DNA of 64,000 bases from Tsukamurella sp. 8F. Lineage in GTDB: Bacteria; Actinomycetota; Actinomycetes; Mycobacteriales; Mycobacteriaceae. Below are positions 1 through 64,000 of the stretch, piece by piece. The stretch's first letter is position 1; each line of letters starts with the position of its first letter. The translations under genes were made by a program, and so were the position numbers. A model generated the notes under the pieces. The model was not told where the DNA came from, did not search any database, and saw only the letters and a list, made by a program, of their open reading frames with translations. The DNA is taken from NCBI RefSeq assembly GCF_029167375.1, contig NZ_JARFTP010000003.1, positions 124,001 to 188,000 of the forward strand, written 5' to 3'.

Positions 1-269
1 TTCTGCGCCTTGACGGTGATGTTCGGGTGCTGCTTCGAGAACGCGGCGATCAGGGAGTTGAACGTGTCCGTCCAGGCTCCGGCGAGGCCGTAGTTGTAGC
101 TTTCGAAGACGATGGACACCTTCTGGTCCGGGGCGAGTTCCGGCACCTGCGCGCTGGAACTCGACGACGAGGTCGACGCCCCGAAGCCGCAGGAGGAGAG
201 CAGCAGCGCGGCCGCGGTGAGTATCGGCAGCACGGCGGTGCGGCGGGGAACAGGCATGATCGACTTCAC
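1..269 (-). CDS. ABC transporter solute-binding lipoprotein, N-terminal part
   Basis: This is the first ~89 residues of a secreted binding protein; the rest lies beyond base 1. The start is taken as GTG at 269 because a GAGGAG ribosome site (277-282) sits 7 bases upstream; ATG at 257 is an in-frame alternative. A basic N-terminus and hydrophobic stretch end in the lipobox LLSSC, so the protein should be a lipid-anchored lipoprotein. After a Ser-rich linker the mature part reads like a family 1 extracellular solute-binding protein (VSIVFESYN, then FNSLIAAFSKQHPNITV). It lies 64 bases downstream of a MalK-type ATPase on the same strand, which fits one importer whose permeases would lie outside the window. 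The substrate is unknown. Confidence 0.8.
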   Translation of the reverse strand, partial: MKSIMPVPRRTAVLPILTAAALLLSSCGFGASTSSSSSSAQVPELAPDQKVSIVFESYNYGLAGAWTDTFNSLIAAFSKQHPNITVKAQ

Positions 270-333
270 GGATGCACTCCTCGGATGTGTGGGGTGATGG
301 GCGCGGCAGGTCTGGCGGGGATGAGACCGGCTG

Positions 334-1485
334 TCAGAGAGCAGATGTCGCCATCTCGGGGTGGTCTCGGCCATCGGCGTTCGGGGCCGTCCGCCGGGGT
401 GGGTCGGTCCGGTGCCGCAGCCGGCGGCCGGTCTCGGGGTCGAACAGATGGATGTCGGCCGGGGAGACGTCCAGCCGTATCACGTCGCCCGATCGGACAC
501 CGGCCGGGCGGGGCGTGCGGACCTGCAGCCGCGTGTCGCCGCAGCCGACGTGCAGAACCTCGTCACTTCCGAGGTTCTCGATCATCGTCACCGTTGCGGT
601 GATGGGACCGCCGGGATCGATCCGCAGGCGTTCCGGGCGGATTCCGACGGTCACCGCCTGCTCCCCGGTGTCGGGAGCGGGCGCCGCCAGGTCGAGCGGC
701 AACGCAATCCGATCCGCGTGTACGTGGACCCGCCCGTCGTGGCCGCGCGCCACTCCGTCGAACAGGCACATCGGCGGGGCACCGAGGAACCGTGCGACGA
801 AGGTCGACTCGGGGCGGTCGTACAGGGTGGTCGGCGTGCCGATCTGTTCCACCCGCCCAGCGTTGAGCAGCACGATCCGGGTGGCCATCGTCATCGCCTC
901 CACCTGGTCGTGCGTGACATACAGGAACGTCGTTCCGATGCGGCGGTGCAGGTCGATGAGCTCGGTCCGGGTCGCGGAGCGCAACTGCGAGTCGAGGTTC
1001 GAGAGCGGCTCGTCCATGAGGAACGCACCGGGCTGCTGCACCATCGCCCTCGCCAGCGCGACCCGCTGGCGCTGACCGCCGGAGAGGTCGGCCGGGCGGC
1101 GCGACAGGTAGTCCGTCAGTCCGAGCATCTCGGCGACGCGCGTGACGGCGGCGGCGATGTCAGCGCGCGATCGACGGCGGGCGCGCAGTGGGAAACCGAT
1201 GTTCTTCGCGACGCTGAGATGCGGGTACAGCGCGTAGCTCTGGAACACCATCGCGAGCTCGCGCTCGCGCGGCTGCGACCCGGTCACGTCGCGCCCGTCG
1301 ATCAGGATCCGTCCGCTGGTCGGAGTGGCGAGGCCGGCGATCATCCGGAGCAGCGTCGACTTGCCGCATCCGCTGGGGCCGAGGAGGACGACGAACTCGC
1401 CGTCGTCGATCCGCAGGTCGACCGAGTCGACCGCGGTCGCGCGGCCGAATCGTTTTGTCGCCGATACCAGTTCGATGGAACTCAC
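334..1485 (-). CDS. MalK/UgpC-type ABC importer ATP-binding protein
   Basis: This 383-residue protein is the ATPase of a carbohydrate-type (CUT1) ABC importer. It has Walker A GPSGCGKST, signature LSGGQRQRVALA, Walker B FLMDEP, the switch histidine in YVTHDQ, and a C-terminal regulatory region with the TOBE-type IGIRPE-like stretch (VGIRPERLRI). The length matches the MalK/MsmK/UgpC group. The start is GTG at 1485, overlapping the upstream hydrolase stop by 4 bases, so the two are translationally coupled. Together with the binding lipoprotein downstream it implies uptake of a sugar, polyol phosphate or glycolipid-like solute. The exact substrate cannot be read from the sequence. Confidence 0.9.
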   Translation of the reverse strand: MSSIELVSATKRFGRATAVDSVDLRIDDGEFVVLLGPSGCGKSTLLRMIAGLATPTSGRILIDGRDVTGSQPRERELAMVFQSYALYPHLSVAKNIGFPLRARRRSRADIAAAVTRVAEMLGLTDYLSRRPADLSGGQRQRVALARAMVQQPGAFLMDEPLSNLDSQLRSATRTELIDLHRRIGTTFLYVTHDQVEAMTMATRIVLLNAGRVEQIGTPTTLYDRPESTFVARFLGAPPMCLFDGVARGHDGRVHVHADRIALPLDLAAPAPDTGEQAVTVGIRPERLRIDPGGPITATVTMIENLGSDEVLHVGCGDTRLQVRTPRPAGVRSGDVIRLDVSPADIHLFDPETGRRLRHRTDPPRRTAPNADGRDHPEMATSAL

Positions 1486-2375
1486 GATCCGTTCGTACCT
1501 CGTTCTTCGCGCCCGGCGCCGTCGGCGGCCCGTACCCACGCCGTGACCTGGACGGCCAGCGCGGGTGAGTCCTTCAACCAGGCGAAATGGTCGCCGGCCC
1601 GCACGGGCGCGGCGCCGGACAGATGCCAGTGACTGATGGCGGCGACGGGCATCCGGCGCAGCAGGTACTCGACGGTGCTCTTCGGGCCGAGCGAGTCGTC
1701 GGCGAGCGAGATAGCCAGGACGGGCCGGTCCATCCGCGCCAGCAGGTCGTTGTACCGCCGCGTGCCGTCGCGCACCACGTACCGCCCGGTGAGGGCCTGG
1801 AGTGACCAGTCGATCATGACGCCGCCGGCCATTGGCGCCGGAATCGCGACACCGCCCGGCCAACGCCCGGTCAGCCGCGACACCGCACCGATCCATTGCG
1901 TCTGCGCCAGGATGATGGGTCGCCGGAGCAGATCGAATGCACGCCAATAGACCGTGCCGGTGCCGATGACGGCGATGCCGGCGATCTCGTCCGGGTGGGA
2001 CGCGGCGTACAGCAGTGAGAGCTGCCCACCGAGGCTGTGGCCGAAGAGGTACAGGGGCACACCCTCGAACCTGTCCCGGAGTGTCCCGACGATCGCGGGC
2101 AGATCCACCTCGAGCATCTCCCGGTAACCGAAGTCGTCGGCTTCCGCCAGTATCGGCCGGCTGTCGCCCTGTCCCCGCAGGTCGCATACTGCGGCGTTGA
2201 GTCCGGTCGCGGCCAGGGCTTCGGCCACCGGCAGATAGTGCTTGGCCTTCATTCCCATCGCGGGTAGGACCAGCACGATCGGTGTTCCGGGGTCGCCCGG
2301 CAGCAGCCGGACGGTGAACTCCGTGCCGTCGTCGGCGGATAGCGCGATCTTCTCGACGGTCCCGGCGGCGGTCAT
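1482..2375 (-). CDS. alpha/beta hydrolase (serine hydrolase/esterase)
   Basis: This is a 297-residue alpha/beta-hydrolase fold protein. The nucleophile elbow GHSLGG puts the catalytic serine at about residue 104; an oxyanion-region stretch VLPAMGMK lies near residue 37, and a late histidine in AGDHFAW can complete the triad. ATG at 2375 overlaps the stop of the hotdog thioesterase gene by 4 bases, and its own stop overlaps the ABC ATPase start, so three genes are coupled. It could hydrolyse an acyl ester or an imported lipid conjugate. The neighbours suggest lipid or acyl chemistry, but the family is too broad to fix a substrate. Confidence 0.8.
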   Translation of the reverse strand: MTAAGTVEKIALSADDGTEFTVRLLPGDPGTPIVLVLPAMGMKAKHYLPVAEALAATGLNAAVCDLRGQGDSRPILAEADDFGYREMLEVDLPAIVGTLRDRFEGVPLYLFGHSLGGQLSLLYAASHPDEIAGIAVIGTGTVYWRAFDLLRRPIILAQTQWIGAVSRLTGRWPGGVAIPAPMAGGVMIDWSLQALTGRYVVRDGTRRYNDLLARMDRPVLAISLADDSLGPKSTVEYLLRRMPVAAISHWHLSGAAPVRAGDHFAWLKDSPALAVQVTAWVRAADGAGREERGTNGS

Positions 2376-2926
2376 CGGCCGGACTCCGGCGCGCCGACCA
2401 CATCGCACACGTAGTCGAAGACGAACTTCGAGGTCACCACGTCGTCGCCGTCGAGGACGACCGCCTTGGCGGTCAGGTCGTGTCGGCCGCCGGCGGTATC
2501 GCCGAGCAGCTCGCGCAGCTCGCGCTCGTCGACGACTGCGACGGCTCGGACCGTCCCGGTCGCAGGACGCCGGTAGGTGACGGTGCTGGCGCGCAGCACG
2601 AGCCGCTCGACGGCGAACAGCCGCGGTGCGGCGGCACCCACGAACGCCAGCGCGCCGGCGATATCCGCTGCCGTGAATAGGGCTCCCGCATGCACGGTCC
2701 CCATGTGATTGACGACGCCGCCGGACGCTCCGAGCGTCACCACGGCGCGATCGGCGCCGATCTCGGTGACCTCCGTGCCGACCAGGCGACCGAACGGAAC
2801 GAGGTCCTGCGCCACCGAGCGCAGGTAACCGTAGTCCGGCGCGGCGTGGTCGAGTTCGGGAAACGCTGCGGCGAAGTCGGTGAGAACGCGACCCTCGCTG
2901 GGCGTCGACGAGATGTGGGTGGTCAA
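2372..2926 (-). CDS. hotdog-fold thioesterase (PaaI/DUF4442-like)
   Basis: This 184-residue single hotdog-domain protein has the active-site helix region NHMGTVHAGALFTAAD typical of PaaI/DUF4442-type acyl thioesterases. The start is TTG at 2926, chosen because a GGAGG site lies 5 bases upstream; longer in-frame extensions to 3109 would overlap the divergent reductase gene and lack this signal. It is the first gene of the - strand arm (thioesterase, hydrolase, ABC ATPase, binding protein), divergent from the lipid-tailoring operon across 173 bases that must hold both promoters. It probably cleaves an acyl-CoA or acyl-ACP thioester. It resembles the product of 4035-4571. Confidence 0.75.
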   Translation of the reverse strand: MTTHISSTPSEGRVLTDFAAAFPELDHAAPDYGYLRSVAQDLVPFGRLVGTEVTEIGADRAVVTLGASGGVVNHMGTVHAGALFTAADIAGALAFVGAAAPRLFAVERLVLRASTVTYRRPATGTVRAVAVVDERELRELLGDTAGGRHDLTAKAVVLDGDDVVTSKFVFDYVCDVVGAPESGR

Positions 2927-3099
2927 GGCTACCTCCGTTGGTCCGGTGTTCGGCCGGGCAAGCTCATTGTCGATACGCCGGCCGCGCCGGGCCCGCTCGA
3001 TAGTCATCCGCGATCGCGCGAACAGACTGCCGGCCCAGCGGCTGCGGAGAGCCCGGTCGTCGGCCACGGTTCTGGTGAACGCACCATCGAGGAGACCTT

Positions 3100-4038
3100 G
3101 TGCCGACAACGCAGATGACAGTCGTCGACCGTCGTGAACTTGCCAGCGACATAGTGGAATTCACCCTGAATCGGGCGGACGGGGGCGCCGTCGCCCCGTG
3201 GGCGCCCGGTGCCCACGTCGACCTCCACCTGCCGGGTGTCGGCGTCCGGCAGTACTCGCTGTGCGGCGACCCGGACGACCGCTGCCACTACCGCGTGGCG
3301 GTATTGCGCGAGTCGTCCGGACGAGGTGGGTCGGCGTACCTGCACGATCGCGTCGCTCCGGGAGCCACCCTCGACGTCTCCGCGCCGCGGAACAACTTCC
3401 CGCTCGTGCCGGCGAGTCGGTACGTGTTCGTGGCCGGCGGGATCGGGATCACTCCGCTCCTCCCGATGATCGAGGACGCGACGGCCCGCGGGGCCGACTG
3501 GCAGCTGTGGTTCGGCGGCCGCACACGCCGGTCGATGGCGTACACCGATCGGTTGCTCGTACACGGTGAGCGGGTTCGGATCGTGCCGCAGGACCGCGAC
3601 GGCCTGCTGCCGCTGGCCGAGATCCTCGCCGCCGGCGCACCCGGCACCCGGGTCTACTGCTGTGGACCCGAGCCGCTGCTGGCGGCGGCGGAGGCGCTCG
3701 CCGGCACAGGCGTCCTGCACGTGGAGCGGTTCGCCCCGCGCGCCTCGGACGATGCGGACGATGGATCCGACCGGGCGTTCACGGTGCGGCTGGCGCGTTC
3801 CGGGCTCACCCTCGACGTCGGTTCGGACGAGTCGATCCTGGACGTCCTGGAACGGGCAGGGGTCGCACCCATGACGTCCTGTCGAGCGGGAACGTGTGCG
3901 AGCTGCGAGACGACTGTGCTGGAAGGCTCTGTGCTGCACCGTGACTCGGTACTGACTGCGGTGGAGAAGGATGCCGGCACGTCGATGATGGTGTGCGTCT
4001 CGCGGGCGTACGGCGATCTGGTGGTGCTGGACCTGTGA
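3100..4038 (+). CDS. phthalate-dioxygenase-reductase-type flavoprotein with C-terminal 2Fe-2S ferredoxin domain
   Basis: This 312-residue electron-transfer protein passes electrons from NAD(P)H through flavin to a plant-type [2Fe-2S] cluster. The flavin-binding RQYSL motif (near residue 50), the NAD-binding GGIGITPLL and four cluster cysteines C261, C266, C269 and C299 (CX4CX2CX29C) are visible. This is the phthalate dioxygenase reductase/VanB layout. The start is GTG at 3100 with GAGGAG 5 bases upstream. It opens the ten-gene + strand operon and its stop overlaps the next start by 4 bases. It is the only evident reductase here, so it is the natural electron donor for the two P450s and/or the desaturase. 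Confidence 0.9.
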   Translation: MPTTQMTVVDRRELASDIVEFTLNRADGGAVAPWAPGAHVDLHLPGVGVRQYSLCGDPDDRCHYRVAVLRESSGRGGSAYLHDRVAPGATLDVSAPRNNFPLVPASRYVFVAGGIGITPLLPMIEDATARGADWQLWFGGRTRRSMAYTDRLLVHGERVRIVPQDRDGLLPLAEILAAGAPGTRVYCCGPEPLLAAAEALAGTGVLHVERFAPRASDDADDGSDRAFTVRLARSGLTLDVGSDESILDVLERAGVAPMTSCRAGTCASCETTVLEGSVLHRDSVLTAVEKDAGTSMMVCVSRAYGDLVVLDL

Positions 4039-4571
4039 GCTTCTTCGGGCAGGCATACGACCCGTTCGTGCCATACGGCGGTGAGTCGCCGGATTTCGAG
4101 CAATTACGGCGGGTCGCGAACGGCCTGGCACCCTTCACACAACACGCGGGAGTGACGATCACAGAGCTGGACCGCGAACGTGCAGTGGCCGACGTCCCCG
4201 GCGAGGTGAGGCTGCACAACCATGTCGGCACCGTGCACGCCGCGGCGCAGTATCTCGGCGCCGAATTCGCGGCCGCCGCGGCATTCGTGGGGAGCGCAGC
4301 GACGCACATCGATCGGATCGAATGGATGGTGGTACGCGACTCGCGTGCCCTGTTCCTCCGCCCCGCCGTCGGATCCGTTCGGGCGACGGCGTCGGTGGAC
4401 GCCCGAATCGCGCGAACGATCGGCACCCTTCCACAGCGGCACCGATTCGATATCGATGCGAAGGCGGTGCTGCGCGACGCCGCGGGCTCCGTCGTGGGAA
4501 AGGTCTTCTTCGACTACACATGCCAGACCAGGCCGGCAGAGAACCCTAGTAACGAGGTGACGACGAGATGA
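4035..4571 (+). CDS. hotdog-fold thioesterase (DUF4442-like)
   Basis: This 178-residue hotdog protein has the motif HNHVGTVHAAAQYLGAEFA, close to that of the product of 2372-2926, which suggests the two are paralogues. GTG at 4035 overlaps the reductase stop (GTGA), and its own stop overlaps the desaturase ATG, so it is coupled on both sides. The expected activity is hydrolysis of an acyl thioester, or a non-catalytic acyl-binding role as in some DUF4442 members. Its position between the electron donor and the desaturase suggests it acts on the same ACP-bound intermediates; that is inference. Confidence 0.75.
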   Translation: MSFFGQAYDPFVPYGGESPDFEQLRRVANGLAPFTQHAGVTITELDRERAVADVPGEVRLHNHVGTVHAAAQYLGAEFAAAAAFVGSAATHIDRIEWMVVRDSRALFLRPAVGSVRATASVDARIARTIGTLPQRHRFDIDAKAVLRDAAGSVVGKVFFDYTCQTRPAENPSNEVTTR

Positions 4572-5512
4572 TCCAACCGGCAGCGGCCGCGGGCGAGCCT
4601 CGCAGGAAGACCGTGAGCAATCCGTACATCCACAGACTGCAACGCCGCCATTTCCTACTGTTCGACGTGCTGCCCATCATCGGGACCGCGGTCGCCGTCG
4701 TGCTGGCGTTCGTGCATCCCATCAGCTGGGTCGACTGGGCTCTGCTCGGGGCGATGTGGCTACTGACCGGCCTGGCGATAACGGTCGGATACCACCGGCT
4801 GTTCACACACAGAACTTTCAAGGCCGCGCCGTCGGTCGTGGTGGTGCTCGCCGTTCTAGGGTCGATGGCCGCGCAGGGGCCGGTGATCTCGTGGGTCGCA
4901 CTGCACCGGCGACACCACGAGTGCAGCGATGCTGAGGGCGATCCGCACTCGCCGAACCTCGACGGCGATGGGTTGGTCGGGCGTATCCGCGGGCTCGCGC
5001 ATTCGCATTTCCTCTGGATGCGGCGACACGAATATCCGAACATCGTGCACTACGCGCCCGACCTCCTGAAGAACAGGCCACTGGTGCGGGTCGCACGGCT
5101 GTACAACTACTGGGTGGTGCTCGGTCTGGCGCTGCCCGCAGCGGTGGGAGGCCTGGTCACCTGGAGCTGGTGGGGAGTGCTGAGCGGCATGCTATGGGGT
5201 GGTCTGGTGCGGATCTTCGTGCTCGAGCACATCGTGTGGGCTATCAACTCGTTCCTACACATGTACGGGACCCGCCCCTACGCCTCGCGTGAGAACAGCC
5301 GCAACGGTGGGATATTCGCGCTTGTGACGCTGGGCGAGTCCTGGCACAACAACCACCACGCGTTCCCCGAGTCCGCATCGTTCGGACTCAACTGGTACCG
5401 CTTCGACCCGGGCTACTGGGTGATCAGGTCGCTGGAGGCCGTGGGGCTGGCGTGGGACGTGGGCCTGCCGACCGCCGAGCGACGCGCATCGAAGCGAATC
5501 GCCGCGAGCTGA
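4568..5512 (+). CDS. membrane-bound fatty acid desaturase
   Basis: This 314-residue integral membrane di-iron desaturase has three histidine boxes: HRLFTH (76-81), HRRHH (113-117) and HNNHH (260-264). Additional histidines at 221 and 231 are typical of the stearoyl-CoA desaturase/DesA3 class. Hydrophobic segments lie around residues 30-50, 55-75, 88-110 and 183-225. It would introduce a double bond into a fatty acyl chain using oxygen and two electrons. ATG at 4568 overlaps the upstream stop by 4 bases. The next gene is a stand-alone ACP and a fatty acyl-AMP ligase is in the operon, so acyl-ACP is a plausible substrate; acyl-CoA or phospholipid cannot be excluded. Confidence 0.9.
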   Translation: MIQPAAAAGEPRRKTVSNPYIHRLQRRHFLLFDVLPIIGTAVAVVLAFVHPISWVDWALLGAMWLLTGLAITVGYHRLFTHRTFKAAPSVVVVLAVLGSMAAQGPVISWVALHRRHHECSDAEGDPHSPNLDGDGLVGRIRGLAHSHFLWMRRHEYPNIVHYAPDLLKNRPLVRVARLYNYWVVLGLALPAAVGGLVTWSWWGVLSGMLWGGLVRIFVLEHIVWAINSFLHMYGTRPYASRENSRNGGIFALVTLGESWHNNHHAFPESASFGLNWYRFDPGYWVIRSLEAVGLAWDVGLPTAERRASKRIAAS

Positions 5513-5565
5513 GGCGCAGACCGGACGCCGCACGACACCACACCGATCAAGGAATCGAGGAAACC

Positions 5566-5868
5566 ATGACGTCTGAAGGAACCGCCGCCTCTCTCGGCAC
5601 CGGGGAGCCGTCCGCCGGCGAGCCGCCGGCGACCGCCGAGGAGATCGTGCAGTGGTGTCGGCTGTATCTGGCGGACCTGCTGGAGACGGCGCCCGAGAAC
5701 GTCGACCCGGACACGACATTCGATCGACTCGGCATCGACTCCGCACACGCGGTGGCACTGCTGATCGAGGTCGAGCAGCGATACGGGGTCGAGCTTCCGC
5801 CCGACGCGCTGTTCGATCACCCGACTTTGAACGCGGTGTCGAAGCACCTCCACGACAGGCTCTCGTGA
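5566..5868 (+). CDS. stand-alone acyl carrier protein
   Basis: This 100-residue carrier protein has the phosphopantetheine site GIDSAHAVAL, with the attachment serine at residue 59. An N-terminal extension of ~22 residues rich in Ala, Gly, Glu and Pro precedes the four-helix domain. ATG at 5566 follows a GAGG sequence; the 53-base gap before it is the widest in the operon. The stop overlaps the methyltransferase GTG. It is likely the scaffold on which the fatty acid loaded by the ligase at 8790-10556 is desaturated, methylated and oxidised. It is not the housekeeping fatty-acid-synthase ACP, judging by its DSA rather than DSL motif and by its neighbours. Confidence 0.92.
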   Translation: MTSEGTAASLGTGEPSAGEPPATAEEIVQWCRLYLADLLETAPENVDPDTTFDRLGIDSAHAVALLIEVEQRYGVELPPDALFDHPTLNAVSKHLHDRLS

Positions 5869-6755
5869 CTTCCTCCGAGACGATCCGAAGCGCACGCGCC
5901 GCGGCCATCCGGTACCACTACGACGTCGGCAACGACTTCTATCGGTTGTGGCTGGACCGGACTCTGAGCTACTCCTGCGCGATGCCGTCCGGGCCGGGGG
6001 AGAGCCTGGACCAGGCCCAGGAGCGCAAGCTGCAGGCCCACCTCGACGCGATCGACGTCCGCCGGGCCTCGCGGGTCCTCGACGTCGGCTGCGGGTGGGG
6101 GGCGGTACTCGCGCGCGCCGCATCCTATCCGACGGTGACCGAGGCCGTCGGACTCACCTTGAGTGCCGAGCAGGCCGCCTACATCCAGGGCATCAGAGGA
6201 GCGAAGACCGCTGTGCACGTGGTGGATTGGCGGGACTATCGGCCCGAGCGCGAGTTCGACGGCGTGATCTCGATCGGCGCCTTCGAGCATTTCGCTCGGC
6301 CCGACCAGACCGTCGAGGAGAAGCGGGCCGCCTACCGGGCGTTCTTCGAATGCTGTCGAGAATGGCTCATGGACGGCGGCGCGCTGTCGCTGCAGACGAT
6401 CGCCTACGCGAACATGTCGCCCGCCGACGCGAACGGGTTCATGCAGCGCGAGATCTTCCCCGATGCCGAACTGCCCACGCTGGCCGACATCGTCGCGGCT
6501 GCGGAGGGCCTGTTCGAGATCGAGCGGCTCGAGAACGGCCGCCTCGACTACGCGTGGACCTGCGCCCAGTGGGCGGATCGCCTGCGACGCACCAGACGGG
6601 AGGCGATCGAGCTCGTCGGCACCGAGACGGTCGAGAAGTACCTGCGTTATCTGTTGATGTCGTCGGTCGGCTTCCGGGCGGGCAAGATCTGCCTACTACG
6701 TATGGTGCTCCGGCCGTACCGCGTGGGTCATGCCGTCGCGGGGGCGGACCGGTGA
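5865..6755 (+). CDS. cyclopropane-fatty-acid-synthase-type SAM methyltransferase
   Basis: This 296-residue protein belongs to the CFA synthase/mycolic acid methyltransferase family. It has the N-terminal YHYDVGNDFYRLWLD block (residues 17-31), SAM motif VLDVGCGWG (71-79) and the GAFEHF motif (138-143). These enzymes methylate an olefin on an acyl chain, giving a cyclopropane, a methyl branch or a methoxy/methyl derivative. Here the double bond would come from the desaturase two genes upstream. GTG at 5865 overlaps the ACP stop, supporting use of an ACP-bound substrate. At ~296 residues it is closer in length to mycolic acid methyltransferases than to the ~380-residue E. coli Cfa. Confidence 0.88.
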   Translation: MTSSETIRSARAAAIRYHYDVGNDFYRLWLDRTLSYSCAMPSGPGESLDQAQERKLQAHLDAIDVRRASRVLDVGCGWGAVLARAASYPTVTEAVGLTLSAEQAAYIQGIRGAKTAVHVVDWRDYRPEREFDGVISIGAFEHFARPDQTVEEKRAAYRAFFECCREWLMDGGALSLQTIAYANMSPADANGFMQREIFPDAELPTLADIVAAAEGLFEIERLENGRLDYAWTCAQWADRLRRTRREAIELVGTETVEKYLRYLLMSSVGFRAGKICLLRMVLRPYRVGHAVAGADR

Positions 6756-8008
6756 GCGTCGGTGCGTCGCCGACGCGGTCCTCGCGGGCCGTCTTCAACC
6801 CGTTCGCAGCGGACTTCCGGGCCGATCCGTACCCGGCCTATCATGCTCTGCGCCAGTCTGATCCGGTACATCGCAGCCTCGGCACGTGGGTGCTCACCCG
6901 ATACGACGACGTGCGGCGTGTGCTGCGCGATCCGACCTACTCGTCGTCCCTGATCCCGCGGCTGGTGCAGCGGCGCGCCGACCGTCTCGACGAGCAGTCC
7001 CGCACCGATGCCGAACGGATCGTGCAGCTCGGTCGGAAGTCCTTGGTGTTCACAGACAATCCCGATCATGCGCGGCTTCGAGCATTGGTCAACCGACTCT
7101 TCGACAGGCGGAGCATCGATCGCCTGCGCCCCACGATCGGGTTGACGGCGCAGCGTGCTCTGGATGCGCTGACCCCCCGGATCGGTGCCGGGGTGGACCT
7201 GATCTCGACGATCGCGGGCCCGGTGCCGGTGGCCGTGCTGTGCGACTGGATGCAGCTGCCCACCGAGGTAACGCAGCACGTGAGCGACTGGACTCATGAC
7301 ATCCGCTACCTACTCGAGCCGGGCCTTATGCGCGAATCCGACTACGCCCGTGTCGGTTCGGTGGTCGGCGAGTTCACGGACGCGCTCGCCGAAGTGATCA
7401 CCCGGCGCACCACCCGGCCCGGCGACGATCTGATCAGCGAGCTGATCGCGGCGCGCGTGGGTGGGACGGACAGGCTCTCGGATGCGGAGCTCGCCCACAT
7501 CTGCGTGATGTGCTTCGTCGCAGGCACGGAGACGACCACTGCACTGATAGGGAACGCCGTCGTCGCGCTGCTGTCGAATCCGGGGCCGGCGGCTGCCGTT
7601 CGTGAGCGGCCCGAACTCGTCGAATCGGTCGTGCGCGAGACCTTGCGCTACGACAGTCCGCTCCAGATGACCAAACGCGAGGCGACCGTCGAGGACGTCG
7701 TCGGCGGCAAGACGATCCGACCCGGCGATCAAGTACTGCTCTGCCTGGCGGCGGCGAACCGTGACCCGAGTGCGTTCGATGAACCGGATGCGTTCAGGCT
7801 GGATCGTCCAGAGGAGAAGCATGTGGCTTTCGGCTACGGCCTGCACGGCTGCCTCGGAGCCGCGCTGGCCGAGACGACGGCGTGCGTGACGCTCGATCGG
7901 ATCCTCCGGACACTCGTCGTCGAGTCCGCAGGTGAACCGGAATGGCAGGACGACGGGTTCATCGTGCGCGGTCCGCGACGGCTGTCCGTGGTCGGGACCC
8001 GCCGATGA
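6752..8008 (+). CDS. cytochrome P450
   Basis: This 418-residue soluble bacterial P450 has the I-helix oxygen-activating AGTETT (257-262), K-helix ETLR (296-299) and heme loop FGYGLHGCLG with ligand Cys367. GTG at 6752 overlaps the methyltransferase stop. The open frame extends far upstream in a shadow frame, but the 4-base coupling and the P450 N-terminus fix the start. As a member of this operon it probably hydroxylates, epoxidises or desaturates an acyl chain, possibly while ACP-bound. Electrons could come from the reductase at 3100-4038. It is only distantly like the second P450 at 10999-12222, so two different oxidations are likely. Confidence 0.92.
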   Translation: MSVGASPTRSSRAVFNPFAADFRADPYPAYHALRQSDPVHRSLGTWVLTRYDDVRRVLRDPTYSSSLIPRLVQRRADRLDEQSRTDAERIVQLGRKSLVFTDNPDHARLRALVNRLFDRRSIDRLRPTIGLTAQRALDALTPRIGAGVDLISTIAGPVPVAVLCDWMQLPTEVTQHVSDWTHDIRYLLEPGLMRESDYARVGSVVGEFTDALAEVITRRTTRPGDDLISELIAARVGGTDRLSDAELAHICVMCFVAGTETTTALIGNAVVALLSNPGPAAAVRERPELVESVVRETLRYDSPLQMTKREATVEDVVGGKTIRPGDQVLLCLAAANRDPSAFDEPDAFRLDRPEEKHVAFGYGLHGCLGAALAETTACVTLDRILRTLVVESAGEPEWQDDGFIVRGPRRLSVVGTRR

Positions 8009-8793
8009 CGTCCACCGGTGAGCGTCCGCAGACATGGCTGCGATTGGAGAGCCGCGGAGTCGAGCGCTGTGCGGGGCGGGTCGTGGCCCTGCCGCACGCG
8101 GGTGCCGGCGCTGCATCGTTCGCTCGCTGGCGAGACCTGTTCCCGGCGTATGTGGACTTCGTGCGCGTGCGCCTGCCCGGGCGTGAGGAGGCGGCTCGGG
8201 AGAAGCCGCTGTCCAGTGTCGCCGACGCGGCGGCGGGACTGGCGGCACAGCTGGCCCGGCTGGACCACCTCCCCACGGTGCTGTACGGACACAGCATGGG
8301 AGCCCTGGTCGCATTCGAGCTCGCGCGCTCGTTGGCGGATCTGGGTATCCCGGCCACCCATCTGGTGGTGTCCGGTCGGCGTGCGCCGCACCTCCCGGCC
8401 AGCCGGAGGCTGATCCACACGCTTCCGGAGGACGAGTTCCTCGAGAGCCTCACGGAGATCGACGACGCCTGGTGCAGGATGACCGACACACCGGAGTTCC
8501 TCAGGTACGCACTCGATCTGGTGCGCGCCGATCTCACGTTCTGCGAGTCGTACCAGTACGGCGACGGGCCCACCCTGCAGATCCCCATCACGGTGTGTCA
8601 CGGCGGAGGCGATCCGCTGGTCGATCTATGGGAGGCGCTGGCGTGGGGTGAGCACACCGGAGGATCGTTCGGAACGCGGATCTTCCACGGCGATCACTTC
8701 TTCCACCAGCGGCACCGCGCCGCCATATCCGACGTACTCATCGCCGGACTGCGGGACACCGGTGCCACGGACACGGATCGAGGGTGCGAATGA
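8005..8793 (+). CDS. type II thioesterase (GrsT/TEII family)
   Basis: This 262-residue alpha/beta hydrolase is of the external thioesterase type found with PKS and NRPS systems. It shows the LPHAGAGAASF start (29-39), nucleophile motif GHSMGA with Ser97, likely Asp203 in GGDPLVD and His231 in FHGDHFF. Type II enzymes clear stalled or wrong acyl groups from carrier proteins or release products. ATG at 8005 overlaps the P450 stop by 4 bases and its stop overlaps the ligase start. A TEII next to a lone ACP, with no synthase module, suggests it proofreads or discharges this ACP. Confidence 0.9.
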   Translation: MTSTGERPQTWLRLESRGVERCAGRVVALPHAGAGAASFARWRDLFPAYVDFVRVRLPGREEAAREKPLSSVADAAAGLAAQLARLDHLPTVLYGHSMGALVAFELARSLADLGIPATHLVVSGRRAPHLPASRRLIHTLPEDEFLESLTEIDDAWCRMTDTPEFLRYALDLVRADLTFCESYQYGDGPTLQIPITVCHGGGDPLVDLWEALAWGEHTGGSFGTRIFHGDHFFHQRHRAAISDVLIAGLRDTGATDTDRGCE

Positions 8794-10556
8794 CTGCCTG
8801 CGGCATGTGGGGCGACGGGCGCGCCCCGATCACGGATATCCTCGCCGAGCGAGCGGCCACGACCCCGCATCGACGCGCGTACGTGTTCGTCGACGGGCAC
8901 GGCCGGGAGATCGAGGAGCTCACATACGGCGAGCTGTACAGACGCGCAGGCGCATTGGCCGACCGGCTCGCGGCGTCGTATCCGCCCGGCGAGCGCGCAC
9001 TGCTGGTGTTCGTGCCCGGCTTGAACTTCATCGTCGGCTTCTTCGCGTGTCTGTATGCGGGCATGGTCGCGGTGCCACTCAACCCCCCGGCACCGGCGCT
9101 CGACGGCGACGCGCCCCCGGCGGCGACTCGAGCCGTCGCGGTGGACTGCGCAGCCGCGGTGGTGGTGACGGACTCCGCGACACGTCAGTGGAACGGAGAG
9201 GCGGTCGACCGCATGACCGGACTCGGTCACGTGTCGGTGGACGAGATACCGCCGCTCACTCCGGGCGCCCACCCGGTGCGGTCCGACATCTCGCCGGATA
9301 CGTTGGCGTTCCTGCAGTACACGTCCGGATCGACCGCGGCTCCCAAGGGCGTGATGGTCGCGCACCGAAACCTGATCGCGAACCAGGAGATGATCCGCGA
9401 CGTGTTCGGCCACGACAGCGATTCGACAGTGGTGGGCTGGGCGCCCTTCTTCCACGACCAAGGCCTGATCGGGAACGTGTTGCAGCCGTTGTATGTGGGC
9501 GCGACGGCGATCATGATGTCGCCGTTGACCTTCATCCGGCGCCCGCTGATCTGGCTGGAGACGATCAGCCGATACCACGCCCGGACCAGCGGCGGCCCCG
9601 ACTTCGCGTTCGAGGCGTGCGTCCGGCAGGCGGGGCGTGAGGGCATCCGCGACGGGGTCGACCTGAGCCACTGGAAGGTCGCGTTCAACGGCGCCGAGCC
9701 GGTGCGCGCTGATACCGTCGCCAGGTTCTCGAAAACGTTCGGGCCGTATGGATTCGCGGCGACCACGATGTTCCCGTGCTATGGACTCGCAGAGGCCACG
9801 CTGCTCGTGACGGCATCCGGTGCCGGACGAGGGCCGCGCACGCGCCGGGTGGCGGTGGAGGATCTGTCGGCCCGCCGCTGGCGTCCGGCGGACGATGGGG
9901 TGGAACTGGTCGGCTCGGGCACCGCCGTACCGGGGACGACCGTGCTCATCGTCGATCCGGAGAGCCGGAGTCCGGTGGAATCGGACTGCGTCGGGGAGGT
10001 CTGGGTCTCGGGTGCGCAGGTGGCGCAGGGGTACTGGCGGCGTCCCGACCTCACGGAGTCGACGATGCGCGCCGAGATCGACGGTAACCCGGGTCGATCC
10101 TGGCTCCGCACAGGCGATCTCGGGGTTATGGACGGCTCCGGCGAGGTCTACGTCGTCGGGCGGATCAAGGATCTGATCATCATCCGGGGACGCAACTACT
10201 ACGCGCATGACATCGAGGCCACCGTTGCGGGCGCACACTCCGCGGTACGAGGAGGTGGGTGCGCCGCCTTCGCGGTCTCGGACGATGTGGGCGACGTCCG
10301 ACCGGCCGACGGGTCGGCCGGCGACGAACTCGTCGTCGTCGCCGAGATCCGGTCATCCGCGGAATGCGTCGAGCTCGCTGCGGTCGAGAGGGCGGTCCGC
10401 GGGGCGGTGATAGCCGCGCACGGCGTGACCATTCGGCACCTGCGGCTGATCGCCGCCGGACAGGTGCCCAAGACCAGCAGCGGCAAGGTCCGCCGGTCCC
10501 ACGCGAGGAAGATGTTCCACGACAGAGAGTTCGCCGCCGCAGAAGGAGCGCCGTGA
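8790..10556 (+). CDS. fatty acyl-AMP ligase (FAAL)
   Basis: This 588-residue ANL-superfamily enzyme activates a fatty acid as acyl-adenylate and passes it to a carrier protein. The ATP motif YTSGSTAAPKG lies at 177-187, followed by GWAPFFHDQGLIG, SGGPDFAFEAC and GLAEATLLV. Near residue 466 is the FAAL-typical GRNYYAHDIEATV. These features separate FAALs from acyl-CoA ligases. ATG at 8790 overlaps the thioesterase stop. It is most likely the loading enzyme for the ACP at 5566-5868. The chain length cannot be told from the sequence. Confidence 0.93.
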   Translation: MTACGMWGDGRAPITDILAERAATTPHRRAYVFVDGHGREIEELTYGELYRRAGALADRLAASYPPGERALLVFVPGLNFIVGFFACLYAGMVAVPLNPPAPALDGDAPPAATRAVAVDCAAAVVVTDSATRQWNGEAVDRMTGLGHVSVDEIPPLTPGAHPVRSDISPDTLAFLQYTSGSTAAPKGVMVAHRNLIANQEMIRDVFGHDSDSTVVGWAPFFHDQGLIGNVLQPLYVGATAIMMSPLTFIRRPLIWLETISRYHARTSGGPDFAFEACVRQAGREGIRDGVDLSHWKVAFNGAEPVRADTVARFSKTFGPYGFAATTMFPCYGLAEATLLVTASGAGRGPRTRRVAVEDLSARRWRPADDGVELVGSGTAVPGTTVLIVDPESRSPVESDCVGEVWVSGAQVAQGYWRRPDLTESTMRAEIDGNPGRSWLRTGDLGVMDGSGEVYVVGRIKDLIIIRGRNYYAHDIEATVAGAHSAVRGGGCAAFAVSDDVGDVRPADGSAGDELVVVAEIRSSAECVELAAVERAVRGAVIAAHGVTIRHLRLIAAGQVPKTSSGKVRRSHARKMFHDREFAAAEGAP

Positions 10557-11002
10557 TGTCCACAACCCATACCCCGCCGAATCCTCGTTACGCAGACGCC
10601 ATCCGCGCGGTGCTCACCACCATGCCGGCGGCGCGGTCGCTCGGCTTCGTCATCGCGTCCATCGACGCCGGCTCGGTGGAGCTGCGTCAAAGCATCAGAC
10701 CCGAGCTGACCGAGCACACGGGTCATGTTCAGGCCGGGATCCTCGGATCCCTGGCGGACTTCGCGGCGGGCGCATCTGCCGGCACCCTGCTTCCGGAGGG
10801 CTGGGTCAACGTGACGCTGGACTACACGATCAAGCTCGTGGCCCCGGTCGGCGGCGACGAGGTGATCGCTCGCGGCCGCGTCGTATCGAGCGGTAAGACG
10901 GTCTCGGTGGCCGCGGCGGACCTGCTCGACGAGTCCGGGCGCGTGTGCGCGACCGGACTCGCCACGTTCCGCAATGTGCGGATACCACAGGACCGCGGAT
11001 GA
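10556..11002 (+). CDS. PaaI-family hotdog thioesterase
   Basis: This 148-residue hotdog protein has the PaaI-type motif HTGHVQAGILGSLADFAAGA, with an Asp in the central helix that is usual for acyl-CoA thioesterases. ATG at 10556 shares one base with the ligase stop (TGATG), and an AAGGAG lies upstream. Its stop overlaps the last P450 start by 4 bases. It is the third hotdog gene of the locus but looks more like a classic PaaI enzyme than the two DUF4442-like ones. The expected role is hydrolysis of a CoA or ACP thioester of the pathway product or intermediate. Confidence 0.85.
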   Translation: MSTTHTPPNPRYADAIRAVLTTMPAARSLGFVIASIDAGSVELRQSIRPELTEHTGHVQAGILGSLADFAAGASAGTLLPEGWVNVTLDYTIKLVAPVGGDEVIARGRVVSSGKTVSVAAADLLDESGRVCATGLATFRNVRIPQDRG

Positions 11003-12222
11003 CGGAGACCCGATCCGACGGCCGCTGCACCCCGGACGTATTCGGCGCCGGATTCGCGTTCGACCCGCACCCGTCGTACGCCGCGATGCGAGCGACGACA
11101 CCGGCGTACCGGCATCCGCAGGGGTTCTGGGTGCTGACCAGGTATGCCGACGTTGCGGCGCTGCAGCGATCGGGACACTCGGTCGATGAGCGGAACCTGC
11201 GGCACATCCCCGACTTCAAGAGCGACAGCCGCACGCTCGGCACGGCGAACAGGATGATGTCGGGTCTGTCGATGCTGGATCGCGATGTGCCGGAACACGA
11301 TCGCCTGAGGGGTGTCGCGGCGGCGGCGTTCACCACCCGGGCGGTCGCGGCTCGCGCGGCCCGGATCGGCGAGTTGGTGGCGGAGGCTCTGGACCGGATC
11401 CAGGCAGTCGACACCGCCGACGTGATCGCAGAACTGGCCTTCCCGCTCCCGTTCACGCTGATCTCCGAGATCCTCGGCGTGCCTCCGGTGGCATCCGATC
11501 GCATGCGCGACCTGATCGCCGTGCTCGTACTGGGCCTGGAGCCGTCGTCGGACCCGACCCTGCAGGCACGCATCCGCGATGCGAACGACACGCTGACGGA
11601 CACGACCGCGGAGATGGTGGCCCGAAAGCGGGCGAACCGGGGCGACGACCTGCTGACCCGCATGATCGATGCGAGCGACGATGGCGTTCTCAGTGGGTCC
11701 GAACTGGTGGCGCAGGTGATGTTCCTGTACATCGCCGGGCACGAGACGACGGCGAACCTCATCGCGGGCGGGATCGCGACGCTGCTCGAGCATCCCGAGC
11801 AGGCGGGCTGGTTGCGTCGGCGGCCGGAGGCGGCCCCGAACGCCGTCGAGGAGATCCTGCGGTACGCACCCTCCGTGCACCTCATGCGGCGCATCACAGT
11901 CGAACCCTTGGCTGTCGCCGATCGGGAGATCCCGCCGGGATCCTTCGTGATCGGATCGATCGCATCTGCCAACCGCGACCCCGAGGTGTGGGGTCCCGAC
12001 GCCGGCGTGCTGTGTCTCGATCGACTCGACGCGCGGCGCCACCTGTCGTTCGGCGCCGGTGTACACCACTGTCTCGGCGCGGCTCTCGCCCGCGCGGAGG
12101 CCCGGTGCGCGCTTGTGGAGTTCGTACGTCGATTCCCGACGGCCGAGCCGGTCGACATGCAGTGGAACCGCCGGATCAACCTCAGAGGCCCGAGTGTCCT
12201 GACCGTGCGCACCGCGGCATGA
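10999..12222 (+). CDS. cytochrome P450
   Basis: This 407-residue P450 has AGHETT (246-251), EEILR (284-288) and heme loop FGAGVHHCLG with ligand Cys358. It resembles CYP families that act on macrolides, fatty acids or carrier-bound substrates. ATG at 10999 overlaps the thioesterase stop. It is the last gene of the ten-gene operon; the convergent thiD gene ends only 42 bases away, and no clear terminator hairpin was found in that gap. The substrate is unknown, and oxidation of the operon's fatty acid product is the simplest reading. Confidence 0.92.
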   Translation: MTETRSDGRCTPDVFGAGFAFDPHPSYAAMRATTPAYRHPQGFWVLTRYADVAALQRSGHSVDERNLRHIPDFKSDSRTLGTANRMMSGLSMLDRDVPEHDRLRGVAAAAFTTRAVAARAARIGELVAEALDRIQAVDTADVIAELAFPLPFTLISEILGVPPVASDRMRDLIAVLVLGLEPSSDPTLQARIRDANDTLTDTTAEMVARKRANRGDDLLTRMIDASDDGVLSGSELVAQVMFLYIAGHETTANLIAGGIATLLEHPEQAGWLRRRPEAAPNAVEEILRYAPSVHLMRRITVEPLAVADREIPPGSFVIGSIASANRDPEVWGPDAGVLCLDRLDARRHLSFGAGVHHCLGAALARAEARCALVEFVRRFPTAEPVDMQWNRRINLRGPSVLTVRTAA

Positions 12223-12264
12223 CGTAGCACCGGCCCGAGGCCCGTCGCCGGGATCTCCGGGACG

Positions 12265-14930
<2,666 letters not shown>

Positions 14931-14988
14931 TGCGTCATCGAGGGTAACGCACACCGGCCGGTCGTGTCCCGCGGTGGAGCGGCACCGG

Positions 14989-16113
14989 CTACGCGATACG
15001 CACGCCGCGTGGCAGGCGGGCGGCCGGAACGCGGAGCCGGCGGATCGCGAACCCGACTCCGATCCCGCCGATCAGCAGGTCCACGATCAGGCCGCGGTAC
15101 CAGGTGTCGCCTAGGTGGAGGCCCTTGCCGTCGTACGCGTCGTCATAGGCCGTCGAACTGGACCATGACGTCTGGCCGTCGACTACGACGCAGCGGGCGT
15201 TCTGGTCGGGGTTCGGGCCCGTACGCAGACGCGAGTACTCGCGCGCGAGCTCGCCGAGCCCGGTCGGGGACGCCGGGCGATCGTCGTGCGGTGTGTAGCT
15301 CACGCTCCGAGCCCACATCGCCACTCCCGGGTCGCGATGTGCGGCGGCGTCGGCGAGGACCACCGCGGGGTTGGGTGCCATCAGCCACGCGATCCGTTCC
15401 GTGTGCTCGACGGTGACCTGCCTCGCCCGCTCCACGCATCCGGCGCTGTCGTTGCTCCGCGCGGTCCAGGTGGGGCGGATCGCCGTGACCTGGTCCCTCG
15501 TGGCGGGGGTGAGCAGCGCGACGACGATCGGTAGACCGCCGAGCAGGAACAGCATCGTCAGGTACGTGAGTGCGGACGACCCGACCGGTCGCGCGGTGAG
15601 CGCCGAGTAGCCCAACCCGATTCCGCAGCAGCAGCCGAACAGGAGCGCAACCACGACTATGCCGAGGATCGAGTCCAACACCGGATACGGTGCCTCGACC
15701 ACCGCCCAGACCAGATATGGCAGCGATACGGCGAGCAGCGCCGTGGACGCCGCCCAGGCCCCGAGCAGCTTCCCGACCGCTAGTTGTGCGGCACTGATCG
15801 GCGTGGCCTGCACCAGCGCGAGCGTCGCGTCCTTGCGGTCCCCGTTGATGGCGGTGGCGGTCATCGTCGGCGCGATCACGAGCCCCAGGAATCCGACGAA
15901 TCCGAGCACTATGAAGTAGAGGTTGATAGCCCAGTCGTCGTAGGCGTCCGAACCGATATGGGATTGCGACATCGCGAACCACATCGTTCCGAACACGACC
16001 AGACTCACGACCGCGAACACGACCGCCAGCATCACTTTCCACCGTGTGGCGCGGGTGCGCTGGCGCAGTTCCAACCCGACGACGATCCCGACGGCTCCCC
16101 ACCATGCCCTCAT
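14989..16113 (-). CDS. ABC-2 type transporter permease
   Basis: This 374-residue membrane protein has an N-terminal cytoplasmic stretch, about six hydrophobic segments (residues ~27-48, 70-92, 115-160, 165-190, 200-225 and one near the C-terminus) and a long extracytoplasmic loop (~residues 225-340). That is the layout of GldA-partner/NosY-type ABC-2 permeases. ATG at 16113 overlaps the ATPase gene stop by 4 bases, so the two form one exporter. The substrate is unknown. A role in drug, lipid or peptide export is possible for the family. Confidence 0.85.
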   Translation of the reverse strand: MRAWWGAVGIVVGLELRQRTRATRWKVMLAVVFAVVSLVVFGTMWFAMSQSHIGSDAYDDWAINLYFIVLGFVGFLGLVIAPTMTATAINGDRKDATLALVQATPISAAQLAVGKLLGAWAASTALLAVSLPYLVWAVVEAPYPVLDSILGIVVVALLFGCCCGIGLGYSALTARPVGSSALTYLTMLFLLGGLPIVVALLTPATRDQVTAIRPTWTARSNDSAGCVERARQVTVEHTERIAWLMAPNPAVVLADAAAHRDPGVAMWARSVSYTPHDDRPASPTGLGELAREYSRLRTGPNPDQNARCVVVDGQTSWSSSTAYDDAYDGKGLHLGDTWYRGLIVDLLIGGIGVGFAIRRLRVPAARLPRGVRIA

Positions 16114-16940
16114 GTGCGATCGGCCTCCAGTGCGAGATACGAGTCCTCCAGCGCGGAGGTGGGGGTGAACTCCGCGACCCGCGCGCCCGCAGTGATCTGT
16201 TCTGAGAGGTAGGCGGCGGCGGCGACCTCGGAGGGGAACGGCATGGTCTTCGGCGCGAGTTCGCCGACCAACCGGACCCGCCACGTGCGGGCCGTGGCGT
16301 CCGGCGGGGCGCTGGTGCGGCCGCCGGTCATCATCACCACATCGTCCACCATCTCGGTGAGCTCCGACAGGATGTGCGAGCTGACGAGCACTGCGCCGCC
16401 CTGTCCGGCGAAGGCGCGCAACGAGTCTCGTAGCTCCCGACGCGACCGGGGGTCCATCCCGGACGCGGGCTCGTCGAGTAGCAGGACCGACGGTGTGTGC
16501 ACCCGTGCCCGCGCGTACCCGAGCCTCTGCTTCTGCCCGCGGGACAACTCCTGCGCTGGGCGCGCGGCGTACTCGGCCAGGTGGACGTCCTCGAGCAACT
16601 CGGCCGCGCGGGCGCGGGCCGCGTCCGGGGACAGACCGTAGAGGCGTCCGAACGTGCGGAGGATCTCGACCGGCGTGAGGGTGTCCCAGGTGCCGAAGAC
16701 GTCGGGCATCCAGCCGACGCGGGCGCGTAACGCCGTCGGGTCGGGCGGGGCGCCGTCGAGTTCGAGCGTGCCCGACGTCGGCCTGAGCAGCCCGGCGAGC
16801 ATGAGCAGGAGCGTCGTCTTGCCGGCTCCGTTGGGCCCCACCAGGCCGGTCACGCGTCCCGCGGTGAGGGCGACGGTCGCATCGGTGACCGCCTGATGTC
16901 TTCCGAATGTCCGCGCAAGTCCGTTTGCGACGAGGAGCAT
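16110..16940 (-). CDS. ABC transporter ATP-binding protein (ABC-2 exporter type)
   Basis: This 276-residue ATPase has Walker A GPNGAGKTT, a signature LSRGQKQRLGYAR (LSRGQ variant common in this class), Walker B VLLLDEP and a switch histidine in VSSHI. It pairs with the coupled permease downstream. ATG at 16940 is chosen by homology to the usual N-terminus; no good ribosome site precedes it. Divergent from the small acetyltransferase gene at 17049, with 108 bases between them for both promoters. Confidence 0.9.
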   Translation of the reverse strand: MLLVANGLARTFGRHQAVTDATVALTAGRVTGLVGPNGAGKTTLLLMLAGLLRPTSGTLELDGAPPDPTALRARVGWMPDVFGTWDTLTPVEILRTFGRLYGLSPDAARARAAELLEDVHLAEYAARPAQELSRGQKQRLGYARARVHTPSVLLLDEPASGMDPRSRRELRDSLRAFAGQGGAVLVSSHILSELTEMVDDVVMMTGGRTSAPPDATARTWRVRLVGELAPKTMPFPSEVAAAAYLSEQITAGARVAEFTPTSALEDSYLALEADRT

Positions 16941-17048
16941 GTCCGAACTGTACGCCTCGAGAAGGATGGGGCGGGTTCGCGCTCGGCGCGTCCATGCGGG
17001 GCGGGCCGGGGTACGGTGGGCGTGACACGGATCACAGGAGGTGCTTTC

Positions 17049-17390
17049 ATGGTGCAGTCGGTAGAGGTTCCGCCGCCGACCCTCGAGCTGGACGAGCCGC
17101 TTCGGCTCTTCGACAACCCGGTCCGGGACCGGTTCGAGGTCTGGTCGGGCGACGAATTGATCGGTGTCGAGGGATACGAGATCACCGATCATGGAGACGT
17201 GATCCTGCTGCACACCGTGGTGATGGAGAAGTTCGGCCAGCAAGGCTTCGGGCGTGCGCTGGTGCAGGGGGTGCTCGACGATGCCGCGGCCCGCGGCCGC
17301 CGGATCATCCCGGTCTGCACATACGTCCGGAGATTCATCTCGCGCTACCCCCAGTATCAGGAGCTTGTCGCGGCGGCCAACGCTTCATAG
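17049..17390 (+). CDS. small GNAT-like acetyltransferase (YjdJ/Acetyltransf_CG type)
   Basis: This 113-residue protein matches the short GNAT family in which the acetyl-CoA loop GQQGFGRALVQGVLDDA is followed by a C-terminal PVCTYVRRFISRYPQYQELV containing the family's characteristic cysteine. ATG at 17049 has AGGAGG 7 bases upstream (17036-17041). Members bind acetyl-CoA; substrates are mostly unknown. It is monocistronic and convergent with the TetR gene. Confidence 0.85.
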   Translation: MVQSVEVPPPTLELDEPLRLFDNPVRDRFEVWSGDELIGVEGYEITDHGDVILLHTVVMEKFGQQGFGRALVQGVLDDAAARGRRIIPVCTYVRRFISRYPQYQELVAAANAS

Positions 17391-17412
17391 GCCCGATAGT
17401 GGGCGCCGGGCG

Positions 17413-18102
17413 TCAGCCCGGTCGGTAGGCGAGGGCGACGAAGATGCGATGTGCCCGCCGGCCCATGGCCTCGGCGGGCTCGCCGGGGTTTCGGCGCCAC
17501 CACTCCATGAGTGCGGTGACGATGTTCTCCCACACCAGCGTTGCGGCGCTGTGGTCGAGCGGATCGGTCATCCCCGCCGGGCGGAGGACGTCTGCGACGC
17601 CGCCGCTCGCCTGTGCACGCAGTCGCTGCCGATGCGCGCGCGCCGTGGACCGCGCCTCGCCGTGCGGCACGGTGCGGTCGTGCAGCAGCGCCCACAGGCC
17701 GGTCCGTCCCTCGAGCGCGTCGAACAGCGATGTGGCGACGGCACCGGCGGCTCGGCTGAACACCGAATCCGCACCTTCGCCGTCGGCGGCTCGATCTCGC
17801 GTACTCGCGTCGAGTCCCGCCTGCACCGCGTCGAAGACGATCGGCCCGGCCTTCTCGACGCACGCGATGTACAGCTTCTCCTTGGAACCGAAGTATCCGA
17901 GCACGAGTGCTTTCGACACCTGTGCCCTGGCCGCGATTCCGGTCACCTGCGCCCCGGCGTACGTCGCGGCAGCGAACTCCGACACTGCGGCCGTGAGGAT
18001 CTCGTCTTCGCGGGCCGACCGTGGCATGCCCCGAGTGCCCGTCCGGCGCCCTCGCGGCGCGGGCGAATTCTTGTCTAGCGCACCGTCGGTCACCCGCACC
18101 AT
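17413..18102 (-). CDS. TetR-family transcriptional regulator
   Basis: This is a 229-residue regulator with an N-terminal helix-turn-helix (EILTAAVSEFAAATYAGAQV, then ITGIAARAQVSKALVLGYFGSKEKLY) and a helical ligand-binding domain containing a conserved-looking VWENIVTALMEWWRR segment. The start at ATG 18102 is uncertain: no strong ribosome site is seen, and a shorter start at MPRSARED is possible. No obvious palindromic operator was found nearby. Its targets are unknown. Confidence 0.85.
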   Translation of the reverse strand: MVRVTDGALDKNSPAPRGRRTGTRGMPRSAREDEILTAAVSEFAAATYAGAQVTGIAARAQVSKALVLGYFGSKEKLYIACVEKAGPIVFDAVQAGLDASTRDRAADGEGADSVFSRAAGAVATSLFDALEGRTGLWALLHDRTVPHGEARSTARAHRQRLRAQASGGVADVLRPAGMTDPLDHSAATLVWENIVTALMEWWRRNPGEPAEAMGRRAHRIFVALAYRPG

Positions 18103-18184
18103 CTTCGAGGCGCGCGGGAGACAAATCAAGCCGGGCGCCGCCGCTGCGCCCTGCGGCGGCATGCCACACGGCTTCTGAAGGCGG

Positions 18185-19078
18185 TCACGGTACGAGCCGG
18201 TAGCCGTAGGTGTGATGCTGGGTGAAGCCCAGGGCGGTGTACATGGCGCGAGCGGGTGCGTTGGTGTCGAGGACCTCGAGAAAACAGCGGTCGGCACCGC
18301 GGGACAACGCCTCCCTGGCGAGGTCGCGCACGAGTTCCGTTGCGAGGCCTTGCCTTCGAAAGCTCTCCCCGACAACGAGCGATCCGATGCCGGACCACAG
18401 CAGGCCGTCGTCGGGCGTGTCTCCGTCGCGCGTCAGCGACAGGCGTGCCACAGCAGCTGTGGCACCGCCGACGGTGAGCGAGCCGAACGCGACCGAGCCG
18501 AGCACCGATGACACCCATGCCGCCGACGTCGCCGCCCCGGACTGCAGTGCGAGCCACGCCTCGGGTGGACCGTCGTCCCACGAGACCCGTTCGCTCCGAG
18601 CGGCGATCGCGCGCGGGTCGACCACGAAGACCCCCGACGGCCGCTCGAGCTCGGGCCGCGGGCCGGGCATCAGCCGGTCCACCCACTGCACCTGCAGCGG
18701 AATGCCTCGGTCGGCGTACCAGGCGCGCGGGCCCTCCAGTGAGTCGACCGGCTCGAGCGGAGCGGCGGAGTTGGCCCGGCCGCCGGGCAGCCCGCCGCCG
18801 GACCGGCACAGCCAGCCGTCGATCTCGGCACGCTCCGTGGAAGCCCATGAGCGGGCCTGCGCACGCGTCAGCGCGCGGATATCGCGGTTCCGGATCGGGC
18901 GCGCGGGAATCGCCTTGTACGCCACCACATCCGCCCGTGGGATCGGGACCCGTGAACCCTCGCGTACCACCACGAGCGGGTCGCCGTCCGCCTCGAGCGT
19001 GCCGATGACGTCCGTGGCCTGCCCCGACGGCAACAGACGCCGGACCACGACCCGGTCGCCTACCGAGGGCTCGGTCAT
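18185..19078 (-). CDS. GNAT acetyltransferase, Rv0428c type
   Basis: This 297-residue protein has an N-terminal ~55-residue small beta domain (GDRVVVRRLLPSG, then GTLEADGDPLVVVRE) and a C-terminal GNAT domain with the acetyl-CoA loop VGESFRRQGLATELV. It lies directly after def with a 5-base gap, the same arrangement as Rv0428c-Rv0429c in M. tuberculosis, so orthology is likely. Its substrate is not known. Co-transcription with deformylase might hint at N-terminal protein processing, but that is inference. Confidence 0.9.
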   Translation of the reverse strand: MTEPSVGDRVVVRRLLPSGQATDVIGTLEADGDPLVVVREGSRVPIPRADVVAYKAIPARPIRNRDIRALTRAQARSWASTERAEIDGWLCRSGGGLPGGRANSAAPLEPVDSLEGPRAWYADRGIPLQVQWVDRLMPGPRPELERPSGVFVVDPRAIAARSERVSWDDGPPEAWLALQSGAATSAAWVSSVLGSVAFGSLTVGGATAAVARLSLTRDGDTPDDGLLWSGIGSLVVGESFRRQGLATELVRDLAREALSRGADRCFLEVLDTNAPARAMYTALGFTQHHTYGYRLVP

Positions 19079-19083
19079 CGTGG

Positions 19084-19680
19084 CTACTCGGCGTCGTGGC
19101 CGAAGGGGTCTTCGACGGTGCCGGGCGTCCAGGTGAGGCCGGGGACGCCCCAGCCGTTCTTCTTGATCGCCTTCTTCGCCTTCCGCGCGTTGCGTCCGAT
19201 AAGGACGTCGACGTAGAGGAAGCCGTCCAGATGCCCGGTCTCGTGCTGCAGCATGCGTGCGAAGAACCCGTGTCCCTCGATCTCGACCGGGTTGCCGTCG
19301 CGGTCGGTGCCGGTGACGCGGGCCCAGTCGGCGCGCCCCGTCGGGTACTGCTCGCCCGGGACGGAGAGGCAGCCCTCCTCGTCGTCCGGGTCCGGCATGG
19401 TCTCGGGGATCTCGCTCGTCTCCAGTACGGGATTGATGACCTCTCCGCGTCGGCGCTCGCGGATCTCCTCATCGGGGCAGTCGTAGACGAAGAGACGGAG
19501 GTCGTGGCCCACCTGATTCCCGGCGAGTCCTACGCCGTTCGCGCGGTCCATCGTCTCGAACATGTCGTCCAGCAGCGTCACGACCTCGGCGCTCGGCCGA
19601 CGGTCGGCGTCGAGCTCGACGGGTTTCGTGGCTCGGTGCAGGACGGGCTCGCCGACGATGCAGATGGGGAGGATGGCCAT
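19084..19680 (-). CDS. def: peptide deformylase
   Basis: This 198-residue metalloenzyme removes the formyl group from nascent N-terminal methionine. Motif 1 is [10 protein letters not shown], motif 2 EEGCLSVPG (metal ligand Cys) and motif 3 QHETGHLDG (two His ligands and Glu). The HETGH form, with Gly where most bacteria have Asp, is also found in mycobacterial Def. ATG at 19680 matches the mycobacterial N-terminus (MAxxPIxIVG). A TTG at 19689 would add three residues. There is no ribosome site; a TAAATT sequence ends 9 bases upstream, so a leaderless mRNA is possible. Confidence 0.96.
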
Positions 19681-19780
19681 GGCGACCAATTTAAGGCATG
19701 TCTACAACGCCCGAGCGGCCGCTGCGTGGTTAGATCATCTCGAATCACACGCTTGTCATTTCGAATGCGAAGGGGAACGC

Positions 19781-20092
19781 ATGGAGGGCGCGACGGCCGC
19801 GCAGAACGACGCGCAGCCCGATCACGACACCATCGAAGACGGTTTGACCAGGCGCGACAAGGATATCCTCGCGTTCGAGCGGCAGTGGTGGAAGTACGCG
19901 GGCGCCAAGGAGGACGCCATCAAGGAGCTCTTCGGACTCTCGGCGACGCGCTACTACCAGGTACTCAACACTCTCGTCGACAGCTCCGAGGCGCTCGCAT
20001 TCGACCCGATGCTGGTCAAGCGGCTGCGCCGCGTGCGGACGAGCCGCCAGAAGGCGCGCGCCGCTCGCAAGCTCGGCTTCGAGCCGTCCTGA
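19781..20092 (+). CDS. DUF3263 protein (Rv0430-like)
   Basis: This small 103-residue protein has a predicted helix-turn-helix-like core (DKDILAFERQWWKYAGAKED, then LFGLSATRYYQVLN), the DUF3263 domain found in actinobacteria. ATG at 19781 follows GAAGGGG. It is divergent from def and precedes the virR-like gene, as Rv0430 does in M. tuberculosis. A DNA-binding role is plausible from the fold but unproven. Confidence 0.88.
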   Translation: MEGATAAQNDAQPDHDTIEDGLTRRDKDILAFERQWWKYAGAKEDAIKELFGLSATRYYQVLNTLVDSSEALAFDPMLVKRLRRVRTSRQKARAARKLGFEPS

Positions 20093-20121
20093 TATCTCCC
20101 GACACATATAGGGTGCAGGGC

Positions 20122-20601
20122 GTGAGTGCACAGCAACGTCAGCGCGCGATCCCCGTCCGGGCGGTCATCATGATCCTCGTGTTCTTCGCCATCGCCTTCG
20201 CGGCGCTCGGCACGCACGAGTTCATGACGCGCAACGACAGCGCCAACGCGGCGCTGGATGCGCAGGCCGCGAAGTTGTCGTCGGCTGCGGCGCCGAGTGG
20301 CGCCGAATCCTCCGCGGCACCGGCCACCCCCGCTGCCTGCGTGTTCGCAGAGTCCGGCGCGTCGGCGGACGCCAAGGAGGCAGTCGCGGCGCTCGAGAAG
20401 GCGAAGGTCGACGTGAAGGGCGCGCCGCAGCCGTGGCGCGGTCGGCCGAGCCCCAAGGCCACCACCGTCTACTTCGGCGACGGCCAGGAGGATGCGGCCA
20501 AGAGCGCGGCCGCCGCGTTCAAACCCGACGCCGCGACCGCCGCACGTCCCGAGGGTATGGACGAGTGCGCGGGCGGCCTGGTGGTCGTCGTCGCCAAGTA
20601 G
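20122..20601 (+). CDS. virR: LytR_C-domain membrane protein, VirR-like (Rv0431)
   Basis: This 159-residue single-pass membrane protein has a short basic N-terminus, a transmembrane segment around residues 10-31 (VIMILVFFAIAFAALG), an Ala/Ser-rich linker and a C-terminal LytR_C domain ending GGLVVVVAK. Its position between the DUF3263 gene and sodC matches Rv0431 (VirR), which in M. tuberculosis affects vesicle release and cell-envelope integrity. The start is GTG at 20122; GTG at 20113 is an alternative, and no clear ribosome site is present. The symbol is assigned by synteny and architecture. Confidence 0.8.
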   Translation: MSAQQRQRAIPVRAVIMILVFFAIAFAALGTHEFMTRNDSANAALDAQAAKLSSAAAPSGAESSAAPATPAACVFAESGASADAKEAVAALEKAKVDVKGAPQPWRGRPSPKATTVYFGDGQEDAAKSAAAAFKPDAATAARPEGMDECAGGLVVVVAK

Positions 20602-20696
20602 GGGCGAACGCGTTGCCAGGCGAACCGGGCGCGCACGGGCACGAGGGCGCCGAATATGATGAGCTCGATCTCAGCCGCAGCGTGAAGGAGTCGTCG

Positions 20697-21440
20697 ATGA
20701 CGAAGCGTATGTCCCGGTCCCGTGCTCTGGTCCTGCCCGCCCTAGCGCTCGCGGTCGTCGGACTCGCGGGGTGTGCGGCCGATGAGCAGGCGTCGGATGT
20801 GAAGAAGGACGCCCCCGTCGTCGTCTCCGGCAACAAGGTGCCCTCGGACGCGCCGATCGGGGAGAAGGCCGAGGGCGGCCACGGTGAGAGCGACGGTTCG
20901 GGCGGTGGCACCGAGTCCGGGGGTAGGTCCCAAGCGGCCACTGCACCGCTCAAGAAGGCCGACGGCTCTTCCGCGGGCACGGCGACGTTCACCGAGAAGG
21001 ACGGCGTGGTCGTCGTCGACGTCAAGGTCACCGGGTTGCCCGCGGGCTTCCACGGCCTGCACGTCCACTCGGTCGGCAAGTGCGAGGCGCCCTCGACGGC
21101 GCCTTCGGGCGGGGCGCCCGGCGCATTCCTATCCGCCGGTAGCCACTTCCAGGTCAGCGGTCACACCGGGCACCCGGCCAGCGGCGATCTCGTCTCGATC
21201 TATGTCAACTCCAACGGCACCGGTGAGACCGTGACCACCACCAGCGCGTTCAAGGTCTCGGACCTGACTTCGGGCGCCGGAACGTCGATCATGGTCCATG
21301 CGGATCCCGATAACTTCGGGAACGTCCCGGCCACCAAGTACGCCAACATCACGCCCGGTCAGCCGGTGCCGGACCAGTCGACTATGGACACCGGGGACGC
21401 CGGGGCGCGCATCGCCTGCGGCGTGATCAAGGCCGGGTAG
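20697..21440 (+). CDS. sodC: periplasmic Cu/Zn superoxide dismutase lipoprotein
   Basis: This 247-residue lipoprotein has a signal peptide ending in lipobox GLAGC (Cys about residue 26), then a Gly/Ser/Asp-rich linker of ~60 residues. The SOD domain has copper ligands in HGLHVHS, a bridging-type His in GSHFQVSGH and a last His in MVHADPDNFGN; cysteines in GKCEAP and IACGV can form the family disulfide. The metal loop is short (SGHTGHPASGDL), as in M. tuberculosis SodC, which lacks zinc, so zinc binding is doubtful. ATG at 20697 has AAGGAG 6 bases upstream. It would protect the envelope from superoxide. Confidence 0.94.
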   Translation: MTKRMSRSRALVLPALALAVVGLAGCAADEQASDVKKDAPVVVSGNKVPSDAPIGEKAEGGHGESDGSGGGTESGGRSQAATAPLKKADGSSAGTATFTEKDGVVVVDVKVTGLPAGFHGLHVHSVGKCEAPSTAPSGGAPGAFLSAGSHFQVSGHTGHPASGDLVSIYVNSNGTGETVTTTSAFKVSDLTSGAGTSIMVHADPDNFGNVPATKYANITPGQPVPDQSTMDTGDAGARIACGVIKAG

Positions 21441-21442
21441 CC

Positions 21443-22597
21443 ATCGCCAGCGGGGTCGAGCCCGTCGAATTCGAGGCGTCCGCGAGGCCCACGCTCGGGG
21501 TCGAGTGGGAGCTCGCGCTGGTAGACCGCGAGACGGGTGATCTGGCGGGACGCGCGGCGGAACTGTTCGACGGCGTACGTGCCGAGGAGCGCGTGACGGC
21601 TCAGGTGCACTCCGAGCTGTTGCAGAACACCATCGAGATCGTGACCGGCGTCTGCGACACCACCGCGGGCGCGATGGCCGACCTCGCCGATTCTCTGCGC
21701 GTGGTGCGCGGCGTCGCAGACGAGATGGGAGTCGACCTGTTCGGGGCCGGCACCCACCCGTTCGCGCAGTGGACCGCGCAGGCGTTGACCGATTCGCCGC
21801 GCTATGACGAACTCATCGCCCGCACCCAGTGGTGGGGGCGACAGATGCTCATCTGGGGCGTGCACGTTCACGTGGGTGTGAACCACCGGGACAAGGTGCT
21901 GCCCCTCATCTCGGGCCTGCTCACCTACTACCCGCACCTGCTCGCGCTGTCGGCGAGTTCGCCTATGTGGGGCGGCCACGACACCGGCTACGCCAGCACG
22001 CGCGCGATGATGTTCCAGCAGCTGCCCACGGCCGGCCTGCCGTTCCACTTCCACGAGTGGTCGGAGTTCGAGCGGTTCGTCCACGATCAGAAGACCACCG
22101 GGATCATCGACCAGCTCAACGAGATCCGCTGGGACATCCGGCCCGCCTGCCACCTGGGCACCATCGAGGTGCGGGTCTGCGACGGGGTATCGAACTTCGC
22201 CGAACTCGAGGCGCTCGTCGCCCTGATCCACTGCCTGATCGTGTGGCTGGACTCGCGGCTCGACGCGGGCGAGGAGCTCGTCGAGCTTCAGCCCTGGCAT
22301 GTGCAGGAGAACAAGTGGCGCGCGGCGCGCTACGGCCTCGACGCTATCGTGATCCTCGACGCCGACAACACCGAGCGCCTCATGACCGACGATCTCGCCG
22401 AGCTGATCGAGACCCTCGGTCCGGTCGCGCAGCGGCTGGGCTGCGAACGCGAGCTCGCCGGAGTCCTCGACATCCCTCGGCGGGGCGGCGCATACCAACG
22501 TCAGCGCGCGGTCGCCGGCGGAGTGTGCAGCCCGGAGGTCTACCGCGACGTGGTCCGCCAGGTGACGGGCGAGCTCGTCATCCCTGACGGCCCGTAG
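21443..22597 (+). CDS. carboxylate-amine ligase, YbdK / glutamate-cysteine ligase 2 type (Rv0433-like)
   Basis: This 384-residue ATP-grasp-like ligase belongs to the YbdK/GCS2 family. Upstream of the first canonical start (GTG 21593) the same frame continues with PTLGVEWELALVD, the family's conserved N-terminal motif, so the true start must be earlier. There is no ATG, GTG or TTG in frame back into sodC. ATC at 21443, 2 bases after the sodC stop, gives an N-terminus of the same length as Rv0433; CTG at 21416 is another option. Other conserved parts include WWGRQMLIWGVHVHVG and RPACHLGTIEVRVCDG. It is probably co-transcribed with sodC. Confidence 0.85.
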   Translation: MASGVEPVEFEASARPTLGVEWELALVDRETGDLAGRAAELFDGVRAEERVTAQVHSELLQNTIEIVTGVCDTTAGAMADLADSLRVVRGVADEMGVDLFGAGTHPFAQWTAQALTDSPRYDELIARTQWWGRQMLIWGVHVHVGVNHRDKVLPLISGLLTYYPHLLALSASSPMWGGHDTGYASTRAMMFQQLPTAGLPFHFHEWSEFERFVHDQKTTGIIDQLNEIRWDIRPACHLGTIEVRVCDGVSNFAELEALVALIHCLIVWLDSRLDAGEELVELQPWHVQENKWRAARYGLDAIVILDADNTERLMTDDLAELIETLGPVAQRLGCERELAGVLDIPRRGGAYQRQRAVAGGVCSPEVYRDVVRQVTGELVIPDGP

Positions 22598-22610
22598 CGC
22601 GTCGGGCCGT
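22587..22610. terminator. short hairpin at convergent gene ends
   Basis: An 8-bp perfect stem (ACGGCCCG / CGGGCCGT) with an 8-base loop spans the stop codon of the YbdK-type gene, in the gap before the convergent mrpG end. There is no T-run. It may help terminate transcription from one or both sides, but the evidence is weak. Confidence 0.35.
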
Positions 22611-22701
22611 AGCGGCGCTGTTCGCGGGGACGGTCTCGCGCCGAGAGCGCATCGCGATACTGCGAGATCTGCTGGAGCGGACCGGGATCCGCGCGTGCCG
22701 T

Positions 22702-23034
22702 TCAGTCGCGGGCGCCGGTCTCCATGTCGTCGGGATCGATGGTGGCATCGTGTAGGCGCTGCTCCTGGTAGGCGACGCGACCCACGCGGTGCGCGACGAC
22801 CGGGGCCGTGACGAGCGTGAAAAGCCCCGCCAGGAGCAGCATCCAGACGTCGGCCTCATGTGCCAGCTTGATCCCCGCGCCGCCGAGGCAGAGCATCAAC
22901 CCCAGGGTCTGTGGCTTCGCCGCGGCGTGCATACGGGTCAGCGTGTCGGGGAAGCGCACGATCCCGACGGCGGCGGTCAGCGCGAGCATCGCGCCGCTCA
23001 GCATCAAGACGGCGGTGCAGACGTCGGCGATCAC
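22702..23034 (-). CDS. mrpG: Mrp-type Na+/H+ antiporter subunit G
   Basis: This 110-residue membrane protein has three hydrophobic segments and the MrpG/PhaG-type motif GIVRFPDTLTRMHAAAKPQTLGL. It is the last gene of the six-gene Mrp operon. GTG at 23034 overlaps the mrpF stop by 4 bases. It is a small structural subunit of the multi-subunit cation/proton antiporter. Confidence 0.93.
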   Translation of the reverse strand: MIADVCTAVLMLSGAMLALTAAVGIVRFPDTLTRMHAAAKPQTLGLMLCLGGAGIKLAHEADVWMLLLAGLFTLVTAPVVAHRVGRVAYQEQRLHDATIDPDDMETGARD

Positions 23035-23354
23035 CGCCGACCTCCGGAGTCGCCTCGGCCCAGGGACGTCCATCCGCCACCGGTCTGGTCCTTCCCCGGT
23101 TGGTCGGGCACACGGAAGCGGGCTACCGACGTGGAGCCCACGAATCCGATGAGGGACAGCGCCACGATGCCGGGCACCACCGTCGAGTTCTGGCTGAACG
23201 CGGCCCAGACGGCGAGACCCGCCATGGCGATCGCGACGAGCGTGTCGACGGCGACGACCCGGTCCAGGGTGCTCGGCCCGTCCAGCAGCCGGTAGGTGGT
23301 GACCAGTGCGGCGACCACCAGGATCGCGGCGGTGACGGTGTACACGACGGTCAC
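23031..23354 (-). CDS. mrpF: Mrp-type Na+/H+ antiporter subunit F
   Basis: This 107-residue protein has three transmembrane segments and the conserved RLLDGPSTLDRVVAVDTL motif of MrpF/MnhF. GTG at 23354 overlaps the mrpE stop and its own stop overlaps mrpG, so it is coupled on both sides. A hydrophilic C-terminal tail of ~20 residues rich in Gly follows the last helix. Confidence 0.93.
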   Translation of the reverse strand: MTVVYTVTAAILVVAALVTTYRLLDGPSTLDRVVAVDTLVAIAMAGLAVWAAFSQNSTVVPGIVALSLIGFVGSTSVARFRVPDQPGKDQTGGGWTSLGRGDSGGRR

Positions 23355-24028
23355 GGCTTCTCCTTCCCGCGGGAGTGGTGCTCGGGCTCCGCGACGTGCC
23401 GGGGCTCGCCGACGTGCGTGCGCTGCTCGGCGGTCACGTGGTGGTATTCGTCGTCGATACCGTGCATCGGGCTCGGATGCCACTCGGTATCGCGCTCGAA
23501 CGCCGCCACGAAGAGCTTCTCCATGAGCGCGGTGTCGCGGTAGAAGCCGCGCACGCCCTTCTCGGTCCCGACGTCGATGACGTGCACGTACAGCAGGCGC
23601 CGCTCGGCGTCCACGTCCAGGACCACGGTTCCGGGCACCAGATTCATCGCGTCCACCAGCAGGGTGAGCACGAGGTCCGATTTCACCGTCACCTTGGCGC
23701 GTAACACCGCCGACAGCGGTGGGGGAGACGGCCGGATCGCGAACCACGCGACCTGTAGCGACGACCGCAGCATCAACACCGTGAACACCGCGAGGAGCCT
23801 GAGCAGGGACAGTACGTGGAGGCGGCCCTCGACGGGGACCGGCGGCAGAGGCAGGACGGCCAGGATCAACAGCGCGACACCCGCGCCCGCGACCGCATTC
23901 GCGACCGACAGCGTGCCCCAGAGCATCATCCACACGACGGTGAGCCACACGACCTGCGCGAGTTTGAGCGCGATCGCGCGCCCATCACGCCAGTCGGGGA
24001 AGACTCGCTCGACGATCCGCCTAGCCAT
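23351..24028 (-). CDS. mrpE: Mrp-type Na+/H+ antiporter subunit E
   Basis: This 225-residue subunit has two or three N-terminal membrane segments followed by the cytoplasmic MrpE domain with LRSSLQVAWFAIRPS and MNLVPGTVVLDVD. ATG at 24028 overlaps the mrpD end by 8 bases. The C-terminal ~50 residues are charged and His-rich (MHGIDDEYHHVTAE), an extension beyond the usual ~160-residue MrpE. Confidence 0.93.
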   Translation of the reverse strand: MARRIVERVFPDWRDGRAIALKLAQVVWLTVVWMMLWGTLSVANAVAGAGVALLILAVLPLPPVPVEGRLHVLSLLRLLAVFTVLMLRSSLQVAWFAIRPSPPPLSAVLRAKVTVKSDLVLTLLVDAMNLVPGTVVLDVDAERRLLYVHVIDVGTEKGVRGFYRDTALMEKLFVAAFERDTEWHPSPMHGIDDEYHHVTAEQRTHVGEPRHVAEPEHHSRGKEKP

Positions 24029-25724
24029 GCGAACCCCCCGCTCCGTGGCCGACCGAGTCGTGCCCGGGCGCCCCGGCTGCCGCGTGCCCGGCCTCCGCAC
24101 CCGCCAACCTGTTCCGTGCGCCCGCATAGTCCACCCCGAGGACGGCGTGGACGTAGTCGTCCCGACCGATCAGCTGTTCGGCGGCGCGGTCGGTCACGGT
24201 GAACATCGGCCCGGCGAACAGGGCGACGAGCAGCCCCGCGACGAGCAGGGCGGTCGTCGGGACGACCATGCCTACGGGCATCCGGCCCGGGTCCTCGCGG
24301 TCGTCGTACTCGATGACGTCGGCGTCGTCGAGTAGCGCCTCCGGACGCGCGCCCGCGAGCCCCTCGGGCGCGTCGGCACGAGCCCGCCAGAACGCCTTGG
24401 TCCACACCCGCGCGACCGCGTAGAGCGTGAGCAGGCTGGTGATCACCCCGCCCGCGACGAGGACCCACGCGAGCATCGATCCCTTCTCCGCGCCCGCCTG
24501 CAGCAGCCCGACCTTCCCGACGAATCCCGAGAACGGCGGGATGCCGCCCAGGTTGAGCGCCGGCAGGAAGAACAGGAGCGCGAGCAGGGGACTGACGGCG
24601 GCGAGCCCGCCGAGCCGGCGCAGCGTCGCCGCGCCGGCCTGCCGTTCTATCAGTCCCACCACCAGGAACAACGTCGTCTGCACGAGGATGTGGTGCGCCA
24701 CGTAGTAGATGGACGACGACAGCCCCAGCGGCGTGGACAGGGCTATCCCGAAGATCATGTAGCCGATATGGCTGACCAGTGTGAACGACAGCAGGCGCTT
24801 GATGTCCGTCTGGGCGATGGCACCGAGGATGCCCACGATCATCGTCAAGAGGGCCGCGATCATCAGCACGTCGTCCAGCGAACCGCCGGGGAACAGCAGC
24901 GTGTGCACCCGGATGATGGCGTACACACCGACCTTGGTCAGCAGGCCGGCGAACACCGCGGTGACGGGTGCGGGCGCCGTCGGATACGAGTCGGGGAGCC
25001 ACGTGGACAGCGGGAACACCGCTGCCTTGATCCCGAACGCCACCAGCAGCACCGCGAACAGGGTGTTCCGCGTGCCGGACGGGACGTCGGCGAGCTTGAC
25101 CGCCATATCGGCGAGGTTGAGCGTCCCCGTCGCCGAGTACGCGTACGCGATGCCCAGCAGGAACACCAGCGAGGACACCATCGACACCATGACGTATGAG
25201 ACACCGGCCCGCACCCGGTCCGCGCTGCCGCCCACGGTGAGCAGCACGAACGACGCCGCGAGCAGGATCTCGAACGATACGAACAGGTTGAACAGATCGC
25301 CGGCCACGAACGCGTTGCAGACGCCGGCCGTGAGCACCAGGTACGTCGGGAAGTAGATCGAGACGGGCTGGTCCTGGTTGCCGTCGCGGATACCCTGTCC
25401 GACCGAGTACGCGAGGACCGCGAGGATCACCACCGTCGACACCAGCAGCATGAGGGCCGACAGCTGGTCGACGACCAGCGTGATACCGAGTGGGCTGCCG
25501 TGGCCGTCGCGGTCACCCCAGCCGCCCACATGCAGCGCGACGGTGCCGTGGTAGTGCGTGAAGTGCAGCATCAGCGCCGACACCCCGACCAGCACCGTCA
25601 GCGACACCATCGACACCATGCGCTGCAGTCGCGGGTGGCGGCCGAGGATCAGCGTGCACGCGGCGGCGACGATGGGAATCACCATCGGGAGGGGGATGAG
25701 GCCTCGCATGACGTCGGCGTTCAT
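24021..25724 (-). CDS. mrpD: Mrp-type Na+/H+ antiporter subunit D
   Basis: This 567-residue protein is related to respiratory complex I subunits NuoM/NuoN and is one of the two proton-pumping-like subunits. Many transmembrane helices and the proton-antiporter motif region (GIKAAVFPLSTWLPDSYPTA, lysine-containing) are visible. ATG at 25724 overlaps mrpC by 4 bases. The last ~30 residues are Gly/His/Ala-rich (AAGAPGHDSVGHGAGGSHG) and probably cytoplasmic or disordered; this tail is unusual for MrpD. Confidence 0.95.
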   Translation of the reverse strand: MNADVMRGLIPLPMVIPIVAAACTLILGRHPRLQRMVSMVSLTVLVGVSALMLHFTHYHGTVALHVGGWGDRDGHGSPLGITLVVDQLSALMLLVSTVVILAVLAYSVGQGIRDGNQDQPVSIYFPTYLVLTAGVCNAFVAGDLFNLFVSFEILLAASFVLLTVGGSADRVRAGVSYVMVSMVSSLVFLLGIAYAYSATGTLNLADMAVKLADVPSGTRNTLFAVLLVAFGIKAAVFPLSTWLPDSYPTAPAPVTAVFAGLLTKVGVYAIIRVHTLLFPGGSLDDVLMIAALLTMIVGILGAIAQTDIKRLLSFTLVSHIGYMIFGIALSTPLGLSSSIYYVAHHILVQTTLFLVVGLIERQAGAATLRRLGGLAAVSPLLALLFFLPALNLGGIPPFSGFVGKVGLLQAGAEKGSMLAWVLVAGGVITSLLTLYAVARVWTKAFWRARADAPEGLAGARPEALLDDADVIEYDDREDPGRMPVGMVVPTTALLVAGLLVALFAGPMFTVTDRAAEQLIGRDDYVHAVLGVDYAGARNRLAGAEAGHAAAGAPGHDSVGHGAGGSHG

Positions 25725-26284
25725 CGGTCCCCCCTCTCATCGTCGGCATTCACGTCGTGCACGGGCACCGCGCCCGTGTCCAGCGCGTCGACCCGCGCCT
25801 GGCGCAGCTCTTCCGGGCTGAGCCGATGTCCGTCGGGCCCGAAAGCGTCGCCCGCCGCCGACGGCAACCCGGTGACGGGGTCGTCCGACGCGTCGAAGTC
25901 CGGATCCTCGTCGGCCCGGTCGGCGTCGCGCTCGAGGACCTTGGTGTCCTCGGGATCGTCGTCCACCTCGTCGTCGGTGTTGATGGTGAAAGAGCGGTAC
26001 GCCAGCGCCAGGATGAACGCCGACATGCCCATCGTGATAACGATCGCGGTGAGGATCATCGCCTGCGCGAGAGGATCTGCTGCCGAGTCCCGGCCGAACG
26101 AGAAGAAGCCCTCTATCGGCGGGTGACCGGGTGGCGACGCGAGGGTCAGCAGGAGCAGGTTCGCGCCGTTGCCCGCGAGGATCAGGCCCATGAGCATCCT
26201 GGTCAGGCTGCGGTCGAGCAGCAGGTAGACACCCGTCGCGAGCAGCACCCCTATTGCGAGATACAGGCCGATATCGACGATCAT
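25721..26284 (-). CDS. mrpC: Mrp-type Na+/H+ antiporter subunit C with long acidic tail
   Basis: This 187-residue NuoK-like subunit has three transmembrane helices within residues ~1-100 and the conserved GLILAGNGANLLLL and DPLAQAMILTAIVI segments. The family is usually ~110-140 residues; here about 85 extra residues form an Asp/Glu-rich tail (from TDDEVDDDPEDTK onward). ATG at 26284 overlaps the mrpA stop by 4 bases. Confidence 0.94.
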   Translation of the reverse strand: MIVDIGLYLAIGVLLATGVYLLLDRSLTRMLMGLILAGNGANLLLLTLASPPGHPPIEGFFSFGRDSAADPLAQAMILTAIVITMGMSAFILALAYRSFTINTDDEVDDDPEDTKVLERDADRADEDPDFDASDDPVTGLPSAAGDAFGPDGHRLSPEELRQARVDALDTGAVPVHDVNADDERGDR

Positions 26285-29193
26285 GCGCGGCCTCCCGGGT
26301 TCAGCGGGCCGGTCGCGCGTTGCACGGGGATCGCCGACGTGGCCGAGCCGGCGGGCCCTTCGAGGTCGAGCCGTGCGCCGAGGCTGCGCAACACGTCGAG
26401 CACGAGGCCCACGACGATGAGGTAGACCCCGGCGTCGAAGATCAGCACGGTCACGAGCTTGACGTGGCCGAACACCGGCAGGTCCAGCGAGAGGGTCGTG
26501 GAGGACAGTGCGGGCGCGCCGAGAAGCAGCGAGACGACGGCACCGCTCGCCGACAGCAGGAGGCCCGTGCCGAGGATCTTGCCCGCGTCGAGCGGGATGG
26601 TCTCGCCGATCTCGTATCGCCCACCGGCGAGATAGCGCAGCACCAGCGCGAGACCCGCGGTGAGGCCGCCCGCGAAGCCGCCGCCCGGGTTGTTGTGGCC
26701 GGCGAAGAAGAAGTACAGCGACAGGACCATGATCGTCGGGAACACGAGCCGCGACGTCACCTCGAGCACCAGCGAGCGGTGCCGGGGGTCGCGCAGCACG
26801 CTGCCGCGTAGCCAGGTGGTCCCGGAGTCGGCGGGTACGTCGACCCGCTCGGCCACGTCCGCGACGCGGGGCGCCGAGCCGAAGCGGCGGTTGCGGAAGA
26901 CCAGCGACGCCACCCCGGTCGCCGCGACGAGCAACACGGAGACCTCGCCGAACGTGTCCCACGCGCGGATGTCCACCAGGATCACGTTGACGGTGTTGTG
27001 GCCGTACCCGAACTCGTACGCCTGACCCGGCAGACGGTCCGCGACCGACGGTGCGGTGCGGGCGATGCGGGCGGCGATCCCGACGCCGATCGCCATCAGC
27101 GCCACGGCGACGCCGAGTAGCGCCCGGGCTGCGCGGGTGGGCCGGTTGCCGAATATCGGCGCCTCGGGCGGCAGCTTCCGCAGCACCAGGACGAAGACCA
27201 CCAGCGTCACCGTCTCGACGAGGAACTGGGTGAGTGCGAGGTCGGGTGCCCCGTAGAGCGCGAAGACCATGCCGCAGCCGTAGCCGGTAACGCCTACGAC
27301 GAGGACCGTCGCCAGGCGGTTGCGCAACACCGTGGCCGTGAGCGCCGCGGCGCACATGACCAGCGCGATAGGAGCGAATGCGAGGTTCAGGCGCGCGTGT
27401 ACGTCGCCATGCGCGCGGGTGCCCGCAGCGAGTACGGCGACCGGCAGCGCCACGAGCGTGACCAGGATCGTGGCCTGGGTCAGGGGCAGCGAACCACGCT
27501 GCGTGCCCTGCGTCATGCGCAGCGACAGCCAGTCGGCCGCGCGCAGCGCGGCGTCGTACAGGCGGTCGGCGTTGCCCAGCAAGGGGCTGTCCTTGCGACG
27601 CAGCCGTTGCAGCAGGCTCTCCGGTTGCGCGATCGCGATGCCGAGCACCACGATCGCCGCCGTGAGCGCGAGCGGTGTGTTCACGCCGTGCCACAGGGCC
27701 AGGTGATAGGGGTGGGCGGACGCGGGGAATTCGGCGTCGGCGTAGACGCTGAGCAGGCGGTCGAGGGGTCTCGCCGCGAGCCCGACCGCAAGGCAGCACA
27801 GGGCGAGGAACGCGGGCGCGGCGAGGAATCCGGCATCGGGTGCGTGCATGCCGGCGACGGCGCTCGACGGCCGCGCCTGTCCCTTGTCGCCGAATGCGCC
27901 CCACAGGAAGCGGATGCTGTAGGCCATCGTCAGGACCGAGCCGATGGCCACGCCCGCGACGAGCACCGTCGGGACCCAGGACGGGCTCGAGTGCGCATGC
28001 ATCAGCGTCTCGAGCGCGGCCTCCTTGCCGACGAAGCCGGCCAGCGGCGGTAGGCCGGCCATCGACGCGGCCGCGACCGCCGCGATCAGCGCGAGCACGG
28101 GTTGCGCCCGCCCGAGGCGGGAGAGGCGGCGGATGTCACGCGTCCCGGTCGCGTGGTCGACGATGCCGACCACCATGAACAGCGTCGCCTTGAACAGCGC
28201 GTGCGCGATCAGCATCGCGGTGGCCGCGAGCGCGACGTCCCGTCCGCCCACGCCCATCAGGACCATGAGGAAGCCGAGTTGGCTGACGGTGCCGAACGCG
28301 AGGATCAGCTTGAGATCGAACTCGCGCAGTGCGCGCCACCCGGCCAGCAGCATCGAGAACAGGCCGAGTCCGAGCACCAGAACTCGCCACGCATCGAGGT
28401 CGGCGAACGCGGGTGCCAGGACGCCGACCAGGAATACGCCGGCCTTCACCATGGCCGCGGCGTGCAGGTAGCCGGATACCGGTGTCGGTGCCGCCATCGC
28501 GCCGGGCAGCCAGAAGTGGAACGGCACGATCGCGGATTTCGACAGCGCGCCCAGGAGGATGAGCGCGACCGCGACCTCGACGCCGATCGTGATCGAGCCG
28601 CTCGAGGCGCGCGCGATCGTCTCCGACAGCAGATAGGTGTGGTAATGCTCGCCGAGTGCGATCAGCCCGACGAGCATCGCGAGCCCGCCGAGCGTCGTCA
28701 CGAGCAGGGCCTGGGTCGCCGCGCGACGGCTGGTGGCGCGCTCTGCGTAATAGCCGACGAGGAGGAACGACAAAACCGACGTGAGCTCCCAGAACGTGTA
28801 CATGAGGAGCGTGTTGTCACTGGTCACGAGGCCGAACATGGCGGCCATGAAGGCCACCAGCTCGGCGGCGAAGACCGGCAGTTTACGGGAGTTGCTGTGT
28901 GCGAAGTAGCCCGCGCAGTACACGAGGATCGCGGCACCGATCCCGAGCACGAGCACCGACATGATCGCCGCCAGCGGGGTCAGCCGCAGGTCCAGGTCCA
29001 TGTGCAGCGGCGGCGCCCACGGCAGGCGCTCGGTGCGAACGGGACCGCCCGCGGTCGGCCACTGGGTGAACACCCACACCAGGCCGCCCGCGGGTACCAG
29101 CGCCAAGCCGAGGAACGCCCGCGCGCCGAGGAGGCTCGTCAAGACGGGTGCGGCTAGGGTCGCCAGGGACAGGCAAATAAGGACAATGAGCAA
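26281..29193 (-). CDS. mrpA: Mrp-type Na+/H+ antiporter subunit A fused to MrpB
   Basis: This 970-residue membrane protein has an N-terminal NuoL-like domain with TFWELTSVLSFLLVGYY and ATPVSGYLHAAAMVKAG-type segments, then the MrpA C-terminal domain (YGAPDLALTQFLVETVTLV). A fused MrpB domain near the end has YFFFAGHNNPGGGFAGGL. It acts with MrpC-G in one membrane complex that exchanges Na+ (or K+) for protons and supports alkali and salt tolerance. The start is TTG at 29193 with GGAG about 6 bases upstream. It is the first gene of the operon; the promoter must lie in the 80 bases before the divergent lipoprotein gene. Confidence 0.95.
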   Translation of the reverse strand: MLIVLICLSLATLAAPVLTSLLGARAFLGLALVPAGGLVWVFTQWPTAGGPVRTERLPWAPPLHMDLDLRLTPLAAIMSVLVLGIGAAILVYCAGYFAHSNSRKLPVFAAELVAFMAAMFGLVTSDNTLLMYTFWELTSVLSFLLVGYYAERATSRRAATQALLVTTLGGLAMLVGLIALGEHYHTYLLSETIARASSGSITIGVEVAVALILLGALSKSAIVPFHFWLPGAMAAPTPVSGYLHAAAMVKAGVFLVGVLAPAFADLDAWRVLVLGLGLFSMLLAGWRALREFDLKLILAFGTVSQLGFLMVLMGVGGRDVALAATAMLIAHALFKATLFMVVGIVDHATGTRDIRRLSRLGRAQPVLALIAAVAAASMAGLPPLAGFVGKEAALETLMHAHSSPSWVPTVLVAGVAIGSVLTMAYSIRFLWGAFGDKGQARPSSAVAGMHAPDAGFLAAPAFLALCCLAVGLAARPLDRLLSVYADAEFPASAHPYHLALWHGVNTPLALTAAIVVLGIAIAQPESLLQRLRRKDSPLLGNADRLYDAALRAADWLSLRMTQGTQRGSLPLTQATILVTLVALPVAVLAAGTRAHGDVHARLNLAFAPIALVMCAAALTATVLRNRLATVLVVGVTGYGCGMVFALYGAPDLALTQFLVETVTLVVFVLVLRKLPPEAPIFGNRPTRAARALLGVAVALMAIGVGIAARIARTAPSVADRLPGQAYEFGYGHNTVNVILVDIRAWDTFGEVSVLLVAATGVASLVFRNRRFGSAPRVADVAERVDVPADSGTTWLRGSVLRDPRHRSLVLEVTSRLVFPTIMVLSLYFFFAGHNNPGGGFAGGLTAGLALVLRYLAGGRYEIGETIPLDAGKILGTGLLLSASGAVVSLLLGAPALSSTTLSLDLPVFGHVKLVTVLIFDAGVYLIVVGLVLDVLRSLGARLDLEGPAGSATSAIPVQRATGPLNPGGRA

Positions 29194-29273
29194 AGGGCAC
29201 TCCGTCTGCTTGAGGGCGGGGTGTCGACTCTGGACATCCTACCGGCAGAGAAGGAACACCGAGGAAGGTGCAC

Positions 29274-29705
29274 GTGACCGTAGGCCCGACGGTGCGGCGA
29301 GCAGTCGCCGCGACGATGCTGGGGGCGGCGCTCGTCGCCGGAACAGCCGCGTGCGGGGGCGATTCCCAGCCCTCGTCCGCGCCCGCGACGGTGTCGCTTC
29401 CCGACGGATTCCCCTCCGGCCACGTGCCGCTGGTCGAGGGCTCGCTGATCGCTGCGTCGAAGCGCTCGCAGGACGGCACCGACGTCTACTCGGTGACCGT
29501 GCAGGCGGACGTCAATGGTTTCGCCGCTGCGCGGAAGAAGCTCGTGGACGGTGGATTCGCCGTCAGCAGCGAGGGTGATGAGAGCGGTACCCGCACCCTC
29601 CAGGTCACCGGTCACGGCTACTTCGTCTCCGTCACCGCGGTCGCCCCCGGCAGCGAGTCGAACGGCGTTCCCAACGCCGTCAACTATCAGGTGAGCAAGG
29701 AGTAG
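29274..29705 (+). CDS. small secreted lipoprotein, unknown function
   Basis: This 143-residue predicted lipoprotein has a signal peptide ending at lipobox GTAAC and a Ser/Pro/Ala linker. A compact domain of ~100 residues follows with two similar alternating-strand segments (DVYSVTVQADVNGFAAARKK and TLQVTGHGYFVSVTAVAPGS). The start is GTG at 29274, preceded by GAGGAAGG; GTG at 29268 is an alternative. It is divergent from the Mrp operon and not recognised as a named family. Confidence 0.75.
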   Translation: MTVGPTVRRAVAATMLGAALVAGTAACGGDSQPSSAPATVSLPDGFPSGHVPLVEGSLIAASKRSQDGTDVYSVTVQADVNGFAAARKKLVDGGFAVSSEGDESGTRTLQVTGHGYFVSVTAVAPGSESNGVPNAVNYQVSKE

Positions 29706-29780
29706 CCGCAAAACCAGCGCTGTGACGCGGCTTCGTGGACTGTGCGTCTATACCGGCCTGCGCCGTGGGGGTTTCTGCGG
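29706..29780. repeat. 75-bp imperfect palindromic element, left copy
   Basis: The element starts at the base after the lipoprotein stop codon. Its ends are inverted: the left reads CCGCAAAACC and the right GGGGGTTTCTGCGG, whose reverse complement begins CCGCAGAAACC. The interior shares AGCGCT, GTGGA and TGCGTC in the same order with the element at 30649-30722. The two copies bracket the DUF559-type gene. It may fold as a long RNA hairpin and serve as terminator, or may be part of a mobile unit. Confidence 0.7.
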
Positions 29781-29845
29781 ACGGTGGTGACAGTCGCCGC
29801 GATCGCGTGATATCACCCGTACCGGGGATTGGTACGGGGGTATCG

Positions 29846-30646
29846 ATGTATGACGTGGAGCGGCTGCTGCGCGCCGGTTCCGGGGTGGTGCGTGCGCGGG
29901 ATCTCCGCGCCGCAGGGCTGGACGGCCGCCCGGAGGTGTACGGACTGCGGCGGATCCGCCGTGGCTGGTACGCGGGTGGTTCGCCGCCGGACGACCTGAT
30001 CGCGGCGGTCGCAGCGGGCGGCGCGCTGACCTGTGTGTCCGCGCTGAGACTGCGTGGGGTGTGGGTGCCGGAGGGGTACGGCGTCCACGCCCGGCGGACG
30101 CGCTACGCCGACGCCCGCAAGGGGGTGGTGTGGTGCCCGGTTCCGCATGCTCCGATCCGCGCAGCCTGCGACCCGCTGCCTGATGCGCTCCGGGCCGCCG
30201 CGCGCTGCCGTCCACCCGAGGACTTCATCGTGTTGTGCGATTCGGTGCTGAACATGCGGCTCGCCACCATGGATCAGCTCGTCGAGTGGCTGCCCGGGCT
30301 GCCCGCCGCGAAGTCGTTGGCCCGCTGTGACGGGCGGGCCGATTCCGGAACCGAGACCATGGTTCGGCTGCGCCTGCGATCCGAGGGAATCCACCTCGAC
30401 ATCCAGGTGTACCTGCACGGCGTGGGCACGGTGGACATCCTGGTCGGGAACCGGCTGATCATCGAGTGCGACAGCCGCGCCCACCACACCGATCGGAACG
30501 CCTATGCGGATGATCGTCGCCGCGATCGGATGTCGACCATGGGCGGCTACATCACGCTCCGGCTGACGTACTTCGATGTCGTCCACGACTGGGAGGCGGT
30601 GCTGGACGATATCCGAACCCTGATCCGGCGTCGCGCACATCGGTGA
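29846..30646 (+). CDS. DUF559 / Vsr-like nuclease-fold protein
   Basis: This 266-residue protein has an N-terminal region like AbiEi/type IV antitoxin winged-helix domains (VVRARDLRAAGLDGRPEVYG, then LRRIRRGWYAGG). The C-terminal domain fits the DUF559/Vsr PD-(D/E)XK fold: an Asp in GTVDILVGNRLIIECDSRAH, then Glu and Asp, then YADDRRRDR. ATG at 29846 is chosen over upstream GTG extensions; ribosome-site support is poor. It is flanked by two related palindromic repeats. DNA cleavage is predicted by fold only; a role in defence, a toxin system or mobility is not established. Confidence 0.75.
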   Translation: MYDVERLLRAGSGVVRARDLRAAGLDGRPEVYGLRRIRRGWYAGGSPPDDLIAAVAAGGALTCVSALRLRGVWVPEGYGVHARRTRYADARKGVVWCPVPHAPIRAACDPLPDALRAAARCRPPEDFIVLCDSVLNMRLATMDQLVEWLPGLPAAKSLARCDGRADSGTETMVRLRLRSEGIHLDIQVYLHGVGTVDILVGNRLIIECDSRAHHTDRNAYADDRRRDRMSTMGGYITLRLTYFDVVHDWEAVLDDIRTLIRRRAHR

Positions 30647-30648
30647 CT

Positions 30649-30722
30649 CGTAGAAACAGCGCTCTCCCGCGCCTCGGTGGAGCCTGCGTCCACGCAGGCG
30701 CGCGACGCCGGGGTTTCTGCGG
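30649..30722. repeat. 74-bp imperfect palindromic element, right copy
   Basis: This element begins two bases after the DUF559-type stop and runs to the last base before the convergent Cdc48-like gene. The left end reads CGTAGAAACAGCGCT and the right end GGGGTTTCTGCGG, whose last 13 bases are identical to the left copy's right end. It contains an inner perfect hairpin CCTGCG-TCCA-CGCAGG (30683-30698). Between convergent genes it could act as a bidirectional terminator. Confidence 0.7.
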
Positions 30723-32912
30723 TCACCGCCGTTCCGCGTACGCCGCCAGGTCGGCGACCTGCCGCGGGTCCAGGGACGGTCGTACCACTTTTCGCGCGGC
30801 CTCGACGTCGGCCGCGGTCACGGTGGCCGCGTCGATGTCGCGGCGCATCGCGGTGAGCGCGGCCTCGCGCAGCAGGGCTCCGCAGTCCGCGGCCGAGTAG
30901 CCGTCGAGTTCGGTGGCGAGCGCATCCAGGTCGACCTCGTCCAGGGGGATGTTGCGGGACGCGGTCCGCAGGATCTCGGCGCGGGCCTCCGCGTCCGGCG
31001 GCGGCACGAAGATCGGGCGCTCGAGACGGCCCGGCCGGAGCAGCGCGGGATCGATCAGGTCCGGCCGGTTGGTGGCTCCCAGCACGACGACGTCGCGGAG
31101 CGGCTCGGCACCGTCGAGCTCGGTCAGCAGGGCGGCCACCACCTTGTCCCCGACGCCCGAGTCGGTCCCCTGCCCGCGGCGCGGCGCGAGCGCGTCCACC
31201 TCGTCTAGGAACACGAGGGACGGTGCGGTGGCCCGTGCCCGGCCGAACAGGTCGCGCACCGCGCGCTCCGATTCGCCGACCCACTTGTTCATCAGCTCCG
31301 CGCCCTTGACGGAGTGCACCGACAGCTGCCCGGATGCCGCGAGCGCGCGCACCACGAACGTCTTGCCGCAGCCCGGCGGGCCGTACAGCAGGACGCCGCG
31401 CGGCGGTTCCACGCCGAGCCTCGCGAAGGTGTCGGGGTGCCGCAGCGGCCACAGGACCGCCTCGGTGAGCGCCTGCTTGGTCTCTGCCATGTCGCCGACG
31501 TCGTCGAGGGTTATCGCGCCCACCGACACCTCGGTGGAGCGTGATACCGGGCGGATCACCGTCAGGGCACCGTCGAGGTCGGACTGCGTCAGGCTGGGCT
31601 CGGAGTCCTGTTCTCCGGCAGCGCGCGCGGCGGCCCGCAGAGCCGCCTCCCGGCACAGTGCAGCTAGATCGGCTGCCACGAATCCCGGTGCACGAAGGGC
31701 GATCTCGTGCAGGTCGAGCCCCTCGGTCGGTACGTCTGCCAGTAACAGGCGGAGCAGCCCCTCGCGCGCCTTCGCGTCCGGGAGGTCCACGGTCACCGTG
31801 CGATCCGCCAGATCGGGCTCGCGCAGCCGCGGATCCACATCGTCCTGGTTCGACGCCGTCACCAGCAGCGCGAGTCGCGGCGTTGCGACGGCCGAGCGAA
31901 GGGCCTCGAGGATCATGGTCGACACCGGCTCGCGTTCGGCGGGGAGCAGAGCCTCGATGTCACGGATGAGTAGCACGCCCGGCTCTGCCTGCGCGCGCGA
32001 CACCGCGTCACGGACGCGCGCGAGGCGCGTCTGCGGCTCGAGCGCGCCGGTGAAGGCACCGTCGAGCTCGGTCAGGTGGCGGCCCGCGGCCACGGACCGC
32101 GCGAGCGTCGCCTTGCCGCCGCCGGTGGGTCCGAGGATCAGCACGCCCAGCTGCCCGGATGCGCCGAGCCGGCTGAGCAACTCGGGCTCGTCGAGCGCGA
32201 GCGTCAGCCACTCGGTGAGTCGCGCGGCCTGCGCATCCACGCCGACCAGGTCCTCGACCCGACGGGGCGTCGATCCCGGCCCGGACCGGGCGGTCCCGGG
32301 AGCGGGATCGGCGGCGACCACGAGTGGCGCGGAGTGCGCGGCCGTCTCGGGCGCCTCGCCTGAATCCGCCCACAGCACAGCGGTGTTCGGCTGGATCGAG
32401 ACGGGCCCGGGTGCCGGGTCGACGGAGGTCACGGTGAGCAGCTCCGTCGTCCAGCCGACTCCGACGAGGCGGGAGAGCGCCGTCGATGTCGTCGCGCTGG
32501 ACGTGCCGGGGCCGAGGTCGCGGGGGAGCAGCGAGACCGCGTCTCCGGCGACGACCACCTTGCCCAGCAGTGCCTGCCGCAGGGTCACGGAGTCGAGCGC
32601 GGCGGACGCGAGCTTCGATCCGCGGAGCCGGACGGTGCGCGCGCCGTACACCGTCGCCGGGGTGACCGCGACCGTCGAGTCCTCGCGCAACCCGCAGTTG
32701 GTGATGGTGACGTCGTCGAGGAGTGCGATGCCGGGCGGGATGTCCCGTGCTGCGGCCACGACGGCGGCGGTCCGGCGGGCGCCGATCAGCTCCACCCCGT
32801 CCCATTCGCGCAGACCCAACGCGGCTAGGGCCTCGGGGTGGATACGGACCACGCCGCGCCGCGTCTCGAGCGCGGATGCGTGGAGGCGGACGGTGAGCGA
32901 CAGCTGCGGCAC
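30723..32912 (-). CDS. Cdc48/VAT-like AAA+ ATPase (Rv0435c-like)
   Basis: This 729-residue protein has an N-terminal double-psi-barrel-like domain (~residues 1-165) and two AAA modules. The second is intact: Walker A GPPGCGKT (511-518), Walker B LVFLDEVDAL (566-575), sensor ATNRPD and arginine-finger region LLRPGRLE. The first is degenerate: its P-loop GPTGGGKA (261-268) ends in Ala instead of Thr/Ser, and the Walker B equivalent is VLLIRDIEAL, lacking the DE pair. It is likely an unfoldase or segregase whose ATP hydrolysis comes mainly from the second ring. It has the same neighbour order as Rv0435c-pssA-psd in M. tuberculosis. Confidence 0.93.
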   Translation of the reverse strand: MPQLSLTVRLHASALETRRGVVRIHPEALAALGLREWDGVELIGARRTAAVVAAARDIPPGIALLDDVTITNCGLREDSTVAVTPATVYGARTVRLRGSKLASAALDSVTLRQALLGKVVVAGDAVSLLPRDLGPGTSSATTSTALSRLVGVGWTTELLTVTSVDPAPGPVSIQPNTAVLWADSGEAPETAAHSAPLVVAADPAPGTARSGPGSTPRRVEDLVGVDAQAARLTEWLTLALDEPELLSRLGASGQLGVLILGPTGGGKATLARSVAAGRHLTELDGAFTGALEPQTRLARVRDAVSRAQAEPGVLLIRDIEALLPAEREPVSTMILEALRSAVATPRLALLVTASNQDDVDPRLREPDLADRTVTVDLPDAKAREGLLRLLLADVPTEGLDLHEIALRAPGFVAADLAALCREAALRAAARAAGEQDSEPSLTQSDLDGALTVIRPVSRSTEVSVGAITLDDVGDMAETKQALTEAVLWPLRHPDTFARLGVEPPRGVLLYGPPGCGKTFVVRALAASGQLSVHSVKGAELMNKWVGESERAVRDLFGRARATAPSLVFLDEVDALAPRRGQGTDSGVGDKVVAALLTELDGAEPLRDVVVLGATNRPDLIDPALLRPGRLERPIFVPPPDAEARAEILRTASRNIPLDEVDLDALATELDGYSAADCGALLREAALTAMRRDIDAATVTAADVEAARKVVRPSLDPRQVADLAAYAERR

Positions 32913-32933
32913 GCGGACCAGCCTAGGACAGCG

Positions 32934-33836
32934 TCAGAGCTCGTCGGTCTCGTTGTGCTCGTTGTGGCGCGCAGGCGGGCGGCGCAGGCCGAGGCGCGCG
33001 GACGACGACCGCCGCACCGGTGTGGTGCGGCGCGGTAGGACCCGGCGCTGTTGGCGCCGCATGGCGCGGCGCTCGGCCGGCTTCGTCTCCCAAGCCGCGG
33101 GGCGCGCCTCGACCCACCGCTTGGAGCGCCAGGCGAACGGGATGTGCAGGAGGTACAGGGACACCACCGCGAGCAGCGCCACGTAGGGGTAGGTGAGCAG
33201 CAGCGCCGCGAACGCTCCGGTCACCACCAGCACCCCGGCCGCCTTGGCGGGCTGCACGGTCATGCTCTTGAAGCTCGACGTGGGGATGCGGGAGACCGTG
33301 AGCGCCCCGATGATCAGTGTCCAGACCACGACGGCGCTCACGGAGACCCACCAGCCACGACCGAGCTGCTGCTGCAGCGCGAGCGGCGCGAGGGCCAGCA
33401 GCGCTCCCGCGGGCGCGGGGACGCCGACGAAGAAGTCCTTGGTATAGGCGGGGGCCGTGGGATCGTCGTCGAGCACGTTGAAGCGCGCGAGCCGCAGCAC
33501 CATCGCGACCACGAAGATCAGGCACGCGATCCAGCCGATGGGTGAGTGGCCGAGCACCGTGAAGTACAGGATCAGTGCCGGCGTCACGCCGAAGTTGATG
33601 ACGTCGGCGAGGGAGTCGAGTTCGGCACCGATCTTGGTGGACGCGCCGAGCAGCCGCGCTATGCGGCCGTCGAGGCCGTCCAGGATGGCTGCGAACGCCA
33701 CGAGCGCGACCGCGGCGTCGATGTTGCCCGTCGCCGAGAACCGGACGCCGGTCAGGCCGGCACACACCGCGCCGATCGTCAGGATCGACGGCAGCATGAG
33801 TACGCCGATGGGGCGCGGCTCGGGCTCAGCTCTCAC
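32934..33836 (-). CDS. pssA: CDP-diacylglycerol-serine O-phosphatidyltransferase
   Basis: This 300-residue integral membrane enzyme makes phosphatidylserine from CDP-diacylglycerol and serine. The CDP-alcohol phosphotransferase motif is complete: D56-G57, A60-R61, G70, D74 and D78 (DGRIAR, then 8 residues to G, then spaced Asp). About six to eight hydrophobic segments follow. The C-terminal ~65 residues are very basic (Arg-rich), a cytoplasmic tail. GTG at 33836 overlaps the psd stop by 4 bases, coupling the two steps of phosphatidylethanolamine synthesis. Confidence 0.95.
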   Translation of the reverse strand: MRAEPEPRPIGVLMLPSILTIGAVCAGLTGVRFSATGNIDAAVALVAFAAILDGLDGRIARLLGASTKIGAELDSLADVINFGVTPALILYFTVLGHSPIGWIACLIFVVAMVLRLARFNVLDDDPTAPAYTKDFFVGVPAPAGALLALAPLALQQQLGRGWWVSVSAVVVWTLIIGALTVSRIPTSSFKSMTVQPAKAAGVLVVTGAFAALLLTYPYVALLAVVSLYLLHIPFAWRSKRWVEARPAAWETKPAERRAMRRQQRRVLPRRTTPVRRSSSARLGLRRPPARHNEHNETDEL

Positions 33837-34555
33837 GTGAGCCGCGCGATCACGGTCTCGGCCGCGACGGAGCGCTGACCGGGCCACGCCTCGAGGGTGG
33901 TCCCCTGGGGGAAGTAGGTGTCGACGCGGGAGCCGAACCGGATGATGCCGTAGGTCTCGCCGAGCGCCAGAGCGTCCCCGGGGGCGCAGTCGGTGCGGAT
34001 GCGGCGTGCGACGAGGCCCGCGATCTGTACGACGCCGATCGGGCCGTGCTCGGTCTGCAGCCGCACGGAGGTGCGCTCGTTGCGGTCGCTGGCCTCGGGC
34101 AGGTCGGCGGAGAGGAACGAGCCGGGGCGGTGCTGGACCAGTTCGACGGTGCCCGCAAGCGGCGCGCGTTGCACGTGCGCGTCGAAGACGCTGAGGAAGA
34201 TCGAGACGCGGGGGAGCGGTAGGTCGCCGAGGCCGAGCTCGGCGGGCGGGACGTGGGTGTCGACGAGGGTCACCTCGCCGTCGGCGGGGGCTACTGCGCG
34301 GCCCGGTGCGGAAGGGGGCACGCGGCGCGGGTGCCGGAAGAACGTGGCGCAGGCGGCGGAGGCGGCCAGAGCCGGGACCCGGATCCACCGGCGGCGGTGG
34401 CCGACGACCGCGACCGCGAGGGGCGCGGCGACGAACGGAACGCCCGCGGCGTGCATAGGCGGCACCGTGTGGCGCACCAACTCGACGATGTGCTCGAGAC
34501 CGGTCGAGTGCTCGGTCAGGTGGCCGTCGACCGGCGGTTTGGGGCGGCGTGCCAC
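33833..34555 (-). CDS. psd: phosphatidylserine decarboxylase
   Basis: This 240-residue pyruvoyl enzyme converts phosphatidylserine to phosphatidylethanolamine. Conserved elements are FFRHPRR, APADGEV (Asp92), VFDAHVQRAP (His127) and the self-cleavage site RFGSRVD, with Gly208-Ser209 generating the pyruvoyl group. Hydrophobic segments near residues 38-52 and 60-72 anchor it in the membrane. The start is GTG at 34555 after a GAGGA sequence. The length fits the short actinobacterial/archaeal-type Psd. Confidence 0.95.
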   Translation of the reverse strand: MARRPKPPVDGHLTEHSTGLEHIVELVRHTVPPMHAAGVPFVAAPLAVAVVGHRRRWIRVPALAASAACATFFRHPRRVPPSAPGRAVAPADGEVTLVDTHVPPAELGLGDLPLPRVSIFLSVFDAHVQRAPLAGTVELVQHRPGSFLSADLPEASDRNERTSVRLQTEHGPIGVVQIAGLVARRIRTDCAPGDALALGETYGIIRFGSRVDTYFPQGTTLEAWPGQRSVAAETVIARLT

Positions 34556-34640
34556 TTCGGCGGGGTCCTCTCACTGCGTGCAAAGTCGGCACTCATTGTG
34601 ACAGCAACCCCGCCGAAGCGGCATAGGGCCGTGGCCTACG

Positions 34641-34955
34641 TCAACGCTTGGCCCGCGAACCCGTGACCAGCTTCACGATGAAGAGCAGGATGCACGCTCC
34701 CACCACCGCTGTGATGAACGTGAAGAAGTAGCCGCCGCCGGCGACGTCCACTCCGATCAGCTTGAGCAGGAAGCCGCCGAGCAGGCCACCCACGATGCCG
34801 ACCACGATGTTGAGCAGAACGCCCTGCTGGGCGTCCGTACCCATGAACTTGCTGGCGATCCACCCTGCGAGACCGCCGATGATGATCCAGGCGATCCACC
34901 CGACCTTGTCGACTCCGCCGCTGGCGAGGAGAACGGTATCTGCCGATGTGAGCAT
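34641..34955 (-). CDS. GlsB/YeaQ/YmgE-family small membrane protein
   Basis: This 104-residue protein has three hydrophobic Gly-rich segments (WIAWIIIGGLAGWIASKFMG, then a GIVGGLLGGFLL segment, then a C-terminal helix) typical of the transglycosylase-associated GlsB/YeaQ family linked to stress. ATG at 34955 has GGAGG upstream. The gene sits between psd and moeA, which in M. tuberculosis are adjacent, so it is an addition to that block. The biochemical role of the family is unknown. Confidence 0.9.
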   Translation of the reverse strand: MLTSADTVLLASGGVDKVGWIAWIIIGGLAGWIASKFMGTDAQQGVLLNIVVGIVGGLLGGFLLKLIGVDVAGGGYFFTFITAVVGACILLFIVKLVTGSRAKR

Positions 34956-34974
34956 GTCGAAACCTCCGTCTACG

Positions 34975-36222
34975 TCAGTCGGCGAGGGGAATGACGGTGA
35001 CGACCGTGCCCGGGTCGAGTGCTACAACCTGGGGCGCGATGTCGATAAGGCAGTCCGCCGACGCCATCCAGCGTAGGTAATGAGAGCCGTGTTCACCGAC
35101 TGGAATCACCGATTCGTTACGGTTTCGGTCCTCCGGCGTGAGCCTGGCCCGGACAAACTGCCGCTTACCAGGGATGGAACGTATGCCGGAGCCCAGTTCC
35201 GCTGTGCGAGACGGCCGATCGGGCAGGCCGAGCGCCGCGCGCAGCGGCGGGCGCAGGAAGACCTCGAACGATACGAGCGCGCTGACGGGGTTCCCCGGGA
35301 GCGTGACGATGGGGACGCGGCGGCCGCCTGGTGACAGTACATGGCCGGCGCCCTGCGGCATCCCCGGTTGCATCGCGACCTTGACGAACTCGACCTCGCC
35401 GAAATCGCGATCGGCCAGAGCCTCCCTGACCACCTCGTAGGCACCCGCGCTGACCCCGCCGCTGGTCACGACGAGGTCGACGGGGGCCGGGCCGTCGGCG
35501 TCCAGTCGCTCGCCCAGCTCGCGGCGCAGGTGGGCCGGGTCGTCGGGCACGAACCGCAGCACCTCGGCGGTCGCGCCCGCGGCCGTGACTGCGGCGGCCA
35601 GCATCACCGAGTTCGATTCGTAGATGCGGCCGTGGGGCAACGGCTCTCCGGGCGCGACGAGCTCAGATCCCGTGGACAGCACGAGGACGTGTGGGCGCGT
35701 GCGTGCGGGGACGGTGGCCAGCCCCAGCGCGGATGCGAGGCCGACCTGCGCGGGTCCGACGACGGTGCCCGCCGCCAGAGCGACATCGCCCGCCGCGACG
35801 TCGGAGCCCGCGTGGCGCAGGAACCGGCCCTCGGTAGCGGACTCCGTGAAGGTCACCGTAGCCGGCGGTGCGCTCGCGCCCCGCGGACTGTCGGTGGCCT
35901 CGACGGGCACGATCGCGTCGGCACCGTCGGGCAGCATCGCGCCGGTCATGATGCGGTGCGCGGTCCCGGGTGTCAGCGTGAGCGAGTCGGTGCGACCGGC
36001 CGGGATGTCGGCCACGACGGGCAGCGTCGCTTCCGCCGTGGCCTCGGCGGCACGCACCGCGAAGCCGTCCATCGCCGAATTCGTGAAGGGCGGCAACGGG
36101 ATCGGCGCCGTGACATCACTCGCGAGCACCCGGCCCACGGCCGCTGTGAGGGGTACGTCCTCCGTGCCGGGCGGCGGCACCAGGGCGGCGACGGTGGCGC
36201 GATGCGCGTCTACCGGGATCAT
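34975..36222 (-). CDS. moeA: molybdopterin molybdotransferase
   Basis: This 415-residue enzyme inserts molybdate into adenylated molybdopterin. Conserved MoeA segments are LPPFTNSAMDGFAVR, a THRIMTG-type region (GTAHRIMTGAMLPDGADAIV), VLSTGSELV, TSGGVSAGAYEVV and TLPGNPVSALV. ATG at 36222 directly follows the stop of the M20 peptidase gene with no gap. By position it corresponds to M. tuberculosis Rv0438c (moeA2). Confidence 0.95.
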   Translation of the reverse strand: MIPVDAHRATVAALVPPPGTEDVPLTAAVGRVLASDVTAPIPLPPFTNSAMDGFAVRAAEATAEATLPVVADIPAGRTDSLTLTPGTAHRIMTGAMLPDGADAIVPVEATDSPRGASAPPATVTFTESATEGRFLRHAGSDVAAGDVALAAGTVVGPAQVGLASALGLATVPARTRPHVLVLSTGSELVAPGEPLPHGRIYESNSVMLAAAVTAAGATAEVLRFVPDDPAHLRRELGERLDADGPAPVDLVVTSGGVSAGAYEVVREALADRDFGEVEFVKVAMQPGMPQGAGHVLSPGGRRVPIVTLPGNPVSALVSFEVFLRPPLRAALGLPDRPSRTAELGSGIRSIPGKRQFVRARLTPEDRNRNESVIPVGEHGSHYLRWMASADCLIDIAPQVVALDPGTVVTVIPLAD

Positions 36223-37620
36223 CTACGCACCCGCGCGCTCGGTCTCCGCGGTGCCCGGCTCCGCCAGCCGCGTGAGTAGCAGGGCCTCGGCGAGCGCGAT
36301 CCGTTCGAGCTCGCGCGGGTCGACGGATTCGTTGGGCGCGTGGATCCGGCACCGCGGTTCCTCTACCCCGAGCAGGGCGATCTCCGCATGCGGTGCGGCT
36401 GTGCGCAGCGCGGTGCACAGCGGGATCGAGCCGCCCTGGCCGCTGGTCACTACATCGGCTCCGAAGGCCTCCGCCAGTGCCTCCCGCAGCGCGCCGTAGC
36501 CGGGCCCATCGGTCGCGGCGGCGAACGGCTCGCCCGCGGCCTCCTCGGTGACCGTCACGTGTGCGCCCCACGGAGCGTGTGCGCGGAGGTGCTCGGCGAG
36601 CAGGTCGCCTGCGGCACGCGGGTCCACGCCGGGCGGCACGCGCAGGTTCAGCAGCGCTGCTGCACGCGGCTGGATGGCCGCCGCCGCGGTCGCGGTGGCG
36701 GGCGCGTCCAGGCCGATGACCGTGACCGCGGGCCGCGCCCAGAGCTGGTCGGCGATGGTGCCCGACCCCAACACCGACGTGCCTTCGTGTACCTGTGCAT
36801 CGGCGCGGAAGCGGGCGTCGTCATAGGCTGCCCCGGTCCATCTTCCGGAGGCGTCCAGACCGTCGATCGTGGTGTTCCCGTTGGCATCCCGCAGGGTGGC
36901 GAGCAGCGCGACGAGGGATGCGAGGGCATCCGGCGCGGCTCCGCCGAACATGCCGGAGTGCAGAGCGGTGGTGCCGGTGGACACCGCGACCTCGATGTTG
37001 ACGACCCCGCGCAGCGCGGTAGTGAGTGTGGGGACGCCGACCTCGACATTGCCGGTGTCGCCGATAAGGATCAGGTCGGCCTGTGCGATGTCGGGACGCT
37101 CGGCCACCAGGTGTTCCAGGCCCTCGCCCCCCGCCTCCTCGGAGCCCTCGACGATCAGTCGCACGCCCACTCCGAGACCGGACGTTGCGCGCACTGCGTC
37201 GAGCGCGGTCAGGTGGGCTACGACGTTGCCCTTGCAATCGGCGGATCCGCGTCCGTACCAGCGCTCGGCGCCATCGGGTCCGCGGCGCGTGGTGAGTGTG
37301 AACGCGTCCGACGCCCACTCGTCCGCGGGGCCCGGAGGCTGGACGTCGTAGTGGCTGTACAGCAGCACCGTCGGCCGGCCGGGCGGGGCCGGCGTATGGC
37401 CCAGTACGGCCACCGAGCCGTCGGACGTGAGGATCCGCTCGACGTTCTCCACGCCCGCGTCCGCGAACGCTCCCGCGACCCACGTCGCGGCGTCGGTGGC
37501 CGGCCGCGGGCCGAACTCCGCCGAATCGTGCACCGACGGGTATGCGACCAGTGCTGCCAGCCGGTCCCGGGCTGTGGCCATGAGACCGGACACGGCCTCG
37601 CGTACGGCTGCTGTCTCCAT
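36223..37620 (-). CDS. M20-family metallopeptidase (dipeptidase-like)
   Basis: This 465-residue zinc peptidase has metal and catalytic residues visible in YSHYDVQP, GRGSADCKGN, EGSEEAGGEG, a central GDTGN and a C-terminal His in CRIHAPNESVD. A dimerisation domain interrupts the catalytic domain (~residues 205-330). It would cleave dipeptides or N-acyl amino acids in the cytosol. It is transcribed with moeA but probably has no functional link to it. The start at ATG 37620 has no strong ribosome site. Confidence 0.9.
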   Translation of the reverse strand: METAAVREAVSGLMATARDRLAALVAYPSVHDSAEFGPRPATDAATWVAGAFADAGVENVERILTSDGSVAVLGHTPAPPGRPTVLLYSHYDVQPPGPADEWASDAFTLTTRRGPDGAERWYGRGSADCKGNVVAHLTALDAVRATSGLGVGVRLIVEGSEEAGGEGLEHLVAERPDIAQADLILIGDTGNVEVGVPTLTTALRGVVNIEVAVSTGTTALHSGMFGGAAPDALASLVALLATLRDANGNTTIDGLDASGRWTGAAYDDARFRADAQVHEGTSVLGSGTIADQLWARPAVTVIGLDAPATATAAAAIQPRAAALLNLRVPPGVDPRAAGDLLAEHLRAHAPWGAHVTVTEEAAGEPFAAATDGPGYGALREALAEAFGADVVTSGQGGSIPLCTALRTAAPHAEIALLGVEEPRCRIHAPNESVDPRELERIALAEALLLTRLAEPGTAETERAGA

Positions 37621-37744
37621 GCGTATCAGCTTGCCAGGCCGCCGGCGGGCATGAAACGACCCGTACGACCGGCCCCCATACGGTGAAAGCGAGGTGTCCG
37701 GGTGTGAAACCTGCTGCTAACGCGGCGGGTCTATTTTCACTGGT

Positions 37745-38563
37745 ATGGCGTTCGGACGGGACAGGCGAGAGCGGGGAGTGCTCTTCGACATCGACGGGGT
37801 GCTGGTCACCTCGTGGGAGCCGCTGCCCGGCGGCGCGGAGACGCTCGCGTGGGTGCGTGAGCAGGGGGTACGGCGCGCGTTCCTCACCAACACGACGTCG
37901 AAGACCGCCGCGCAGATCGCGCAGGCGCTCGGCGCAGCGGGTCTGGACGTCGACGTGTCGGAGATCGTCACCGCTGCGCGGCTGACCGGCGAGTACCTGC
38001 GCACCCGGTATGGGGGGCGTCGCGTGCACGTGCTCACCGACGGGCCCGAAGACGATCTCGGGGACGGGTTCGAGACCGTCGACGCGGATCCGGACGTGGT
38101 GGTGCTCGGCGGCGCCGGGCCCGCGTTCACGCATGACGCGTTGAGTCGCGTGTTCGAGTTCCTGTTGGCCGGCGTCCCGGTCGTCGCCATGCACCGCTCG
38201 ATGGCGTGGGCGACCGCTCAGGGCCAGCGGATAGACACCGGGCTGTATCTGGAGGGGCTGTGCCGCGCGACCGGCGTGACTCCGACCGTGATCGGGAAGC
38301 CGTCGCCCGTCGGATTCCGCACCGCGGCCGACTTGATGGGGCTCGACCCGTCGGCGGTGGTGATGGTCGGAGACGACGTGCGCGCGGATGTCCTCGCCGG
38401 GCAGGTCGCGGGCATGCGCGGAGTCCTCGTGCGCACCGGCAAGTTCCGCCAGGCCGCCCTCGACGCGGTGGAGAGCGACGAATTCGGCCTCGTGCCCGAT
38501 TACGTCGTCGACGGCGTCGGCGACCTCCCGGGCCTGCTCATGAGGGTGTGGGGCCTCACGTGA
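37745..38563 (+). CDS. HAD superfamily phosphatase (class IIA, NagD-like)
   Basis: This 272-residue HAD hydrolase has motif I FDIDGVLV near residue 15, motif II TNT, motif III lysine in IGKPSPVGF and motif IV VGDDVRAD. The class IIA cap lies between motifs II and III. It removes phosphate from small phosphorylated metabolites; the specific substrate is unknown. There is no ribosome site; TATTTT ends 7 bases before the ATG at 37745, so transcription may start at or next to the ATG (leaderless). Confidence 0.9.
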   Translation: MAFGRDRRERGVLFDIDGVLVTSWEPLPGGAETLAWVREQGVRRAFLTNTTSKTAAQIAQALGAAGLDVDVSEIVTAARLTGEYLRTRYGGRRVHVLTDGPEDDLGDGFETVDADPDVVVLGGAGPAFTHDALSRVFEFLLAGVPVVAMHRSMAWATAQGQRIDTGLYLEGLCRATGVTPTVIGKPSPVGFRTAADLMGLDPSAVVMVGDDVRADVLAGQVAGMRGVLVRTGKFRQAALDAVESDEFGLVPDYVVDGVGDLPGLLMRVWGLT

Positions 38564-38635
38564 TTTCGGTGCATGTGCTCGCACACGTGCGGCCGCACCG
38601 CTAGGTTGGGTACGGGAACTCATAGGGGAGGTTCG

Positions 38636-39796
38636 ATGCGTCGTTCGACGTCGTTCGCTGCGGTGGGGGCCGCGGCACTGATGCTGACCGGGTGTGCGAC
38701 CACCGTCGCCGGCAACCCCGTCGCCGATATGAATGCTTTGAAGGCCATGCTGGACACGGGCTCGTTCAGCACGTCCAAGCGCACGATCGACCCGCCCACG
38801 GAGGCGCAGGCGAGGGCGCTGGAGGCGCGGCGGATGCTCGAGATCGTCCCGTTGGGTACGGAGATCGATCCGAGTCTGAAGTGGACCAACGGGGTCGCTT
38901 CGGCGACCGCGGTCGGCATGAAGATGGGCTTCGGCAGCGGGATCGGCAACGCGCTGTCCGGCATGCAGCTCGGGATCACCGTGGACGTGAAGGATCAGTC
39001 GCCGAGCCAGACGGGGTTGCCGAAGAAGGATCTGTACACCGCCGTCGTCCGCATGAGATCCGATGCCGACGCGACCAGCGCGGTCGCTGATCCGCGCGTC
39101 ATGGCCACCGACGATCCGCAGTTCGGGGTGACGCAGCCGCCTAAGGTGCCCGTCCCGGTCAGCACCGCCGGCGCGAAGGCGTTCACGCAGACCAGCAGCG
39201 ACTCGTCCCAGACGATGGCCGTCCTCGCCCACGGAAGATTCGTCATCGTCGTCTACACACGCGGCCTGAAGACCGCGGCCGTCGACGACTTCCTCGGGCG
39301 ACAGGTCAAGGCCCTGGACGGTTTCACGCCGACCGCCGACGACAAGCTGACCTCGCTCCCGGTCGACAGGGACGGCGTCGGGGCCTTGACTCTCGCGCCC
39401 GAGCGGGCGTCGTTCGACACCTACGGGTGGTCTACGGCGCGTGGTCTCGTAGCGGCACAGACCAGCATCACCGACGGGCAGAAGGACTTCGCGGACGCGG
39501 GCGTCGACGTCATCGGGGTGGGCGGCAACAACGTGTACCGGGCCAAGGACGCCGCGGGCGCGAAACTGCTCGCCGACCGTTTCATCACCGAGTCGAAGTC
39601 GTATTACACCGGTGCCACCGAGTACAACGTCGGCGGCGTGCCCGGGGCACGGTGCGTGACATGGAAGACGGTGCTCCGTACCACCAACTACTGCGTCGTC
39701 CCCGTCGGCCGCTACATGGCCGAGTACGGGGCGATCCAGCAGGCCGAGGCCAAGCAGGCGACCTCCGCCGCGTACCTCATACTCAGCAAGGCGTGA
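38636..39796 (+). CDS. lipoprotein, first of three tandem paralogues (DUF7373-like)
   Basis: This 386-residue lipoprotein has a signal peptide and lipobox LMLTGC, followed by TTVAGNPVADMNALKAMLDT. Shared landmarks with its two neighbours are RRMLE near residue 65, a segment ending FTPTADDKLTSLP, ADAGVDVIGVGGNNVYRAKD, a C-terminal cysteine pair and VGRYMAEYGAIQQAEAKQAT. ATG at 38636 has AGGGGAGG upstream. Its stop overlaps the next gene's GTG. Such proteins are common cell-envelope proteins of mycobacteria and relatives with no known function; the family name is from memory. Confidence 0.85.
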   Translation: MRRSTSFAAVGAAALMLTGCATTVAGNPVADMNALKAMLDTGSFSTSKRTIDPPTEAQARALEARRMLEIVPLGTEIDPSLKWTNGVASATAVGMKMGFGSGIGNALSGMQLGITVDVKDQSPSQTGLPKKDLYTAVVRMRSDADATSAVADPRVMATDDPQFGVTQPPKVPVPVSTAGAKAFTQTSSDSSQTMAVLAHGRFVIVVYTRGLKTAAVDDFLGRQVKALDGFTPTADDKLTSLPVDRDGVGALTLAPERASFDTYGWSTARGLVAAQTSITDGQKDFADAGVDVIGVGGNNVYRAKDAAGAKLLADRFITESKSYYTGATEYNVGGVPGARCVTWKTVLRTTNYCVVPVGRYMAEYGAIQQAEAKQATSAAYLILSKA

Positions 39797-40971
39797 CGGT
39801 GCGCACGGAGCTGCTGGCGGGTGTAGCGCTGTGCCTCCTCACGCTCACGGGATGCACGGCGACGGTGACCGGTACCCCGATCGCGGACCGGAGTGCCGTC
39901 GATGCCGCCCTGGACACCGGCTCGTTCCCCACGTCCCCGAGGACGATCGCGGCACCGTCGGAAGCTGAGGGCAAGGTGCTCGAGACGCGGCGCATGCTCG
40001 AGGTGATCCCGACGCTCTCGGACGTCGACCCGGCGATGAAGTACATGCAGGGGATGTCTGTCGTGACCGGCGACGGCCTGGCGTCTGCGTTCGGTAGCGG
40101 CGTCGGCGCGGCGCTGTCGGCGATGCAGTTCGGCGTGACCGTCGATGCGCGGGACCAGGCGCCGGGAGCCAAGGGCCTCGACTTCCACGAACTGATCGGG
40201 GGTGTCGTTCGTATGGCCTCGGAGGCCGACGCGGCGAAGGCAGTCGCCGATCCGCGCGTCCTCGGATCCGACGGCACACAGTTCGGATACACGTCGCCGC
40301 CCAAGATTCCGGTAACCGTCGACGGCTTCCCGAATGCGAAGGCGTTCACCAAGACCGACTCCGGCAGGACTCGCACAGTTGCACTTGCGCAGCACGGGCG
40401 TTTCGTCGTTGTGGTGTGGAGCGGAAGCGCGAAAGCCGGTGCGGTGCAGGACTTCCTGCGGCGCCAGACCGAGGCCCTCGACGGCTTCACCCCGACCGCC
40501 GACGACAGGCTCACGACCCTTCCACCGGACAGGGACGGCATCGAGACCCGCACGCTCCCCAGCAAGTACTCCGCGGCGCGGGTTCCGTCGGAGTACGGGT
40601 GGTCGACGCAGCGCGGCCAGTTGCATTTCATGGCGAATACCGATGCGGCCGCCAAGGATTTCGCCGATGCGGGGGTCGATCTCGTCGGCATGGGTGGCAG
40701 CAACGTCTACCGCGCTAGGGATGCGGCAGGCGCGGTGCTGCTCGGGGACAGGTTCATCACCGAATTCAAGGGCTACTACGCGAGCTCCGAAGAGAGCAAC
40801 GTGCCCGGCGTGCCCGGAAGTCGTTGTCTTGCGATCAAGACCGATAGCGACGGCTTCTCGCTGTGTGTGGTGGCCGTGGGGCGCTACCTCGCCGAGTACC
40901 AGGCGATACAGCCGACGGAGGCGAAGCAGGCCACCGCCGCCGGTTATCTGATTCTGAAGAAGGCTGGGTGA
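39793..40971 (+). CDS. lipoprotein, second tandem paralogue
   Basis: This 392-residue lipoprotein has lipobox LTLTGC and TATVTGTPIADRSAVDAALD after it. It is clearly the closest relative of the first copy (shared DTGSFPTSPRTI, ETRRMLEVIP, FTPTADDRLTTLP and GMGGSNVYRARD). GTG at 39793 overlaps the upstream stop by 4 bases; GTG at 39799 is an alternative. Its own stop overlaps the third copy. Confidence 0.85.
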   Translation: MTVRTELLAGVALCLLTLTGCTATVTGTPIADRSAVDAALDTGSFPTSPRTIAAPSEAEGKVLETRRMLEVIPTLSDVDPAMKYMQGMSVVTGDGLASAFGSGVGAALSAMQFGVTVDARDQAPGAKGLDFHELIGGVVRMASEADAAKAVADPRVLGSDGTQFGYTSPPKIPVTVDGFPNAKAFTKTDSGRTRTVALAQHGRFVVVVWSGSAKAGAVQDFLRRQTEALDGFTPTADDRLTTLPPDRDGIETRTLPSKYSAARVPSEYGWSTQRGQLHFMANTDAAAKDFADAGVDLVGMGGSNVYRARDAAGAVLLGDRFITEFKGYYASSEESNVPGVPGSRCLAIKTDSDGFSLCVVAVGRYLAEYQAIQPTEAKQATAAGYLILKKAG

Positions 40972-42143
40972 CCATGCGGAAGATTCTGGCGGTCGTGTCG
41001 TCGTGTGCGCTCCTCGCGGGGTGCGCGACGACGGTGACCGGCACCCCCGAGGCCGATCCCAGCGGGCTCGCCTCGATGCTCAGGACGGGCTCGTTCGCCA
41101 CGGAGAAGCGGGTGATCCCGGCCAGCACCGAGGCCACCGGCAAGATGCAGGAGGGCAGGCGGATGACCGAGCTGTTCCCGCCGCTGACGACGTTGGATCC
41201 CACGTTCCAGTACCACGGCCACAGTGGCGTGGGGGCACTCGAATCGGGGGAGGCGTCGGTGGGCAGCATTTTCGGCAGCGAGGTCGCGCCGGTGTTCGCG
41301 GGGCGCGAGGTCGGGGCGATGGTCGGCGCGAACGACTCCAAGCCCGCTCCGGCGACGTCGTCGAAGAACGTGCGAGGCGCCACCGTCGCGCTCCTGCGCA
41401 TGCCGAGCGAACAGGCAGCCACGGCGGCGGCTACCGACAATCGGCTTATGACACCGTCGTCGAACAAGGACAACCCGGCCAAGATCCCCACCACCGTCCC
41501 CGGGTACGGCTCGTCGACCGCGTACACGCAGGACTGGGGGAGTTCCGGTAAGGAGACGGTCGCGTTCGTGGCGCACAAGCAGTACGTGATCGGGTTCTAC
41601 ACGGAGGCCACGCCGAATCAGATCGCCGGATACCTGGATCCACTCACCAAGGCCGTCGACGGGTTCGCCCCGACGCCTGTCGACGAGTTCACGACCCTGC
41701 CGTCGGATAAGGACGGGATCGCATCCCTCACCCTGCCGCCGAGCAACGGCGACCGTGACGGGTGGGCGTCCGCGAAGGCCGCGATCTGGGACCAGGACCA
41801 CTTGACCACGGATCTGAAGGCGTTCACGGATGCAGGCGTGGATATCGTCGGCTACGGCGCCAACCAGGTCTACCGTGCCCGCGACGCGACGGGTGCCGCG
41901 TTGCTGCGGGACCGTTTCATGGCGGAGGCTCGAGATTCCTACGCGGAGGTCAAGGCGATCGCGGTGCCGGGCGTGCCGGACGCGCGTTGTATGAACATCA
42001 AACTCTATTCGAACCTCGACCAGCACGCGATCTACTGCCTACTCGCCGTGGGTCGGTACATGTCCGAGTACAGCACCAACCAGCAGGAGGAGGCGATCCA
42101 GGCGACGTCCGCGGAGTACCTGATCTTCAAAGGCGCCAAATGA
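40968..42143 (+). CDS. lipoprotein, third tandem paralogue
   Basis: This 391-residue lipoprotein has lipobox ALLAGC. It is the most divergent of the three in the middle region (GSIFGSEVAPVFAGREVGAM), but keeps EGRRMTELFP, VYRARDATGAALL and VGRYMSEYSTNQQEEAIQAT. The start is GTG at 40968 by 4-base overlap, or ATG at 40974. It ends the coupled three-gene set, 23 bases before the convergent SRPBCC gene. Confidence 0.85.
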   Translation: MTMRKILAVVSSCALLAGCATTVTGTPEADPSGLASMLRTGSFATEKRVIPASTEATGKMQEGRRMTELFPPLTTLDPTFQYHGHSGVGALESGEASVGSIFGSEVAPVFAGREVGAMVGANDSKPAPATSSKNVRGATVALLRMPSEQAATAAATDNRLMTPSSNKDNPAKIPTTVPGYGSSTAYTQDWGSSGKETVAFVAHKQYVIGFYTEATPNQIAGYLDPLTKAVDGFAPTPVDEFTTLPSDKDGIASLTLPPSNGDRDGWASAKAAIWDQDHLTTDLKAFTDAGVDIVGYGANQVYRARDATGAALLRDRFMAEARDSYAEVKAIAVPGVPDARCMNIKLYSNLDQHAIYCLLAVGRYMSEYSTNQQEEAIQATSAEYLIFKGAK

Positions 42144-42166
42144 CGGTCTTGACGCCCCCGTAGTGG

Positions 42167-42628
42167 TTAGTCCGCCTCGGCCTCCGTCTTGATCGCGGCC
42201 AGGGTCTGCTTCATCCCGACCAGCAGTTCGCGCTCGAAGGGCTCGGTTCCACCCATGAGAGTGGAGATGAGGAACGCGCTCGCCGCCGAGGTCTTGCCGT
42301 TCGGGGCCTCGCGCCGCTCGACGACGGTGGTGCGATCGCCGTCGGGCACGAGGGTGTAGCTCCAGGTCGTGTTGTTCTCGACGACGCGGAAAGCGACCTT
42401 CTCGTTCTCGTCGAACGCGGTGACGACGGTATTGGTGGGCCACACGCGCCAGCCCTTACGGTTGACGTTGATCATCTTGGTGCCGAGGCCGATATCGCCG
42501 CCGCGCACGATGACCTTGCGGCACTGCGGGCTGCGCTTGCTCATCGCCTGCAGGTCGGAGACGACCTTCCAGACCTTCTCGGCGGGCGCGTCGATGACGA
42601 TGGTGGACTCCAGTACAGGGCTAGCCAT
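42167..42628 (-). CDS. SRPBCC (START/Bet v1-like) family protein
   Basis: This 153-residue single-domain polyketide-cyclase/START-fold protein begins LESTIVIDAPAEKVWKVVSD, a standard SRPBCC N-terminus, and ends in a long helix. It likely binds a hydrophobic ligand. ATG at 42628 is preceded by TACTAT six bases upstream, suggesting a leaderless transcript. It is divergent from groEL2. Confidence 0.85.
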   Translation of the reverse strand: MASPVLESTIVIDAPAEKVWKVVSDLQAMSKRSPQCRKVIVRGGDIGLGTKMINVNRKGWRVWPTNTVVTAFDENEKVAFRVVENNTTWSYTLVPDGDRTTVVERREAPNGKTSAASAFLISTLMGGTEPFERELLVGMKQTLAAIKTEAEAD

Positions 42629-42669
42629 GCCTGGATAGTAGCGCCATGTAGCCCGCGCCACGATCACAC

Positions 42670-42696
42670 CTTGCACTCGCCATGCGTGAGTGCTAA
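42670..42696. promoter_or_regulatory. CIRCE operator, upstream copy
   Basis: The inverted repeat TTGCACTC-N9-GAGTGCTAA matches the HrcA operator consensus TTAGCACTC-N9-GAGTGCTAA, with a perfect right arm and two mismatches in the left arm. It lies ~170 bases before groEL2 and centres 33-34 bases from the second copy. Confidence 0.85.
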
Positions 42697-42703
42697 AACG
42701 GAC

Positions 42704-42730
42704 CTAGCACTCGATCTATGTGAGTGCTAG
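42704..42730. promoter_or_regulatory. CIRCE operator, downstream copy
   Basis: The repeat TAGCACTC-N9-GAGTGCTA has one mismatch per 9-base arm to the CIRCE consensus. It would let the HrcA repressor silence groEL2 in the absence of heat stress. With the copy at 42670-42696 it forms a tandem pair on nearby helical faces. Confidence 0.92.
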
Positions 42731-44491
<1,761 letters not shown>

Positions 44492-44514
44492 CCCGGCTCC
44501 GCACCGACCGAGAC

Positions 44515-44551
44515 GATCCGGCCCGCCCCGCGACGAGGGGCGGGCCGGATC
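44515..44551. terminator. hairpin terminator between convergent genes
   Basis: A perfect 15-bp GC-rich stem (GATCCGGCCCGCCCC and its complement) has a 7-base loop, 23 bases after the groEL2 stop and 24 bases before the end of the convergent regulator gene. Only CGTTT follows, so it lacks a strong T-run, as usual for actinobacterial terminators. It can work in both directions. Confidence 0.85.
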
Positions 44552-44575
44552 CGTTTCGCAGCGACCTGCGCGCCG

Positions 44576-45421
44576 TCACTTCTCGCGGACGGCCCGCGGG
44601 CGGGCGACGGCCTGTGCTGCGAGTCGCTCCAGCGCGCGCTCGGACGCGGTACCGGCCGCCGCCTGGTAGGCGACGACGAGCTGCCCCGGCGCCGCAGCGA
44701 CCTCCAGCGTCGACCACTCGAGCTCCAACACGCCGAGGTCCGGGTGGGCGATCACCTTGTGCCCGTTGGTCTTTCCCTGGACCTCGCCGCCGCCCCACAG
44801 TCGCGCGAACAGTTCGCTGCGCACTGAGAGCTCACCCACCAGCGCCATCAGGCGCGGATGCGACGGATTCGAACCCGACAGTGCGCGCAGGTTCCCGACG
44901 GTCTCCGTCGTCACCGTCTCGTAGTCCAGAAAGACCTCGCGTGCCTGGGGATCGAGGAACAGCGACCTCGCCATGTTGTCGCCGACCTCCAGTCCGATGC
45001 CGCGGTGCAGTTCCTCCCCCGATGCGTTGGTGCCGATCAGGTCCAACAGCGAGTTGGTGACGATGGTGGGATTGGGCCACGAGTCGATGAGTCGCCGCAG
45101 CACGGGCGCGATCTCGTCGACGACGTCGCCGCCGCGGTCGGGTGGGAGCTCCGCGAGCCTGGCGAGGTGCGCGGCACCGTGGGCGTCCAACTGCAGCACG
45201 TCCACGAGTGCGGCGACGACGGCGGGAGACGGCCTGCGGTCGCGCCCGCGTTCGAGGCGGACCAGATACTCGACGCTGATACCCGCCTGCGCCGCGACCT
45301 CTTCGCGTCGTAGCCCGGGCGTGCGGCGAACGCCCATGGTGCGCAGCCCGAGTGACGCGGGGTCCACGCGTTCGCGGCGTGCGCGCAGGAATTCACCCAG
45401 CTGGTTCTCCACATGCACCAC
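44576..45421 (-). CDS. XRE-family regulator with MmyB-like ligand-binding domain
   Basis: This 281-residue regulator has an N-terminal helix-turn-helix (GLRREEVAAQAGISVEYLVR) and a C-terminal PAS-like MmyB domain (~residues 100-260). Members bind small or fatty-acid-like ligands and usually regulate a divergent oxidoreductase gene. The divergent SDR gene at 45515 fits that pattern. The start is GTG at 45421 or GTG at 45412; no clear ribosome site is seen. Confidence 0.88.
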   Translation of the reverse strand: MVHVENQLGEFLRARRERVDPASLGLRTMGVRRTPGLRREEVAAQAGISVEYLVRLERGRDRRPSPAVVAALVDVLQLDAHGAAHLARLAELPPDRGGDVVDEIAPVLRRLIDSWPNPTIVTNSLLDLIGTNASGEELHRGIGLEVGDNMARSLFLDPQAREVFLDYETVTTETVGNLRALSGSNPSHPRLMALVGELSVRSELFARLWGGGEVQGKTNGHKVIAHPDLGVLELEWSTLEVAAAPGQLVVAYQAAAGTASERALERLAAQAVARPRAVREK

Positions 45422-45514
45422 CGTACCGAGAGCGGCAGGGCCAGCCAGGTAGTGCGACTACCCGTGAGCGGCGCGGTCTGTCTGTGTGCGCCGTCGCCCG
45501 CGATCGTTGTCCGC

Positions 45515-46252
45515 ATGACGAATCTGGAGAACCGCACAGCACTCATCACCGGCGCCGGAACGGGTATCGGCGCCGCGACCGCCGCCGCCCTCGCCGCCGC
45601 GGGCGCCCGCGTCGCGCTCATCGGGCGCCGCGCCGACCGAATCGCGTCGGTCGCACGGGAGGTCGACGGTGCCTATGCCGCCGCGGATGTCACCGATCGG
45701 GCTGCCCTCGCCGCCGCCGTGGGCGAGCTCCGGGCGCAGGTCGGAACATTCGATCTCGTGTTCGCCAACGCGGGAGCGATGCTGGCCGCGCCCTTCGACA
45801 CCGCCGACGTCGGCGAATGGGATCGGATGGTCGGGGTCAATGTGACCGGTCTGCTCAATACCGCCCGCGCGACGATCGGCGACTTGACGACGGCGGCCGC
45901 ACACGGTCCGGCGGACCTCGTGCTCACCAGCTCCATCGGCGCGCACATGGTGTTGCCGGGCTACGCGGTGTACACGGCGACCAAGGCGGCGGTCACGCAC
46001 CTCACGACCAATCTGCGCGCCGAGTTCGGGCCCCGTGGCGTCCGGGTGCACGCGATCGAGCCGGGCATGACCGAATCCGAGCTGGGCGACCACATGTCCG
46101 ACCCGGACGCTCGAGAGTTTCTGCGGCAGTTCACCATCGATAATCCACCGATTCCCGCGTCGGCGATCGGAGACGCCGTCGTGTGGAGTACCTCGCTTCC
46201 CGCGAACGTCAATGTGGCCTCGATGATCGTGCTGCCCACGGCGCAGGGATAG
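45515..46252 (+). CDS. short-chain dehydrogenase/reductase
   Basis: This 245-residue classical SDR has the cofactor motif TGAGTGIGAA near the N-terminus, FANAGA, catalytic Ser in TSSIGAH, and the YTATK Tyr-Lys pair. An acidic or basic residue pattern after strand 2 (IGRRADR) suggests NADP preference. ATG at 45515 has a weak ribosome site. It is divergent from the MmyB-type regulator, which probably controls it. The substrate is unknown. Confidence 0.9.
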   Translation: MTNLENRTALITGAGTGIGAATAAALAAAGARVALIGRRADRIASVAREVDGAYAAADVTDRAALAAAVGELRAQVGTFDLVFANAGAMLAAPFDTADVGEWDRMVGVNVTGLLNTARATIGDLTTAAAHGPADLVLTSSIGAHMVLPGYAVYTATKAAVTHLTTNLRAEFGPRGVRVHAIEPGMTESELGDHMSDPDAREFLRQFTIDNPPIPASAIGDAVVWSTSLPANVNVASMIVLPTAQG

Positions 46253-46274
46253 ACCGTGTGCCCGGATCACGGCC

Positions 46275-46317
46275 GGAGCGGGTGGGCATCGCTGTGGGGG
46301 CGATGCCCACCCGCTCC
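46275..46317. terminator. hairpin terminator between convergent genes
   Basis: A perfect 17-bp stem (GGAGCGGGTGGGCATCG and its complement) with a 9-base loop lies between the SDR stop and the end of the convergent F420-type gene. No T-run follows. It is likely a bidirectional terminator. Confidence 0.85.
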
Positions 46318-46341
46318 AGCCGAGATCTGGACCGCCGTCGG

Positions 46342-47268
46342 CTACAGCTGGGGCATGACCTCGGCCGCGACCCACTCGATGTGCTCGAGGTCGGACTGGT
46401 CGAGGATCTGCAAGTACACGCGGGTGACCCCCGCATCGGCGTAGGCGCCGAGCTTGTCCACGATCTCCGCCGCCGAGCCGGCGAGGCCGTTCTCTCGCAG
46501 CTCGCTCACCTCGCGGCCGATGGCCGCGGCGCGGCGGGCGATGGTCGGCTCGTCGGGACCGGCGCACAGGACCAGCGCAGCCGACCGCACGATCGACCTC
46601 GGATCCCGGCCGCGCGCCTCGCACGCGGCGTCGATGCGTCCGAATGCGGCGCGGGCCTCGTCGGCCGGGACGAACGGGACGTTGAACTCGTCGGCGAGTT
46701 CGGCGGCGAGTGCGGCGCCGCGCTTCTTCGCGGCACCGCCCAGCACGATCGGCGGACGCGGAGTCTGCACAGGCTTGGGCAGCGCGGGCGAGTCGGTGAC
46801 GGTGAGGTGTTCACCGGGGAAGTCGAACGTCGAACCCACCGGCGTCTCCCACAGCCCGACCACGATCCGCAGGGTCTCCTCGAACCGGTCGAAGCGCGTC
46901 TTGACATCGGGGAACGGGATCGCATACGCGGCGTGCTCCCGCTCGAACCAACCGGCGCCTAGACCGAGTTCCACACGGCCACCGGACATCTGATCCACCT
47001 CGGCGACTGAGATCGCGAGCGGACCCGGGAACCGGAAGGTCGCCGACGTGACCAGGGTGCCGAGGCGGATCGTGGATGTCTCGCGTGCGATGCCGCCGAG
47101 GGTGACCCACGAATCGGTCGGGCCGGGGAGGCCCTCGGTGTTCATCGCTGCATAGTGGTCGGAACGGAAGAACGCCCCGTAGCCGGCCGCCTCCGCGGTC
47201 CGGGCGACGGCGAGCTGGTCGTTGTAGGTTGCGCCCTGCTGGGGTTCGACGAAGACACGGAATTCCAT
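46342..47268 (-). CDS. LLM-class (luciferase-like) F420-dependent oxidoreductase
   Basis: This 308-residue TIM-barrel flavin/F420-dependent oxidoreductase has the family landmarks GYGAFFRSDHY, TIRLGTLVTSATFRFPGPLA and GGRVELGLGAGWFEREH. F420 is the likely cofactor because the order is F420-rich and close homologues use it. The start is ATG at 47268; the ribosome site is weak. The substrate is unknown. Confidence 0.9.
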   Translation of the reverse strand: MEFRVFVEPQQGATYNDQLAVARTAEAAGYGAFFRSDHYAAMNTEGLPGPTDSWVTLGGIARETSTIRLGTLVTSATFRFPGPLAISVAEVDQMSGGRVELGLGAGWFEREHAAYAIPFPDVKTRFDRFEETLRIVVGLWETPVGSTFDFPGEHLTVTDSPALPKPVQTPRPPIVLGGAAKKRGAALAAELADEFNVPFVPADEARAAFGRIDAACEARGRDPRSIVRSAALVLCAGPDEPTIARRAAAIGREVSELRENGLAGSAAEIVDKLGAYADAGVTRVYLQILDQSDLEHIEWVAAEVMPQL

Positions 47269-47272
47269 GTCA

Positions 47273-47797
47273 TCAGGATGCCCCACGGTGCGCCGCAGTG
47301 CCGGGCCGGACCCCGAGCAGGACCGCGTACTCGTCGCGCAGTTGTTCCCAGCCGTGGCCGAGGGCGTCGACGCCGACCGCGCGGCTCGGGTTGCCGGCCA
47401 GCCCGCGGTCCAGCGCGTCGAGACAGATCTGCCATCCCGCACCGAAACTCGGCAGCATGTCCCGCCGCGCGGTGGAGTGCTCTAGCGTGAGGACACAGCC
47501 GTCGGCGCCGTCCTCGAGTCGCCAGCGCAGTACGTCGTCGCCCCAGCGGTGCACGAGTTCATGCGGAGGTTCGATCGCGAGCACGTCGCCGGAGATCGTC
47601 TCGTCGTCTGGGTTCTCGCGCACCCTGCGAGGCCCGACCGTGTCGAAAGCGGTGTCCGGCACCGCCGGTGACCACTGCGCCAGGCGATCGGGTGCAGTGA
47701 GCCACGGCCAGACCGTCTCGGCAGGATGGGCGAATGCGCGACGGAGGGTGAGCACCCAGGTGCCGTCGCGGTCTTCGAGTGTGGTGTCGAGAGTCAT
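47273..47797 (-). CDS. SRPBCC / AHSA1-domain protein
   Basis: This 174-residue activator-of-Hsp90-ATPase-like SRPBCC protein has FAHPAETVWPWLTAPDRLAQW and a late LTLEHSTARRDMLPSFGAGW. ATG at 47797 has AAGGAG 5 bases upstream and overlaps the ArsR gene stop by 4 bases. ArsR-AHSA1 pairs are a common two-gene unit in actinobacteria in which the regulator controls itself and the ligand-binding partner. The ligand is unknown. Confidence 0.88.
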   Translation of the reverse strand: MTLDTTLEDRDGTWVLTLRRAFAHPAETVWPWLTAPDRLAQWSPAVPDTAFDTVGPRRVRENPDDETISGDVLAIEPPHELVHRWGDDVLRWRLEDGADGCVLTLEHSTARRDMLPSFGAGWQICLDALDRGLAGNPSRAVGVDALGHGWEQLRDEYAVLLGVRPGTAAHRGAS

Positions 47798-48132
47798 TGC
47801 TGCTCCTTGGCTTCGGCGTCGATGAGGGTGGACAGGTGGTCCAGGCGCATGGACCACTGGCGTGCGTAGGGCGTGACCCACGCGAGCACGGCGGGTAGCG
47901 GGTCCTCGGCGAGGTGGTAGACGCGGCGCTTACCGGCCACCTCGACGTCGACCGCGCCGGCCTCTCGCAGCACGCCCAGGTGTTTCGAGGCGAGCGACTG
48001 GGAGATCCCGAGGGTGGAGACGAGCGTTCCCACGTCCGCCGGCTCGGCACGCAGTGAGTCGAGGATCCGGCGCCGAGTGGGGTCGGCGATCACGGCGAAT
48101 GCGTCCACCGATTCATAACACCAGCTACTCAT
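47794..48132 (-). CDS. ArsR-family transcriptional regulator
   Basis: This 112-residue winged-helix regulator has the ArsR core IADPTRRRILDSL, VSTLGISQSLASKHLGVLRE and KRRVYHL in the wing. It has no obvious metal-binding cysteine pair, so it is probably a metal-independent member. ATG at 48132 lies inside an imperfect palindrome ACTCATATGAAT, a possible operator. It is coupled to the SRPBCC gene and divergent from the DinB-like gene. Confidence 0.88.
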   Translation of the reverse strand: MSSWCYESVDAFAVIADPTRRRILDSLRAEPADVGTLVSTLGISQSLASKHLGVLREAGAVDVEVAGKRRVYHLAEDPLPAVLAWVTPYARQWSMRLDHLSTLIDAEAKEQQ

Positions 48133-48171
48133 ATGAATGTCAAGTGATAGAAGAAGGCGTACCGTCGGGGC

Positions 48172-48687
48172 ATGTCCTCCCGAGAGCTGCTCCGTGACGC
48201 ATTCACTCGCCTCGTCGAACACGCCGAGGCCGTCACCTCGGGTCTCGAGCCCGACGTGGCCGACTTCCGGCCGGCGCCTCACGCCAACTCGATCGCGTGG
48301 CTGGTCTGGCACAGCGCCCGTGTACAGGACGCGCAGGTGGCCGACGTGGCCGGCGTCGAGCAGGTCTGGACCGCGCAAGGCTGGGCGGCCCGATTCGCTC
48401 TCGATCTTCCAACGGACGCAACGGGATACGGGCAGTCTGCTGACGAGGCGGCGCGCGTCCACGCGCCCGCCGAACTTCTCTCGGGGTACTACCGGGACGT
48501 GCACGAGCTGACACTGCGCTATGTCGAGACGGTCACGGGCGACGAGCTCGCGCGGATCGTCGACGCGGCGTGGGACCCGCCGGTGACGGCGGCGGTGCGG
48601 CTGGTCAGCATCGTCGACGACTGCGCCCAGCACCTGGGCACCGCGGCGTACTTGCGGGGCGTGGCGCGCGAGCTCCACATGGCTTGA
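48172..48687 (+). CDS. DinB-like / DUF664 four-helix protein
   Basis: This 171-residue helical protein of the DinB/mycothiol-transferase-like superfamily has histidines in LVWHSARVQD and DDCAQHLGTAAYLRGV placed to bind a metal. ATG at 48172 follows GGGG. Some family members are mycothiol-dependent S-transferases, which would fit a mycothiol-producing actinobacterium; the actual reaction is unknown. Confidence 0.85.
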   Translation: MSSRELLRDAFTRLVEHAEAVTSGLEPDVADFRPAPHANSIAWLVWHSARVQDAQVADVAGVEQVWTAQGWAARFALDLPTDATGYGQSADEAARVHAPAELLSGYYRDVHELTLRYVETVTGDELARIVDAAWDPPVTAAVRLVSIVDDCAQHLGTAAYLRGVARELHMA

Positions 48688-48734
48688 GAGAATCGTCGGC
48701 GACAGAAGTCAGTGTGTAGAGAGAGGACTACGAC

Positions 48735-50780
48735 GTGGCCGCCGAGACCCTGCAGTTCCAGGCCGAGACGCACCAGCTGCTGGACCTGATGATCCACTCG
48801 GTCTACTCCGAGAAGGACATCTTCCTGCGGGAATTGATCTCCAACGCGTCCGACGCGCTCGACAAGCTGCGTCTCGCCGCGTACCAGGACAAGGATCTGA
48901 GTGCCGATACGGCCGACCTGCACATCGAGCTGAAACCCGATGCCGAGGCGCGCACGCTCACCATCGCGGACAACGGCATCGGTATGAGCCGTGAGGACGT
49001 CGTCGAGCTGATCGGCACGCTCGCCAAGTCCGGCACCGGGGAGCTGCGCCGCAAGCTCGCCGAGGCGGCCGAGGCCCGCGACTCGGGTGCGTCGGCAGAG
49101 CTCATCGGCCAGTTCGGCATCGGCTTCTACTCCAGCTTCATGGTGGCCGACAAGGTCACGCTGGAGACTCGGCGGGCGGGTGAAGAGGTCGCCACGCGCT
49201 GGGAGTCGTCGGGCGAGTCCACCTACACCGTCACCGACCTCGCGGCAGGCGAGGGCCCGGCGCAGGGCACGGTCATCACTCTGCATCTCAAGGCCGAAGA
49301 CGCGGACGACAGCCTCCACGACTACACCTCCGCCGACGTGCTGCGCCGAATCGTCCGGCGTTACAGCGATTTCATCGCGTTCCCGATACGCATCGGCGAC
49401 GACGTCCTCAACTCCATGAAAGCGCTGTGGACGCGGCCGCGTAGTGAGGTCACCGACGAGGAGTACACCGAGTTCTACCGCCACGTCAGCCACGCCTTCG
49501 ACGAGCCGCTCGAGACCATCGACGTCAAGGCCGAGGGGACCTTCGAGTACCAGGCGTTGTTGTTCATCCCATCGCAGCCGCCGTTCGACATGTTCTACCG
49601 TGGCTACAAGACGGGCCTGCAGCTGTACGTCAAGCGCGTCTTCATCATGGACGACTGCGAAGCGCTGATACCGCCGTACCTGCGCTTCGTGAAGGGTGTC
49701 GTCGACGCACAAGACCTGTCGCTCAACGTCTCCCGGGAGATCCTGCAGCAGGATCGGCAGCTGACGATGATCCGCAAGCGCCTGGTGAAGAAAGTCATCT
49801 CCACCGTCAAGGCGCTGCGCGAGAAGGACCGTGCGAAGTACGAGGCCTTCTGGGCCGGTTTCGGATCCGTCTTCAAGGAGGGGCTGCTCGACGATCACGA
49901 CAACCGCGATGCGCTACTCGAGGCGAGCGTCTTCGAGACCACCGCGTTGCCCGCCGACGGCGACGCCCCCACGCGGACCTCACTCGCCGAGTACGTGTCC
50001 CGGATGCCTGAGGGGCAGGAGAAGATCTACTACGCCACCGGCGAGTCCCGCCGTCAGATCGAAGCGTCGCCGCACCTGGAGGCATTCCGCGCCAAGGGGT
50101 TCGAGGTCCTGATGCTCACGGATCAGGTCGATGAGTTGTGGGTCACCGGGGTTCCGGAGTTCGATGGCAGGGAGTTCGCCTCGATCTCGATGGGCGAGGC
50201 CGACCTCGGCGACGATGGGATCCCGGAGAAGGAGGACGGGTTCGCGTCCTTGACATCGTGGCTGGGTACCGTGCTGGAGGACCGCGTGAAGCAGGTGCGT
50301 CTCACGTCGCGTCTCACGACGTCGCCGGCGTGTCTGGTAGGCGACTCGTTCGACATGCCGCCGGCCCTGGAGCGGATGTACCGTGCAAGCGGCCAGGAGC
50401 TCCCGAGGTCCAAGCGGATCCTCGAGCTCAACCCGGAGCACGAGCTCGTCGCCGGGCTTCTCGCGAAGGTCCAGGCGGAGGGCCTGGGTTCGGCTACCGA
50501 GGCGGTCTCCGGCGAAGACACCTCCAGCGAGGACACGTCGGGCGAGAACGCTTCGGGTGAGGATGGAGTGGCCGCCTCTGATCTACAGGGCGAGGAGGCC
50601 CCGCAGGCCGCGGAGGCTCCTCGCACGCCGGAGGTGCCGGAGACGGCGGAGGCGCCGGAGGCTCTGGTCGACGCGGCGGAGTTGCTCTACGGGTCGGCGG
50701 TACTGGCCGAGGGGGGAGAGCTCGACGAGCCCGCGGCATTCGCCGCCCGCCTCGCCCGTCAGCTCGCGCGAGGCCTCTGA
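48735..50780 (+). CDS. htpG: Hsp90-type chaperone HtpG with acidic insertion
   Basis: This 681-residue Hsp90 homologue has ATPase-domain motifs RELISNASDALDKLR, DNGIGMSREDVVELIGTLAKSG and GQFGIGFYSSFMVADKV, then a middle domain (YVKRVFIMDD, VKGVVDAQDLSLNVSREILQ) and a C-terminal dimerisation domain. Residues ~591-642 are an unusual Glu/Ser/Asp/Ala/Pro-rich stretch with repeated SGED-type units inserted in the C-terminal domain. E. coli HtpG is 624 residues, so this accounts for most of the excess. The start is GTG at 48735 with GAGAGGA upstream. Confidence 0.96.
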   Translation: MAAETLQFQAETHQLLDLMIHSVYSEKDIFLRELISNASDALDKLRLAAYQDKDLSADTADLHIELKPDAEARTLTIADNGIGMSREDVVELIGTLAKSGTGELRRKLAEAAEARDSGASAELIGQFGIGFYSSFMVADKVTLETRRAGEEVATRWESSGESTYTVTDLAAGEGPAQGTVITLHLKAEDADDSLHDYTSADVLRRIVRRYSDFIAFPIRIGDDVLNSMKALWTRPRSEVTDEEYTEFYRHVSHAFDEPLETIDVKAEGTFEYQALLFIPSQPPFDMFYRGYKTGLQLYVKRVFIMDDCEALIPPYLRFVKGVVDAQDLSLNVSREILQQDRQLTMIRKRLVKKVISTVKALREKDRAKYEAFWAGFGSVFKEGLLDDHDNRDALLEASVFETTALPADGDAPTRTSLAEYVSRMPEGQEKIYYATGESRRQIEASPHLEAFRAKGFEVLMLTDQVDELWVTGVPEFDGREFASISMGEADLGDDGIPEKEDGFASLTSWLGTVLEDRVKQVRLTSRLTTSPACLVGDSFDMPPALERMYRASGQELPRSKRILELNPEHELVAGLLAKVQAEGLGSATEAVSGEDTSSEDTSGENASGEDGVAASDLQGEEAPQAAEAPRTPEVPETAEAPEALVDAAELLYGSAVLAEGGELDEPAAFAARLARQLARGL

Positions 50781-50832
50781 CCGATTCCGGTCCGTCTCGT
50801 GACGAAGGTTCGGCTACACAGGGATCTCCCGG

Positions 50833-50851
50833 CTAGGTTAGCCTGGGCTTA
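50833..50851 (+). promoter_or_regulatory. IdeR/DtxR-type iron box
   Basis: The sequence CTAGGTTAGCCTGGGCTTA matches 14 of 19 positions of the iron-box consensus TTAGGTTAGCCTAACCTAA, with a complete AGGTTAGCCT core. Its last base is the A of the ATG of the siderophore-interacting protein, so iron-loaded IdeR would block transcription and possibly initiation directly. Confidence 0.75.
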
Positions 50852-51741
50852 TGAAGTGGGAGAATTTCGTCGTCACCCTGGAGTCGAGCGAACGGATCGC
50901 CGCGAACCTGCTGCGAGCGCGGTTCGCGGTCGGCGGGGGAACCGGTCCCGGATACCTGCCGATCGCGCCCGGCGACGAATCGATTGCCTTCTACTTCTCG
51001 GGCGACGCCGAGGAGCTGCACGCTCGTACCAGTACCAACCCGAAGGCATTGGGCGGCTGGGAGATCGTAGACGACGATCGCAGCGCAGGGCATCGCAACT
51101 ACACCATCCGATCGTACGATGCGGACAGGCAGGAGATGGTCGTCGACTTCGCGGACCATCCGCACGGCCCTGCGATCGATTGGCTCCGCCAGGCCGAGCC
51201 CGGTTGGCGCGTGCTCGCGGCCGGGCCGCGCTCGTGGTACGCACCGCCCACGCACCTCACGCACCACGTTCTCGCCGGCGACCTGGCTGCTCTGCCGGCC
51301 CTGGCCCGGATCCTCGAGTCCACCCCCGACGGGGTCCGGGTCACCGTCGTAGCCGAGATCCTGGACCGCTCGGAACTGGCCTACCTGCCGGAACGTGCTG
51401 ACACCACGACGATCGAGCTGATCGGTGGCAACGGGAGGAGCGAGTCGCGGCTCGCGACGGCCCTTCCCGACCTCGATCTCGGTGACGACGCGTACTGCTG
51501 GCTCGCCGGGGAGGCTGCGGATACACGCGCAGCTAAGAAGCACCTTCGTGGAATCGGCTGGGGCCGCGAACGTTACGATATCGTCGGATACTGGCGAGCC
51601 AACGCCGAGGAGTGGACCCGCCGGTTCGAGGCCGGCGCCGACCGCTATCGCAAGGTCTATCAGGACGCGCTGACCTCGGGTCGCTCGCCGGAGGAGGCGC
51701 TGGACTACTACGAGTCGGTTCTGGAGTCGGAAGGGCTTTAG
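50851..51741 (+). CDS. siderophore-interacting protein (FAD ferric-siderophore reductase, ViuB family)
   Basis: This 296-residue flavin reductase releases iron from an imported siderophore by reduction. The FAD motif RNYTIRSYD, the pyrophosphate-loop-like DFADHPHGPAIDWL, the NADPH-domain stretch CWLAGEAADTRAAKKHL and a C-terminal VGYWR are visible. ATG at 50851 abuts an iron box, so expression under low iron is expected. It is separated from the rest of the siderophore cluster by a divergent antiporter gene but probably belongs with it. Confidence 0.92.
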   Translation: MKWENFVVTLESSERIAANLLRARFAVGGGTGPGYLPIAPGDESIAFYFSGDAEELHARTSTNPKALGGWEIVDDDRSAGHRNYTIRSYDADRQEMVVDFADHPHGPAIDWLRQAEPGWRVLAAGPRSWYAPPTHLTHHVLAGDLAALPALARILESTPDGVRVTVVAEILDRSELAYLPERADTTTIELIGGNGRSESRLATALPDLDLGDDAYCWLAGEAADTRAAKKHLRGIGWGRERYDIVGYWRANAEEWTRRFEAGADRYRKVYQDALTSGRSPEEALDYYESVLESEGL

Positions 51742-51751
51742 GCTCAGGCGA

Positions 51752-53062
51752 TCACGGCTCTCGGAGAGCCTGCCGTACCTGCTCCTCCTCTGTCTTGGCG
51801 ACACGTCCCATCGCGTATTGGAGAGTCGGCGGCGCCATGATCGACGTGGCGATGGCGATCAGCACGATCACCGTGTAGATGCTCGGGGAGAATACGCCGA
51901 TACGCATGCCCGTCATCGCGATCACGATCTCGACCGCACCTCGCGTGTTGAGTCCGGCACCCAGTGCGAGGGCCTCCCATCGAGTCTGACGCACGAGGCG
52001 CGCGCCGACGTAGGCCCCGCAGAACTTCGATACCACTGCGAGGGCCAGTAGGGAGAGCGCGGTCAACGCGACGGTCGGATCGGCGAGGAGTGTCAGGTCG
52101 ACGCGTAATCCTGCTGTGGTCAAGAAGATCGGGGCGAGGATTGTGATGGTCACCGTCCGCAGCGGCGCGATGAGCCGGGGGTTCCGGGGACCGATCACCA
52201 TACCTGCGAGGAAGGCGCCGAGGATGGCCTCCAGGTGCAGTGCCTGGGTTGCAGCCGCACATGCGACGATGATCACGGCGCACAGGGGCGCCAGGTACAT
52301 GGTCGACGACTCCGAGTTCTCGACCTTCGCCAGCAGTGGCCGGACGAGCGGCTTCACTAAGAACAGCGCGATGCCGATCGCCCCCGCGCTGGCGAGCAGT
52401 GCAGCGGCGACGTCGCCGCTGCGCAGGCCGACCGTAGCCATCGACGATGTGATCGACAGCAGCACCCAGGCGACGGCGTCGTTGGTCGTTCCCACCGCGA
52501 GGATGAGCTGACCGATGTTGCGGTGCAGCAGGTTCATCTCGGTCAAGATCTTCGCGATCACAGGGATCGCGCTCACCGATACCGCGGTGCCGAGCAGGAG
52601 CGCCAGTACCGTCGTGGAGACGCCCTCGGCGTGCATGCTCGCCGGTATCAGGAAGCCCGCGGCGACGCCCGCCGCCAATGGCACGACGAACGCGCAGACG
52701 CCGACCACCGTGACCACCCGGGCTCGACGACGTACGAAGGCGGAGTCGAGCTCGGCCCCGGCGAGGCCCACCAGCAGGACCACGCCCAGCTGTCCTACGG
52801 CATCCACCAGGTTCTGTTGGGATGCGTTCGAGGGGAACAACCACTCCTGGGCTGCGGGCCACAGCTGACCCAGTACGGACGGACCGATCACCACGCCGGC
52901 GATGATCTCGCCGACGACCGCCGGGAGGCCGATTCTGCGTGCGATCCAGCCCATGGCCGACGCAGTGGCCAGGAGCAGTGCGATCTGCATCAGGACGGTC
53001 GTCAACGTGCCCGAAGCGATGAACGGGACCGGGGTCGCGGAATGCACCAACTGACTAAGCAC
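51752..53062 (-). CDS. CPA2-type (Kef/NapA-like) cation/proton antiporter
   Basis: This 436-residue protein of the Na_H_Exchanger family has about 12 transmembrane segments, with conserved LPAVVGEIIAGVVIGPSVLG, AVSVSAIPVIAKIL, NDAVAWVLL and LNTRGAVEIVIA. It lacks the C-terminal TrkA-N domain of full Kef proteins. The start at GTG 53062 is uncertain because GGAGG is only one base away; TTG 53050 or GTG 53047 may be used. It is divergent from the siderophore biosynthesis genes and shares the upstream region with an iron box, so it may be iron-regulated too. Confidence 0.88.
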   Translation of the reverse strand: MLSQLVHSATPVPFIASGTLTTVLMQIALLLATASAMGWIARRIGLPAVVGEIIAGVVIGPSVLGQLWPAAQEWLFPSNASQQNLVDAVGQLGVVLLVGLAGAELDSAFVRRRARVVTVVGVCAFVVPLAAGVAAGFLIPASMHAEGVSTTVLALLLGTAVSVSAIPVIAKILTEMNLLHRNIGQLILAVGTTNDAVAWVLLSITSSMATVGLRSGDVAAALLASAGAIGIALFLVKPLVRPLLAKVENSESSTMYLAPLCAVIIVACAAATQALHLEAILGAFLAGMVIGPRNPRLIAPLRTVTITILAPIFLTTAGLRVDLTLLADPTVALTALSLLALAVVSKFCGAYVGARLVRQTRWEALALGAGLNTRGAVEIVIAMTGMRIGVFSPSIYTVIVLIAIATSIMAPPTLQYAMGRVAKTEEEQVRQALREP

Positions 53063-53133
53063 CTCCAGCGGGGAAGCCTGACCTGTACGACCGTACGGCG
53101 CTGCCGCGTGCCGCCGGAAGATCCGTATGCAAC

Positions 53134-53152
53134 TTAGGTGAGCCTCCCATTA
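53134..53152. promoter_or_regulatory. IdeR/DtxR-type iron box
   Basis: TTAGGTGAGCCTCCCATTA matches 14 of 19 positions of the iron-box consensus. It lies between the divergent antiporter and the first siderophore biosynthesis gene and could control both. The sequence CATAATGT (53193-53200) downstream is a possible -10 region for the + strand operon. Confidence 0.72.
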
Positions 53153-53231
53153 GCTGATACCGTACGGGAGTGGGCTGGATTGGGCGAAACAACATAATGT
53201 GCATGAATCTGTCTCGGGGTCTGGTCGTTTC

Positions 53232-53984
53232 GTGACTGTGTCGATCGTGACGGGTGCGGCCGGCGGCATCGGCCGCGCCGCCGCCCTGCGCGCCGCCGCG
53301 ACGGGGCCCGTCGCTCTCCTGGACCGCGACGCCGCCGGGCTGGAGGCGACTGCGCGCGCCCTGCGCGATGCCGACGGGGTCTGCCGGATCGTCGAGGTCG
53401 ACCTCGCCGACGCCGGCTCGGTCGAGAGTGCCGTCGCCGAGATCGAGCGTGAGACGGGGCCTGTGGACGCGCTCGCCCACTGCGCGGGGGTGCTCGCGAC
53501 CGGGCCGCTGATCGATGCGACGCCGGACGACTGGCGCCGCCTCCTCGACGTGAACCTGCTGGGTACCGTCCACATCATCACCGCGGTCGGACGCCGAATG
53601 ACCGGGCGCGGTCGCGGCTCGATCGTGGTCGTGGGTTCCAACGCGGGCGTCTCGCCGCGCGTCGGGCTGGGCGCATACGGCGCATCGAAGGCCGCCGCGC
53701 ACTCCGTGGCCCTGACCCTCGGTCTGGAGCTCGCCGAACACGGCGTCCGCGTGAACGTCGTCGCTCCGGGGTCCACCGATACACCCATGCAGGAGGCGTT
53801 CGGCGGCGCTCAGGCGGCCGCCGTGGCAGTGGCGGGCGACCTGAGCCGTCACCGTATCGGAATCCCCCTGGGGCGCATAGCCGATCCCGACGACATCGCA
53901 GCCGCAATCGACTACCTGCTGGGCCCTGGGGCGAGACACGTGACCACGCAGGTCCTCACCGTCGACGGGGGTGCGACGCGCTGA
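53232..53984 (+). CDS. entA: 2,3-dihydro-2,3-dihydroxybenzoate dehydrogenase
   Basis: This 250-residue SDR has cofactor motif TGAAGGIG (7-14) and catalytic Ser136, Tyr149 and Lys153. Being in one operon with DHB ligase, isochorismatase and isochorismate synthase identifies it as the EntA/DhbA step that oxidises the dihydrodiol to 2,3-dihydroxybenzoate. The start is GTG at 53232; GTG at 53199 would add 11 residues, and neither has a strong ribosome site. Its TGA shares a base with the next ATG. Confidence 0.92.
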   Translation: MTVSIVTGAAGGIGRAAALRAAATGPVALLDRDAAGLEATARALRDADGVCRIVEVDLADAGSVESAVAEIERETGPVDALAHCAGVLATGPLIDATPDDWRRLLDVNLLGTVHIITAVGRRMTGRGRGSIVVVGSNAGVSPRVGLGAYGASKAAAHSVALTLGLELAEHGVRVNVVAPGSTDTPMQEAFGGAQAAAVAVAGDLSRHRIGIPLGRIADPDDIAAAIDYLLGPGARHVTTQVLTVDGGATR

Positions 53985-55594
53985 TGGGTGACTACTACCC
54001 CGCGGACTTCGCCGCGCGGTATCGCGCGGCGGGGTACTGGACGGACGAGACTTTCGCACGCTTCCTGCCGGACGCAGCGGCGCGCTTCGGCGACGCCGAG
54101 GCCCTCGTCGGCACGGACCATGCAGGTGAACGGGTCCGACTGAGCTATCGCGACCTCGACGCCGCAGCGGCCCGTACGGCGACCACGCTGCGCGAGGCGG
54201 GCATCGTCGCCGGTGACCGCGTCATCGTCCAGTTCCCCAACATCACCGACTACGTCACCGCGCTGTTCGGTGTCTTCCGCCTCGGAGCCGTTCCGGTGTT
54301 CGCGCTCCCAGCACACCGGCGCAGCGAGATCTCCCACTTCGCCGAGGTGTCCGGTGCGAAGGCGTATCTCACGGTCGGCGTGCACGCCCGGTTCGACCAC
54401 CGGCAGCTGGCGCGGGAGGTGGTACGGCAGCACCCGCTGACGGTTCTCGTGGCCGACCCGGATCCGCAGGAGTTCACGGCGCTGGCGCCGGGGCGCGAGC
54501 CGACCGGTCCAGCCGATCCGGATCCCGAAGACCTTGCGTTCCTGCAACTCTCGGGCGGCACCACCGGCATGTCGAAGCTGATCCCGCGTACGCACGCCGA
54601 CTACCTGTACTCGGTGCGCGAGTCCGCCGCCATCTGCGGGCTCGGTCCGGATACCCGGATGCTCGTCGTGCTGCCCGCTGCGCACAACTTCCCGATGAGC
54701 TCGCCCGGCATCCTGGGCGTGCTCCACGCGGGCGGCACCGTCGTGCTCGGGCCGGATCCATCGCCGTCGGCGGCGTTCGCGCTCATCGAGAGTGAGCAGA
54801 TCACCGCAACGGCGCTGGTCCCCCCGCTCGCGATGCTGTGGCTGCGGTCCCGCCCCCTGATCGACGCAGACCTGTCGTCGCTCCAGGTCTTGCAGGTGGG
54901 CGGAGCGAAGTTTCCCGAGGAGGCGGCCCGGCGCGTTCGCGACGAGCTCGGCTGCAGCCTGCAGCAGGTCTTCGGTATGGCCGAGGGGCTCGTCAACTAC
55001 ACGCGCGCGGACGATCCCGAAGAGCTGGTACTGACGTCCCAGGGGCGTCCGATCTCACCGGACGATGAGGTCCGCGTGGTCGACGACGGAGGTGCGCCGG
55101 TACCGGAAGGCGAACCGGGGCACCTGCTCACGCGCGGGCCGTACACGATCCGTGGCTACCTCGGCGGCGTGGACGCCGAGTCCTTCGATACCGAGGGCTT
55201 CTACAGGACCGGCGATATCGTGCGTCGCCTGCCCACGGGACACCTCGTGGTCGAGGGCCGCGCCAAGGACCAGATCAACCGCGGCGGCGAGAAGATCGCG
55301 GCCGAGGAGGTGGAGAACCATCTGGTGGCTCACCCCGACGTGGTGGACGCCGCACTGATCGCTGTGCCCGACAGCCTTCTGGGCGAGCGCAGCTGCGCCG
55401 TGGTGCTCGCCACCGACCCTCCCACTGCGGCCGGCCTGCGCGAATTCCTCACCGCGCGTGGGGTGGCTGCATACAAGGTGCCGGACCGTTTCGAGTTCGT
55501 CGCCGAGTACCCCACCACCGGCGTCGGCAAGATCAGCCGACGCGAGCTCCGGCGGCGCCTCGGCGACGCCCTCGCGATCGCCGACGAGTCGTAA
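53984..55594 (+). CDS. entE: 2,3-dihydroxybenzoate-AMP ligase
   Basis: This 536-residue ANL-family aryl acid adenylating enzyme has P-loop SGGTTGMSK, hinge region GRAKDQINRGGEKI and a C-terminal lysine in GVGKISRREL. In the aryl pocket the stretch HNFPMSSPG keeps the Ser that in DhbE (Ser240) marks 2,3-dihydroxybenzoate use; salicylate ligases carry Cys there. It would activate DHB and load it on an aryl carrier domain, which is not in this window. Confidence 0.93.
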   Translation: MGDYYPADFAARYRAAGYWTDETFARFLPDAAARFGDAEALVGTDHAGERVRLSYRDLDAAAARTATTLREAGIVAGDRVIVQFPNITDYVTALFGVFRLGAVPVFALPAHRRSEISHFAEVSGAKAYLTVGVHARFDHRQLAREVVRQHPLTVLVADPDPQEFTALAPGREPTGPADPDPEDLAFLQLSGGTTGMSKLIPRTHADYLYSVRESAAICGLGPDTRMLVVLPAAHNFPMSSPGILGVLHAGGTVVLGPDPSPSAAFALIESEQITATALVPPLAMLWLRSRPLIDADLSSLQVLQVGGAKFPEEAARRVRDELGCSLQQVFGMAEGLVNYTRADDPEELVLTSQGRPISPDDEVRVVDDGGAPVPEGEPGHLLTRGPYTIRGYLGGVDAESFDTEGFYRTGDIVRRLPTGHLVVEGRAKDQINRGGEKIAAEEVENHLVAHPDVVDAALIAVPDSLLGERSCAVVLATDPPTAAGLREFLTARGVAAYKVPDRFEFVAEYPTTGVGKISRRELRRRLGDALAIADES

Positions 55595-55602
55595 GGAGAA
55601 CC

Positions 55603-56244
55603 GTGAGCCTCCCCCGAGCCGTGTCCTATCCGATACCCGAGCCGGACTGTCCTCAACGCGTCGACTGGGTCGTCGATCCCAGCCGCGCCGTGCTGCTCAT
55701 CCACGATATGCAGGACCACTTCGTGCGGACGTACGATCGCGGACGTGATCCGTGGCGTACCGCTGTTCCCAATATGGTCGCATTGCGTGCCGCCGCGAGG
55801 AAAGCGGGTGTGCCCGTGGTCTATACGGCGCAGCCCGGCGACCAGGATCCCGAGGAGCGTGCTCTGCTGGCCGACTTCTGGGGCCCTGGCCTCGTCGCAG
55901 CCGACGAGGCCGTGATCGACGAACTGAGGCCCGAGGCCGGCGACGTCTTGTTGACCAAGTGGCGCTACAGCGCGTTCGCGAAAACGGATCTGGCGGAGCG
56001 GATGCGTGCCTGGGAACGTGACCAGCTCGTGATCGTCGGGATCTATGCACACATAGGGGTGATGACAACGGCGCTCGACGCGTTCATGCGGGACGTGCAG
56101 CCGTACGTGGTGGGCGACGCGGTCGCAGACTTCACCGCGGAGGACCACGCCCATGCCATCCGACACGTTGCCGCCCGTTGCGGTCGGGTGCAGACGACGG
56201 CCGCGGTCGCGAGCGCGCTGTCCGAGGCGGAGGTCACGGCATGA
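55603..56244 (+). CDS. entB: isochorismatase (no aryl carrier domain)
   Basis: This 213-residue hydrolase converts isochorismate to 2,3-dihydro-2,3-dihydroxybenzoate and pyruvate. It shows catalytic Asp35 in LLIHDMQDHF, the TKWRYSAF lysine region and GIYAHIGVMTTALDAF. E. coli EntB and DhbB are ~285-310 residues with a C-terminal aryl carrier domain; this protein stops at the hydrolase domain. GTG at 55603 has TAAGGAG four bases upstream. Its stop overlaps entC. Confidence 0.93.
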   Translation: MSLPRAVSYPIPEPDCPQRVDWVVDPSRAVLLIHDMQDHFVRTYDRGRDPWRTAVPNMVALRAAARKAGVPVVYTAQPGDQDPEERALLADFWGPGLVAADEAVIDELRPEAGDVLLTKWRYSAFAKTDLAERMRAWERDQLVIVGIYAHIGVMTTALDAFMRDVQPYVVGDAVADFTAEDHAHAIRHVAARCGRVQTTAAVASALSEAEVTA

Positions 56245-57305
56245 CACCGCATTTCATCCTCGCATCTGACGGCGAATCCCTACACGCGCGCGGTGTGGCC
56301 GCGACGTTCACCGAGCCTGCCGCGGCCGCAGCGGCGTTACGCCGCGGCCGCCACCGGATCGTGGTGGGCGCACTGCCGTTCGACCTCGAGGAGCCGGCCG
56401 CCCTCAGTGCGCCCGACACCTTCGGGTTCGGTCCCGGTGCGCCCGTCGCCTCGTCGGGTTCACTGCCTGCGCTGATGGTCGTGGGTGAGACCCCCTCCCC
56501 GGAACAGCATGTCGCACGGGTCGGGGAGTTGATCGAACGCATCCGGCGTGGCGAGGCCGACAAGGTCGTCCTTGCACGCGCCGTCGACTTCGCAGCGACG
56601 AGTGCGCTGGACACCCTCGCGATGGCATCCATGCTGGCGGCGAGCGATCAGGCGGGCAACGTATTCCACGCAGATCTGTCCGCGGCCGGCGACGCCCACG
56701 CAGGGCGGGTCCTCGTCGGTTCGAGCCCAGAGCTTCTGGTCCAACGGCGCGGACGTACTGTCGTGTGCCACCCGCTGGCCGGCACCGCGACGGAGCCGGA
56801 CGGGCTGCTCGAGTCGGCGAAGGATCGCGACGAGCACGCCTACGTGGTCGACGCGATCGCCGACGCCCTGGGCCCGCTGTGCGTCGATCTGGATGTGCCG
56901 CAGGCTCCGTCGCTCACGGCCGCAGGCGAACTCTGGCACCTTGGGACCGTGGTCCGCGGCACACTCCGCGACTCCGGAACGTCCGCTCTCGATCTGGCGT
57001 TGGCGCTGCACCCCACACCGGCGGTGTGCGGGTTCCCTCGTGTGTCGGCTGCCCAGCTCATCCAGGAGGTGGAGGGCCCACGCGGCTTCTACGCCGGGGC
57101 CGTCGGCTGGACCGATGCCGAGGGCGACGGCCACTGGCGGGTCTCGATCCGCTGTGCCGAGGTGGCGGAGGACCGGATGTCGTTGCGGGCGTGGGCGGGA
57201 GGTGGCATCGTCGCTGCCTCCGTTCCCGAGCGTGAACTGGAGGAGACGTCGGACAAGCTGCGAACGGTGCTCGGGCCGTTCGATATCGAGGAGTTGGTGT
57301 CGTGA
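56241..57305 (+). CDS. entC: isochorismate synthase
   Basis: This 354-residue chorismate-binding enzyme shows [52 protein letters not shown] and GFYAGAVGW, the usual EntC/DhbC/MenF signature. It commits chorismate to DHB synthesis. ATG at 56241 overlaps the isochorismatase stop and its stop overlaps the monooxygenase GTG, so the operon is tightly coupled. Confidence 0.93.
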
Positions 57306-58588
57306 GCGTGGACGTAGTGGATGTCGTCGGAATCGGCGCCGGCCCTTCGAACCTCGGGCTGGCCGCGGCGATCGATGAACGTAACCGTGCGGGCGGTGAA
57401 CCGTTGACCGTGCGGATCTTCGAGCGCAAACCGTCGTTCGGCTGGCATCCGGGGATGCTGCTCGACGGTGCGACGATGCAGATAGCGTTCCTCAAGGACC
57501 TCGTCACGCTGCGTAATCCGCGCAGCCCGTTCGGATTCCTGAGCTACCTCGAGGAGCGCGGTCGCCTGGTCGACTTCGTCAACCATCAGACGTTCTTCCC
57601 GACGCGCATCGAGTTCACCGACTACCTGGGCTGGGTGGCGGACAGTGTCGATGCCGGGATCGACTACGGGAGCGACGTCACACGTATCGACCGTTGCGAT
57701 GGCGGCGACGGCGCACGCTTCGAGGTGGCCGTGACCGGGCCCAACGGCGCCGAGGTGGTGCGTGCGCGTTCGGTCGTCGTCGGATCTGGTCTGCGCGAGC
57801 GGCTGCCGGAGTGGGCGTACGGACCGCGCATGTTCCACAACCACCGCATACTCGAGCATCTCGCGGCGCTCGACGTGCGCGACGAGTCGCCTCGTTTCCT
57901 GGTGGTCGGCGGTGGTCAGAGTGCCGCGGAGGTGCTGCGGCACCTGCACTCGGAATACCCGGCGGCGGTCGTGGAGTCGGTGTTCAACAGCTACGGGTTC
58001 CAGCCTGCCGACGACAGCCCGTACGCCAACCGGGTATTCGATCCCGACGCGGTCGACGACTTCTTCGGAGCCGCGCCGGCAGTGCGCTCCGAACTCATGG
58101 ACCGGCATCGGACCACGAACTACGGATGCGTGGACCTCGAGCTGATCCAGGAGCTGTATGCGATCGAGTACACGGAGAAGGTGCGTGGCCGCCGACGCCT
58201 ATGGATGCACCCCGTCACGGAGGTGATCGCCGCACGGGAGGACGGCAACGGCGTCGACGTCTCCGTACGGGAACGGCTCACCGGCGAGGTGTGGACTCGA
58301 CGCTATGCAGCGGTGGTGTGTGCCACCGGGTTCCGATCAGTCGGTGCATCGGAGGTGCTGGCGCACTGGCGGATCGCCGATAACAGCGTCACCGTGCGAC
58401 GCGACTACCAGCTGGCCGTGGACGGCGATCCCGTACCGGGACTGTACGTTCAGGGTGCTACGGAGGAGACACACGGTCTCGCGTCTACGCTGCTCTCGAA
58501 CATCGCCGTCCGCTCCGGCGAGATCCTCGACAGCCTGCTGATGGACGCACCGAGCACCGTCGCACCAGCCGGCAGCGAGAACGAATAA
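57302..58588 (+). CDS. L-ornithine/L-lysine N-monooxygenase
   Basis: This 428-residue flavin N-hydroxylase of the SidA/PvdA/IucD/MbtG family has FAD motif GIGAGPSNLGLA, NADPH motif VGGGQSAAE and the substrate/flavin-site VCATGFRS. It makes N-hydroxy-ornithine or N-hydroxy-lysine, the precursor of a hydroxamate iron ligand. The choice between Orn and Lys cannot be made from motifs alone. GTG at 57302 overlaps the entC stop by 4 bases. Confidence 0.92.
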   Translation: MSVDVVDVVGIGAGPSNLGLAAAIDERNRAGGEPLTVRIFERKPSFGWHPGMLLDGATMQIAFLKDLVTLRNPRSPFGFLSYLEERGRLVDFVNHQTFFPTRIEFTDYLGWVADSVDAGIDYGSDVTRIDRCDGGDGARFEVAVTGPNGAEVVRARSVVVGSGLRERLPEWAYGPRMFHNHRILEHLAALDVRDESPRFLVVGGGQSAAEVLRHLHSEYPAAVVESVFNSYGFQPADDSPYANRVFDPDAVDDFFGAAPAVRSELMDRHRTTNYGCVDLELIQELYAIEYTEKVRGRRRLWMHPVTEVIAAREDGNGVDVSVRERLTGEVWTRRYAAVVCATGFRSVGASEVLAHWRIADNSVTVRRDYQLAVDGDPVPGLYVQGATEETHGLASTLLSNIAVRSGEILDSLLMDAPSTVAPAGSENE

Positions 58589-58609
58589 CCCACCGAACAA
58601 GGAGAAGTC

Positions 58610-58858
58610 ATGTCTACCAACCCGTTCGATGACGAAAACGGCCGCTTCTATGCCCTCGTCAACGACGAGGAACAGTACTCGTTGTGGCCCACATTCGCTC
58701 CCGTGCCCGAGGGCTGGACCGTGGTGTTCGGCGGCTCCGACGGAGCGGGGCGGCAGGAGTGCCTCGACTACATCGAGCGGACCTGGACAGACCTGAGGCC
58801 ACGCAGCCTCCGCGAGGCGATGGCGCAGTCCGTGGGCGCCGCTGAGGAATCCCGATGA
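58610..58858 (+). CDS. MbtH-like protein
   Basis: This 82-residue NRPS activator has the family signature [19 protein letters not shown] and [18 protein letters not shown] complete. MbtH proteins bind NRPS adenylation domains and are often required for their folding or activity. Its presence is strong evidence that an NRPS belongs to this locus although none is inside the window. AAGGAG lies 7 bases before ATG 58610. Its stop overlaps panD. Confidence 0.95.
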
Positions 58859-59262
58859 GAAGGACACTGGTCAACGGAAAGATCCACAGGGCCACGGTGA
58901 CCAGGGCCGATCTCCACTACGTCGGCTCTGTGACCATCGACCAGACCCTCATGCGGGCCGCCGACATCGTCGAGGGTGAACGGGTGCAGATCGTCGACAT
59001 CACCAACGGCGCCCGCCTCGAGACGTACGTCATCACGGGCGAGCCCGACAGCGGCCTCATCTGTATCAACGGTGCGGCAGCGCATCTGGTCGATCCGAAC
59101 GACCTGGTGATCATCATGTCGTTCGTGGCGCTCGAGGACCACGAGCTGAAGGGGCACGCGCCCAAGGTCGTCCACGTGGACTCCGGCAACAGGATCGTGT
59201 CTCTCGGGAGCGATGCCGCGGAACCGGTGCCGGGGGCGGAGGACCAGCTGTCCTCGCGGTGA
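58855..59262 (+). CDS. panD: aspartate 1-decarboxylase (beta-alanine forming)
   Basis: This 135-residue pyruvoyl enzyme has the self-processing site YVGSVTID with Gly24-Ser25. Active-site residues Lys9, Arg54, Thr57, Tyr58 and Asn72 are all present, so it should be functional. It makes beta-alanine from aspartate, normally for pantothenate. Here ATG 58855 overlaps the MbtH stop by 4 bases inside the siderophore operon, far from any pantothenate gene. The likely role is to supply beta-alanine as a siderophore building block. Whether a second housekeeping panD exists elsewhere is not visible. Confidence 0.93.
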
Positions 59263-59315
59263 GTGAGCGCCGTTGCCGTTCGTGGACGTTCGACCTGGGA
59301 GCGTTGGAAGTTCGA

Positions 59316-59334
59316 TCAGCGTAGCCTGAGCCGG
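59316..59334 (+). promoter_or_regulatory. weak iron-box-like sequence
   Basis: TCAGCGTAGCCTGAGCCGG keeps the central TAGCCT core but matches only 11 of 19 consensus positions. It lies 85 bases ahead of the first ABC exporter gene, in the only sizeable gap (157 bases) of the siderophore operon, so a second iron-responsive promoter is possible but weakly supported. Confidence 0.3.
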
Positions 59335-59419
59335 CAGGTGTCGCCGACATGCCCCGTTGGGGCCGTGCCTGTCGTGTAGGAGTGTCACGACACGTGAGGC
59401 GCATATGCCGGAGGATTCG

Positions 59420-61171
59420 ATGGAGGGAGTTCGTGTGGGGTCAGGCCGGATCCGGTTGCCGGTGCTCTTCGAGCCGTCCGAGCATCCGCCGCTGCGGCGA
59501 CCGATCGCCGTCGACGCGGAGACCACGCCGCGACAGCTCGTGCTGCGCACCATGTTCGGGAATCCGCGCCGCACCGTCCCTGCCGCCATCCTGGTCGTCG
59601 GGCACCAGGTGGGCGAGGCGCTGGTGCCGGTCGTGATGGGACTCGCGATCGACCGTGGCGTCGGCACCGGGGATCTTGCGGCGACGTTGCGCTGGATCGT
59701 GGTGCTCGGCTGCGTCTTCGCCATGCTGTCGCTGAGCTTCCGTTTCGGTTCGCGCATCGGCTTCCTCGGAATGCAGACCATCCAGCACGGTCTCCGCAAT
59801 CAGGTCACCGACCGTATTCTCGATCCCCGGGGCATGGCGGGTGCCGGGCGCTCACCCGGCGTCGCCCTGAGTATTGCGACCTCCGATGTCACGCGCCTCG
59901 CCATCACGGTCGCGGCAGTCGTCTACCCCATCGGTGAGTTGGGTGCGGTGCTCTTCTGCGGCGTCGTCCTGCTGTGGATCTCGTGGCCCCTCGGCGTGGT
60001 GGTCCTGCTCGGGGCACCCGCGATCCTGTGGTGCCTGGACCGCGCCGGCGGGCCCCTGCGCCGCCGGAGCGAGCACGAGCAGAAGGCGGCGGGGGAGGCA
60101 GCGGGCGCGGCGGCGGATCTCGTCGCGGGCTTCCGGGTGATCAAGGGGATCCACGCCGAGCCCGAGGCCGATCGCCGCTACGCGGTGGCGAGTGAACGGG
60201 CGCTGCGTGCCGTGATCACAGCGCGCCGCGCACAGGGCGCGTACCTGGGGGTGATGGACTCGGTCGCAGCGCTTTTCGTTGTGACCGTGGGAATCGCCGC
60301 CGGGGTGATGACGGTGACCGGCACGCTCACCGTCGGCCAGCTCATCACGGTGGTGGGTCTGACCCAGTTCGTGATGGGGCCGCTCAGCGCGCTGGGGACG
60401 AACTTCGGGCGGATCTGGGTCGCGGGCCTCGCGTCGGCGAAGCGTGTGCTGATGATCCTGCAGGCGCCGTACGCCCGTGAGGCGGGCACCGTCGACGTCG
60501 GTCCCACCACGGATGTGCTCGAACTCGACGCAGTCCCGCTGCCTGGCGGCGAGCTGACCGTCACGCTCCCGCGCCGGGGCGTCACCGCAGTGGTGGCGGA
60601 TGCCGAGACCACCGCCGCGCTGGCGGCGGTCCTCGCCAGGTCGAAGTCGGTCGAATCGGGATCCGTACGCGTCGGCGGACAGGACGTGTTCGAGTTCGAC
60701 GATGCGACGGCGATCCGAGTGCTGCGCGTCGCGCCGCACTCGGCGGATCTGTTCGAGGGCAGCGTCGCGGAGAACATCGCCGCCGGGATCGGAGAGGCGG
60801 CTGACGCCGAGTCACGTGTCACGCGTGCAGCGTTCGCCGCCGCCTGCGACGACGTCGCAGAGGTCCTCCCGCACGGTCTGGACACCGAGGTGGGCGAAGC
60901 CGGGCGCCTACTGTCGGGCGGCCAGCGGCAGCGGATCGGGCTGGCGCGCGCGCTCGCCGCAGACTCGGCCGTCCTGGTACTGGTCGACCCGACGAACGCC
61001 GTCGACTCGGTCACGGAGACCACGATCGCCGAGCGGCTGCGCGCCGCCCGCGGTGACGCCGCCACGGTCGTATTCACCCATTCGCCCACTCTGATCGCGC
61101 ATGCCGACGCGGTCCTGACGATCGACGAGGACATGAGCGCGACGCTCGCCGGACAGGCGGTCGCCTCGTGA
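59420..61171 (+). CDS. ABC half-transporter with degenerate ATPase site (siderophore export/import)
   Basis: This 583-residue half-transporter has a six-helix membrane domain (~residues 45-330) and an ATPase domain. The P-loop is lost: the equivalent stretch VVADAETTAALAAVLA (391-406) has no GxGKS/T. The Walker B end is VLVLVDP instead of a DE pair, while signature LSGGQRQRIGLARALA (498-513) is intact. It must therefore work as the regulatory half of a heterodimer with the next gene. ATG at 59420 is chosen because GGAGG is five bases upstream; ATG at 59405 would add five residues. It is comparable to IrtA/IrtB-type iron-siderophore ABC proteins. Confidence 0.88.
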   Translation: MEGVRVGSGRIRLPVLFEPSEHPPLRRPIAVDAETTPRQLVLRTMFGNPRRTVPAAILVVGHQVGEALVPVVMGLAIDRGVGTGDLAATLRWIVVLGCVFAMLSLSFRFGSRIGFLGMQTIQHGLRNQVTDRILDPRGMAGAGRSPGVALSIATSDVTRLAITVAAVVYPIGELGAVLFCGVVLLWISWPLGVVVLLGAPAILWCLDRAGGPLRRRSEHEQKAAGEAAGAAADLVAGFRVIKGIHAEPEADRRYAVASERALRAVITARRAQGAYLGVMDSVAALFVVTVGIAAGVMTVTGTLTVGQLITVVGLTQFVMGPLSALGTNFGRIWVAGLASAKRVLMILQAPYAREAGTVDVGPTTDVLELDAVPLPGGELTVTLPRRGVTAVVADAETTAALAAVLARSKSVESGSVRVGGQDVFEFDDATAIRVLRVAPHSADLFEGSVAENIAAGIGEAADAESRVTRAAFAAACDDVAEVLPHGLDTEVGEAGRLLSGGQRQRIGLARALAADSAVLVLVDPTNAVDSVTETTIAERLRAARGDAATVVFTHSPTLIAHADAVLTIDEDMSATLAGQAVAS

Positions 61172-62943
61172 CGACCGCAACCGCCGGGAGTCCGGCCACG
61201 CTGCCCGTCGCCGGTGCAGGCGAGGTACTCGCGCACGTACGCGGCCTGATGGCGGGCCGATGGAGACGTCTGCTGGTCGTGGTGGCCTTTCTTGCCGTGG
61301 GGGCTGCGCTCGGCCTGGTGGCGCCGTGGGGATTCGGACGCATCGTCGACACGGCGGGCCGTACGGGCGGTACGGCCGGCGACGTCGTACGGCTCGGGGC
61401 CGTCATGGCGGTCTCAGCGGTGGTCGGCGCACTGCTGACGGGTGTCGGTGTCGCGCTGTCGGCGCAGCTGTTCGAGGACCTGCTCGCCAAGTTGCGGGAG
61501 CAGATGATCGGTGCCGCCCTGCACTCCTCGCAGGCGCGCGTGGAACACGCCGGCACGGGCGATCTCGTGTCCCGGGCCACTGACGACGTCGGCGAGGTGA
61601 GCGAAGCCATCGCTCGCGGCGTGCCCGCGGTATCGCGTTCGACGTTCACGATCCTCCTCACCGTGATCGGTCTGGCCGCCCTCGACTGGCGCTTCCTGGT
61701 GGTCGTGGTCGTCGTCGTGCCCGTCCACGCCCTCGCGCTGCGGATGTATCTGCGCACCGCCCCGCCCGTCTACCGTGCCGAACGAGCGGCGATGGCGGAC
61801 CGTGCGCACCACGTGCTGGGCGGAATTCGCGGCCTGGCGAGCGTTCACGCCTTCGGCCTGGAAGCGCGGATCCGCGACCGGATCTCGATCGGGTCCTGGG
61901 AGGTGGTGCGCTGGTCGATGCGCGCTCGCATCGTGCAGAACCGCTTCTTCGGGCGGCTCAATCTCGCCGAGTTCCTGGGTATGTCGACGATCCTGGTGGC
62001 CGGGCTCCTCCTGGTGCGAGCCGATCTGGTGACGATCGGCGCGACCACCGCGGCAATGCTCTTCTTCCTGCGTCTGTTCGACCCGATCAGCCAGGTCCTG
62101 CTGGTGATCGACGACCTCCAGTCGGCCGCGGCATCGCTCGCACGCATCGTCGGCGTGATCGACCTCGACCGGACCGCACCGGCCCGCGGTACCCCGGTGG
62201 CCACCGATGCGTCCGCTGCGGCACTCGCAGTTCGCGATCTGCGCTATCGCTACGACCCGGACGCCGGTGACGTGCTGCGCGGAGTCTCTCTCACGGTCGA
62301 GCCGGGGGAGACGGTCGCCGTTGTCGGTAGTTCGGGGGCCGGGAAGTCCACGCTCGCAGGGGTGGTCGCCGGCGTGGGCTCGCCGTGTGCGGGCCGGGTG
62401 GAGGTCGGCGGCGTCGACCTGGAATCCCTTGCTGGTGCAGACCTGCCGGTGCTGGTCACCCAGGACGTACATGTATTCGCAGGACCACTCGACGAGGACC
62501 TTCGGATGGCAGCCCCCGGCGCCGACGATGCCGCTGTGCGCTCCGCGTTGGAGACGGTGGGCGCGTGGGACTGGGTGTCCCGCCTTCCTTCGGGGGTCGA
62601 GACCGAGGTGGGTGCAGGCGGCCAGCAGCTGTCCGCGGTGCGTTCCCAGCAGCTGGCGCTAGCACGGCTGGTGTTGAAGGATCCGCCCCTTGTGGTGCTC
62701 GACGAGGCTACGGCCGATGCCGACAGTGCCGACGCGGACGTGTTGGAGCGGGCCGCGGAGGCCGCCCTGCACGGGCGTTCGGCCCTGGTCGTGGCGCACC
62801 GCCTCAGCCAAGCGGCGCGGGCCGACAGGGTGATCGTGCTGGAACACGGCGACATCGTGGAGGAGGGGACACATGCCGAGCTCGTCGCAGCGGGCGGCCG
62901 CTACGCCCAGCTATGGGAGGCGTGGGCAAAGCACCGCGAATAG
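61168..62943 (+). CDS. ABC half-transporter with intact ATPase site, partner of the preceding gene
   Basis: This 591-residue half-transporter has a membrane domain (~residues 35-320), Walker A GSSGAGKST (387-395), Walker B LVVLDEATADAD (508-519) and switch His in VAHRLS. The signature is degenerate: QLSAVRSQQLALAR (487-500) replaces LSGGQ. This is the mirror image of the preceding protein, so one canonical and one dead ATP site form in the pair. GTG at 61168 overlaps the upstream stop by 4 bases, giving equal translation. Transport of the siderophore is inferred from context. Confidence 0.9.
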   Translation: MTTATAGSPATLPVAGAGEVLAHVRGLMAGRWRRLLVVVAFLAVGAALGLVAPWGFGRIVDTAGRTGGTAGDVVRLGAVMAVSAVVGALLTGVGVALSAQLFEDLLAKLREQMIGAALHSSQARVEHAGTGDLVSRATDDVGEVSEAIARGVPAVSRSTFTILLTVIGLAALDWRFLVVVVVVVPVHALALRMYLRTAPPVYRAERAAMADRAHHVLGGIRGLASVHAFGLEARIRDRISIGSWEVVRWSMRARIVQNRFFGRLNLAEFLGMSTILVAGLLLVRADLVTIGATTAAMLFFLRLFDPISQVLLVIDDLQSAAASLARIVGVIDLDRTAPARGTPVATDASAAALAVRDLRYRYDPDAGDVLRGVSLTVEPGETVAVVGSSGAGKSTLAGVVAGVGSPCAGRVEVGGVDLESLAGADLPVLVTQDVHVFAGPLDEDLRMAAPGADDAAVRSALETVGAWDWVSRLPSGVETEVGAGGQQLSAVRSQQLALARLVLKDPPLVVLDEATADADSADADVLERAAEAALHGRSALVVAHRLSQAARADRVIVLEHGDIVEEGTHAELVAAGGRYAQLWEAWAKHRE

Positions 62944-62976
62944 GCTCGACGGTCGGAGAATGGACGGGGACTCGAT

Positions 62977-64000
62977 GTGAATCATCTCGGACGCCTGCGT
63001 GAGATCGTCTCGCCGGCAAGGATTCTTGTAGCGACGTCGGTCGCCCTACAGGTGCTGTCCGGGCTCGCCCAGGTCGGCGGGTACATCGCCGTCATCGCAG
63101 CGGTTCGGCACCTCGTGGAGACCGGCAGCCCCGACTGGCGCATGGTAGGAATCGCTGCCGGGGCGTTCCTGCTCGTCCCCGTGCTGCATGGCGGATCCTT
63201 CACGGCGAGCTTCGCGGCTTCGCGGCGCGTGGAATACGCGCTGCGGACGAGGCTGGCCGCGCACCTGTCCAGGATCCGTCTGGGTTGGTTCACCGACTCC
63301 GTGTCGATCGCCAGGCTGCGTAAGGGAATCGGGCCGGACATCGGCGGGATGAGTGACGCTGTCGGCGAGGCGATCCCGCTGCTCGCCAGGTCGGTTGCAG
63401 TCACCGTGGCGGCGCTCGTCTACCTGTTCACGGTCTCACCCGTCCTGGCAGCGGTGGTGGCCGTGCCGGTGGTGATGGCGTCCTATCTGGAGGTGCATCG
63501 GCTCGGCGGCCGCACCGACGCAGACGCACGGTTCGACGCCGCCGCCCGGGTGCTCACCGCGCGCACCGCTGAGCTCAGTCAGGGCATCTCGGTCGCGAAG
63601 ATATTCGGATCCGGACGTCGCACGGAGAGCAGATTCCTCAACGCGGCAGACGATTACGCGCAGGCCTACATCGACCGGGAGGCGGACCAGCAGCGCAGGA
63701 GCCTCATGAGCGCCGTCCTCGCGTCGTGGACGTCGGTGCTCGGAATCGTCGTCGTCGCCGGGACGCTGTCGGTGGCTGCGGATCTCGCGGACCCCGTCGA
63801 CGTCGTCGCCTTCCTGTTGCTGTCGTGGATCGTCTCTCGCAGCGTGTGGACGGTGCCGACCTTCTTCATGACCATGCGCCGGGTATCTCTGGTGCTGACG
63901 GGCATCGACACGCTGTTCGCCGAGCCGGTGCTCGCGGTGCCTGATCGGCCGGAGGGCGCGGTAGTCGCCCCCGTAACAGTCTGTTTCGACGATGTCACCT
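62977..64000 (+). CDS. third ABC half-transporter, N-terminal part
   Basis: This open frame runs off the window end: 341 residues of an ABC exporter membrane domain and the beginning of the ATPase domain (VTVCFDDVT). It begins VNHLGRLREIVSPARILVAT, with transmembrane segments near residues 18-45, 55-75, 125-165 and 240-285, and shows the typical VAKIFGSGRRTESRF coupling region. GTG at 62977 is 33 bases after the previous stop, with GGGGA upstream. A third half-transporter next to the asymmetric pair could form a homodimer or pair with a fourth gene beyond 64000. Confidence 0.85.
   Translation, partial: MNHLGRLREIVSPARILVATSVALQVLSGLAQVGGYIAVIAAVRHLVETGSPDWRMVGIAAGAFLLVPVLHGGSFTASFAASRRVEYALRTRLAAHLSRIRLGWFTDSVSIARLRKGIGPDIGGMSDAVGEAIPLLARSVAVTVAALVYLFTVSPVLAAVVAVPVVMASYLEVHRLGGRTDADARFDAAARVLTARTAELSQGISVAKIFGSGRRTESRFLNAADDYAQAYIDREADQQRRSLMSAVLASWTSVLGIVVVAGTLSVAADLADPVDVVAFLLLSWIVSRSVWTVPTFFMTMRRVSLVLTGIDTLFAEPVLAVPDRPEGAVVAPVTVCFDDVT

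Follow-up and report, generated by a model that had tools for sequence, protein, structure and literature searches.

In the genome of Tsukamurella sp. 8F, a cassette of genes for tailoring acyl chains on an acyl carrier protein (ACP) was found in the same genomic island as a set of Pfa-type, PUFA-synthase-like genes. It is probable, though far from certain, that the mobile cassette and the adjacent Pfa-type set jointly make one specialised lipid.

A ten-gene operon and its genomic island

As listed in Table 1, the operon lies on the forward strand of the window, the stretch of 64,000 nucleotides that was analysed. All ten genes of the preliminary description are present with the families it gave. 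In gene order, the Pfam families are 2Fe-2S/FAD reductase, DUF4442 hotdog, FA_desaturase, PP-binding ACP, CMAS methyltransferase, P450, Thioesterase, AMP-binding with a DIP2-like C-terminal domain (fatty acyl-AMP ligase, FAAL), 4HBT hotdog, and P450. The successive gaps are -4, -4, +53, -4, -4, -4, -4, -4, and -4 bases; thus, the described short overlaps and single gap before the ACP gene correspond to eight 4-base overlaps and one gap of 53 bases. The first gene more likely starts from the ATG at 3115 than from the GTG at 3100. A third hotdog protein is encoded divergently, immediately upstream of the ten-gene set.

Table 1. Genes of the island inside the window (positions in the window)
Feature	Position	Strand	Evidence
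ABC importer ATPase (Ugp/MalK-like), island	334..1485	-	Pfam ABC_tran, TOBE_2
Alpha/beta hydrolase, island	1482..2375	-	Pfam; homologue in equivalent neighbourhood of G056, G143, G040, G010
Third hotdog protein (DUF4442), island, start uncertain	2372..3067	-	Pfam; homologues in other genomes
2Fe-2S flavoreductase, presumed electron donor	3115..4038	+	Pfam Fer2, NAD_binding_1; 7/80 named loci
Hotdog thioesterase-like protein (DUF4442)	4035..4571	+	Pfam
Membrane desaturase, SCD type; core	4568..5512	+	Pfam; His boxes; solved relatives
Stand-alone acyl carrier protein; core	5566..5868	+	Pfam PP-binding; 68/72 loci
CMAS-type methyltransferase, Gln replacing catalytic His; core	5865..6755	+	Pfam CMAS; alignment; 69/72 loci
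Cytochrome P450 a; core	6752..8008	+	Pfam; heme-Cys motif; 67/72 loci
Type II thioesterase	8005..8793	+	Pfam Thioesterase; 35/72 loci
Fatty acyl-AMP ligase (FAAL); core	8790..10556	+	Pfam; FAAL insertion; solved relatives; 66/72 loci
PaaI-like hotdog thioesterase	10553..11002	+	Pfam 4HBT; 52/72 loci
Cytochrome P450 b, island's last gene	10999..12222	+	Pfam; thiD starts 42 bases later

The operon had been described as having no synthase. This is true inside the window but not for the genome, since a set of genes for PfaA, a FabA-type dehydratase, and PfaD lies some 4-14 kb left of the window edge in the same island. The island is 32.7 kb in length and adjoins thiD. The PfaA and PfaD proteins matched TIGR02813 (1427.7 bits; cut-off 1010.1) and TIGR02814 (609.9 bits; cut-off 449.25), respectively. 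Instead of a PfaC-type KS-CLF with two dehydratases, only one FabA-like domain was seen in the PfaC-like protein (O22), and instead of tandem ACP domains, the PfaA has one PP-binding match with one GxDS motif. A divergent ABC operon stands between the cassette and the pfa genes, and the importer likewise adjoins cassette or pfa genes in four other genomes (G056, G143, G040, and G010).

The island is absent from the corresponding site in all four same-genus genomes examined. Gain of the island is favoured over loss in the relatives because the cassette desaturase is missing in 15 of 16 genus genomes, with the site itself read in four genomes. The cassette is probably horizontally mobile and is also found on megaplasmids; no relative of the desaturase was found in viral contigs.

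A conserved core and its link to PfaD

Is the ten-gene set common? All ten families in this order were found in only one of the 80 named loci (L030 of Gordonia polyisoprenivorans), but a core is spread far more widely, in actinobacteria, Pseudomonas, Ramlibacter, and some cyanobacteria. At 72 of the named loci, at least 6.5 kb of sequence follows the desaturase gene. In 64 of these, the genes for the ACP, the methyltransferase, P450 a, and the FAAL all lie downstream of the desaturase gene, and their order is identical in 64/64, a constancy judged to be far beyond chance. The divergence of the five core proteins is correlated (rho 0.65-0.85, 60 rows). The reductase and the first hotdog protein fall outside the core, and the thioesterase is found at just 35 of the 72 loci. 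A P450 b-like gene (at least 52% identity) is present in 27/80 named loci; an initial count of 67/72 was discarded, as it came from cross-matches of P450 a. One locus (L080) has no methyltransferase gene that could be found. On a Polaromonas plasmid, a FAAL-(IS)-desaturase-ACP-CMAS-desaturase array lies directly ahead of PKS genes.

The core enzymes might instead serve ordinary lipid modification. The usual substrates of SCD-type desaturases and CMAS enzymes are acyl-CoA or phospholipid, and CFA synthases work on membrane chains. All the solved relatives of the cassette desaturase, whose His boxes are invariant across seven aligned sequences, are acyl-CoA desaturases. UfaM and BfaB also act on membrane chains, according to the available parts of PMC7380195 and PMC5660069. 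If so, the desaturase and the methyltransferase would modify phospholipid or acyl-CoA of the membrane or envelope, and the ACP and the FAAL would belong to another step. However, this is very unlikely: the ACP gene is placed between the desaturase and methyltransferase genes in 64/64 full sets, the divergence of the ACP tracks that of its neighbours (rho 0.65-0.75), and the methyltransferase belongs to a distinct Gln-type group, 31-35% identical to the aligned solved enzymes.

PfaD was found in 46 of the 50 tested genomes that carry the desaturase, in 39 of them at 56% identity or higher. The other seven matches (44-53% identity) may belong to other systems. PfaD is present in 16/18 desaturase genomes versus 32/376 in a class-level sample (Fisher p 2e-14), and in 7/7 versus 10/144 in a family-level sample (p 6e-8), both uncorrected for kinship; shared ancestry accounts for part of this co-occurrence. 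Pfa genes lie within the fetched flanks of 18/80 loci. In Pseudonocardia, they are upstream of the cassette in a single gene run: in P. kujensis (L037), everything from the PfaA-like gene to HD2 shares a strand, and each of the 12 joints falls in the range -7 to +4 bases, and L060 and L070 are similar except for called gaps of 83, 41, and 96 bases. At the other extreme, the cassette and pfa parts are about 430 kb apart in one genome (G065).

The four tested cassette genomes in which PfaD was not found are two of Pseudomonas, one of Ramlibacter, and one of Actinomadura. Therefore, hand-over to a Pfa-type synthase is not the sole use of the cassette. The operon had been called self-contained, and the presence of the core in the Pseudomonas and Ramlibacter genomes agrees with this in the sense that PfaD, the synthase marker sought, was not found in them.

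The close linkage and co-occurrence would also be expected if the tailoring came last, that is, if the Pfa-type synthase released its chain first and the FAAL and the ACP recaptured it for desaturation, methylation, and oxidation. FAALs activate free acids, and the upstream position of the pfa genes in the Pseudonocardia run fits this order. On the other hand, the desaturase is 56-60% identical in the PfaD-free Pseudomonas and Ramlibacter, suggesting an ordinary fatty acid substrate, and the gene order in Polaromonas suggests that a PKS is being supplied. Recapture of a finished chain is thus a serious but rather unlikely alternative to joint synthesis from a tailored acyl-ACP.

An altered active site and the proposed route

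The cassette ligase has the FAAL-specific insertion as in the FAAL 7r7f, which is absent from the FadD O18. Its best solved relatives are FAALs; NCBIfam FAAL models also matched, with scores below the model cut-offs. P450 a has the heme-Cys motif.

The methyltransferase is a member of the CMAS family (PF02353, 213 bits versus a cut-off of 27). In CmaA1, Cys35, Glu140, His167, Ile169, and Tyr232 have a role in bicarbonate handling. It was revealed that this set is incomplete here: Gln replaces His167 (CmaA1 numbering) in 66/66 cassette-type methyltransferases and in 14 further sequences (a second alignment of 17 minus three loci already counted). Cys is kept in 65/66; in the second alignment, Ser occurs in 4/17 and Phe replaces Ile in one. 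None of the active-site terms sought was present in PMC12089945. A cyclopropanation step had been considered, and CMAS membership as proof of it was set aside in view of the conserved Gln. A plain cyclopropane product seems doubtful because the His of cyclopropane synthases is replaced in every cassette-type methyltransferase aligned. Gln by itself, on the other hand, does not predict the product. The methyltransferase of L111, a BfaAB-like locus separate from the cassette in this genome, shares 33% identity with the cassette enzyme and retains His, though BfaB yields a methylene product according to the available part of PMC5660069; another paralogue (L112) carries Gln.

The gene set fits the earlier reading of ACP-based loading and tailoring, and I infer the following loading, order of steps, hand-over, and product. 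The FAAL would adenylate a free fatty acid and load it onto the stand-alone ACP, and the SCD-type desaturase would introduce a cis double bond. The Gln-type methyltransferase may act on this olefin to give a methyl-branched (methylene or shifted) alkene rather than a plain cyclopropane. P450 a, receiving electrons from the flavoreductase, may oxidise the chain close to the methylated position, with P450 b as an optional extra oxidation. The thioesterase and the hotdog proteins may edit or release chains. Finally, the Pfa-type synthase would take the tailored acyl-ACP as a starter or as a second acyl part of its product.

P450BioI cleaves its chain on a carrier protein. A bolder version of the route, which I consider a long shot, is that the Gln-type methyltransferases are a clade for ACP-bound chains giving methyl-branched alkenes, and that the P450 oxidises or even cleaves the chain on the carrier, so that the PUFA-type synthase extends a new oxidised or truncated starter. 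If true, tailored fatty acids would be the starting point for the PUFA-type synthases of soil actinobacteria.

Comparison with known systems

The operon was not recognised as a described pathway in the preliminary description; likewise, no account of the gene set was found among the matches listed in openly licensed literature, and the available parts of PMC3670865 and PMC4882568 do not mention the cassette. The best reading is that the FAAL loads the ACP and the acyl-ACP is tailored for use by a partner synthase, a JamABC-like role with different chemistry. It would join two orphan stories: PUFA-type synthases of actinobacteria that have no assigned product, and a mobile core for acyl-ACP tailoring with a wide distribution. 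The core is small, is free of PfaD in Pseudomonas, and has a methyltransferase with an altered catalytic residue; it is therefore directly expressible and assayable. For many clusters of Nocardia, Amycolatopsis, Pseudonocardia, and Frankia that are still uncharacterised, its chemistry would hint at what they make.

Like JamABC and TtuABC, in which a FAAL, a membrane desaturase, and a stand-alone ACP prepare a modified acyl-ACP for the PKS that they work with, the cassette has all three in one gene set and would work similarly. As had been pointed out, the extra genes indicate something else. The cassette regularly includes a Gln-type CMAS methyltransferase and a P450, genes for the methyltransferase, P450, and thioesterase lie between those for the ACP and the FAAL, and the cassette is usually partnered with a Pfa-type synthase. 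Polyyne cassettes share the FAAL, ACP, desaturase, and thioesterase, and ten actinobacterial ones have a P450 (PMC8406139). In contrast, the seven genes that they have in common encode, among others, three desaturases and a rubredoxin but no CMAS methyltransferase (PMC8406139), while a single desaturase and no rubredoxin were found among the ten genes here. It is thus highly improbable that the desaturase is an acetylenase of a terminal-alkyne cassette with a methyltransferase and a P450 added on, despite the identical functional trio and the published P450-bearing polyyne clusters; a methyltransferase at 69/72 loci fits an olefin better than an alkyne.

PfaA- and PfaD-family proteins in the island resemble the Pfa-type secondary lipid synthases, for which the available parts of PMC3098273 (types A-T) and PMC4035055 (orphan Nocardia pfaA cluster #11) mention no tailoring cassette. 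They differ in the PfaC-like protein without a detected KS-CLF and the PfaA with one ACP motif. RerA/RerB of Rhodococcus erythropolis PR4, which give conjugated polyenes in E. coli, are also an actinobacterial iterative synthase of comparable size with KS, AT, ACP, KR, and DH; however, two ACPs are present in RerA, the architecture of RerB is PPTase-Y-TE, and neither PfaD nor a tailoring cassette is described (PMC11563203). UfaM and BfaAB resemble the cassette in having CMAS-type methyltransferases with non-cyclopropane methyl products, while they have no ACP or FAAL, and UfaM acts on phospholipid chains (available parts of PMC7380195 and PMC5660069).

The cassette and a neighbouring Pfa-type synthase

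All ten genes of the cassette were found to be present, in the families given by the preliminary description. As it had also stated, the genes overlap except for a single 53-base gap before the ACP gene; the overlap is 4 bases at each of the other eight of nine junctions. For the first gene, the ATG at 3115 is the likelier start. The FAAL carries the insertion distinguishing FAALs from acyl-CoA ligases, and FAALs rank best among its solved relatives. The desaturase has SCD-type histidine boxes, invariant in seven aligned sequences, and its solved relatives are acyl-CoA desaturases only. Both P450s have the heme-Cys motif; P450BioI, whose substrate is an acyl-ACP, is among the solved relatives of both without being the closest.

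The earlier view that no synthase accompanies the cassette does not hold for this genome. A PfaA-like protein, a FabA-type dehydratase protein and PfaD are encoded just to the left of the window, which spans positions 124001-188000 of the contig, and in the same island. PfaA and PfaD exceed the NCBIfam curated cut-offs (1427.7 vs 1010.1 and 609.9 vs 449.25 bits). The PfaA-like protein has only one ACP motif; its C-terminal stretch was read by eye as a DH, for which Pfam gives no match there. Domain searches of the own-genome PfaC-like protein found no KS-CLF.

Modules of the island on contig NZ_JARFTP010000003.1
Feature	Position	Strand or remark
Island, O13 to thiD-thiC	contig 103544-136264	~32.7 kb
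LysR	contig 105581-106489	read by eye
FadD	contig 106676-108187	
FAD oxidoreductase	contig 108449-109630	
SGNH/GDSL hydrolase	contig 109627-110229	
PfaA-like, KS-AT-ACP-KR	contig 110312-116452	
FabA-type dehydratase protein (PfaC-like)	contig 116449-118467	
PfaD	contig 118494-120047	
Two permeases, phosphoesterase, solute-binding protein	after PfaD, up to the ABC ATPase	-
Third hotdog protein, alpha/beta hydrolase, ABC ATPase	window 3067 down to 334	divergent from cassette
Ten cassette genes	window 3115-12222	+

The desaturase is present in one of 16 genomes of the genus. The thiC gene was located in five same-genus genomes, and in all four examined at the site, O13 (the gene bordering the island on the left) adjoins thiD-thiC, in one case with a single 154-residue gene in between. 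In the window genome, all modules lie between these borders, and the island ends 42 bases past the last P450. A gain here is likelier than a loss in all other relatives. The G+C content of the island (0.688) is close to that of its flanks (0.699 and 0.692), so base composition does not point to a foreign source. The divergent genes of the island (window 334-3067 and contig 120198-124233) include a Ugp-like ABC importer with a phosphoesterase; five of the seven family genomes have this importer close to the cassette. Elsewhere, window 57302-62943 reads by eye as lysine N-hydroxylase-like, MbtH-like, panD-like and two exporter-like genes, and a siderophore cluster may begin here.

Distribution of the cassette and linkage with Pfa genes

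Of the 151 genomes in the family sample, seven, counting that of the window, have a desaturase match with an E-value of 1e-30 or better, and the order desaturase-ACP-MT (CMAS methyltransferase)-P450a-FAAL is kept in all six others. Four of these (G010, G040, G143, G056) have both the importer and pfa genes near the cassette. The pfa module lies ~430 kb away in G065 and on a different contig in G079, and the importer was not seen in the fetched stretches of these two. Five of the six also encode a PLP-dependent decarboxylase and a ~200-residue protein that matches no Pfam family; Pfam was run for G143 and G079, and in G010, G040 and G056 the two were recognised by position and likeness.

A scan of named genomes gave 389 desaturase relatives, the best 80 of which were kept as loci. 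These belong to Nocardia, Gordonia, Williamsia, Amycolatopsis, Pseudonocardia, Frankia and relatives, Rhodococcus, Streptomyces, Saccharopolyspora, Mycobacterium simulans, Actinomadura, Actinomycetospora and Catellatospora among actinobacteria, and to Pseudomonas, Ramlibacter and cyanobacteria. At the 72 loci that extend 6.5 kb or more past the desaturase (eight were too short and omitted), I found ACP at 68, MT at 69, P450a at 67, FAAL at 66, the PaaI-like hotdog at 52 and the type II thioesterase at 35. ACP, MT, P450a and FAAL occur jointly at 64 of the 72 (exceptions: L049, L080, L094, L095, L101, L104, L105, L109). The preliminary description had proposed a search for all ten families in order; the core order was kept at 64 of 64 loci, and the complete order was found only in G. 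polyisoprenivorans among the best 80 of 389 relatives. The reductase was seen at 7 of these 80 loci and a gene resembling P450b, with at least 52% identity, at 27. Across the five core proteins, pairwise distances are correlated (rho 0.65-0.85 over 60 rows, against a maximum of 0.34 in 200 permutations).

Megaplasmids carry the cassette too: in Rhodococcus opacus, where it is unannotated and LysR, FadD, FAD oxidoreductase and SGNH homologues come after it; in Pseudonocardia alni, where a type I PKS and carboxylase genes are close by; and in Thalassospira marina. On a plasmid of Polaromonas JS666, FAAL-(IS)-desaturase-ACP-CMAS-desaturase stand ahead of PKS genes, and the stretch read contains no P450. 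Close to the cassette, seven Nocardia and Amycolatopsis loci (L048, L055, L067, L069, L073, L075, L077) have a further gene set in common: an 88-residue protein that resembles an ACP, ~265- and ~178-residue proteins and a CMAS-like gene, joined at six of the seven by a second FAAL-like gene.

Among the best 80 of 389, 18 loci have pfa genes within the fetched flanks. In Pseudonocardia kujensis (L037), PfaA-like, PfaC-like and PfaD genes, three carboxylase-like genes and the cassette are all encoded on the same strand, and each of the 12 joints measures from -7 to +4 bases. Reading by eye and likeness to an annotated plasmid point to acetyl-CoA-carboxylase subunits for the three. L060 and L070 are arranged likewise except for gaps called at 83, 41 and 96 bases, whose size varies with the start codons chosen. 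Whole-genome co-occurrence was measured with PfaD. PfaD matches at E 1e-40 or better were found in 46 of 50 genomes tested from the 80 loci, some with partial cassettes (L080, L094, L095); 39 matches are at 56% identity or more, and the 7 at 44-53% may be other ER-type proteins. None was found at this threshold in Actinomadura CNU-125, two Pseudomonas and one Ramlibacter. In the class sample (n=394), a cassette-type desaturase reaches E 2e-138 or better in 18 genomes, the next best match being at 1e-90, and 48 genomes have PfaD at E 1e-60. PfaD is present in 16/18 desaturase genomes vs 32/376 others (Fisher p 2e-14, kinship uncorrected). The family sample gives 7/7 vs 10/144 (p 6e-8, kinship uncorrected).

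Methyltransferase active site

The cassette MT retains Cys35, Glu140, Ile169 and Tyr232 (CmaA1 numbering), and Gln replaces His167 in all 66 enzymes from 66 loci. A second alignment of 17 sequences, three from loci already counted, added 14 with Gln, including those of Pseudomonas, cyanobacteria, Thalassospira and Polaromonas; 4 of the 17 have Ser in place of Cys. CmaA1, CmaA2, Aquifex CFA synthase and two own-genome paralogues have His at this position, and a third paralogue (L112) has Gln. L112 (contig C34, 228424-229278) has Gly for Cys as well as Gln for the catalytic His, lies beside a DUF1365 gene by eye, and is possibly UfaM-like. Another CMAS methyltransferase lies in a BfaAB/TmsAB-like locus (L111; contig C36, 990-1802), beside a flavin oxidoreductase by eye.

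UfaM resembles the cassette MT in the latter's presumed role, as a methyltransferase of unsaturated chains, and its product is 11-methyl-12-trans-octadecenoate, not a cyclopropane (PMC7380195). Because of this product and the conserved Gln, a methyl-branched alkene is favoured as the predicted product of the cassette MT. The residue does not settle the matter, since the BfaB-like paralogue retains His.

Proposed role and known systems

It is proposed that a fatty acid would be loaded onto the ACP, desaturated, methylated, oxidised, and then edited or released, and that a Pfa-type synthase would use the tailored chain as a starter or second acyl part. The desaturases of the PfaD-free Pseudomonas and Ramlibacter are 56-60% identical to that of the window, which suggests that the substrate may be an ordinary fatty acid. 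Given this suggested substrate and the Polaromonas cassette before PKS genes, I consider it more probable that the cassette supplies a synthase than that it acts on a synthase product.

No description of the cassette was found in searches of openly licensed PMC papers. In the parts available, the main text of a FAAL review (PMC11837247) does not mention P450, PUFA or cyclopropan, and a survey of hybrid PUFA clusters (PMC13291983) has no match to Gordonia, Nocardia, Actinomyc-, Actinobacteria or P450. Published actinobacterial PfaA-type orphans include RerA/RerB (PMC11563203), the secondary-lipid types (PMC3098273) and Nocardia cluster #11 (PMC4035055). Alkyne and polyyne cassettes have already been published (PMC8406139). 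The present cassette may work like a supply cassette of the JamABC type.
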